This document shows positions 1-38,097 of a DNA stretch of 38,097 nucleotides, piece by piece (within the stretch, counting starts at the first letter, position 1; each line of letters opens with the position of its first letter). Both the position numbers and the translations under genes were made by a program. The notes under the pieces are model-generated. The model was not told the origin of the DNA and did not search any database. It saw only the letters and a list, made by a program, of their open reading frames with translations. The stretch comes from Rhodobacteraceae bacterium HLUCCA09 (GTDB lineage: Bacteria; Pseudomonadota; Alphaproteobacteria; Rhodobacterales; Rhodobacteraceae): the NCBI GenBank assembly GCA_001314685.1, contig LJNT01000083.1, forward strand, positions 1 to 38,097. Reading direction: 5' to 3'.

Positions 1-471
1 GCCGAGACCGACACCGACCCGAAGGATGACGTCGAGCAGTTCCTCGAGGGGCTGCGCCATGCCTGGAAAGAGGGGGAGCCCAGGCCGACGTCGCGGAGCC
101 CTCCGCCCGCGCCCAGAGGGCGACGCCGACCCGATCCGCTTGCGGCGGTGACGACCGAACTGCGGGCATGGTTCGACGAGGATCAGTCTCAGACGGGGCG
201 CGCCCAGCTTCTGCGACTTTACGAAAAGCGCGGCAGGCCGGGGCTGTCGGGCACGAATGCCGACCGGGCCCGCCGTCTCGTCTGCGCGACGGAGGGCCTG
301 CGCGCCCTCGGTCACAGCCTGATGTGCACGCGCCGCGTGCGGGTGCGAAACTCTCGCGCCTCAGTGCTGCGGATCGGCGAGGCCGCAGACGGGGCCGGGG
401 CCCGACGCCGGTCACGCCTGCGCGCGCCGCCCCCTGATGCCTGGCACGACGACCGGCACGGGACACGATAG
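1..471 (+). mobile_element. Probable 3' remnant of a DDE transposase (C-terminal region, degenerate)
   Basis: Frame-1 reading is open from base 1: AETDTDPKDDVEQFLEGLRHAWKEGEPRPTSR...RRRPDPLAAVTTELRAWFDEDQSQTGRAQLLRLYE. It resembles the C-terminal 'F.EGL...W..GE.RPTHR...RADPF..V...LRAWLEAEP..T..ELL.RL' segment I recall from a transposase family. The usual ending is not recognisable. No search was run. Confidence 0.4.
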
Positions 472-486
472 ATTGTCACCACCCCA

Positions 487-1381
487 TCAAGAGAGCGGTC
501 TCGCAGACGACACCCCCTCGCGCTCGAACCAGTCGAGCATCGTCCCGGACCATCCGTCCGGCACCACATGGCCCCCGGGAAAGAGCGCGACGACGAGGCG
601 CCGGCCGCTGTCGCAGTCTTCCCACCAGCGAAGCCCGAAGACGCCCGTCGCCGCATGCCCGCTTGCGTTCGGGCGGCCACCATTGGCGGCGCGCCAGATC
701 TGCATTGCATCCCAGACGTTGCCCCGAGCGAGGATGGGTACACCGTCGGCGGCCGACGCCTCTCGCAGAAGGCGGCCCTCCAGCGGCACGACGCCGTCTG
801 ACCAGCCATGCGTGTGGAACAGGTCGACAGGCCCCGCGCACCCGGAGGGAAGCGGCACCCAGAACGCCCCGGCGACCGGCGCACGGGCCGCAAAGGAATC
901 GGGCGCCGCGCAGGCGAGATAGCTTGCCATGGGAACCACCGACGGAGAAGCCGGCAAGGATCGTTCGGCGCGTTTCGATGCCGTGCTTCGCTGCGGCGTC
1001 GTCGCGGACAGCGGTCAGGAAGGCGATTTCGTCGCGGGGGCCCGGCCGTTCGGGATGGAAGCCCCAGGAACGGCCGTTGCCCCCGACCCTCGGCATTCCG
1101 TCGGGCGCGAGCACGGCATAGCCGCGTGCCAGCGCCGTTTCCACCACGTCGCGCACGCCGAGCGTCGCCTGCCCGCTCGCTCCCCACCCGTGAAGGAACA
1201 ACAGCGCGGGGAGTCCGGCCCCGGTGTCGGGCGCGGCCGGCGGCAACACGAGGTGGTACCTTCCCTCGGCGATCTCGCAGGCCCCGACCGCCTCTCCACA
1301 GCCCGCCTGCGCCGCCTGGCCCCAGGCCAGGGCGACCGAGAGGAGGCCGGTGCACATCCGTTTGCGCGACCAGATGTGCAT
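487..1381 (-). pseudogene. Secreted alpha/beta hydrolase, LpqC/PHB-depolymerase-like esterase, split by a frameshift
   Basis: N-terminal part MHIWSRKRMCTGLLSVALAWGQAAQAGCGE (signal peptide) ...LLFLHGWGASGQ...RRTILAGFSVGGS in one frame continues as MASYLACAAPDSF...FHTHGWSDGVVPLEGR...GGHVVPDGW in another. The shift falls at the CCC run near base 931, just after the GxSxG nucleophile motif. Confidence 0.75.
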
Positions 1382-1499
1382 GTGTGTCTCTCCACCGCTG
1401 CGGCCCGCCGTGCCCTCAAGCGATGGACAGGTCATTGCTCCCGAAACCTTGCCGGCCCGAAGGCTCCGAGCGGCCACGCCGGGCATCCCGTGCCACGCA

Positions 1500-1535
1500 C
1501 ATCCACGGGGGCGGCAGTGCGCGCCCCCGTGGATG
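1500..1535. repeat. Perfect 14-bp inverted repeat
   Basis: CATCCACGGGGGCG-GCAGTGCG-CGCCCCCGTGGATG. Confidence 0.8.
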
Positions 1536-1552
1536 CGCGCGGGAGTCCGTCA

Positions 1553-1579
1553 CACACGAGGCGCGCGGCGCCTCGTGTG
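1553..1579. repeat. Perfect 12-bp inverted repeat
   Basis: CACACGAGGCGC-GCG-GCGCCTCGTGTG. Confidence 0.8.
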
Positions 1580-1762
1580 GCATGGGACGAAACGGGTCGG
1601 CCCACGAACGCGCCTCGATTTCCATCGGCTACGCTATCCCCGGAAAGAATGGCGCGCCAGCCAACGGAAAGGAGCCTGCCCCGCGCGATCCGCCCGCATC
1701 TCGGCGGGCGCCCGTCGGCTCGGGCGCGCGGCCCGGCGCGCTCGGGGGGATCGCCGGGTCGG

Positions 1763-2986
1763 TCACGTCTGTGGCGCTCGGCCGTGCGACCGCCACGGCG
1801 CCGACTTGAACCAGCCTGCACCATAGGCCACGGCCACCAGCAGGGCCATTCCTGCGAGGTTGACGAGGACCGAGGTCAGCGGCGTGCGCCCGAGGACGTC
1901 GAGCGCGACTCCGAGCAGCCGCGCGAGATACATCGACGCGATGAACACCGCGAGCGATTGCTGGCCGACCTTCAGTATGACCGCGAGGCCGTTGCGCCAT
2001 GTCCGCGCCAGCGGCCCGTCGCCGGCAGGCGGCGCGAGCCTGTCTCCGCGCGGGCCCACCGCGACCCAGGCGAGGTAGGCGAGCGCGAGAAAGTGGAGGT
2101 AGCGAAGCACCCCGAAGTCCGACTTGCCGATCAGGGGGGCCAGAGCCGCACGTGCATCCGACAGCAGCGCCACGTCTCGGTAGGTCGGCCCGTGCGCCAT
2201 CGGAACGATCGCCAGCACGATCGCGGCGGCAAGGATCACCAGTCTGCGGTCGACGGGCGGTGCGGGCAGCCAGCCCGACATCAGGGCGAACCCGGTGAAG
2301 AAGACGAGTTGCCACCCGAACGGGTTGAAGAACCACTCGCGCTCCGACCACGGCTCGGCGGGCAGGGCGAGCAGACCCTTCTGCGCGAGCGCCCAGACGC
2401 CGATCACCGCGCCGAAGGCCGCCCCGAGATGGAGCCGCGCCAGCGCCACGACGGCGGGCAGCAGCATCAGGATGACCAGATACATCGGCAGGATGTCGAA
2501 ATAGTTCGGCACGTAGGTCAGCGTGACCAGCCCCACGAGGTTCGTCGCGGGGTCGTTGAAGAACGGATGCAGGTTCAGCTGGCCGACGTAGTCGCGCAGG
2601 AGCAGGTCGGAGGCGGTCAGGGCGACCATCGTCGCGGCGATGGCGAGGAAAAGGCAGACATGCGCCCAGTAGACCTGCCAGCACCGGTACGCGACCCGGG
2701 CCGTCCCCATGGCCCACCCGCGGTCGCGAAAGACCTTGCCGAACGCGATGGCCGAGGCCATGCCCGAGCAGAACACGAAGATCTCTGTGGCGTCGGAGAA
2801 GCCGAACCGCGCCGGGATCCACTGCGTCATCCAGTTGCTCGGCACATGTGCGATCAGGATGATGAACATCGCTATGCCGCGGAAGAAATCGAGCCTCGGA
2901 TCGCGCAGCGCGGCCGCGGCGGCGGATCTGCCGGAAACCGCGCTGCTCGTCGGCTGCGAGCTGGGCGTGGTGTCGGTCAGGCTCAT
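1763..2986 (-). CDS. opgC: OpgC-domain (acyltransferase-like) integral membrane protein
   Basis: 407-aa ORF with many TM segments; RDPRLDFFRGIAMFIILIAHVPSNWMTQWIPARFGFSDATEIFVFCSGMASA is a characteristic OpgC N-terminus. Confidence 0.8.
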   Translation of the reverse strand: MSLTDTTPSSQPTSSAVSGRSAAAAALRDPRLDFFRGIAMFIILIAHVPSNWMTQWIPARFGFSDATEIFVFCSGMASAIAFGKVFRDRGWAMGTARVAYRCWQVYWAHVCLFLAIAATMVALTASDLLLRDYVGQLNLHPFFNDPATNLVGLVTLTYVPNYFDILPMYLVILMLLPAVVALARLHLGAAFGAVIGVWALAQKGLLALPAEPWSEREWFFNPFGWQLVFFTGFALMSGWLPAPPVDRRLVILAAAIVLAIVPMAHGPTYRDVALLSDARAALAPLIGKSDFGVLRYLHFLALAYLAWVAVGPRGDRLAPPAGDGPLARTWRNGLAVILKVGQQSLAVFIASMYLARLLGVALDVLGRTPLTSVLVNLAGMALLVAVAYGAGWFKSAPWRSHGRAPQT

Positions 2987-3016
2987 CGGGCAGGCACTCG
3001 TTCTGGAGGGGGCCGG

Positions 3017-4375
3017 TTATTCCGCTGCATGATCCGTCGCGCGACGGGCATCGGCAATGCGGTTTCGCCGTGTCCGGGCAAACGTGTCGGCATGGCCCCC
3101 GCGAAGCGCCGTGCGCGAGTCGAGGATCGCCGAGGCCGCCTCGAGCCGCCCGGCGCGGATGCCGGCGTCGACCGTGATGCGCTCGAAGACGTCGCGCTGC
3201 GCATGGCTGCCGCCTATCGTCGGCATGTGAGCCCGCGCGGCGCACAGCCGGTCGAAGGCGCGTGCATGGCAGCCCTCGCCGAAGGCCGCGAGCCCTTCGG
3301 CCGCGGCAAGGCCGGGATGGGCCGCCACGCGCCCCTGCTCGGTCGTGGCAGCCCCGGAAGCTGCCACCTGCGCCATGAGACGTCCGGCGGCGTCGCGGCG
3401 CGTGTCGCCCGTCAGGGCGAGCATGTAGTGCAGATCGGCGAAGACGAGACAGCCGTCGTCCACCCGGTTTTCCGCGATGTCCGCCAGCTCCCCCCAGCGC
3501 TGGCCGACATCGACTCCGTCGAGCTCCAGCCGGACGAGGAGCGATGCGGCGTTTGCGAGATCGCGGTAATCGTCGGTCTTCTCGGTCCGGATGCGCGTAT
3601 CGTAGAGCGAGAGGGCCCTGTCGTAGTCTCCCAGATCGAGGTGCAGCAGCGCCTTGTGCCACCAGACATGGAAGCGGAAGTTGTTGCAGTGGCTCCATGC
3701 CCCGTCGTTCCGCTCGAGAAGGGCGATGCCGGCCCTGGGCCGGTGCGTCATGTCGTGGACATGCGCCACCGCGTGCAGGCCCCAGGCGTCGTCGGCGGCA
3801 AGGTCGAGACCCGCGCGACCGGCCGCCTCGGCGGCGGCATAGTCGCCCGTCTCCTCGAGCGCGAAGGCGTGGCAGCCGAGGGCATAGCCCCTGAGCGGGT
3901 GATCCCCGTCGTGCCCGGCGAGCGCCCGCTCGATCGAGCGGCGCATCCCGGAGGCGTCGCCCATCATGAACCTGATCGCGTGCACGACCTTCGCCGTCAG
4001 CGTGTCGGCGGGGTTCACTGCCAACACACCCTCCAGGTGGAAGAGTGCCGCGCCGGGAGAGCCGTCTAGCCAGCCCTCCAGCGCCTCGACCCAGGCCGCG
4101 GCGCGGGGCGGGGCGCCCGCCAGGTCCAACGCGCGCCGTGCCGCGCTGGCCGAGGCGCCGGCTGCGGCCGCCGTCTCGCGCCGGCCGAGCATCAGGCAGA
4201 AGAGGCCCTCTGCCGCAAGGGGAAGGGCTGCCTCCGGCTCGCGCTCCAGAACGCGGCGGAGATGCTCGGGCGCCGCCGCTCCGTGGGCCAGGAAGGACGT
4301 CGCCATGCGGTTCCAGTTGCCCTGCGCCTCTGCGGTGGCCAGGCCGGTGGGGGCACGGCAGATATCGTCGGTCAC
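3017..4375 (-). CDS. Tetratricopeptide repeat protein, TTC38-like
   Basis: Long intact ORF with TPR-like helices; HAVAHVHDMTHRPRAGIALLE...WSHCNNFRFHVWWHKALLHLDLGDYDRALSLYD is typical of TTC38-type proteins. Start chosen at GTG 4375 (VTDDICRAP). Confidence 0.65.
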   Translation of the reverse strand: MTDDICRAPTGLATAEAQGNWNRMATSFLAHGAAAPEHLRRVLEREPEAALPLAAEGLFCLMLGRRETAAAAGASASAARRALDLAGAPPRAAAWVEALEGWLDGSPGAALFHLEGVLAVNPADTLTAKVVHAIRFMMGDASGMRRSIERALAGHDGDHPLRGYALGCHAFALEETGDYAAAEAAGRAGLDLAADDAWGLHAVAHVHDMTHRPRAGIALLERNDGAWSHCNNFRFHVWWHKALLHLDLGDYDRALSLYDTRIRTEKTDDYRDLANAASLLVRLELDGVDVGQRWGELADIAENRVDDGCLVFADLHYMLALTGDTRRDAAGRLMAQVAASGAATTEQGRVAAHPGLAAAEGLAAFGEGCHARAFDRLCAARAHMPTIGGSHAQRDVFERITVDAGIRAGRLEAASAILDSRTALRGGHADTFARTRRNRIADARRATDHAAE

Positions 4376-5725
4376 GCTATGTGCCTTCCGGAGTGCGGGC
4401 GGAAACTCATCGAAACAGTGTATGGGCATCGGTTTCCGATTGATATCGGCGCCCCCGCCCGCGCGCGGCCTTGTGACCGCGCGTGTGGTCGGGGTCGCGT
4501 CTCGGGCGACCGCCCGGCGAGGATGGTTCGAAGGTGTGACAGCACGGCATCGCCATCCTGCCCCATGCGTGGCGGCGCGCGGCGGACGCTGACCGGGGTG
4601 CGCGAGAATTTCAGCGGATTGCCGAGCAGACGAACCGCGCCCCCCTCGACATCGTCGTGCGGGGCCTCGATCACCGCGCCGCGCGCCGCCGCTTGGTCAG
4701 AGGCGAGGGCCTCGGACACGGTATGGATGGGTCCGGCCGGCACGCGCGCCGCGTTCAGGCGCGCGATGACGAGGCCCTTCGCAAGGGGCGCGAGCAGCGT
4801 CGCGATCCGCTCGGTCAGCGCATCGCGATGCGCCAGCCTGTCGGGGTTCGTGGCGAAGCGCGGATCGGCGGACAGGTCGGGCGCGTCGAGCGCCTCGGCG
4901 AAGCGGCGGAACTGGCCGTCGTTTCCGACCGCGACGATCACGGGCCCGTCGGCGCAGGCGAAGTCATCGTAGGGGCAGATGTCGGGATGCGCGTTGCCGC
5001 GCCGCACCGGTTCGATCCCCGAGGTCAGGTAGTTCGTGCCTCCGTTGATCAGCCAGGCCATCTGCGCGTCGACCAGGGCGAGATCGATGTGCTGACCCTC
5101 GCCGGTCGCGTAGCGGTGCCGCAACGCCGCGAGAATGCCGATGCACGCATACATCCCGCACATCACGTCGGCGATCCACGCCCACCTTGTGCGGGGCTCC
5201 CTCGGCCGGGCCCGTCAGCGACATGATCCCGCCATAGCCCTGCGCCATCAGGTCGTAGCCCGGCAGATCGCGGTTCGGGCCGGTCTGTCCGAAGCCCGAC
5301 ATCGAGCAGTAGACGAGGTTGGATCTCTCGCCGCACAGGGTTGCGTGGTCGAGGCCGGATCTCTCGAGTCCGCCGGGCTTGAAGTTTTCGATCACCACGT
5401 CGGCCATGTCGGCGATCCGCCGCACGAGCGCGGCGCCCCCGGCGGTCGAGATGTCGGCCGCATCGGACAGCTTGTTGCGGTTGGCGGCCATGAAGTAGGC
5501 CGAGAGATCGCGCCGCCCGTCCCTGGTGGGGGCATGGGGCGGCCGCCAGCTGCGGGTGTCGTCTCCACCGGTCGCCGGGTTCTCGATCTTGACTACCGTC
5601 GCGCCCAGATCGCCCGGCATCTGCGTTGCCGTCGGCCCTGCGAGGATGCGCGTGAGATCGAGCACGATCAGCCCGTCCAGCGCTCCGGGGGCGGCGGCAG
5701 GGTGCGGTTCAGAAGCGTCCGTCAT
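4372..5725 (-). pseudogene. Family III (CaiB/BaiF) CoA-transferase, frameshifted
   Basis: N-half MTDASEP...LDGLIVLDLTRILAGPTATQM...VVIENFKPGGLERSGLDHATL...YCSMSGFGQTGPNRDLPGYDLMAQGYGGIMSLTG lies in one frame. C-half MMCGMYACIGILAALRHRYATGEGQHIDLALVDAQMAWL...GPIHTVSEAL lies in another. The junction is near 5170-5183. Confidence 0.75.
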
Positions 5726-7328
5726 AGGCCCTTCGGCCGATATCGGCCGCGATGACGCTGAACGTGTCGCAGGCCATCGCGGCTTCGAGTGCGGCCTCCA
5801 GTTCCCCGGTCGATGTCACGTCGTGCCCCGCCCCTCCCATCGCGCGGCCGAGCATGGCGAAGTCCGTCCGGCCGAGGTCGACGCCGGCATTGGGCAGTTG
5901 CCGGGCGCGCTGCTTCATCTCGATCAACGCCAGCGAGCGGTCGACGAAGACGACGAACAGGGTGCGCAGACCCAGATCGGCCGCGGTCGCCAGTTCGCCG
6001 GCCACCATCAGGAACCCGGCATCGCCCGAAAAGGAGACGACCGTGCGGTCCGGCTCTGCGATCTGGGCGCCGATTGCGAGCGGCACGGCGCAGCCCATGG
6101 TGCACAGGCCCGACGACTGGATCAGCGCGCGGGGATAGTCGGCGCGCCACATCTGCGACAGCAGGATGCGGTGCGCCCCGCTGTCGACGCTCGCCCGCGT
6201 GTCAGGGGGCAGCACCTTGCGGCAGGTGTCGATCACCACGCCGGGCCCCCAATCGGGTTCGGGCGCGAAGGCCTCCGCCAGTGCGGCCTTCGCCCGCGCG
6301 ATCTCGTGCCCGGCCCAGCGCGGGCGCGGTGCGATCCCCTCGGTCAGCGCCGCGAGCGTCGGTCCGATCGCCGCGACGATGTTGACGCTGCCCTGATGCA
6401 TGTAGTGCGTGTTCGGCTCGGCCGAGACGTCGATGACGGTCTGCCGGTCCGGATCGACCGCATCCTGCCATCCGACGCGCATCTCGACCGGGTCATACCC
6501 CGCCAGAAGCACGACATCGGCGGACTTCACCACCGGCAGGAGGATCGTGTCGGCCTTCGGCGACAGGCCCGCGCCGCCCAGCGACAGGTCATGATCCTCG
6601 GGCAGGAGTCCCTTGGCCTTGTAGGTGGTCACGACGGGCGCGCCGAGCGTCTCCGCGGCGGCGCGCAGCTGCGGTGCCGCCGCCTCGTTCAGCGCGTCGA
6701 CGCCTGCCACGATCATCGGGCGCTCTGCCCGTGCGATCCGCTCCCGCAGATCGTCGAGCCACGCCCCAGCCACCGGGGCGACCGGCATCGAGGGGCGGCG
6801 GCGCAGGGCGGGCTCGGCTTTTGCCGGGGCATTGGCGACCTGGATCGGCAGGTCGATATGAACAGGACCGGGCCGGCCCGAGGTGGCCAGCGCGACGGCG
6901 CGGTCGGCGACGACCTCTGCGGCACCGGCGACCATGGTGAAGCTCCCCTTTGCCACCGCGGCGAACACGGCGCGTTGATCGGCGAGCTGGTGGGTATACC
7001 GCGCGGCCGTCTCTGCATCGAGGCAACCAGTGACCACGATCATCGGAACGCGATCCTCGCGCGCGTTCTCGACCACGTTGACGGCATTGAGCGCCCCTGG
7101 ACCGACGGTGGTCACAAGCAGGGCCGGCGCGCCGGATGCGTGGTGCACCCCCTCGGCCATGAAGCCGCCCGCGTTTTCGTGGCGCACGAGGGTGAACGCG
7201 ATGCCAGCCCGATCGAGCGCATCGACAAGCGTGAGAACCTCGCCTCCCGGCATCCCGAAGGCATGGCGGATCCGGGCGTCATGCAGGCGCCGTGCAAGGA
7301 CATCGGCAATGGTCAGACGTTCGGTCAT
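5709..7328 (-). CDS. Thiamine pyrophosphate-dependent enzyme, acetolactate-synthase-like
   Basis: 539-aa ORF with three-domain TPP enzyme organisation: HAFGMPGGEVLTLVDAL, RHENAGGFMAEG, TTVGPGALNAVNVVENA, SGRPGPVHIDLPIQV, FSGDAGFLMVAGELATA. Overlaps the CoA-transferase start by 17 nt. Confidence 0.85.
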   Translation of the reverse strand: MTERLTIADVLARRLHDARIRHAFGMPGGEVLTLVDALDRAGIAFTLVRHENAGGFMAEGVHHASGAPALLVTTVGPGALNAVNVVENAREDRVPMIVVTGCLDAETAARYTHQLADQRAVFAAVAKGSFTMVAGAAEVVADRAVALATSGRPGPVHIDLPIQVANAPAKAEPALRRRPSMPVAPVAGAWLDDLRERIARAERPMIVAGVDALNEAAAPQLRAAAETLGAPVVTTYKAKGLLPEDHDLSLGGAGLSPKADTILLPVVKSADVVLLAGYDPVEMRVGWQDAVDPDRQTVIDVSAEPNTHYMHQGSVNIVAAIGPTLAALTEGIAPRPRWAGHEIARAKAALAEAFAPEPDWGPGVVIDTCRKVLPPDTRASVDSGAHRILLSQMWRADYPRALIQSSGLCTMGCAVPLAIGAQIAEPDRTVVSFSGDAGFLMVAGELATAADLGLRTLFVVFVDRSLALIEMKQRARQLPNAGVDLGRTDFAMLGRAMGGAGHDVTSTGELEAALEAAMACDTFSVIAADIGRRAYDGRF

Positions 7329-7544
7329 GCTCCGCCAGGGTTCTTGTGGCTATCCCAAGGGAGGCATCCTCGGCCGACACCACAACTCAATTCCGCTTGA
7401 TGATTCGATGGGGCGAGGCCCCTGACGGCGTCACGAGCCATCGGCAGATCGGCGGCAGATCAGCGAGACGTCGGTCGGCAGAAGCGCCGCGATTGCGCAT
7501 CTGCTCGAGCCGCCTGGCCTTCCGAAAGATGCGGAACCGATGCC

Positions 7545-8225
7545 TCAGTCGTCCTTGCCGCTCCCGCGAACGCTCAACTCGTCGACGTCGATGCGCAGGA
7601 TATGTTCGCGCATGCCGGCTTCGGCCACGTCGGGATCGCGCGAGCGGATCTGCTCGATCACCTCGGCATGCTCGCGCGTGGTGTTGCGGATCGCGGTGGA
7701 GCTGACGCGCAGCGTCATGCGCAGATAGGGCTCGGTCGCATGGCGGATGCGCCGGATCTCCTCCACCAGCCGGGGCCGCGGGCAATAGTCGAGAAGCACG
7801 TCGTGAAACTGGTCGTGCGCGGTGATGAACCAGTCGACATCCGCACGCGCCCGGTCGAGCCTCTGGAGGGCGATCTCCGCCTCGTCCAGCCCCTGACGGT
7901 CGATCCGCTCGGCCACCAGACGCATCGCGAAGGCCTCCAGCACGGCGCGCATCTCGTAGAGTTCGGCGATCTCGTCGCGCCCGAGCGACGTGACGACCGC
8001 ACCGCGGTTCGAGCGGATCGTCATGAAGCCTTCGCTGGCGAGTTGCCGGATCGCCTCCCGCACGGGCATGCGGCTGACGCCGAGCGTCTGGGCGACCTTG
8101 TCGGCCACGACATGGGTCCCGCCTGCAAGGCGGCCCGAGCGGATCTCGTCCACCAGATAGCGATGGGCCAGCGCCTGGGCGCTCTGCCCCGGATCGGGCC
8201 GTTGCCTCTCGGTCGCCACGTCCAT
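7545..8225 (-). CDS. GntR-family transcriptional regulator (FCD C-terminal domain)
   Basis: RYLVDEIRSGRLAGGTHVVADKVAQTLGVSRMPVREAIRQLASEGFMTIRSNRGAVV is a GntR winged helix, followed by an FCD-like helical domain. ATG at 8225. Confidence 0.88.
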   Translation of the reverse strand: MDVATERQRPDPGQSAQALAHRYLVDEIRSGRLAGGTHVVADKVAQTLGVSRMPVREAIRQLASEGFMTIRSNRGAVVTSLGRDEIAELYEMRAVLEAFAMRLVAERIDRQGLDEAEIALQRLDRARADVDWFITAHDQFHDVLLDYCPRPRLVEEIRRIRHATEPYLRMTLRVSSTAIRNTTREHAEVIEQIRSRDPDVAEAGMREHILRIDVDELSVRGSGKDD

Positions 8226-8303
8226 CCTGCCCTCCGGATCGTTCTTCCGCCTCGCCGCGCAGGCTGCGGGCGTCTTGCCACTCGTTCGCAGACAGCCCGA
8301 TTT

Positions 8304-8321
8304 CCGGGCAGTCGTGCCCGG
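8304..8321. repeat. Perfect 7-bp inverted repeat, 4-nt loop
   Basis: CCGGGCA-GTCG-TGCCCGG in the divergent intergenic region between the GntR gene and operon 1. Confidence 0.6.
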
Positions 8322-8404
8322 CGAGACCGCATTCAAGCGCATGGGCGACGACAGAATGGCATTGCCGACCCGGCTTGACAATCGGCTACTTGCATTCAAG
8401 GATC

Positions 8405-8416
8405 ATTGTATCCAAT
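8405..8416. promoter_or_regulatory. Putative GntR/FCD operator
   Basis: ATTGTATCCAAT (ATTG-N4-CAAT) is close to the TTGTATACAA-type sites of FCD GntR regulators. It is in the divergent intergenic region, downstream of a TTGACA hexamer at 8375-8380. Confidence 0.5.
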
Positions 8417-8465
8417 CTGGCCATGCGTCACGCAGAGGCACCTGACGGGGGCAAGCACGAAGACG

Positions 8466-8888
8466 ATGCTCGAGACCGCGCCGATCCTGCACTTCTCTGC
8501 CGTGGTCGACGATCTCGACCGGACGGTGGCCTTCTACGGCGACGCCTTCGGGTTCGTCGCGTCGCTCCCGCCGACCGATCTGGGCGATGCCTTCGCGCGG
8601 ATGGTCGGAGAGCAGGGGCTCTCGGCCCGGCTCGCGCAACTCGTCCATCCCGACCGGCCCGAGACGCTCGAGTTCGTCGCCTGTCCGGGCCGGCCCGGCG
8701 CAGCGGCCGACGCTGTCCCGCTCGCCCATGTGGCTTTCTGCGTGCCCGATCTCGACGTCGCTCTCGAGACGGCCCGCGCCGCCGGGGCCGAACTGATGGG
8801 CGAGGTCGTCGCCTTCGCGGAGGGTCGGTCCGCCTATTGCCGCGCACCGGGCGGCTCGGTCTTCGAACTGGAGGAGCTCTACGAATGA
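8466..8888 (+). CDS. VOC-superfamily (glyoxalase-like) protein
   Basis: MLETAPILHFSAVVDDLDRTVAFYGDAFGFVASL...HVAFCVPDLDVALETARAAGAELMGEV...CRAPGGSVFELEEL. Confidence 0.82.
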   Translation: MLETAPILHFSAVVDDLDRTVAFYGDAFGFVASLPPTDLGDAFARMVGEQGLSARLAQLVHPDRPETLEFVACPGRPGAAADAVPLAHVAFCVPDLDVALETARAAGAELMGEVVAFAEGRSAYCRAPGGSVFELEELYE

Positions 8889-9853
8889 CGGATGCCGCAA
8901 TGGCCCGCGATCGCTTCCGCCGCATGGCCGCGATGCGCGCCTTCGACGAGGCGTGCCTCGACGCGCTGCGCCGAAAGGCGATCCACGGCGAGCTGCATGT
9001 CGGGCTGGGGCAGGAGGCAATCGGCGCCGGCATGGCCGAGGCGCTGCGCCCGGAGGACGCGGTCGTCTCGACGCACCGCAACCACTTCCACGCGCTGGCC
9101 AAGGGCGTCGACCGGCGCGCGCTGCTGGCCGAGATCTGCGAGCGCGAGGCCGGCCTGTGCCGCGGGCGGGGCGGCCACATGCACCCGTTCGACCCGGCGA
9201 CCAATTTCTCAGCCACCGGCATCGTCGGCGCCTCGATCCCCGTGGCGCTGGGCTATGCCCATGCCTTCCGCCTGCGCGGGGAGGCGGCCGTGGCGGTCGG
9301 CGTCACCGGCGACGGCGGCTCGCATACCGGCGGCTTCCACGAGGCGCTGGTGATGGCGGGCGCCGCGCGGCTGCCCCTTGTCGTGCTGGTGGAGAACAAC
9401 GCGCTGGCGATCTCGGTGCAGTTCGAGGATGTCTCGCCCACCGAGACGGTCGCGGAACGGGCCGCGGCCTATTCCGCCCTCGGCCTGCATGTGGACGGCA
9501 CGGATGTCGACGCCGTGGCCCACACCGTTGCCCAGGCGATGGATCATGCCCGCGGCGGGCGCGGCCCGGTCATCGTGGAAGCAATCTGCCACCGCTTCCG
9601 CGGCCATTTCGAGGGCGATCCCGAGGGCTATCGCAGCAAGGAGGAGCGGCAGCGCGTGCGCGACAATTTCGACCCCCTCAGGCTCTATCGGCACCGGCTC
9701 GCCGCGGCGGGCGTGAGCGACGACGAGGCCGACGCCATCCTTGTCGCGGAGAAGGCCGCCATGAAGGAGCTGCTCGCGGACGTTCTGGACATGCCGATGC
9801 CCGACCCCGCAGGCGCCATGCTCTATCGCTTCGTCGAGGAGGCGCGGGCATGA
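8885..9853 (+). CDS. 2-oxo acid/acetoin dehydrogenase E1 alpha-like subunit (TPP-dependent)
   Basis: CRGRGGHMHPFDPATNFSATGIVGASIPVALGYA, TPP motif GDGGSHTGGFHEAL...VLVENN, YRFRGHFEGDPEGYR-like C-terminus. ATGA overlap with the VOC gene. Confidence 0.88.
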   Translation: MTDAAMARDRFRRMAAMRAFDEACLDALRRKAIHGELHVGLGQEAIGAGMAEALRPEDAVVSTHRNHFHALAKGVDRRALLAEICEREAGLCRGRGGHMHPFDPATNFSATGIVGASIPVALGYAHAFRLRGEAAVAVGVTGDGGSHTGGFHEALVMAGAARLPLVVLVENNALAISVQFEDVSPTETVAERAAAYSALGLHVDGTDVDAVAHTVAQAMDHARGGRGPVIVEAICHRFRGHFEGDPEGYRSKEERQRVRDNFDPLRLYRHRLAAAGVSDDEADAILVAEKAAMKELLADVLDMPMPDPAGAMLYRFVEEARA

Positions 9854-10878
9854 GCGCGGTGGCGGAACGCGTGAACGACCGTCTGGCGATGCCGCTGCCC
9901 GCGACCATCGCCGAGGCCATCGCGCTGGAGATGGAGCGCGACGAGACGATCCTCTGCCTGGGCGAGGATATCGGCCGCGCCGGCGGTGTCTTCGGCGCGA
10001 CGAAGGGACTGCAGGAGCGCTTCGGCAAGGGCCGCGTGGTCGACACGCCGATCGCCGAGATGGGCTTCACCGGCATGGGCGTCGGCCTCGCCCAGGCAGG
10101 AATGCGCCCGCTCGTCGAAATCATGTTCGTCGATTTCATCGGCGTCTGCCTCGAGCAGGTCTACAACGCGGCGGCCAAGATTCCCTACATGTCGGGAGGC
10201 CGGCAGCGGATGCCGATGGTCATCAAGACGGCGGGCGGCTGCATCGGCTCGGCCGCGCAGCATTCGCAATGCCTCTGGGGCCTGTTCGCCCACCTGCCGG
10301 GGATGAAGGTCGTCGCCCCCTGCAACCCGCACGACCACAAGGGCCTCATGGCCGCCGCGCTGCGCAGCGACGATCCGGTGGTGTTCATCGAGCACAAGGC
10401 GCTGCTGCTGCGCAAGGGCCGCGACTTCCGCCACCACCCCGACGTGCCGGACGGCGCCTATACCGTGCCCATCGGCGAGGCGGCCGTGGTGCGGCGGGGC
10501 TCCGACGTGACGCTCGCCACGCTGTCGGCGACGGTCGAGCACGCGCTGGCCGCCGCGGAAGACCTGGCGGGAGAGGGCCTGTCGGTCGAGGTGATCGACC
10601 TGCGCTCGGTCGTGCCGCTCGACGCCGATACGGTGGCCGAGAGCGCAGGCCGCACCGGGCGCCTTCTGGTCGTCGACGAGGATTACCTGAGCTTCGGCCT
10701 CTCCGCCGAACTGTCGCTGCGCGTGATCGACCTGCTGGGCCTGTCGGGCCTGCGGCAGGTGGCGCGGCTCGCGGTTCCCGACGTGCCGATCCCGGCGGCG
10801 CTGTCGCTGGAGAAGGCCGTGGTGCCGGGGGCCGAGATGATCGCGGACAAGCTGCGGCAGATGACGAAGGGGGCGTGA
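9850..10878 (+). CDS. 2-oxo acid/acetoin dehydrogenase E1 beta-like subunit
   Basis: TIAEAIALEMERDETILCLGEDIGRAGGVFGATKGLQERFGKGRVVDTPIAEMGFTGMGVGLAQAGMRPLVEIMFVDFI...QHSQ...GMKVVAPCNPHDHKGLM. Start overlaps the previous stop. Confidence 0.9.
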   Translation: MSAVAERVNDRLAMPLPATIAEAIALEMERDETILCLGEDIGRAGGVFGATKGLQERFGKGRVVDTPIAEMGFTGMGVGLAQAGMRPLVEIMFVDFIGVCLEQVYNAAAKIPYMSGGRQRMPMVIKTAGGCIGSAAQHSQCLWGLFAHLPGMKVVAPCNPHDHKGLMAAALRSDDPVVFIEHKALLLRKGRDFRHHPDVPDGAYTVPIGEAAVVRRGSDVTLATLSATVEHALAAAEDLAGEGLSVEVIDLRSVVPLDADTVAESAGRTGRLLVVDEDYLSFGLSAELSLRVIDLLGLSGLRQVARLAVPDVPIPAALSLEKAVVPGAEMIADKLRQMTKGA

Positions 10879-11606
10879 GCGTGGCGGGCCGGGCAGTGGC
10901 GGGCCGGGCAGCGGTGATCGGTGCGGGGGGCGGCATCGGCCGCGCCTGCCTGTCCGCCTTCGCGGCGGCGGGGTGGGAGGTGACGGGCGCCGATCTGAAC
11001 GCGGGCGACGCGGTGCAGCCGCTCGACGTCACCGACACCGGTGCGGTCGACGCCTTCGCCCGGCAGGTCGACGCCGATGCGCTCGTCTACGCCGCCGGAA
11101 CGGTCGCGACCATGCCCATCGCCGAGACCGATTTCGCCGTGTGGCGCCGGGTGCTCGCGGTCAACCTCGACGGCGCCGCCCATGCCGCCGCCGCCTTTGC
11201 CGGAACGATGATCGCAGGGGGGCGCGGCGGCGCGATGGTGTTCCTGTCGTCAGCCGCGGGCGTACGGGGCGAGGCCAACGCCTCGGCCTACTGCGCCTCA
11301 AAGGCCGGCCTGATCGGGCTGGTGGAGAGCGTCGCGGCCGAACTCGTGCCCCACCGCATCCGCGTCAACGCCGTCGCGCCCGGCAACGTCGACACGCCGA
11401 TGCTGCGCGAGGTCGCCCGCGGCATCGCCCGGGCCGAGGGCCGCGCCGAGGCCGAGGTGTGGCAGGGGCTGGCCCGAACCGGCGCCGCCGACCGCATCCT
11501 CGCGCCCGAAGAGGTCGCCCGGGTGTGCGTCGCGCTCTGCGGCGATGCCTTCTCGGGTGTCACCGGAGCCACATTGCCCGTGGATGCAGGGTATCTGCTG
11601 TCATGA
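10875..11606 (+). CDS. Short-chain dehydrogenase/reductase (SDR)
   Basis: AAVIGAGGGIGRACLSAFAAAGW (Rossmann), SSAAGVRGEANASAYCASKAGLIGLVESVAAEL (S-YxxxK), PGNVDTPM. GTG start overlapping the previous TGA. Confidence 0.88.
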   Translation: MSVAGRAVAGRAAVIGAGGGIGRACLSAFAAAGWEVTGADLNAGDAVQPLDVTDTGAVDAFARQVDADALVYAAGTVATMPIAETDFAVWRRVLAVNLDGAAHAAAAFAGTMIAGGRGGAMVFLSSAAGVRGEANASAYCASKAGLIGLVESVAAELVPHRIRVNAVAPGNVDTPMLREVARGIARAEGRAEAEVWQGLARTGAADRILAPEEVARVCVALCGDAFSGVTGATLPVDAGYLLS

Positions 11607-13381
11607 ACCGGGAGCCCACACGCATGGATGCCGAGACCGCGCTCCGCCCCGGCGCCGACCGCACCGGGGGCATGCGCAACGCGGGCTCGCCGACCCCGGC
11701 GATGTTCCCGCCGCCCGAGTCCCTCCGTCCCACGCTGGTAGGGCGCGACTTCGTCGTGTCGGCCGGCCACCCGATCGTGGCGCAGGTCATGGCCGAGGTG
11801 TTGGCGCAGGGCGGCACGGCGGTCGATGCGGGCGTGGCGGGCGGCCTTCTGTCGAACGTCGTGCAGGTCGACATGTGCAATCTCGGCGGCGTCGCGCCCA
11901 CGCTGATCCGCCCGGCCGGCACGGCCGAGACCTGGGTGATCGACGGCGTCGGGCCGTGGGGGCGCGAGGTGACGCTCGACGCCTTCCTTGCCCGGCACGA
12001 GGGCACGATGCCGCTCGGCTCGCCCGCGGGCGTGGTGCCGGCGGCCTTCGACGCCTGGTGTGCCGCGCTCGCCCGCTTCGGCACCTGGCGGCTGGCCGAC
12101 GTGATCGCACCGGCCATCGACTACGCCGAGAACGGCTTCCCGCTCGACCGGGGCACGGCGACGGCGCTGGAACTGCTCGGCAACGGCTTTTCCGCCTACG
12201 AGACCTCGCGCGCCGTCTACTGGCCGGCGGGCCGACCGCCGCGCCCCGGCGAAGTGCTGCGCCAGCCCGATCTGGCCCGCACCCTCGCGCGCCTCGCCGC
12301 CTGCGACGTGGGCGCCCGCGAGGCAGGCATCGCCCGCGCCCGCGCCCTGTTCTACGAGGGCGAGATCGCGGAAGAACTGATCGCCTTCCACCGCGCCACG
12401 GGCGGCTGGCTGACGCGCGACGACCTTGCCGCCTACGAAAGCCCGGTGGAGCGGGCGCCCCGCGTCTGCTTCCGCGGGTGGCAGGTGGCCACGCCCGGCA
12501 TCGTGGGGCAGGGGCCGGTGCTGCTGCAGGCGCTGGGCATTCTCGAGGGGCTACCGCTGGAGCGCCACGCCCGCGGCTCGGCCGAGCACCTGCATCTGGT
12601 CGCAGAGGCGCTCAAGCAGGGCTTCGCCGAGCGCGAGCGCGCCTATGTCGATCCCGCCTTCGCGGGCACGACCGTCGAGGAGCTGCTCGCGCCCGGCCAC
12701 CTCGCGGCGCTGCGCGACGCGATCCGGCCCGACACCGCGCTGCCGGGCGCGGCCGATCAGCCGGCCACCGGCGCGGGCCGGTTCGATACCACCTATGTCG
12801 CGGCGGCCGACGCGGCGGGCAACGTCTTTTCCTCCATGCCGTCGGACACGATCGACGGGGCGCCCATCGCGCCCGGCCTCGGCTTCTTCGTCAGCCCGCG
12901 CGGGGTGCAGAGCCGGCTCGACCCCGATCACCCGGCCTGCCTCGGCCCCGGCAAGCGGCCACGCCTGACGCCCGCGCCGGCCATCGCCACCAATGCCGCA
13001 ACGGGCGAGGCGCTGGCGCTGGGCTGCCCCGGCGGCGACGTGATCGTGCAGTCGATGCTGCAGAGCTTCGTCGACATGGTCTGCCACGGCATGACGCCCC
13101 AGAAGGCGGTCGAGGCGCCGCGCGTGGCGACCTTTTCGCATCCGGGCTCGTTCCATCCGCACCCCGCCTTCCCGAAACGTCTTGCCGTCGAGGGCCGGAT
13201 CGCGCCCGAGGTGCGGGACGCGCTCGCCGCACGCGGTCACGTCATCCACGACTGGCCGGACTGGGAGTTCGACGCCGGCGCCGTCTCGATCGCCGGCACG
13301 CGGGTGATGCACGAGGGCGGCGCGCCGGTGCTCGTCGCCGCGGCCGACCCGCGCCGGATCGCCTACGCGGCGGGGAGGTGA
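11603..13381 (+). CDS. Gamma-glutamyltransferase-family Ntn hydrolase (possible HpxW-like oxamate amidohydrolase)
   Basis: AGHPIVAQVMAEVLAQGGTAVDAGVAGGLLSNVVQVDMCNLGG; candidate autoprocessing site FDTTYVAAADAAGN, with the nucleophile Thr codon near 12788; PRLTPAPAIATNAATGEALALGCPGGDVIVQSMLQ. Followed by AtzG/AtzE/HpxZ-like genes. Confidence 0.85.
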   Translation: MNREPTRMDAETALRPGADRTGGMRNAGSPTPAMFPPPESLRPTLVGRDFVVSAGHPIVAQVMAEVLAQGGTAVDAGVAGGLLSNVVQVDMCNLGGVAPTLIRPAGTAETWVIDGVGPWGREVTLDAFLARHEGTMPLGSPAGVVPAAFDAWCAALARFGTWRLADVIAPAIDYAENGFPLDRGTATALELLGNGFSAYETSRAVYWPAGRPPRPGEVLRQPDLARTLARLAACDVGAREAGIARARALFYEGEIAEELIAFHRATGGWLTRDDLAAYESPVERAPRVCFRGWQVATPGIVGQGPVLLQALGILEGLPLERHARGSAEHLHLVAEALKQGFAERERAYVDPAFAGTTVEELLAPGHLAALRDAIRPDTALPGAADQPATGAGRFDTTYVAAADAAGNVFSSMPSDTIDGAPIAPGLGFFVSPRGVQSRLDPDHPACLGPGKRPRLTPAPAIATNAATGEALALGCPGGDVIVQSMLQSFVDMVCHGMTPQKAVEAPRVATFSHPGSFHPHPAFPKRLAVEGRIAPEVRDALAARGHVIHDWPDWEFDAGAVSIAGTRVMHEGGAPVLVAAADPRRIAYAAGR

Positions 13382-13383
13382 GC

Positions 13384-13602
13384 ATGCCCACGTTCCTGCC
13401 CCCGCCACCCGGTTTCGATGCCGAAGGCTATGCCCGCGCCGCCGCGTCCGCCATCGGCCTGCCCCTGCCGGACGAGGCCGTGGCCGAGGTCGCCGCCAAT
13501 CTCGCGCGCACCGCCGGATTCGCGGCCCTCATGGCGGAGGCGCCGGAGATCGACGCGACCGAGCCCGCCCCCGTCTTTCGCGCCGGGGAGAGAGAGCGAT
13601 GA
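13384..13602 (+). CDS. DUF4089 / AtzG-like small amidase partner subunit
   Basis: 72 aa: FDAEGYARAAASAIGLPLPDEAVAEVAANLARTAGFAALMAEAPEIDATEPAPVFRAGE. Directly upstream of and overlapping an AtzE-like amidase. Confidence 0.8.
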   Translation: MPTFLPPPPGFDAEGYARAAASAIGLPLPDEAVAEVAANLARTAGFAALMAEAPEIDATEPAPVFRAGERER

Positions 13603-14969
13603 GCCTCGCAGCCACCGCTGAGGCCGTCTGCAGCGGCCGCACAAGCGCCTCGGAGACGGTCGCGCAGGCGCTCGCGGCCATCGAGGCGGCGGCCGGGCTG
13701 AACGCGGCGACACATGTCCATGCCGAGCGCGCCCGCGCCCGCGCCGCGGCGCTCGATGCGCGCATCTCCGAGGGGGGTGATCCGGGGCCGCTCGCCGGGG
13801 TGCCCTTCGCCGTGAAGAACCTGTTCGACGTCGAGGGCCAGATCACCCGCGCCGGCAGCCGTGCGACCGGTGCCGATCCGCCGGCCGCGCGCGACGCCTA
13901 CGCCATCCGCGCGCTGGAAGAGGCAGGCGCCGTGCTCGTGGCCAGCACGAACATGGACGAGCTGGCCTACGGCTTCTCGGGCGAAAACGCCCATGACGGT
14001 GACACGCGGAACCCGCGCGACCCGCGTCTGTCGGCTGGCGGCTCGTCCTCCGGCTCGGCGGCACTGGTGGCGGCGGGAGCGGTGCCGCTGGCGCTGGGCA
14101 CCGACACCAACGGCTCGGTTCGCGTGCCCGCGGCCCTTTCGGGCATCGCGGGGCTGAAGCCGACCTACGGGCGGCTGTCGCGTTCGGGCGTCTTTTCCTT
14201 CGTGCACAGCCTCGACCATGTCGGGGTGTTCGCGGCCACGGCGGACGACCTCGCCGCGGCGCTTGCCGCGCTCGACGGGCCAGACCCGGACGATCCGGCG
14301 CAGGCGTCCGGCGTTTCGCCGCGCCCGGTGCCGCAGGAGCTGCGCGCCGCGCGTCTCGGCGGCTGGTTCGCCGCGCCCCTCCACCCCGACGTGGCCGAGG
14401 CGGTCGACGCGGCTGCCGGCGCGCTGGGCGCCCCGACGACGGTCGAGTTGACCCTTGCAGAAGCGGCGCGCGCCGCCGCCTTCGTCCTCACCACGGCTGA
14501 GGGCGGGCAGCGGCACCTCGCGGGGCTCGCACGGCACGCCGAGAGGTTCGGCCCGCTCGTGCGCGACCGGCTGCGCGCGGGCGCGCTCGTTCCCGCCGCG
14601 TGGACGGGACGGGCGCAGAAGCTGCGCCGCCGGGTGACGGACGAACTGTCGGACCTGCACCGCGAGGCCGACGTTCTGTTCGCCCCGGCCACGCCGTGCC
14701 CTGCCTTCCCGCTCGGGACGGCCGAGCACGGGGTCGCGGGCGAGGTGCTGCCCATCCGCCTCGGCATCGGCATGTTCACCCAGCCGCTCACACTGACGGG
14801 CGTGCCGATCGGCGTCGCCGTCAGACGGGGCGCGCGTTCGGGCCTGCCCGTGGGCGTCCAGGTGATCGGGCGGCCCTTCGAGGAGGCCACGGTGCTCGCC
14901 GCAATGGCCCGGCTGGAGAAAGCGGGCTTCGTCATGCACCCCGCGCAGACGGAGGCCGCCCATGCCTGA
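13599..14969 (+). CDS. atzE: AtzE-family amidase (amidase signature family)
   Basis: GVPFAVKNLFDVEG...GSRATGADPPAARDAYAIRALEEAGAVLVASTNMDELAYGFSGENAHDGDTRNPRDPRLSAGGSSSGSAALVAAGAVPLALGTDTNGSVRVPAALSGIAGLKPTYGRLSRSG. Confidence 0.88.
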   Translation: MSLAATAEAVCSGRTSASETVAQALAAIEAAAGLNAATHVHAERARARAAALDARISEGGDPGPLAGVPFAVKNLFDVEGQITRAGSRATGADPPAARDAYAIRALEEAGAVLVASTNMDELAYGFSGENAHDGDTRNPRDPRLSAGGSSSGSAALVAAGAVPLALGTDTNGSVRVPAALSGIAGLKPTYGRLSRSGVFSFVHSLDHVGVFAATADDLAAALAALDGPDPDDPAQASGVSPRPVPQELRAARLGGWFAAPLHPDVAEAVDAAAGALGAPTTVELTLAEAARAAAFVLTTAEGGQRHLAGLARHAERFGPLVRDRLRAGALVPAAWTGRAQKLRRRVTDELSDLHREADVLFAPATPCPAFPLGTAEHGVAGEVLPIRLGIGMFTQPLTLTGVPIGVAVRRGARSGLPVGVQVIGRPFEEATVLAAMARLEKAGFVMHPAQTEAAHA

Positions 14970-15357
14970 GCGCCACGAGATCAACCTGCCCGACGTCGTG
15001 GCCGAGGTGCGCGCCGTGTTCGACCGCTATGAAAAGGCCCTGACGGATAACGACGTGCCGGTGCTGGAGGAGCTCTTCTGGAACAGCCCGCACACCACCC
15101 GCTACGGCGTGGGCGAGAATCTCTACGGCTGGGAGGCGATCTCGGCCTTCCGCCGCGCCCGCGCGACGGGCCCGTTCCGGCGGGCGCTGTCGAACACCAC
15201 GATCACCACCTACGGCCGCGACTACGCGACCGCCAACACCGAGTACCGGCGCGAGGGGCACGACCGCCCCGGCCGCGAGACCAAGACGCTCCTGCGCACG
15301 CCGCAGGGCTGGCGCATCGTCTCGGCGCACGTCAGCCTGCTGGGAGAGACGGTGTGA
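14962..15357 (+). CDS. hpxZ: HpxZ/AtzH-like protein (DUF3225, NTF2-like fold)
   Basis: INLPDVVAEVRAVFDRYEKALTDNDVPVLEELFWNSPHTTRYGVGENLYGWEAISAFRRAR...TTYGRDYATANTEYRREG...WRIVSAHVSLLG. Confidence 0.82.
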   Translation: MPERHEINLPDVVAEVRAVFDRYEKALTDNDVPVLEELFWNSPHTTRYGVGENLYGWEAISAFRRARATGPFRRALSNTTITTYGRDYATANTEYRREGHDRPGRETKTLLRTPQGWRIVSAHVSLLGETV

Positions 15358-15419
15358 GCGGCACGGACAGGGGCCTGGAAAGGCCCGCAACGAGAACGGC
15401 CCGGCAAAGGGCCGCGGAG

Positions 15420-17063
15420 ATGCAGAACGCCACCGCAGCAACAGGGATGACGACCATGACCACGCGAGACTTCAATCCCCCCACCGCGATCACCCGCCGC
15501 CGCTTCGGCCAGCTACTGGGGCTGTCCGGCGCCGCCCTCGCCCTGCCGTGGCGCGTCGAGGCGCAGGACGGCGTCGAGACCCTCGTCTTCGCGCTGCCGG
15601 GCCTCGTCGGCAATTTCGAGCCGCATACCTGGGTCGGTTTCGGCGACACGGTGCACGTGATGGATACCGCCGCCCGCGGCCTGACCCACATGAACTTCAC
15701 CGATCCCCTGCCGCAGCCCGCCATCGCCGAGAGCTGGACGATCTCGGACGACGGGCGCACCTACGATTTCCGCATCCGTGAGGGCCTGACCTTCCACGAC
15801 GGCACGGCGCTCGACGCGGCGGCGGTGCTGCGCACCTTCCGGCGCATGATCGACGAGGACGACCCCACGCGCCCCGAGCTTTCCTTCGCGCTCGACAACC
15901 TCGGCGGCGACAACGTGACGGGCTTCGAGGCGCCCGACGCGATGACCTTCCGCATCAACCTCGCCAAGCCCGACGCGGCGATCCTCGGCCGCCTATCGCG
16001 GCCCGACATGGTGATCGTCTCGCCCGCCGCGCTGGAGGAATACGGCCAGGAGATCGGGCTCAACTTCGTCTCCTGCGGGCCCTACCGCATCGTCGACGTC
16101 ACGCCCAACGAGCGCGTCGTGCTCGAGGCGTTCGACAACTTCTACAAGGGCCGGCCCGAGGTCGGGCGGATCGTGATGCAGGTCATCCCCGAGGCGGTGG
16201 CGCAGATGACCTCGCTCGCCTCGGGCGACCTGACCGTCACCAACCTCATCCCGCATTCCAACATCGACCGGCTGGAGGGGATGGACCAGATCCGCATCGA
16301 GCAGTCGGCCGCCTTCATCTCGGCCATGCTGGCGATGAATTGCGAGGCGGGCGTGCTGTCGGACATCCGCGTGCGTCAGGCGATCAACAAGGCGATCGAC
16401 CGAGAGGCTGTGGTGGCCGAGGCGTTCTTCGGCAAGGCGGAACTTCCGGGCTACATCACGCCCGCCGCCGAGCAGGGCTACGCGCCCGAGCACCGGCGCC
16501 TTTCCGAATACGACCCCGAGGGCGCCCGCGCCCTGCTGGAAGAGGCGGGCGCGACGGGAGCCGAGCTGTCGCTCATCTCCGAGAACAGCGGATTCTGGCC
16601 GCGCCTCGGTCAGGTCGTCGAGCGCAGCCTCAACGATGTGGGGCTGAACGTGACGACCGAGTATCTTGACGGCGGCACCTTCAACGGCCGGCTCTTCGAC
16701 AAGGAGGCGCACGAACTCGCCTTCCTGCAGCGGTCGGCCTTCTTCCCCGATCCCGACGGGCGGTTCTCGCCGCTCTTCGCCTCCGGTACGGCCGGGGCCG
16801 ACGAGATCACCGCACAGAGCGGCCTGCCCGCGCAGGCCCGCCTCGACGAGATGATCGCGGCTGCCAACGCCGAGAGCGACCCGGAGGCGCGCGGCCAGCT
16901 TTACGTGGAGATCAACACCTACATGGCCGAAGAGATCATGCCGGTCGCGGCTGTGGTGAACACCTTCCTCCCCGTGGCGGTGAGCGAGACGCTGGCGGGC
17001 GTCAACGCCAACGCGCTCGGCACATACCGGACCTTCCTCGAAGACACCACTTTCACCAGCTGA
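15420..17063 (+). CDS. ABC transporter substrate-binding protein, peptide/nickel (SBP_bac_5) type, Tat-like signal
   Basis: AITRRRFGQLLGLSGAALALPWRVEAQ twin-arginine signal; GLTFHDGTALDAAAVLRTFRRM, CGPYRIVDVTPNERVVLEAFDNFYKGRP, DIRVRQAINKAIDREAVV. Start uncertain (15354, 15420, 15447 or 15456). Confidence 0.88.
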   Translation: MQNATAATGMTTMTTRDFNPPTAITRRRFGQLLGLSGAALALPWRVEAQDGVETLVFALPGLVGNFEPHTWVGFGDTVHVMDTAARGLTHMNFTDPLPQPAIAESWTISDDGRTYDFRIREGLTFHDGTALDAAAVLRTFRRMIDEDDPTRPELSFALDNLGGDNVTGFEAPDAMTFRINLAKPDAAILGRLSRPDMVIVSPAALEEYGQEIGLNFVSCGPYRIVDVTPNERVVLEAFDNFYKGRPEVGRIVMQVIPEAVAQMTSLASGDLTVTNLIPHSNIDRLEGMDQIRIEQSAAFISAMLAMNCEAGVLSDIRVRQAINKAIDREAVVAEAFFGKAELPGYITPAAEQGYAPEHRRLSEYDPEGARALLEEAGATGAELSLISENSGFWPRLGQVVERSLNDVGLNVTTEYLDGGTFNGRLFDKEAHELAFLQRSAFFPDPDGRFSPLFASGTAGADEITAQSGLPAQARLDEMIAAANAESDPEARGQLYVEINTYMAEEIMPVAAVVNTFLPVAVSETLAGVNANALGTYRTFLEDTTFTS

Positions 17064-17071
17064 CCCAGCTT

Positions 17072-17098
17072 CCGGCCGGGCGCCGCGCGCCCGGCCGG
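17072..17098. repeat. Strong 12-bp intercistronic hairpin between SBP and permease
   Basis: CCGGCCGGGCGC-CGC-GCGCCCGGCCGG, perfect stem right after the SBP stop codon. Confidence 0.7.
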
Positions 17099-17115
17099 GC
17101 TTCGCCGGAGGCGCA

Positions 17116-17982
17116 ATGGCCGACAGCGCAGGACAGAAGATCGCGGCCGGCGGGGTGGCAAGTCTCCGCCTGTCGGCGGGCGTGGCCCTGGCGGCGCTGC
17201 CCTGGCTCGTGGCAGCGATCTTCGTGCTCGCCGCGCTTCTCGCGCCGTGGCTGGCCCCCCACGACCCCGTCGCCGGCCGCGCGGCGCCGATGCAGCAGAT
17301 GTTCTCCGACGGTCACCTGCTGGGCACGGACGCGCTGGGCCGCGACACGCTCTCGCGGCTGCTGTTCGGGCTGCGGCCGATGCTGGTGGTCTCGCTCGGT
17401 GCGGTGGCGCTCGCGCTCGCGGCGGGCGGCGCCTACGGCCTCGTCTCGGGAACTGCCGGCGGGCGGACGGACTGGGCGATGATGCGCGCCGTCGACATCC
17501 TGATGTCGTTTCCGCTGATCCTCGCGGCGATCCTCGTGCTCGCCGCGCTGGGGCCGTCGCTCTTCAACGTGACGCTCGCGGTGGCCGTCTCGCAGCTTCC
17601 CATCTTCGCCCGCCTCGCCCGGGCGCTCGCCGCCGGCGAGGCCGCGCGCGACTACGTGCTCGCCGCCCGCGCCGCGGGCTTCTCCGAGCTGCATGTGATG
17701 CTGCGCGAGGTGGCGCCCAACATCGCCCGGCCGCTTCTGGTGCAGGCGACCTCGGTGGTCGCGCTCGCCGCGCTGACCGCCGCCGCGCTCTCCTATCTCG
17801 GCCTCGGCGTGCGCCCGCCCGCGCCCGATCTCGGCTACATGGTGAAGGAGGGGCAGGAGCTGCTGTTCATCGCCCCCGAGCAGGCGCTGCTGCCGGGCCT
17901 GCTGATCGCCGTCTTCGCGCTGGCGGTCTCGTTCTGCGGCGACCAGCTGGCCGATGTCGAGCGGCGGGGAGGCGGCGCATGA
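17116..17982 (+). CDS. Peptide-type ABC transporter permease (DppC-like)
   Basis: APWLAPHDPVAG...HLLGTDALGRDTLSRLLFGLRPMLVV...DYVLAARAAGFSELHVMLREVAPNIARPLLV...LSYLGLGVRPPAPDLGYMVKEGQ. Confidence 0.9.
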   Translation: MADSAGQKIAAGGVASLRLSAGVALAALPWLVAAIFVLAALLAPWLAPHDPVAGRAAPMQQMFSDGHLLGTDALGRDTLSRLLFGLRPMLVVSLGAVALALAAGGAYGLVSGTAGGRTDWAMMRAVDILMSFPLILAAILVLAALGPSLFNVTLAVAVSQLPIFARLARALAAGEAARDYVLAARAAGFSELHVMLREVAPNIARPLLVQATSVVALAALTAAALSYLGLGVRPPAPDLGYMVKEGQELLFIAPEQALLPGLLIAVFALAVSFCGDQLADVERRGGGA

Positions 17983-18992
17983 TTGCCGAGATCGCCCGCC
18001 GCCTCGCCTTCCTGCCGGTCACGCTGTTCGTGGTGGCCACGCTCGTCTTCCTCGCGCTGCGCGCGCTGCCCGGCTCGACGGTCGACATGCTCGCCTCGTC
18101 CTTCTCGACGGCCGGGCTGCGCGACCAGCTGATCGCCCAGCTCGGCCTCGACCAGCCGCTGTGGAAGCAATACCTCATCTACGTCGGCGACCTCGTCCGC
18201 GGCGACCTCGGCCGCTCGTTCATCACGGGCCGGGACGTGGCGACCATGGTTGGCGAGACGCTGCCGGTGACGATCGAGCTCGCCGTCGCCTCGCTCGTGG
18301 TGATGATGGTCGTCGGCCTCGGCATGGGGCTTGCCGCCGCCGCGCGGCCCGGCTCGCTGCTCGACGGGGCGCTGCGCTTCGTCGCCATGACGCTCTTCGC
18401 GCTGCCGTGGTTCTGGTTCGGCATCCTGATGATCGTGGTCTTCTCGCTCTGGCTGGGCTGGCTGCCGGCCTTTGGGCGGCTGCCCTCGTCGGTCACCTAC
18501 GAGCCGGTGACGAACTTCGTGCTCATCGACGCGATCCTGACCGGCCGGCCCGAACTGATCGGGCCGTGGCTGGCGCACCTGACGCTGCCGGCGCTGACCG
18601 TCGGGCTGACCACCGCGGGCATGCTGATGCGGCTGGCCCGCGCCGGAGTGATCGAGACGGCCCGGCTCGACTTCGTGCGCTCGGCGCGGATGAAGGGCGT
18701 GCCGCCGGGGCGCGTGTTCTTCCGCCACGTGCTGCGCAACGCGGCGCTCGGCATCCTCACCGTGATCGGCCTGCAATTCGGCGCGATGCTCGGCGGATCG
18801 GTCGTGGCCGAGGTCGTCTTCGGCTATCCCGGTATCGGGCGCATGATGGTCGACGCCGTGCTGACCCGCGACTACGCCGTGGCGCAGGGCGCCGCGCTGG
18901 TGCTGGCCGTGCTCTACGTGCTGGTCAACCTCGTGACCGACCTCGCCTATCGCTGGGCCGATCCGCGCCTGCGGCGGGAGCCGGGCCGATGA
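17979..18992 (+). CDS. Peptide-type ABC transporter permease (DppB-like)
   Basis: RRLAFLPVTLFVVATLVFLALRALPGSTVDML...YVGDLVRGDLGRSFITGRDVATMVGETLPVTIELA...FVRSARMKGVPPGRVFFRHVLRNAALGILTVIGLQFG...VVFGYPGIGRMMVDAV. Confidence 0.92.
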   Translation: MIAEIARRLAFLPVTLFVVATLVFLALRALPGSTVDMLASSFSTAGLRDQLIAQLGLDQPLWKQYLIYVGDLVRGDLGRSFITGRDVATMVGETLPVTIELAVASLVVMMVVGLGMGLAAAARPGSLLDGALRFVAMTLFALPWFWFGILMIVVFSLWLGWLPAFGRLPSSVTYEPVTNFVLIDAILTGRPELIGPWLAHLTLPALTVGLTTAGMLMRLARAGVIETARLDFVRSARMKGVPPGRVFFRHVLRNAALGILTVIGLQFGAMLGGSVVAEVVFGYPGIGRMMVDAVLTRDYAVAQGAALVLAVLYVLVNLVTDLAYRWADPRLRREPGR

Positions 18993-19975
18993 CCGGGGCG
19001 CTGCTCGAGGTCGAGGGCCTGTCGGTCGCCTTCGGCCCTCCGGGCGCCCGGCTGTCGGCTGTCGAGGGCGTGTCGTTCGCGGTCGCGCCCGGCGAGATCG
19101 TGGCGCTGGTGGGCGAGTCCGGCTCGGGCAAGTCGGCCACGGCGATGGCGCTGGCGCGGCTGAACGAGGGGCCGGGCACGAAGCTCTCGGGACGGGTCGC
19201 GCTTTCGGGGCGTGACGTGCTGGCGATGGGGGGCGCGGCCCTGCGCGACCTGCGGGGCCGGGGCATCGCCATGGTCTTCCAGGACGCGGCCGCATCGCTC
19301 AACCCCTGCGAGACGGTGGGCGACCAGATCGCGGAATCGATCGTCGTGCACGGGCGGGGCGGCTGGCGCGCGGCGCGGGCACGCGCGGTGGAGCTTCTGG
19401 CCGAGGTCGGCCTGCCGGAGCCTGCGCGCCGGGCGGGCCTCTACCCGCACGAACTGTCCGGCGGGCAGCGACAGCGGGCGATGATCGCGCTGGCGCTCGC
19501 CTGCGACCCGGCGCTCCTGATCGCCGATGAACCGACCACCGCGCTCGACGTGACGATCCAGGCGCAGATCCTCGCCCTGCTCAGGCGCCTTGTCGCCGCC
19601 CGCGACATGGGGCTGCTGCTCATCACCCACGATCTCGGCGTGGTCGCGGGCATGGCCGACCGGGTGCTGGTGATCTATTCCGGCCGGATCGTCGAGTCGG
19701 CCTCGGTCGAGGCGCTCTTCGCCGCCCCCCGCCACCCCTACACGCGCGATCTGATCGACACCGCCGCGGCGGAGCCGGACGCGACCGGGCGCCTTGCCGC
19801 CATTCCCGGCGCGCCGCCCCGGCTGGGCGCCCGGCCCGCGGGCTGCGCCTACGCGCCCCGCTGCCGCCGCGCGACCGAAGGCTGCCGCAAAGAGCAGCCG
19901 CCGCTCGCGCCCCTCGGCGCCGGTCTCGCCGCCTGCTTCCATCCCGTGCCCGGTCCGGGGGAGGGCGGGCGGTGA
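18989..19975 (+). CDS. Peptide-type ABC transporter ATP-binding protein (DppD-like)
   Basis: Walker [13 protein letters not shown]; signature [16 protein letters not shown]; Walker [16 protein letters not shown]-terminal [14 protein letters not shown]. Confidence 0.93.
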
Positions 19976-20985
19976 GCGCGCCGCTGCTTACGCTCGACGG
20001 CCTGTCGGTGCGCTACCGCGTCCGCCACGGGTTCGGCCACCGGGAGATCGCCGCGCTCAGGCCCACGAGCCTCGATGTCCGGCGCGGCGAGACCCTGGCC
20101 GTGGTGGGCGAGAGCGGATCGGGCAAGACGACGCTTGGCCGGGCAATGCTGCGCCTGGTAGAGCCCACGGAAGGGCGTATCCTGCACGAGGGCACCGATC
20201 TGACGACGCTCTCTGTCCGCAGGATGCGGCGGCTGCGCCCGCGCTTCCAGATGGTCTTCCAGGACCCCTACGGGTCGCTCAACCCGCGCCACCGCGTCGG
20301 CACGATCCTGGCCGACGTGCTGGGCCATGTCGGCGTGCCGCGGGTCGAGCGCGGGGAGCGCGCCGCCGCCCTGCTCGCCGATGTGGGCCTCGACCGGGAT
20401 ACTCTCGATCGCTTCCCCTCCGCCTTTTCCGGTGGCCAGCGCCAGCGCATCGCCATCGCGCGTGCGCTCGCCGCCGGGCCAGAGCTGGTGGTGGCCGACG
20501 AGCCGATCTCGGCGCTCGACGTCTCGATCCAGGCGCAGATCGTCAACCTGCTGGTCGAGCTGAAGCGCGAGCGGGGCCTCACGCTCGTCTTCATCTCGCA
20601 CGACCTCGACATGGTCGCCGCCATCGCCGACCGCATCGCCGTGATGTATTTCGGCGAGGTGGTCGAGCTCGGCGACGCCGCCACTCTCGCGGCTGCGCCC
20701 GCCCACCCCTACACGGCGATGCTGCTCGCCAGCCAGCCGAGGCCCGACGTCGCCGCCGCCCGTGCCACGATCGCCGCCGCCGCGGAGGCGCCGGCGGCCG
20801 ACCTGCCGAGCCAGCTCGACCCGCCCCTGGGCTGCCCCTTCCGCAGCCGCTGCCCCCGCGCGCTCGAGCGCTGCGCCGCGGAGCCCCCAGTGCTGACATC
20901 GACCGGCCGCGGCGGGCTGGCCGCCTGCCACAATCCGGTCCCCGCCGCCGAAAACCACCCGAAGAGAGGAGCTGTCCGCGCATGA
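19972..20985 (+). CDS. Peptide-type ABC transporter ATP-binding protein (DppF-like)
   Basis: GESGSGKTTLGRAML, VFQDPYGSLNPRHRVG, FSGGQRQRIAIARALAAGPELVVADEPISALDVSIQAQ, CPFRSRCPRALERC. Confidence 0.93.
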   Translation: MSAPLLTLDGLSVRYRVRHGFGHREIAALRPTSLDVRRGETLAVVGESGSGKTTLGRAMLRLVEPTEGRILHEGTDLTTLSVRRMRRLRPRFQMVFQDPYGSLNPRHRVGTILADVLGHVGVPRVERGERAAALLADVGLDRDTLDRFPSAFSGGQRQRIAIARALAAGPELVVADEPISALDVSIQAQIVNLLVELKRERGLTLVFISHDLDMVAAIADRIAVMYFGEVVELGDAATLAAAPAHPYTAMLLASQPRPDVAAARATIAAAAEAPAADLPSQLDPPLGCPFRSRCPRALERCAAEPPVLTSTGRGGLAACHNPVPAAENHPKRGAVRA

Positions 20986-21713
20986 TCATCGACGCCTACA
21001 ACAACATCTGGCAGGCCGGTCAGAACTCCGACTACCTGACCGCCGAGACCTATTCCGTCGAGATGATGCTGAAGGACATGGACGCGGCCGGCGTCGACAT
21101 GGCCGTGGGCTGCTCGCTCGGCCAGATGATCGACAACGACTACACCGCGAGCGTCGGCCGCAAGTATCCCGACCGGATCATCCCCTTCGGACAGGTCAAC
21201 GCGCGCGACGCCGACGCCGCCGACCGGATCAGGAGCGACCACGACGCCCACGGCTTCAAGGGGCTGAAGCTGCACCCGGTGCTGCACGGCTACCATGTGG
21301 TCGATCACGGCCTGCTCGACCCCATCTTCGAGGTCTGCGCCGAGCGGGGCATGATGGTGCTGTTCAACGCCCTCGACGATGCGTTCATCCATCCGCTCGG
21401 CATCGAGGAGATCGCGAAGCATCACCCGACCGTGCCCACGCTGATCGCCCACATGGGCACGGTCTGGAACGTGGGCGAGGCGATCCTCGTGGCCAAGCGC
21501 ACGCCCAACATCTATCTCGAGACGTCCTCGACCCAGCTCATCGAGGTGCGCATGGCCTACCGCGACCTCGGGCCGGAGAAGATCATCATGGGCACCGACT
21601 GGCCGGGCAGCGACTTCGAGTTGGAGCGACTGAAGATCGCCAAGTCGGTCGAAGACCCCGAGCACCGCGCGATGATCGAGGGCGGCAATCTGGCTCGCCT
21701 GCTCGGGCTGTGA
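20982..21713 (+). CDS. Amidohydrolase-2 (TIM-barrel) family protein lacking the N-terminal HxH metal motif
   Basis: MIIDAYNNIWQAGQNSDYLTAETYSVEMMLKDMDAAGVDMAVG...HGFKGLKLHPVLHGY...PTLIAHMGTVWNVGEAILVAKRTPNIYLETSS...IIMGTDWPGSDFELERLKI. The usual D-x-H-x-H is D-A-Y-N-N. Confidence 0.85.
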   Translation: MIIDAYNNIWQAGQNSDYLTAETYSVEMMLKDMDAAGVDMAVGCSLGQMIDNDYTASVGRKYPDRIIPFGQVNARDADAADRIRSDHDAHGFKGLKLHPVLHGYHVVDHGLLDPIFEVCAERGMMVLFNALDDAFIHPLGIEEIAKHHPTVPTLIAHMGTVWNVGEAILVAKRTPNIYLETSSTQLIEVRMAYRDLGPEKIIMGTDWPGSDFELERLKIAKSVEDPEHRAMIEGGNLARLLGL

Positions 21714-23131
21714 GCGAAACGGTCCGCTCCGCCGCGATCTGGCCCCGCCCCTGGGCCGGGCCGCCCCAGGCGGGCGGTGCCGTTGTGGTCGAGGCGGGCC
21801 GCGTGACGGCGGTGGAGGCGGGGGCGCCTTCGGGCGACCTGCTGCTGGTTCCCGGCCTCGTGAACGCGCACGACCACGGACGGGGCCTCTTGCCTTTGGC
21901 GATGGGCGCCCCCGACGGCCCGCTCGAGGCGTGGCTGTGGGATCTGTGGCGCACGCCGGCGACCGACCCCTACCTGACCGCGCTGGTCGCCTTCGGGCGG
22001 ATGGCGCTGTCGGGCGTGACGACGGTCGTCCACAACCACCTGCCGCAGGGGCCGGACATGGTGGCCGAGGCGAAAGCCGTCGCCCGGGCGGCACGTGACG
22101 TCGGGCTGCGGCTGGCCTTCGTCGCCCCGGTGCTCGACCGCAACCTCGCCGGCTACGACGGCGGCGCAGCGGTCGAGGCCGCGCTCGCGGCTCGGGACTG
22201 GCAGGCGATCCGCGCCGCGCAGGCGCAGCCGCCGGTGGAAGAGCAGATCGCCGCGGTGCGCGAGGTGGCGGGCGCGATCGACGGGCCGGGCATCGTCACC
22301 CAGTTCGGCCCGCCGGGGCCGCAATGGCTGTCGGAGGCCGGCTGGCAGGCGGTGGGCGAAGCCGCGGCCGGGGGCTGGCGCAGCCATGTTCACCTGCTGG
22401 AGACGCGCCTTCAGCGCGACTGGCTCGATGCCGAATGCCCCGAGGGTGCAGCTGCCTTCTTCGCCCGCGCGGGCCTGCTGAACGAGCGGCTCACCGTGGC
22501 CCACGGCGTGTTCCTGCGCCGGGACGAGATCGCGGCGCTGGCCGACGCCGGAGCGACGCTCGCGCTCAACACCAGCTCCAACCTGCGCCTCGCCTCCGGG
22601 GTGGCCGACGGAGCGGCACTGGCGGCGGCGGGTATCCGCCTCGGCGTCGGGCTCGACGGGATGGCGCTCGACGATGAGTCCGACATGCTGCGCGAAGTGC
22701 GGCTGACCGCCATGCTGCTCGGCCCGCGCCGCTTCGACACGCCCGGCCTGTCGCGCGAGGCGGTACTGCGCGCGGCCTTCTCGGACGGGCGCGTGGCGTT
22801 CGACGGCGCCGCCGCGCCGGGGCTCGTCGCGGGCGCCGAGGCCGACACGATCGGCCTGTCGCTCTCCGCCTTCGCCGGCGACCGGGTGGACGACGCGCCC
22901 GAGACGCTCGCCGCGCTCGCCCTCGGCCGGTGGCGCCGCGAGGCGGTGCGCGAGGTGCGGGTCGCCGGCCGCCGGATCGTGGCAGAGGGGCTACTGACCG
23001 GCATCGATCTGCCCGCGGCCGAAGCGGAGCTGACCGCGCAGGCCCGCGCCGACCGCACCGAAGCGCCGCCGCCCGGCTGGATCGCGCAGGCGCGTGCGGC
23101 GCGCGTGCGGGCCGCCTCGGGGGGGCGCTGA
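21710..23131 (+). CDS. TRZ/ATZ-type amidohydrolase (cytosine deaminase/chlorohydrolase superfamily)
   Basis: VPGLVNAHDHGRGLLPL (HxH present), TTVVHNHLPQG, RSHVHLLET, RLTVAHGVFLRRDEIAALADAGATLALNTSSNLRLASGV, GLDGMALDDESDMLREVRL. Confidence 0.88.
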   Translation: MSETVRSAAIWPRPWAGPPQAGGAVVVEAGRVTAVEAGAPSGDLLLVPGLVNAHDHGRGLLPLAMGAPDGPLEAWLWDLWRTPATDPYLTALVAFGRMALSGVTTVVHNHLPQGPDMVAEAKAVARAARDVGLRLAFVAPVLDRNLAGYDGGAAVEAALAARDWQAIRAAQAQPPVEEQIAAVREVAGAIDGPGIVTQFGPPGPQWLSEAGWQAVGEAAAGGWRSHVHLLETRLQRDWLDAECPEGAAAFFARAGLLNERLTVAHGVFLRRDEIAALADAGATLALNTSSNLRLASGVADGAALAAAGIRLGVGLDGMALDDESDMLREVRLTAMLLGPRRFDTPGLSREAVLRAAFSDGRVAFDGAAAPGLVAGAEADTIGLSLSAFAGDRVDDAPETLAALALGRWRREAVREVRVAGRRIVAEGLLTGIDLPAAEAELTAQARADRTEAPPPGWIAQARAARVRAASGGR

Positions 23132-23910
23132 TGCGGGGCGTGGTCCCGATCCGCGACGGCAGCTTCGCGTTCGACCCGCGCCTGATGCCGGGCGTCCGCG
23201 CCGCGCCCGACGAGGCCGCGCGCCTGCTGGGCGCCGAGGCGCTGCAAGAGGCAATCGAGGTGCCCGTGTGGTGCTACCTGGTCCAGACGGAGGACGGCCC
23301 CGCCCTGGTCGATACCGGGGGCGGCGCGCTGATGGGCGCGGGCTTCGGCGCGCTGGCAGGGCGTCTGGCCGCGCTGGGCATCGCCCTGGCCGAGATCCGC
23401 ACAGTGTGGCTCACCCACCTGCACGGCGATCATTGCGGCGGCCTGCTCGGCCCCGACGGCGCTGCGGCCTTCCCCGAGGCCCGCATCGCGCTGCCCGAGG
23501 CCGAGGCCGCCTTCTGGCTCGATGCCGCGCCGCCCGCGCCCCTGCGCCCCATCGCCGAGGACGCCCGCCGCGCCCTCGCTCCCTATGCCGGCCGCATCGC
23601 CCGGGTGCGCGAGGGCGACCGCGTCGGCCCGGCGGTCGCGCAGGCCGCGCCCGGCCATACGGCCGGTCACACTGCTTGGGTGTTCGAGGATCACGACGCG
23701 CTTGCGGCGGGCGACATCTTCCACGTCCCCGCCCTTCAACTGGCTCGGCCCGACTGGTCGACCGACTGGGACCACGACGCCGCCGCCGCCACGCATGCCC
23801 GGCAGGCGCTGACGCGCCGCGCCGCCGACCGGGGCTGGGCGCTGCTGACGGGCCATGGCGGCCCGCTCGCCCCCGGCCCCGAGGGCTGGGCGCCCATCCG
23901 ACCGGAGTGA
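23131..23910 (+). CDS. MBL-fold metallohydrolase
   Basis: VWLTHLHGDHCGGLLG (HxHxDH), APGHTAGHTAWV, GDIFHVPAL, TGHGGP. Confidence 0.9.
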   Translation: MRGVVPIRDGSFAFDPRLMPGVRAAPDEAARLLGAEALQEAIEVPVWCYLVQTEDGPALVDTGGGALMGAGFGALAGRLAALGIALAEIRTVWLTHLHGDHCGGLLGPDGAAAFPEARIALPEAEAAFWLDAAPPAPLRPIAEDARRALAPYAGRIARVREGDRVGPAVAQAAPGHTAGHTAWVFEDHDALAAGDIFHVPALQLARPDWSTDWDHDAAAATHARQALTRRAADRGWALLTGHGGPLAPGPEGWAPIRPE

Positions 23911-23913
23911 CCG

Positions 23914-25968
23914 ATGACCCTTGAGACCTTCGCACGCGCGGGCGACGGCCTGCTCTGCCGCATCGGCAGCGAGACCCTGACGCTCACGCCCCTGGGCGAC
24001 GGCGCCATCCGCGTCCGCGCCACGCGCAACCGCGCCTTCGACGACGACCTTCCGAGCGGCCTGCTCGACCCGCCACCCGAGGCCAGGGGCGCGCGCGCCG
24101 AGATCGACGGCGACACGGCCACCGTCACCAATGGCCGCCTGCGGGCGGTGGCGCGGCGCGTGCCGCGCGGGCTGCACCCGACGGTCGAGCTTTCGTTCGC
24201 CGACACCGAGACGGGCGAGGTGCTGCTGAAGGAGGAGATGCCGCACATCCTCTTCCCCGACACGCGGCACTACGCCGCCGAGGAGGGCGCGCTCTGGCGG
24301 ATCGAGACATGCTTCGCCGCGCATGAGGGCGAGCGCTTCCACGGCCTCGGCCAGCACCAGCACGGGCGGTTCGACCAGAAGGGCTGCGTGATCGACCTCG
24401 TGCAGATGAACACCGAGGTGGTGATCCCCTTCCTCGTCTCCTCGCGCGGCTACGGGCTGATCTGGAACGCCCCCGGAACGGGCCGGGTGGAACTGGCCGA
24501 AAACCGCACGCGCTGGGTGCTCGATGCCGCGCCGCAGCTCGACTACGTGGTGCTCGCCGGGCCGGCGCCCGCCGACATCCTGCGCCGCTACGCCGGGCTT
24601 ACCGGCCACCCCCCGATGATGCCCGACTGGGCCATGGGCTTCTGGCAGTGCAAGCTGCGCTATGCCACGCAGGACGAGGTGCTGGCCGTCGCCCGCGAGC
24701 ACAAGCGCCGCGGCCACCCGATCGACGTGCTCGTGATCGACTTCTTCAACTGGACGAAGGGCGGCGAGTGGCGGATCGACCCCGACGCCTTCCCCGACCC
24801 TGCCGGCATGGTGCGCGCGCTGGAGGAGATGGGCATCACCCCGATGATCTCGGTCTGGCCGGCGGTGAACGCCAATGCCGAAAATTTCGCCGAGATGCGC
24901 GACGCAGGCTTCCTGATCGAGCACCGCCGTGGCGTGCAGGCGTCGTCGGTCTTTCTCGACGCGCATTCCGAGGGGCGCATGCCGCTGTCCTTCTACGACG
25001 CGACGAACCCCGAGGCGCGCGCCTATCACTGGGCGCGGGTGCGCGATGGCTACGGCCGCCACGGCTTCCGCGCCTTCTGGCTCGATGCGAACGAGCCCGA
25101 GGTCTATCCGACGCATCCCGACAACATGCGCTACCATGCGGGCGCCGGCCGGGCCGTCTACAATGCCTATCCCGCGCTTCACCAGCAGGGCTATGCCGAG
25201 CATATGGAGGCGGACGGCATCGGCGATGGCCTGATGCTCTCGCGCTCGGCCTGGCTCGGCAGCCAGCGCCACCCGGTCGTCGTGTGGTCGGGCGACGTGC
25301 ACTCGACTTTCGCCGATCTCGCCCGCCAGATCCGGGCGGGGCTCAACATGGCGATGTCGGGGATCCCCTGGTGGACGACCGACATCGGCGGCTTCAAGGG
25401 CGGCGACATCCGGGATCCGGCCTTCCACGAGCTGCTGATCCGCTGGTTCCAGTTCGGCGTGTTCTGCCCGGTCTTCCGCCTGCACGGCTTCCGGCAGGAT
25501 TCGGAAGGAGACCCTCGCCTCGGGCGCGACTTCCGCGCCGGGGGGGCGGCGAACGAGGTCTGGTCGTTCGGGCCCGAGGTCGAGCGGCATCTGGCGGCCT
25601 GCCTGCATCTGCGCGAGCGCCTGCGCCCCTACATCCGCGACCAGATGCGCCGCACGCACGAAACCGGCCTGCCGCCGATGCGGCCGCTCCTCGTCGACTT
25701 CCCCGACGATCCGGGAGCCGCCGGGATCGACGACCAGTTGATGTTCGGCGACGCGCTGCTCGTGGCCCCTGTTCTGGAGCACGGCGCGCGGGAGAGGGGC
25801 GTCTACCTCCCCCACGGCTGCGACTGGCGCGATCTCCGCGACAGCGCGATCCACGCCGGCGGCAGGCGCGTCGTCGCGCCCGCGCCGCTCGAGCACATGC
25901 CGGTCTTCGTGCGCACCGATGTTGAGCCTCCCCTCACGGAGCGCTTCGATCCGACGGGGCGAGCATAG
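23914..25968 (+). CDS. Glycoside hydrolase family 31 (alpha-glucosidase/alpha-xylosidase-like)
   Basis: PPMMPDWAMGFWQCKLRYATQDEVLAVAREHKRRGHPIDVLVIDFFNW, nucleophile region FRAFWLDANEPEV, acid/base region VVVWSGDVHSTF, MSGIPWWTTDIGGF, FQFGVFCPVFRLHG. Confidence 0.9.
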   Translation: MTLETFARAGDGLLCRIGSETLTLTPLGDGAIRVRATRNRAFDDDLPSGLLDPPPEARGARAEIDGDTATVTNGRLRAVARRVPRGLHPTVELSFADTETGEVLLKEEMPHILFPDTRHYAAEEGALWRIETCFAAHEGERFHGLGQHQHGRFDQKGCVIDLVQMNTEVVIPFLVSSRGYGLIWNAPGTGRVELAENRTRWVLDAAPQLDYVVLAGPAPADILRRYAGLTGHPPMMPDWAMGFWQCKLRYATQDEVLAVAREHKRRGHPIDVLVIDFFNWTKGGEWRIDPDAFPDPAGMVRALEEMGITPMISVWPAVNANAENFAEMRDAGFLIEHRRGVQASSVFLDAHSEGRMPLSFYDATNPEARAYHWARVRDGYGRHGFRAFWLDANEPEVYPTHPDNMRYHAGAGRAVYNAYPALHQQGYAEHMEADGIGDGLMLSRSAWLGSQRHPVVVWSGDVHSTFADLARQIRAGLNMAMSGIPWWTTDIGGFKGGDIRDPAFHELLIRWFQFGVFCPVFRLHGFRQDSEGDPRLGRDFRAGGAANEVWSFGPEVERHLAACLHLRERLRPYIRDQMRRTHETGLPPMRPLLVDFPDDPGAAGIDDQLMFGDALLVAPVLEHGARERGVYLPHGCDWRDLRDSAIHAGGRRVVAPAPLEHMPVFVRTDVEPPLTERFDPTGRA

Positions 25969-26060
25969 CCCGGTAGATCAAGGTCCCGACCCGGGCGACC
26001 CCGGTCACCTGAAGAGCCTCGGACTCGAGATCCTTGAACGGACCGGCTACCTGCAGGTCT

Positions 26061-26078
26061 CGAGCTCTCGCGAGCTCG
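26061..26078. repeat. Inverted repeat between GH31 and rpoN-like genes
   Basis: CGAGCTC-TCGC-GAGCTCG, perfect 7-bp stem. No clear T-tract, so a terminator role is uncertain. Confidence 0.5.
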
Positions 26079-26370
26079 GGCTTCGCGTTTCCGATCCCCC
26101 TGCTTGTTCTTCGTTCCCCAGGGCAACTCTACCGCTCCCGCTGGACGGCTTCGGCAAGGCCGCTTCACCGCCGGTTCCTGCAAAGGCGCCGACCACGGGA
26201 AACGCCGCCTGACACGCCCGCTTGGGTCGCGCGACGGCCGCTCTTCCCGACCTGCGCGCCGGACGCGCTCGTCCGGCCGTTGAGGGCTGCGGGTTGTCGC
26301 CGGCTTGACGAATCCGCAGCGATGACCTCCTGCATGTGCACCCTAGGTCACAGTTGAAAGGCGCTGGAAA

Positions 26371-26403
26371 CCGCAGTTGAGTTGCGGCGGCATGACTATG
26401 CCG
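26371..26403. repeat. Two adjacent inverted repeats upstream of the rpoN-like gene
   Basis: CCGCA-GTTGAGT-TGCGG (26371-26387) directly followed by CGGCAT-GACT-ATGCCG (26388-26403), 27 nt before the ATG. Confidence 0.5.
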
Positions 26404-26430
26404 GAAGCGTGAGCCCGGGGCGCGAGCGAG

Positions 26431-27789
26431 ATGCAGATCCAGGCAGGTCAGGTTCTTCGTCAGCAGCACGTCGTTGCGATGACGCAGGAGTTGCGTCGCG
26501 CGATCGATCTGTTGAGCTTCAACAACGCCGGTCTGCGGGCCTACCTCGAGCGTGAGGCCCGGACGAATCCGCTGATCGAATTGCGCCCGTTGGCCGACCG
26601 TCCGGCCGCCACGGACGACAGCCCCAGACCCGCGCCGGACCCGGCAGGCGGAGGCAAGGCTTCCGGGCCCGGTGCGGCCCCGGTGGGGGCCGAGGCGCTG
26701 CCTGCTGCGCCCCTGGGCCTTGTGGACCACGTGATGAGCCAGATCCGGATCGAGGCGCGCGACGCGAGACAGGTTTCGATCGCTCATGCCTTCCTCGATG
26801 CGCTTGAGCCCTACGGCTGGCTGCAGCGCGACGTCGCCGACATCGCCGCGGCCGCGGATTGCACGTGCGAGGAGGCAGAAGCCGTGCTCGCCCTGCTGCA
26901 GGCCTGCGATCCGCCGGGGATCTTCGCGCGGTCGCTCAGGGAGTGTCTGCGCCTGCAGGCCCTCGACCGAGAGGCGCTCGACCCCCTGATGGAGAGCGTC
27001 CTGGACAGGCTGGACCTCGTGGCCGAAGGAGACATCGCGGCGCTGGCCATGGCCTGCGACGCCACGGCGGGGGCGGTCGCGGCGCGCGTCGCGGTGCTGC
27101 GCGGCTTCGACCCGAAGCCGGGTCTTGCCTTCGAGGCCCCGCCCCACCCCGTCCGCGCACCCGACCTCATCGCAACGGAGGATGGGAATGGCTGGGCGCT
27201 CGAACTTAACGACGCAACGCTTCCGGCGATCACCGTGCGCAAGGACCGCGTCTCCGACAAGAGTGCGCGCGAAGGCTTCGCGGCCGAGGCGCTTGCGCGG
27301 GCGCGGGGGCTGAAGCGGGCGATCGAGTACCGCAATGCCAACACGGTCGCCGTGGGCGCCGAGATCCTCAAGCGCCAGTCGGAGTATTGCGCAGACCGCG
27401 CGACCCACCTCGAGGCGCTGTCGTTGCAGGAGGTCGCCGATGCGACGGGCCTGCACGAGAGCACGGTCAGCCGCCTCGTCGCCGGGCTGCTGATTCAGAC
27501 GCCGCGGGGTGTGCTGGTCTTGCGCGATCTGTTCTGTCGCGCGCTCGGGGCGCAGAGTGGCAAGCCGGGGGTCTCGGTCGCGCAGGTCCGGGCGAGGATC
27601 GTGGCGCTGATCGGCGAGGAGAGGCCAGACGCGCCGTTGACGGACGCGATGATCGTCGAGGCGCTCGATCGCGAGGGCGTGCGCATCGGTCGCCGGACGG
27701 TCGCCAAGTATCGCGCGATGGCGGGCCTGCACGGGGCAGCGGAACGGCGTCGGAGGGCCCGTGCATTCCCGAAGCGGCCGCGTGCGTGA
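26431..27789 (+). CDS. rpoN: RNA polymerase sigma-54 factor (RpoN paralog)
   Basis: 452 aa: region I-like MQIQAGQVLRQQHVVAMTQELRRAIDLLSFNNAGLRAYLEREARTNPLIEL; core-binding domain; HTH LSLQEVADATGLHESTVSRLVAGLLIQTPRGVLVLRDLF; RpoN box GRRTVAKYRAM. Confidence 0.92.
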   Translation: MQIQAGQVLRQQHVVAMTQELRRAIDLLSFNNAGLRAYLEREARTNPLIELRPLADRPAATDDSPRPAPDPAGGGKASGPGAAPVGAEALPAAPLGLVDHVMSQIRIEARDARQVSIAHAFLDALEPYGWLQRDVADIAAAADCTCEEAEAVLALLQACDPPGIFARSLRECLRLQALDREALDPLMESVLDRLDLVAEGDIAALAMACDATAGAVAARVAVLRGFDPKPGLAFEAPPHPVRAPDLIATEDGNGWALELNDATLPAITVRKDRVSDKSAREGFAAEALARARGLKRAIEYRNANTVAVGAEILKRQSEYCADRATHLEALSLQEVADATGLHESTVSRLVAGLLIQTPRGVLVLRDLFCRALGAQSGKPGVSVAQVRARIVALIGEERPDAPLTDAMIVEALDREGVRIGRRTVAKYRAMAGLHGAAERRRRARAFPKRPRA

Positions 27790-27819
27790 GATGCGCGCGT
27801 CTCCGCGCGGATTTCGCGC
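27784..27819 (+). promoter_or_regulatory. Putative EBP upstream activator sites (pair A)
   Basis: A1 GCGTGAGATGCGCGCGTC (27784-27801) contains GAGATGCGCGCGTCTC (7 of 8 symmetric pairs). A weaker copy, GCGCGGATTTCGCGC (27805-27819), lies 21 bp downstream. Confidence 0.5.
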
Positions 27820-27890
27820 CTGCCGTGTGCTGCCTCTCGGAATCGTCCTTTAGCGCAACGCGGTGATGCTCCCGCCGGCATCGAAGGCGG

Positions 27891-27906
27891 TGGCACGATA
27901 CTTGCA
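27891..27906 (+). promoter_or_regulatory. Sigma-54 promoter P1 (-24/-12)
   Basis: TGGCACGATACTTGCA matches TGGCACG-N4-TTGCW; GG and GC separated by 10 nt. Upstream of the SBP at 27997. Confidence 0.9.
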
Positions 27907-27996
27907 TGTAGCTTTCTGGCGGGCGCATAGGCGCGACAAGACGGCCTGCCGGTCCCGAGCCGCTCGGGCTCAGTCCAACCAAGGGAGACCCACCGA

Positions 27997-29535
27997 ATGA
28001 CACGCTTTCCACGCCTTCTGGCCGCGTCGCTCCTGGCGCTCGGCACGGCGGCACCGGTCGCCTCGGCGCAGGACCTCGTGGTCGGCTTCACGCGGGATGC
28101 CGACACGCTCGATCCCGCCAACCACCGCAACCGCGAGACCCAGACCATCATCCGCAACATGTACGACGGTATCCTGACGCGGGATTCGTCGATGGAGATC
28201 CACCCGGAACTCGCCGAGTCCTACACCCAGGTCTCGCCCACCGAGTACGACTTCGTGATCCGCGACGGGGTGCGCTTTCACGACGGCTCCGCGATGACCC
28301 TCGAGGACGTCAAGTTCACCCTCGAGCGGCTGTTCACCGAGGGCGGCATGGGCGACGGCCAGACCAGCCCTCGGCAGAGCCTGCTCGGCCCGCTCGAGAG
28401 CGTCGAGATCACCGGCGAGGACACCGTGCGCCTGACGCTGGCAGAGCCCTGGCCGCTGCTGCCCGCCATGCTGCCCTTCCAGGAAGTCGTCTCGAAGGAC
28501 CATGTCGAGGCGGTCGGCAACGATGGAATGGCGACCGAGGCCAACGGCACCGGCCCGTTCAGGCTCGTCGACTGGCGCAAGGGCGACTCGATCATCATGG
28601 AGCGGTTCGACGACTATTATGGCGGCGCCGAGGGCATCGAGCCCGTCGGGCCGGCCTGCGTCGAGCGCGCGATCTTCCGCATCATCCCCGAATCCGCGTC
28701 GCGGGTGGCGGCGCTTCTTGCGGGCGACGTGCACATCATCAACGAGCTGCCCGCCTTCGCCGTGCCGCAGGTCGAGGCCTCCGACGTGGCCGACGTGATG
28801 ACCGTAAACGGCACCCGCAGCTTCTTCATCGCCATGAACAACCAGGGCGAGATCTTCGACGACGTGAGGGTGCGGCAGGCCGTTGCCCATGCCATCGAAA
28901 AGGATCTGATCATCGACGCGATCCTCGGCGGTAACGCGGCGCGGATCGAGGGCATCCTCAGCCCCGACGCCTTCGGCAAGAACGAGGATCTGCCCGCCTA
29001 CGACCACGACCCCGAAAAGGCGCGCGCGCTGCTGGCCGAGGCAGGCTACCCCGACGGGATCGAGGTGACGATGGACGTCGAGGGCGCCTTCAAGGATACC
29101 GCGGAGGCCATCGCCTCGATGCTGACCGAAGCCGGCATCACAACGACCGTCGCGGTGGGCGAGGGGGCCCTGCTCACCGAGAAGTGGCGCACCATGGGAG
29201 AGCCCAAGGAGGGCGACATGTACTTCTCTTCCTGGGGCAACGGCTCGCTCGACCCCGAGGACATCTTCGTGCCGACGCACATGACCGACGCGCGTGGCAA
29301 CTCGGCCGGCTACTCCAACTCCGAGATCGACCGGCTGCTCGACGAGGCCGCGACTGAGGTCGATCGCGAGGTGCGGGCGAGCATGTACCAGGAGGCCGAG
29401 GCGATCGTGAACGCCGAGGTGCCCTACGTCTATCTCTGGGTGCCGCAGGACATCTACGGCGTCTCCAGGCGTGTCAGCGGCTGGAGCCCCAGCCCGGACG
29501 GCCGGATCAACCTGCACGACGCCTGCCTGAACTGA
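27997..29535 (+). CDS. ABC transporter substrate-binding protein (SBP_bac_5 type, Sec signal)
   Basis: MTRFPRLLAASLLALGTAAPVASAQ signal peptide; VVGFTRDADTLDPANHRNRETQTIIRNMYDGIL, GVRFHDGSAMTLEDVKFTLERL, TGPFRLVDW, DDVRVRQAVAHAIEKDLII. Confidence 0.92.
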   Translation: MTRFPRLLAASLLALGTAAPVASAQDLVVGFTRDADTLDPANHRNRETQTIIRNMYDGILTRDSSMEIHPELAESYTQVSPTEYDFVIRDGVRFHDGSAMTLEDVKFTLERLFTEGGMGDGQTSPRQSLLGPLESVEITGEDTVRLTLAEPWPLLPAMLPFQEVVSKDHVEAVGNDGMATEANGTGPFRLVDWRKGDSIIMERFDDYYGGAEGIEPVGPACVERAIFRIIPESASRVAALLAGDVHIINELPAFAVPQVEASDVADVMTVNGTRSFFIAMNNQGEIFDDVRVRQAVAHAIEKDLIIDAILGGNAARIEGILSPDAFGKNEDLPAYDHDPEKARALLAEAGYPDGIEVTMDVEGAFKDTAEAIASMLTEAGITTTVAVGEGALLTEKWRTMGEPKEGDMYFSSWGNGSLDPEDIFVPTHMTDARGNSAGYSNSEIDRLLDEAATEVDREVRASMYQEAEAIVNAEVPYVYLWVPQDIYGVSRRVSGWSPSPDGRINLHDACLN

Positions 29536-29549
29536 TAGACTGACCCTTA

Positions 29550-29594
29550 CCGGGGCTCGCACGGGCCCCGGCCACCGGCCCCGTCACCGGGGCC
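29550..29594. repeat. Two intercistronic hairpins between SBP and permease
   Basis: CCGGGGC-TCGCACGG-GCCCCGG (29550-29571) and GGCCCCG-TCAC-CGGGGCC (29577-29594). Confidence 0.65.
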
Positions 29595-29612
29595 AACGGG
29601 AGAGCTTCGCGC

Positions 29613-30620
29613 ATGTCCCTCGCCCGCCTCGTCGAACGGCTTCTGCAACTGATCCCGGTGCTCCTCGGCGTGAGCGTGATCGTTTTCGTGATGATCACGC
29701 TGACGCCGGGCGATCCCGTCGACATCATGATCGGCGACGAGATCGTGACCGAGGAACAGGAAGAGGCGATGCGCCGCGACCTCGGCCTCGACCGCCCCGT
29801 GCACGAGCGGTTCCTCGTCTTTCTCGGCAACGCGGTGCAGGGCGATTTCGGAGAGAGCTTCTACCACGGTCGCCCCGTGGCCGACGTGATCGCCGAACGT
29901 CTGCCCGCCACCATCGAACTGACGCTGGTGGCCATGATCATCGCCCTCGTCACCGCCATCCCGCTGGGCGTGCTGGCCGCGATCAAGCGGAACTCCATCC
30001 TCGACCGGATCGCCACGGTGGGATCGCTCCTGGGGGTGTCGCTACCCGGCTTCTGGTTCGGCATCCTGCTGATCATGCTCTTCGCCGTGCAGCTCGACCT
30101 GCTGCCGGTCTCGGGTCGGATCGGCTACGCCTTCGAGATCGAGCCGATCACGCATTTCATGCTGATCGACACGCTGCTGCGCGGCCGGCCCGACGCATTC
30201 CTCGACGCGCTGTCGCACATCATCCTGCCGGCGATCACGCTCGGGCTGCCAATGACGGCGATCCTGATGCGCGTCACCCGCGCCTCGATGCTCGAAGTGC
30301 TCCGGCAGGACTACGTGACCTTTGCCGAGGCCAAGGGTCTTGCCCGCCACCGCATCCTCTTTCGCCATGCGCTGAAGAACGCGCTGATCCCCACCGTCTC
30401 GGTCGCCGCGATCGAGACGGGCTCGCTCCTCGGCGGCAACATGATCGTCGAGACGGTCTTCGGCTGGCCCGGTCTGGGGCGGCTGGTGGTCGAGAGCATC
30501 TTCGTGCGCAACTACCCACTCGTGCAGGCGGCGGTGCTGCTCTACGCCGTGACCTACGTGATGCTCAATTTCTTCGCCGACATCCTCTACACCGTCCTCA
30601 ACCCGCGGGTGAAGCTGTGA
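29613..30620 (+). CDS. Peptide-type ABC transporter permease (DppB-like)
   Basis: RLLQLIPVLLGVSVIVFVMITLTPGDPVDIMIGDEI...LGLDRPVHERFLVFLGNAVQGDFGESFYHGRPVADVIAERLPATIELTL...VVETVFGWPGLGRLVVESI. Confidence 0.93.
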   Translation: MSLARLVERLLQLIPVLLGVSVIVFVMITLTPGDPVDIMIGDEIVTEEQEEAMRRDLGLDRPVHERFLVFLGNAVQGDFGESFYHGRPVADVIAERLPATIELTLVAMIIALVTAIPLGVLAAIKRNSILDRIATVGSLLGVSLPGFWFGILLIMLFAVQLDLLPVSGRIGYAFEIEPITHFMLIDTLLRGRPDAFLDALSHIILPAITLGLPMTAILMRVTRASMLEVLRQDYVTFAEAKGLARHRILFRHALKNALIPTVSVAAIETGSLLGGNMIVETVFGWPGLGRLVVESIFVRNYPLVQAAVLLYAVTYVMLNFFADILYTVLNPRVKL

Positions 30621-31521
30621 GCGCGACGGAGGAGATCATAGCCGCCGGCCCGGCCGAGCCCGCGCGGGAGACGCCTTTCCGCCGCAACATGCGCGCCTTT
30701 GCAGCGAACCCTCTGGCGCTGGGATCGGCCGTCGTCGTGGGTCTGTTCATCCTCATGGCGATCTTCGCGCCGCTCGTCGCGCCCCACGACCCCGCCGACA
30801 CCGATCTCCTCCGCCGCCTCCAGCCGCCGGCGTGGCTGCCGGGGGGCGACTGGGCGCACCCGCTGGGCTGCGACGCGCTGGGACGCGACATCCTCAGCCG
30901 GATCATCTACGGCGCGCGGGTGTCGATCTTCATCGGCGCGGCGGTGGTTCTGGTGGCCACGACCATCGGCATCCTCGCCGGGCTCGCCGCGGGCTACCTG
31001 CGCGGCTGGGTCGACGTGGCGATCTCGCGGTTCGTCGACATCCTGCTCGGCTTTCCCTATCTGATCTTCGCCATCGGGCTGATGGCGATGATGGGGCCTG
31101 GTCTCGGCAACATCATTCTTGCGCTGGTCTACAAGGAGTGGGTGATCCCGTGCCGCGTGGTGCGGGGCGAGACGCTGGCCGCGCGCGAGCTGGAATATGT
31201 CGAGGCCGCGCGCGCCATCGGCGCCTCGCGCGGCTACATCATGCTGCGCGAGATCCTCCCCAACATCCTCTCGCCCGTGATCGTCGTCTCCACCATCCGC
31301 ATGGCGCATGTGATCATCCTCGAGGCGTCGCTCAGCTTCCTCGGGCTCGGCGTGCAGCCGCCCACCGCCTCGTGGGGGGCGATGGTGGCCGACGGGCGGG
31401 CCTTCATCCTGCAGGCGTGGTGGGTCTCCACCTTCCCCGGCGTGGCGATCCTGCTGCTGGTGCTGGCGATCAACGTGGCCAGCCAGGGCCTGCGCGACGC
31501 CTTCGACCCGAGGTTTCACGA

Positions 31522-31525
<4 letters not shown>
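30617..31525 (+). CDS. Peptide-type ABC transporter permease (DppC-like)
   Basis: APLVAPHDPADTDL...AHPLGCDALGRDILSRIIYGARVSIFIGAAVV...EYVEAARAIGASRGYIMLREILPNILSPVIVVSTIRMAHVIILEASLSFLGLGVQPPTASWGAM. GTG start overlapping the previous stop. Confidence 0.93.
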
Positions 31526-32516
<991 letters not shown>

Positions 32517-32520
<4 letters not shown>

Positions 32521-33539
32521 CCGGAAGCGCGCCCCTCCTCGAGGTGGACAAGCTCGTGAAGGAATACCGCGGCGGCCGCCGTCTGGCCGACCGGCTGACG
32601 GGCCGGCCCGAGACGGTGGTGCGCGCCGTCACCGGCGTCAGCCTGTCGATCGCCCGGGGCGAGATCGTCGGGCTGATCGGCGAGTCGGGCTGCGGCAAGT
32701 CCACCCTCGGCCGCTCGATCCTGCGGCTGCACGAGCCCACCTCGGGGCGCGTGACGTTTGACGGCACCGACGTCACGGCGCTGGCGGCGCCTGCGATGAA
32801 GGCGATGCGACGGCGGATGCAGATCATCTTCCAGGATCCCTACGCCTCGCTCAACCCGCGCCGCACGGTGGGCGAGATCGTGGGGCTGCCGCTGCGCCTG
32901 CACGGTCTGGCCAGGAGCCCCGCGGAGGTGCGCGACCTCGTGGCGGCGATGATCGAGAAGGTGGGCCTGAAGTCCGCCCATCTGGATCGCTATCCGCACC
33001 AGTTCTCGGGCGGGCAGCGCCAGCGCATCGGGATCGCCCGGGCGCTGGTCAGCCACCCCGAGTTCATCGTCTGCGACGAGCCCGTGTCGGCGCTCGACGT
33101 CTCGATCCAGGCGCAGATCATACAGCTGCTGACCGACCTGAAGAGCGAGATGGGGCTGACCTACCTGTTCATCTCGCACGACATCTCGGTGATCGGCTAT
33201 CTCAGCGACCGGGTCGCGGTGATGTATCTGGGCGAGTTGGTGGAGTTCGGCCCCGTCGAGGACGTGCTCGCGCGCCCTCGCCACCCATACACGCAGAGCC
33301 TGATGTCGGCGGTGCCGGAGGTCGACCGGCCCGGCCACCGCCACCGCGTGCGGCTGGAGGGCGACCTGCCCTCGCCGCTCGCGCCGCCCCCCGGCTGCCG
33401 CTTTCACACGCGCTGCCCCTTCGCCACCGACATCTGCCGCCGCGAGGCGCCTCGAACCGAAACGGTGGGGCCGGGCCACACGGCCGCCTGCCACCGGTTG
33501 TCGGAGAACCTGTCGCTTCTGGACGAGGAGCAGGCATGA
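32517..33539 (+). CDS. Peptide-type ABC transporter ATP-binding protein (DppF-like)
   Basis: GESGCGKSTLGRSILRL, IIFQDPYASLNPRRTVG, FSGGQRQRIGIARALVSHPEFIVCDEPVSALDVSIQAQ, GCRFHTRCPFATDIC. Confidence 0.93.
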
Positions 33540-34627
33540 GAGCCGACGCGACTCCCCCCGCCGAGCCGGTCTTGCTGGTGGGCGACGCCGGGGCGCGCGG
33601 ACGGGCGCAGGCCGCGTCCGGCGCCGCGCCCGGTGAGGTGCGGGCAACGATGGCGGCGCGCCTGACGGAGGCGCGGGACGCGGGCCTGATGACGGAGGGC
33701 GCGCTGGCCTATCTCGCGCGTCAGCGCGCCTTCAGCGAGGCGCACTGCCCCGAGGCGATGGCCGAGATGGCCGGGATCGCCGAGGCCTTCGACCTGCCCG
33801 AGCAGGACGTCTTCCTGCACCAGCATCTCGGCACGCTGAAGGACCTCGCGGGCGGCGCGGCGCTGTCGGAGGACGGGTGCAGCGCCTGGGCGGTGGCAGA
33901 CGGGCCGGACGGGCCGCTGGTGGTGAAGAACCGCGATTTCTCGGGCCACCATGCCGCGATCCAGCGCGTATTCCGCCACGAGGGCCCCGATCTGGCGCAG
34001 GGCCCGGTGCTGTGTCTCGGCAGCCTCGGCAGCCCGGGCGCCTATTCCTCGGGGATGAACGCGGCGGGCCTCGCCGTGGTCGATACGCAGGTGGGCGTGC
34101 GCATCCATGCCGTGGGCTGGTTGCGCTACTTCCTGATGACGCGGATCCTGTCGCGCTGCGCGCGGGTGGACGAGGCGCTCGCCCTGATCCGCGCTCTGCC
34201 CCATGCCGGTGGCGGCACGCTGGTCATGGCCGACGCCCTCGGCGGCGCCGCGGTCGTCGAGTTGGCCGCCGGGGCCGTCGCCACCGAGGAGGGGCCACTC
34301 GTCTGCCGCACCAACCACTTCACCTCGACCGCCCTCGCCCACGAGACGCTGACCGACAGCACAAGCCGCATCGACGACAGCTCGGCGAAGCGGCGGGCCC
34401 ATCTCGACGCCGAACTGCCCGGGCGGCCCTGGAACGTGGGCGCCGCCGCGGCGCTCATGGCGCAGCACGTCGAGGACTGCGGAGCGTCGGTCTGCCAGCA
34501 TGCAGGTGCCGCGACAGGTGCGCGCACGATCGCCTGCACCGTCTATTGCCCGCGCTCCGGGCTCGTCTATGCTTGCCTCGATGCGCCGTGCACCGGGCCG
34601 TGGCACCATCTCTCCGTCACCGCCTGA
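33536..34627 (+). CDS. C45-family autoproteolytic Ntn acyltransferase/hydrolase (acyl-CoA:6-APA acyltransferase-like)
   Basis: LSEDGCSAWAVADGPDGPLVVKNRDFSGHH: candidate Gly/Cys self-cleavage site (Cys115, codon 33878-33880); NAAGLAVVDTQVG; CRTNHFTS; TIACTVYCPRSGLVYAC. Confidence 0.83.
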   Translation: MRADATPPAEPVLLVGDAGARGRAQAASGAAPGEVRATMAARLTEARDAGLMTEGALAYLARQRAFSEAHCPEAMAEMAGIAEAFDLPEQDVFLHQHLGTLKDLAGGAALSEDGCSAWAVADGPDGPLVVKNRDFSGHHAAIQRVFRHEGPDLAQGPVLCLGSLGSPGAYSSGMNAAGLAVVDTQVGVRIHAVGWLRYFLMTRILSRCARVDEALALIRALPHAGGGTLVMADALGGAAVVELAAGAVATEEGPLVCRTNHFTSTALAHETLTDSTSRIDDSSAKRRAHLDAELPGRPWNVGAAAALMAQHVEDCGASVCQHAGAATGARTIACTVYCPRSGLVYACLDAPCTGPWHHLSVTA

Positions 34628-34655
34628 GCGCGGGCTGTCCGCGCGAGCCGCTCCG

Positions 34656-35645
34656 ATGGCAGACCAGACAGACGACCTGATCGGCAACCACGAGAGCATC
34701 CGCGAGTTGCGTCGACTGGTGGAGCGCGTGGCGAAGAGCCCTGCCCGAACCGTGCTGATCTACGGCGAGACCGGCACGGGCAAGGGCCTCGCCGCGCTCA
34801 TGATTCACCGGCTGTCCACCCGTCACCGCAAGGAATTCGTCGACATCAACTGCGCCGCGATCCCGGCGACCCTGATGGAATCCGAGCTGTTCGGGCACGA
34901 GAAGGGCGCCTTTACGGGCGCAGTGGAACGTCGGATCGGGCTGGTGGAATCGGCCAATGGAGGGAGCATCTTTCTCGACGAGATCCGCGAGCTCGACCTG
35001 ACCCTGCAGGCCAAGCTGCTCAGCCTGCTCGACCAGCACCAGTTCCGCCGGGTGGGCGCGACGCGCACCACCTCCGTCGACGTCCGCTTCATCGCGGCGA
35101 CGAACAAGGTGCTGCTGTCGGAGGTGCGCGAAGGCAAGTTCCGCGAGGATCTCTACTACCGCCTGCAGGTGGTGGCGTTGAACATCCCGCCCCTGCGGGA
35201 GCGGGGAGATGACATCCTCGTTCTCGCTCGGCACTTCATCGACCGCTTCAACGTCCAGTACGACCGCCGCGTCCGCGGACTGAGCGACGAGGCGCGCGAG
35301 ATCCTGCTGCGCTATCCCTGGCCCGGAAACGTACGCGAGCTCGAAAACCTGCTCGAGCGCATCTTCATCCTCGAGGACGACGACGAGGTGCTGCCCCGCC
35401 ACATGCCGGACCGGATCTTGCGGACCGTGCGCTCCGGCAGTCGGACGGTCCCGCCACCGCAGGACTACGACACCGAGTTCGCGCGGGGTGGCTTCCACGA
35501 GGCCACCGCCGTTTTCCAGCGGGGGATGATCGAACAGGCGATCGTGGCGACCGACGGCAATCTGCAGGACGCGGCCGCTCGGCTGGGGATCAGCCGACAC
35601 GCCCTGCGCCACCAGATGACCAAGCTCGCCATGCGCGACGCGTGA
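34656..35645 (+). CDS. Sigma-54-dependent activator (bacterial EBP): AAA+ domain plus Fis-type HTH, no N-terminal sensory domain
   Basis: MADQTDDLIGNHESIRELRRLVERVAKSPARTVLIYGETGTGKG (Walker A), ESELFGHEKGAFTGAVERR (GAFTGA loop), GGSIFLDEI, YPWPGNVRELENLLERIFIL, HTH GNLQDAAARLGISRHALRHQM. Confidence 0.92.
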   Translation: MADQTDDLIGNHESIRELRRLVERVAKSPARTVLIYGETGTGKGLAALMIHRLSTRHRKEFVDINCAAIPATLMESELFGHEKGAFTGAVERRIGLVESANGGSIFLDEIRELDLTLQAKLLSLLDQHQFRRVGATRTTSVDVRFIAATNKVLLSEVREGKFREDLYYRLQVVALNIPPLRERGDDILVLARHFIDRFNVQYDRRVRGLSDEAREILLRYPWPGNVRELENLLERIFILEDDDEVLPRHMPDRILRTVRSGSRTVPPPQDYDTEFARGGFHEATAVFQRGMIEQAIVATDGNLQDAAARLGISRHALRHQMTKLAMRDA

Positions 35646-35681
35646 GGTGCGCACGCCGCGCGCGTGAGAGGCGCGCATGAT
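35640..35681 (+). promoter_or_regulatory. Putative EBP upstream activator sites (pair B)
   Basis: GCGTGAGGTGCGCACGCC (35640-35657) and GCGTGAGAGGCGCGCATG (35662-35679): each 15/18 identical to A1, 22 bp apart. Confidence 0.5.
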
Positions 35682-35748
35682 GCGTATCCATCCGGCCCCG
35701 CGCTCTTTCCGGGCCGTCCTTACGCAACGGCCTGCCGGCGCGCGAATG

Positions 35749-35764
35749 TGGCACGTCGCTTGCA
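35749..35764 (+). promoter_or_regulatory. Sigma-54 promoter P2 (-24/-12)
   Basis: TGGCACGTCGCTTGCA, same TGGCACG-N4-TTGCA pattern as P1, 31 nt before the AtuA start codon. Confidence 0.9.
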
Positions 35765-35795
35765 TGTTCCGCTGGAAGAACCGCCGGAGAGGGCC

Positions 35796-37181
35796 ATGAC
35801 ATCACTGAAGATCATCTGCCCGAACGGGCATCTCGGCTTCGCGCCGCTCAAGCGCGCGAGCTTCCGCCTCGGCGTCGCGGAGAAACCCGACTACATAGCG
35901 GCGGATTCGGGCAGCGACGATATCGGTCCCGTCCCGCTGGGGACCGATACCTGTGCAAGTCCCAAGGCCTGGCAGCGGCACGACCTCGAGGAGATGCTGC
36001 TGGCGGCGCGCGAGCTCGACGTGCCGATGCTGATCGGCTCGGCAGGCGACACCGGCGCGGACACGCGCGTCGACATGTACGTGCAGATGATCCGCGAGAT
36101 TGCGGCCGAGCACGGCCTCGCCCCCTTCCGTATCGGCTGGTTCTACTCCGAACTCGACAAGGAGGTCGTGGCAGGACGCATCCGGTGGGGGCGCCCGGTG
36201 ACCGGCCTCGACGGCCGCGCCGATCTGACCGAGGCCGATCTGGAGGCGACGACGCGAATCGTCGCGATGGCCGGCGTTCACCCCTACCGGACGCTTCTCG
36301 AGCAGGGCTGCGACGTGATCATCGGCGGTCGCTCGTCGGACAGTGCGATCTTCGCCGCCCCTGCCTTGCACCACGGCTTTCCCGAGGCTCAGGCCTACTA
36401 CCTTGGAAAGGTACTGGAATGCGCGTCGTTCTGCGCCGAGCCCTACGGCGCGAAGGAAACGGTGCTGGGCGAGGTCACCGCCGACTGGGTGGAGGTCACC
36501 GCGATGGCGCCACATCAATCCTGCACCGTGGCCTCGGTCGCGGGCCACGCCATGTACGAGCGCGCAGACCCGTTCCACGAATACGTCGCGGGCGGGATGC
36601 TCGACATGACCGAGTGCCGCTACGAGCAGGTCAGCGCGCGCACGACGCGCGTGACAGGCATGCGCTTCGTTCCCGCCACCGACCTGCGGGTGAAACTCGA
36701 GGGCGCGGGCAAGGTGGGCGAGCGCTATGTCGGCATGGCTGGCATCCGCGACCCCTACACCATCGCCCATGTCGACGAAGCGATCGAATGGGCCCGTGAG
36801 CAGGTCCGCGAGCGCTTCGGCGACGAGGGTTGGGAGCTGCACTACAACGTCTTCGGTCGCGACGGGATCATGGGGGCCATGGAACCCATGCGTGACAGGC
36901 CCGGCCACGAGGTTCTGGTGGTGGTCCAGGGCCTCGCGCCGACCGCCGAGATGGCCGAGGAAGTGACGATGACCGGCACGCGCCAGCTCTTCTACGCACG
37001 CCTGCCCGACGTGAAGGGCACGGCCGGCGGCGTGTCCTTCGTCTTCGACGAGGTGCTGTCGGCGTCGCCCGGCCATCGCTGGACGGTCAATCACACGATG
37101 GCCGTGGACGACCCGATGGAACTGTTCCCCTGTCATGTCGACCGCGTCGGCGCTCCGACACTGGAGACCAAGAATGCCTGA
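35796..37181 (+). CDS. AtuA-family protein (DUF1446, acyclic terpene utilization-like)
   Basis: CPNGHLGFAPLKRASFRLGVAEKPDYIAADSGSDDIGPVPLGTDTCASPK...LIGSAGDTGADTRVDMYVQMIREIAAEHGL...QGCDVIIGGRSSDSAIFAAPALHHGF. Confidence 0.85.
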   Translation: MTSLKIICPNGHLGFAPLKRASFRLGVAEKPDYIAADSGSDDIGPVPLGTDTCASPKAWQRHDLEEMLLAARELDVPMLIGSAGDTGADTRVDMYVQMIREIAAEHGLAPFRIGWFYSELDKEVVAGRIRWGRPVTGLDGRADLTEADLEATTRIVAMAGVHPYRTLLEQGCDVIIGGRSSDSAIFAAPALHHGFPEAQAYYLGKVLECASFCAEPYGAKETVLGEVTADWVEVTAMAPHQSCTVASVAGHAMYERADPFHEYVAGGMLDMTECRYEQVSARTTRVTGMRFVPATDLRVKLEGAGKVGERYVGMAGIRDPYTIAHVDEAIEWAREQVRERFGDEGWELHYNVFGRDGIMGAMEPMRDRPGHEVLVVVQGLAPTAEMAEEVTMTGTRQLFYARLPDVKGTAGGVSFVFDEVLSASPGHRWTVNHTMAVDDPMELFPCHVDRVGAPTLETKNA

Positions 37182-37497
37182 GACAACGCTGTCCGACCTC
37201 GCGAAGACGATCCGCAGCAAGAATGCAGGCACCGACAAGGTCACCTTCGACGTGATCTTCCGCAAGGGCGCCGATTACGAGCGGGTGAAACGCTCCGGCG
37301 TGCTCAGCCGTGGCGCCGTGGCCCGCATCCTGAACATCACCGAAGGGCGTGTGACAGAGTTCGTCGAGTACGATCCTGCCTACGCGATCAAGTTCACCAT
37401 CCTGCGCGACCGGCCCAGCGGCAGCCCCGGCGACGGCGACATCTTCGGCGCCCAGCAATACGCGCCGTTTCTCGGTCTGACCATTCCGGACGCGTGA
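37174..37497 (+). CDS. DUF4387-domain protein (AtuA partner)
   Basis: LAKTIRSKNAGTDKVTFDVIFRKGADYERVKRSGVLSRGAVARILNI...YDPAYAIKFTILRDRPSGSPGDGDIFGAQQYAPFLGL. Overlaps the AtuA stop by 8 nt. Confidence 0.85.
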   Translation: MPETTLSDLAKTIRSKNAGTDKVTFDVIFRKGADYERVKRSGVLSRGAVARILNITEGRVTEFVEYDPAYAIKFTILRDRPSGSPGDGDIFGAQQYAPFLGLTIPDA

Positions 37498-37755
37498 ACG
37501 CGGCGCCGGACCCGCCACAGGAGCAATCGAACACCGGCGTGTCCACCGCCTGACTGCCCAGGCGTCGCGCTGGGGCCGAACGGCATCACACCGTCGCTCC
37601 GTCCCGGAATGACCAGCTTGGGCACTGGCCGTTTTCCGAGGTCCAGCGGGGCTGCAGCACGACCATCAGGATGAGAGACGGTATTGCCTCACCCAAGTGC
37701 TCGGTCCCCGGCTGATCACGCTGCCCCTCGCTGGCGGGCGCTGCTCGTGGCGCGC

Positions 37756-37780
37756 TCGATCCTGGGTGAGGTTCGGGATG
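37756..37780 (+). repeat. Direct repeat copy 1
   Basis: TCGATCCTGGGTGAGGTTCGGGATG; 22/25 identical to 38056-38080, exactly 300 bp apart. Confidence 0.6.
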
Positions 37781-37857
37781 TGAAACGGACGTGATCCCGG
37801 ACCCAGTGCGGCGCGGCTCACGCTCTTGGTGAAGCGGCCCCAAACGCCCGGTCTGTG

Positions 37858-37885
37858 GGATCCCGACCAACGCCGATCGGGATCC
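37858..37885. repeat. Perfect 9-bp inverted repeat in a non-coding tail
   Basis: GGATCCCGA-N10-TCGGGATCC. Confidence 0.6.
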
Positions 37886-38055
37886 TGCAAGTTCGACAAA
37901 GTGGCGTCTTTTCAGCTACTTGAATCCCATACGGCTGGAGCTCCGGTTCGGCCCCGATCCACACGCGGCGCGCATCAATCACCCGAAACCCGTATGCCTG
38001 TCCCATCCCGGACGATCACATAGACCCTCGCCGGACCGCGCTCTTCATGGCAAGA

Positions 38056-38080
38056 TCGATTCTGTGTGAGGTTCGGGACG
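38056..38080 (+). repeat. Direct repeat copy 2
   Basis: TCGATTCTGTGTGAGGTTCGGGACG; see 37756-37780. Confidence 0.6.
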
Positions 38081-38097
38081 GGGTAGGAACATGCTGA

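Follow-up and report, generated by a model that had tools for sequence, protein, structure and literature searches.

Does a sigma-54 factor encoded beside a peptide-type ABC transporter operon read the promoter of that operon, and does it do so in place of the cell's housekeeping RpoN? The common view of sigma-54 is of a single global factor that works with many activators. The locus that raises the question lies in a contig of Rhodobacteraceae bacterium HLUCCA09; the whole stretch of 38,097 nucleotides analysed is called the window. Evidence presented here points to a cassette of about 11 kb that carries an rpoN gene, a sigma-54 activator (bEBP) gene, candidate activator sites and two promoters.

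Two exact -24/-12 sites

A preliminary description, made from the letters of the window, had placed a near-consensus sigma-54 site at 27891-27906. The site, TGGCACGATACTTGCA, is in fact an exact one: on the + strand it reads TGGCACG, a spacer ATAC and TTGCA, with no mismatch to TGGCACG-N4-TTGCW and with the GG-N10-GC spacing. One further T extends its end to GCAT, and the extended element (27891-27907, + strand), defined by pattern match, uniqueness and conservation, is termed P1. The ATG of a periplasmic solute-binding protein (SBP) gene, at 27997, is 90 nt downstream, as first described, and the spacer between P1 and the preceding rpoN-like stop codon (TGA, 27787-27789) is 101 nt rather than the 102 nt originally given. 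A second exact match to TGGCACG-N4-TTGCW, TGGCACGTCGCTTGCA, is found at 35749-35764 before an AtuA-family gene. Together with its own extension T it constitutes P2 (35749-35765, + strand), 31 nt upstream of the AtuA ATG. At both places GG-N10-GC is embedded in TGGCAC(A/G)-N4-TTGCW.

Could P1 be a chance match in a GC-rich intergenic region, with no promoter there? Loose matches carry no information, as one-mismatch places number 19 genome-wide, fewer than the 47 of a reversed-pattern control. Matches in the window with up to two mismatches (three observed against 5.5 expected, an uninformative count) are no commoner than in shuffled sequence, the one point in favour of a chance origin. Against this stands the exactness of the match. 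The consensus TGGCACG-N4-TTGCW is matched exactly at just two places in the 4.13-Mb draft assembly (92.7% complete), P1 and P2, both upstream of genes of this cluster; the extended pattern TGGCAYG-N5-TGCAT finds the same two places only, genome-wide, and its reversed-pattern control finds none. P1 scores 13 of 13, a value that none of 1000 dinucleotide shuffles of its intergenic region reaches (shuffle maximum 11), and the score of P2 is likewise reached by none of 1000 shuffles of its own region. With conservation in 41/41 homologous regions at fixed placement, and with activator-site dyads and a bEBP gene co-occurring (see below), a chance match is scarcely credible. P1, as far as sequence comparison can tell, is almost certainly a real sigma-54 promoter, whose transcription start is predicted about 12 nt downstream of the GC, near 27917. 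A structured leader of the SBP mRNA was also considered and was rejected (z = 0.76).

Gene content of the cassette

The genes of the cassette are all on one strand, the + strand. The apparently dedicated RpoN paralogue (26431-27789; 452 aa) carries PF00309, PF04963 and PF04552, scores above the TIGR02395 cut-off, and has the activator-interacting (AID), core-binding (CBD) and DNA-binding (DBD) domains of a sigma-54 protein together with the RpoN box, GRRTVAKYR. Its conserved neighbour is the SBP gene (27997-29535; SBP_bac_5, Pfam), followed by OppB/DppB-type (29613-30620) and OppC/DppC-type (30617-31525) permease genes, both assigned by Pfam and NCBIfam, and by ATPase genes of the OppD type (31522-32520; domain search) and the OppF type (32517-33539; Pfam, NCBIfam). 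Next are a C45/AAT-family autoproteolytic acyltransferase or amide hydrolase (33536-34627; PF03417, NF040521) and, as the last gene of the P1 operon, the bEBP (34656-35645; about 329 aa). The latter is of the NtrC family, with an AAA+ domain (PF00158, 1e-65), a Fis-type HTH (PF02954) and GAFTGA in the translation; it has no N-terminal sensor domain. Downstream of P2 are the genes for the AtuA-family protein (35796-37181; PF07287) and a DUF4387 protein (37174-37497; PF14330); a literature search on the function of this AtuA/DUF4387 pair gave nothing useful.

A second peptide-type ABC system is situated upstream of the cassette, at 13599-23907 of the window. It has an SBP gene at 15354-17060 and ATPase genes near 18.9-21.0 kb, and amidase, amidohydrolase and metallo-beta-lactamase-fold genes are found in the same region.

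Conservation of the cassette and its promoters

The gene order rpoN-SBP-OppB-C-D-F-C45-bEBP-[P2]-AtuA-DUF4387 recurs in other genera of the family and in most of 67 related loci collected by a search with an SBP alignment. The SBP is present in 18 of 397 sampled family genomes. By coordinates, rpoN is immediately upstream in 16/16 of those with at least 68% SBP identity; the two remoter genomes are without an adjacent rpoN. Between the window and its nearest relatives RpoN shows 47-52% identity, versus approximately 75-91% for the SBP, permeases, ATPases and activator. Two related arrangements are also of note. One family genome (G183, locus L180) has the order bEBP-AtuA-DUF4387-SBP-permeases with dyad-like sites; no clear GG-N10-GC was seen there before AtuA, the P2 position, despite the bEBP and a dyad-like site. 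On plasmid p1 of the betaproteobacterium Cupriavidus necator (L179, 9301-12249) bEBP, AtuA and DUF4387 genes form a unit that lacks the ABC genes; two dyads and TGGCACAGCTTCTGCT lie between its bEBP and AtuA genes, and the unit represents a minimal form of the P2 module.

How well are the promoters themselves conserved? In 19 orthologous regions GG, CA and GCAT are invariant and the position of the site is steady. Among rpoN-linked cassettes a -24/-12 site is present in 41/41 P1 and 33/33 P2 regions, with GG, GC and AT near-invariant and the T at -15 of the usual consensus relaxed. Cassettes that have the bEBP only also carry the site (15/15 P1 and 14/14 P2, a few of these picks being weak or unusually distant). 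Loci with neither rpoN nor bEBP (L141, L142, L146, L149 and the family member L181) showed no -24/-12 site at P1. In one locus, L147, no activator was detected, yet site and dyads are present; its downstream part may be rearranged.

The bases at -11/-10 are the ones that differ with linkage. They are AT in 39/41 P1 and 31/33 P2 regions of rpoN-linked cassettes (32/33 with L120 corrected; the best-score picks at L100 P1, L106 P1 and L120 P2 are decoys, and a GCAT site was found in each by reading the sequence). At P1 the comparison is 39/41 with a linked rpoN against 1/15 in bEBP-only cassettes (Fisher p 3e-10, kinship ignored), and it is phylogenetically structured, since the rpoN-linked cassettes are nearly all from Rhodobacteraceae/Paracoccaceae. 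Of the bEBP-only P1 sites, 12/15 (Stappia, Neorhizobium, Chelatococcus, Rhodospirillales and others) end in TTGC[T/G/C]. The A at -11 is found in 40/41 P1 sites with a linked rpoN versus 3/15 without, yet also in 11/14 P2 sites without a linked rpoN; AT occurs at P2 in 6/14 such cassettes, and GCAT is thus not exclusive to rpoN-linked ones. Across 14 other genomes with the cassette, TGGCAYR-N5-TGCAT matches are mostly cassette sites, with about 0.4 further matches per genome; 14 genomes without a close cassette have about 0.9 extra matches per genome, and the reversed control about 0.4. The window's own genome has no TGGCAYR-N5-TGCAT match beyond the cassette sites.

Is GCAT then a lineage marker only, on a real sigma-54 promoter, with no role in the choice of sigma factor? 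The predominance of one family among GCAT cassettes speaks for this, and so does the presence of GCAT at P2 where no rpoN is linked, as in Stappia and others. GCAT is, however, kept near 100% while adjacent bases vary, and it has changed together with rpoN in two cases. In a tree built from SBP and permeases, locus L095 (binned as Saccharospirillum) falls inside the rpoN-linked cassettes, but the 10 kb upstream of it contain no rpoN, and GCTA stands in place of GCAT at P1 as well as at P2. In L127 (Aquamicrobium), where the rpoN is divergent, P1 and P2 alike end in GCTT. As a sign that the promoter end follows rpoN these shifts, two events and partly from metagenome bins, are suggestive only. 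A marker of descent is a reading to be kept in mind, if one that we are inclined to doubt.

Candidate activator-binding sites

Each promoter in the window is preceded by two dyads, with centres approximately 102-104 and 81-82 bp upstream of the -24 element and 21-22 bp, or two helical turns, apart. They were scored against the model TGCGYG-N5-CRCGCA. For P1 they are TGCGTGAGATGCGCGCG (27783-27799, 11/12; centre 102 bp upstream of -24) and CGCGCGGATTTCGCGCC (27804-27820, 10/12; centre 81 bp upstream, 21 bp from the first). For P2 a dyad scan gave CGCGTGAGGTGCGCACG (35639-35655, 9/12) and CGCGTGAGAGGCGCGCA (35661-35677, 11/12), 22 bp apart. Dyads of at least 10/12 occur about 80-105 bp upstream in 40/41 P1 and 31/33 P2 regions of rpoN-linked cassettes and in 13/15 P1 and 11/14 P2 regions of activator-only cassettes, compared with 3/107 matched coding controls; a smaller set gave 17/19 regions against 4/113 controls. 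These dyads are probable activator sites.

The preliminary proposal that P1 is the sigma-54 promoter of the downstream ABC operon gains support from its conservation in the 41 homologous regions, from the conserved upstream dyads and from the bEBP gene within the operon. The activator gene, the dyads, the GCAT extension and the genome-wide uniqueness of the site had not figured in that description.

The linked sigma factor and the housekeeping RpoN

Which RpoN uses P1 and P2? The genome has two rpoN genes, the linked one and a housekeeping gene on contig C55, together with a handful of true sigma-54 activators. In a tree, a 100/99 branch separates the linked RpoNs from almost every housekeeping RpoN of the family. 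A single origin of the linked RpoNs fits this tree, with weak support (34/91); they cluster with secondary RpoNs, the flagellar ones among them. One entry labelled housekeeping, L174, was placed with the secondary RpoNs and is probably mislabelled. The -10 base varies among flagellar promoters located near related RpoNs, so this RpoN group does not as a rule go with a T there.

The recognition helix of sigma-54 reads the -12 region. In the window RpoN it is HESTVSRLVAGLLIQTPRG. Where Klebsiella SRVTTQK has its Lys, the window RpoN has Leu in the alignment, and every linked RpoN has Leu, Met, Ile or Arg; housekeeping RpoNs have Lys, except for Arg in those of the window's genome and its congener. 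As Arg occurs in both types, this residue does not separate them cleanly. The family's housekeeping RpoNs (L064 on contig C55; L162-L177) have an unusual helix that reads HPSTVGRA where HESTISR is widespread, and their promoter preference may be shifted too.

The earlier suggestion that the adjacent rpoN-like factor may drive the operon is thereby supported indirectly, by the 16/16 linkage, the co-variation at -11/-10 and the divergent recognition helix. The housekeeping RpoN could, however, use the site as well. Might the linked bEBP activate P1 and P2 while the housekeeping RpoN uses them too or instead, with the linked rpoN redundant or serving other promoters? A second RpoN exists in the genome, and in Stappia, Neorhizobium, Ciceribacter and others the cassette shows this promoter architecture although no rpoN is linked to it, so that a housekeeping RpoN can evidently serve it there. 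Set against these points are the invariable rpoN linkage in close relatives of the cassette, the -11/-10 bases that differ with linkage, the strongly different recognition helices of the two RpoN types and the absence of any other match to the cassette consensus in the genome. We regard use by the housekeeping factor as unlikely, and infer that P1 and P2 are used by the linked RpoN.

How is rpoN itself expressed? Sigma-54 control was rejected: its own upstream region has no convincing -24/-12 site in the window, and only one of 35 homologues has a strong one. Nor did a search reveal a sigma-70-type promoter for the gene. The factor is presumably supplied independently of the P1/P2 circuit.

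An xrpA-like locus as internal comparison

Only one other likely sigma-54 site was noticed in the genome. It is a one-mismatch site on contig C199, TGGCACGAAACTTGCCG, that precedes an XRE-family gene whose open reading frame starts 35 nt downstream. The neighbours of this gene are a quinone-oxidoreductase-like gene on one side and an inositol-monophosphatase-family (HisN-like) gene on the other, a REC-type activator is encoded nearby, and the locus matches the xrpA/AprX locus described in Cereibacter (Rhodobacter) sphaeroides (PMC11999139). At -11/-10 this site has CG (it ends in GCCG), versus AT in the cassette. As just two rpoN genes were found, the most economical assignment would give xrpA to the housekeeping RpoN, and P1 and P2 to the linked RpoN. 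A role of the C199 site as a small-RNA promoter was rejected, as there is no Rfam match and the XRE-family reading frame begins 35 nt downstream.

The xrpA-like locus (L063) spans 2365-8306 of contig C199, with TGGCACGAAACTTGCC at 6958 and the XRE gene at 7009-7365. The AprX-like REC-type activator is at 4044-5585, and a hybrid histidine kinase gene (HisKA, HATPase, REC) is directly upstream. In C. sphaeroides no kinase gene was reported near aprX (PMC11999139). The hybrid kinase of L063 is a candidate partner of AprX.

A proposed regulon

The elements described above are consistent with a private regulon, and we think it likely that P1 and P2 are sigma-54 promoters run by the linked RpoN and the cassette's own bEBP, with positive feedback. 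The linked RpoN with core polymerase would occupy TGGCACG-N4-TTGCAT as a closed complex, and the bEBP, bound to the tandem dyads approximately 80 and 100 bp upstream, would open this complex via ATP hydrolysis. P1 would thereby yield the peptide-type ABC transporter, the C45 hydrolase and the bEBP, and P2 the AtuA and DUF4387 products. Positive feedback is predicted, since the P1 operon ends with the bEBP gene; as the bEBP has no sensor domain, a signal would have to act through the bEBP level, a partner protein or the RpoN supply. The substrate is possibly an N-acylated or amide-bearing peptide-like compound.

Is this regulon also portable and insulated? The -12 recognition helix of the linked RpoN may have co-evolved with the -11/-10 bases of both promoters, such that each of the cell's two sigma-54 factors has a promoter set of its own; in a host that lacks the linked RpoN, the promoters of an incoming cassette would then revert or shift. 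We find the arguments for and against this evenly balanced. The occurrence of cassettes with a linked rpoN, with the activator only or with neither, together with transfers, constitutes a natural experiment on whether the specificity of the -12 element follows the sigma factor. With two promoters and two RpoNs, the avoidance of cross-talk between sigma-54 paralogues becomes directly testable.

Relation to known systems

A description of the cassette was not found in the open literature searched, where most subscription papers are missing. Cognate RpoN-activator pairs are already known from C. sphaeroides, i.e. RpoN1/NifA, RpoN2/FleQ and RpoN3/AprX (PMC11999139), and there the base at -11 reportedly plays a part in discrimination between RpoN1 and RpoN2 (PMC11999139 and works that it cites). 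What appears new is one cassette with its own sigma-54, activator, sites and promoters. As in C. sphaeroides, where each paralogue has its own activator, several RpoN paralogues are present per cell, and the second RpoN is distinct from the housekeeping one, as two rpoN genes and the 100/99 branch indicate. Unlike the C. sphaeroides pairs, rpoN, activator, activator sites and both promoters are held here within approximately 11 kb, and the target is a peptide-type ABC/C45/AtuA/DUF4387 system. AprX carries a REC domain, whereas the cassette bEBP has no sensor domain.

PspF and HrpS-type bEBPs consist of AAA+ and HTH only, with no N-terminal sensor domain. The cassette bEBP is built in the same way, but the cassette shows no evident gene for a PspA- or HrpV-like partner. 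The promoters resemble classical -24/-12 promoters that work with NtrC-family activators in having TGGCACG-N4-TTGCW, the fixed GG-N10-GC spacing, candidate activator sites about 100 bp upstream and an AAA+ GAFTGA activator. They differ from these in that rpoN-linked cassettes have an extended, near-invariant T at -10 and a relaxed T at -15.

Follow-up and report, generated by a model that had tools for sequence, protein, structure and literature searches.

The pair of genes for an AtuA-family protein and a DUF4387 protein is preceded in this DNA by a sequence that resembles a sigma-54 promoter, which raises the question of whether sigma-54 controls the pair and, if so, with which sigma factor and which activator. 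Sigma-54 is usually a shared factor that serves many activators and operons. In the window (the whole analysed stretch of 38,097 nucleotides from Rhodobacteraceae bacterium HLUCCA09), our comparisons favour a different arrangement: it is quite likely that the site, P2, functions as the sigma-54 promoter of AtuA/DUF4387 within a self-contained cassette possessing its own sigma-54 activator (EBP) and its own RpoN. Sequence comparison is the basis for the promoter, the conservation of the cassette, the palindrome, the TGCAT association, the RpoN clade and the CmlAB homology described below.

The cassette and its distribution

The cassette contains ten genes on the forward strand, in the order rpoN, substrate-binding protein, two permeases, two ATPases, C45 hydrolase, EBP, AtuA and DUF4387. 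The product of rpoN (26431–27789) is a dedicated sigma-54 of 452 amino acids with the AID, core-binding and DNA-binding domains (Pfam PF00309, PF04963 and PF04552) and an RpoN box. It is followed by a peptide-type substrate-binding protein assigned by Pfam to SBP_bac_5 (27997–29535), ABC permeases 1 (29613–30620) and 2 (30617–31525), ABC ATPases 1 (31522–32520) and 2 (32517–33539), both of the oligopeptide type, and an autoproteolytic acyltransferase/hydrolase of the C45 family (33536–34627). The EBP (34656–35645) is composed of an AAA+ domain (PF00158, E-value 7.5e-66) with intact GAFTGA and a Fis-type HTH (HTH_8), and has no N-terminal sensor domain. The last two genes encode the AtuA-family protein (35796–37181) and the DUF4387 protein (37174–37497), homologues of the citramalate lyase subunits A (CmlA) and B (CmlB), respectively. 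The genes of rpoN and EBP, the candidate enhancers and both promoters are all located within one 11-kb cassette.

A query of the genome collection with AtuA returned 48 loci. The full cassette order was found in about 18 of them, one being clipped by a contig end, and all of these 18 or so are titled as Rhodobacteraceae/Paracoccaceae genera or unnamed Alphaproteobacteria. The same order without rpoN is present in loci of a Saccharospirillum MAG, Caenispirillum and Ciceribacter, and the segment EBP-AtuA-DUF4387 is kept in five betaproteobacterial loci as well as in Cupriavidus sp. KK10. The window also possesses a second peptide-type ABC transporter set (15354–20985) behind an amidase and an AtzG-like protein, and no exact sigma-54 consensus was found in this region (13599–20985).

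The P2 and P1 sites

P2 (TGGCACGTCGCTTGCA, 35749–35764, forward strand) is an exact match to TGGCAY-N5-NTGCW, with GG and GC 10 bp apart. The EBP stop (35645) and the AtuA start are 150 bp apart, and P2 lies in this gap, 31 bp from the ATG at 35796. Numbered from the C of the -12 element, transcription would start near 35775, about 20 bases 5' of this ATG. P1 (TGGCACGATACTTGCA, 27891–27906, forward strand), the conserved consensus match at the head of the transporter operon, lies 90 bp ahead of the ATG that starts the gene for the substrate-binding protein. The two sites share the -24 and -12 elements and the continuation TGCATGT, exactly as an earlier note on this DNA had described for P2 at these positions.

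On their own, the hexamers do not exceed chance across the genome. Allowing at most one mismatch, the pattern was found twice in the window against 0.47 expected, and at least two matches were obtained in 7 of 100 shuffles; the 4.13-Mb genome contains 3 exact matches, and the reversed pattern used as a control matches 4 times. Counting of the plain consensus over the genome, being at chance level, was dropped as evidence, and the case for P2 therefore rests on position and conservation. Two of the three exact matches lie about 8 kb apart and head two gene groups that flank one EBP. The third, on contig C57, is probably a chance match, with no Pfam match in the two flanking open frames tested. 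The extended pattern TGGCAYN6TGCATNT occurs in this genome at P1 and P2 only (control 0), and across 11 genomes 9 of its 10 matches fall at P1/P2 positions. The lone extended TGCAT-type match outside a cassette (G551:C50:56306-56324, locus L160) lies a few kb from an NtrC-like gene.

Conservation of P2 among AtuA loci

For 61 loci we scored the stretch of 120 bp preceding AtuA and accepted as a site any match of at least 9 bits. A sigma-54 site was found in 35 of the 38 loci in which an EBP gene immediately precedes AtuA, compared with 1 of the 23 in which none does (Fisher P 2e-12, which overstates the strength because many cassette loci are related and the counts are not independent). The distance from the site to AtuA is 31–39 bp in the Rhodobacteraceae cassettes and 40–56 bp in betaproteobacteria, and both the sequence and the position of P2 are conserved over loci whose AtuA falls to about 70% identity.

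Three EBP-bearing loci are exceptions. L051 has a site in the same position, but a weaker one; in L071 the AtuA match begins late, so its start is misplaced; and in G566 (L141, G566:C2) the EBP loop reads GSFAGA in place of GAFTGA and no sigma-54 site is left. No rpoN match was found in G566 either (the genome is listed as complete; the contig ends near the cassette, and rpoN is possibly unassembled), which gives the appearance of a concerted loss of rpoN, GAFTGA and site. The sole EBP-less locus with a site, Haematobacter L056, has a TGCAT-type sequence upstream of position 10001, before AtuA/DUF4387; neither a cassette EBP nor a cassette-type rpoN was found in the genome examined, and the site may be a relic.

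Two other loci show different arrangements. In L144, a related operon, AtuA/DUF4387 lie directly 3' of the transporter, with neither EBP nor sigma-54 site. L142 (G424:C17) is rearranged into EBP, a sigma-54 site with two palindromes, and then AtuA-DUF4387-transporter, followed by two matches of C45 type and another AtuA-DUF4387 pair. Only one good site was found in L142, at the head of the operon whose first gene is AtuA. Since L144 and L142 keep the transporter, C45 and lyase pair together, participation of these proteins in one pathway is supported.

A candidate enhancer common to P1 and P2

The palindrome GCGYG-N5-CRCGC is present upstream of P1 and P2 alike. The candidate EBP enhancers in the window are GCGTGAGATGCGCGC (27784–27798) and GCGCGGATTTCGCGC (27805–27819) before P1 and GCGTGAGAGGCGCGC (35662–35676) before P2. 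Within the window by itself the palindrome does not exceed chance (10 copies against an expected 7.4), and its support is therefore comparative: the exact palindrome occurs in 39 of 49 P1/P2 upstream regions, compared with 39 of 2983 windows taken as controls from other parts of these loci. A half-site spacing of 5 bp is the commonest (39 regions), followed by 7 bp (20), a count that overlapping G+C-rich palindromes would produce. The palindrome centres cluster at about 57, 70, 80 and 102 bp upstream of -24, in steps close to a DNA turn. A genome scan with the enhancer and a loose promoter pattern gave 8 matches against 6 for the control and was uninformative apart from P1/P2.

That the cassette EBP regulates P1 and P2 together is a prediction well supported by these comparisons, because the sites are conserved, the palindrome is shared at similar distances and the site is lost along with sigma-54 where the latter is absent. 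The earlier note had proposed that the pair is co-regulated, and the same three observations now give that proposal comparative support. Independent transcription of the pair from P2 is plausible. Neither a terminator nor a sigma-70 promoter was predicted in the 150-bp gap between EBP and AtuA; read-through from P1 may therefore contribute.

A separate clade of RpoN and the promoter sequence beside it

The cassette RpoNs form one clade apart from all other RpoN sampled, with support of 100/98 (89/89 in a first, earlier RpoN set). The RpoN box of the cassette RpoN in the window reads GRRTVAKYR, and that of other copies mostly ARRTVAKYR. Relative to the window copy, the cassette RpoNs are 38–52% identical while AtuA is 75–85% identical; the sigma factor therefore diverges quickly. 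The genome of the window carries a second, canonical rpoN on contig C55 in the order lptA-lptB-rpoN-hpf. A canonical copy is also present in the genus-mate G635, in which no AtuA match was found. In G535, G551, G396, G458, G497, G663 and the genomes of L044 and L039, no rpoN besides that of the cassette was found. Of the further activator-like proteins sampled from these sole-rpoN genomes, most are without GAFTGA, the clear exception being G458, where another GAFTGA activator is present. The earlier note had spoken of an rpoN paralog; a second, canonical copy does exist here, and the description can be refined to a sigma-54 of the cassette itself, in a separate clade and the only one found in many relatives.

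The -12 element reads TGCAT, with A at -11 and T at -10, in all 38 promoters beside a cassette rpoN and in 2 of the 14 elsewhere, a contrast confounded with taxonomy, as the rpoN-bearing set is essentially all Rhodobacteraceae. In L142, which belongs to the same family and has no adjacent rpoN, it reads TGCTT.

AtuA/DUF4387 as a probable lyase pair

In profile searches AtuA matched the CmlA chain of citramalate lyase (PDB 9erq/9evf) with an E-value of 1.8e-93, and DUF4387 matched the CmlB chain (9erq/9evf) with 3.1e-29; the genes are adjacent and both matches cover nearly the full length. The predicted structure of AtuA (pLDDT 85.5) superimposes on citramalate lyase with TM 0.87 and 32% identity, and that of DUF4387 (pLDDT 84) with TM about 0.85 and 39% identity. 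Because of these matches in sequence and predicted structure, the two proteins probably constitute a two-subunit lyase-type enzyme. We also considered an Atu terpene cluster and rejected it: AtuA is not in a cluster of the atuABCDEFGH type, its neighbours being the transporter, C45, EBP and DUF4387. The name "acyclic terpene utilisation" is probably misleading for this branch of AtuA.

Searches of the literature on DUF4387, on AtuA with sigma-54 and on citramalate lyase with AtuA gave nothing relevant. The earlier note knew of no description of sigma-54 control of this pair, and none appeared in the literature searched, which covered few subscription journals.

Alternative explanations

The possibility that P2 matches the consensus by chance and does not act as a promoter draws on the genome-wide count, in which the exact motif is no more frequent than its reversed control. 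It is strongly disfavoured by the conserved placement, the association with EBP, the co-loss with sigma-54 and the shared palindrome, and we consider it extremely improbable. Rather more room is left for the pair being expressed mainly through read-through from P1, with P2 dispensable or a mere booster. The genes are on the same strand, separated by a 150-bp gap without predicted terminator, and L144 shows the pair directly 3' of a transporter with no EBP or site of its own; against this stand the conservation of P2 where AtuA is as low as about 70% identical and the placing of the one good site of L142 before an AtuA-first operon, so that read-through as the main route seems improbable.

Somewhat less improbable, though still unlikely, is that P2 works with the canonical housekeeping RpoN of contig C55, instead of or beside the cassette RpoN. 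This genome does possess such a gene in its lptA-lptB-rpoN-hpf context, cassettes without their own rpoN must rely on the standard one, and A at -11 is allowed in standard -12 elements too. Yet it is only next to the cassette rpoN that TGCAT shows no variation, and many relatives yielded no rpoN besides that of the cassette.

Proposed circuit

The reading we prefer, of P2 as a promoter served by the cassette EBP and the cassette RpoN, can be put together as follows. The EBP would bind GCGYG-N5-CRCGC about 80–100 bp upstream of -24 at P1 and P2, and its ATP hydrolysis and GAFTGA loop would open polymerase carrying the cassette RpoN, which appears to prefer the extended -12 element TGCAT. P1 would yield the transporter, C45 hydrolase and EBP, and P2 the lyase pair. 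An amide- or peptide-type compound may then be taken up, its acid freed by the C45 hydrolase, and a carbon-carbon bond of this acid cleaved by the CmlAB-like enzyme. DNA binding by the EBP, its pairing with RpoN, the signal, the substrate and the order of the pathway are the parts of this circuit that we infer.

We give about even chances to the wider proposal that the cassette constitutes a sigma-54 regulon both transferable and orthogonal, with its own code (TGCAT at -12), two promoters only and the sole sigma-54 of several lineages, controlling a citramalate-lyase-type enzyme and a transporter. If this is true, the cassette would be a natural orthogonal expression system that supplies sigma-54, activator and enhancers for exactly two promoters, and a small closed case in which co-specialisation of sigma-54, promoter and activator can be tested directly. 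For AtuA/DUF4387, widely annotated after terpene use, the cassette also points to a likely class of enzyme and to a regulatory setting that has apparently arisen more than once.

Comparison with known systems

Sigma-54 activators of the PspF type are single-domain proteins, with AAA+ plus a Fis-type HTH and no N-terminal regulatory domain. The cassette EBP has the same composition, but among the neighbouring genes of the cassette there is no PspA-like partner to be seen. The lyase pair resembles citramalate lyase CmlA/CmlB (PDB 9erq, 9evf) in that both subunits are matched near full length, and differs in sequence, being about one third identical, with room for another substrate.

Specialised RpoN/EBP pairs are already known in Cereibacter (Rhodobacter) sphaeroides, namely RpoN1-NifA, RpoN2-FleQ and RpoN3-AprX, where the -11 position contributes to RpoN specificity (PMC11999139). 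The cassette would be similar in combining a specialised rpoN copy and a cognate EBP on their own promoters. Unlike in C. sphaeroides, a single stretch of 11 kb brings together sigma factor, EBP, candidate enhancers and both promoters. The cassette rpoN is in many cases the sole copy found in its genome, the EBP lacks a sensor domain, and a transporter and a lyase pair form the outputs.

A further arrangement is found in two loci of Bacillota, Sedimentibacter L070 and Tissierellia L074, in which a histidine kinase, an EBP, a near-consensus sigma-54 site, AtuA and DUF4387 follow each other in this order. Their EBP is of another type, a response regulator 40–42% identical to the cassette EBP, and unlike the cassette these loci have neither a cassette rpoN nor the GCGYG palindrome. 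Sigma-54 control in L070 and L074 is probably an independent recruitment, and their arrangement suggests that the pair has been brought under sigma-54 more than once.
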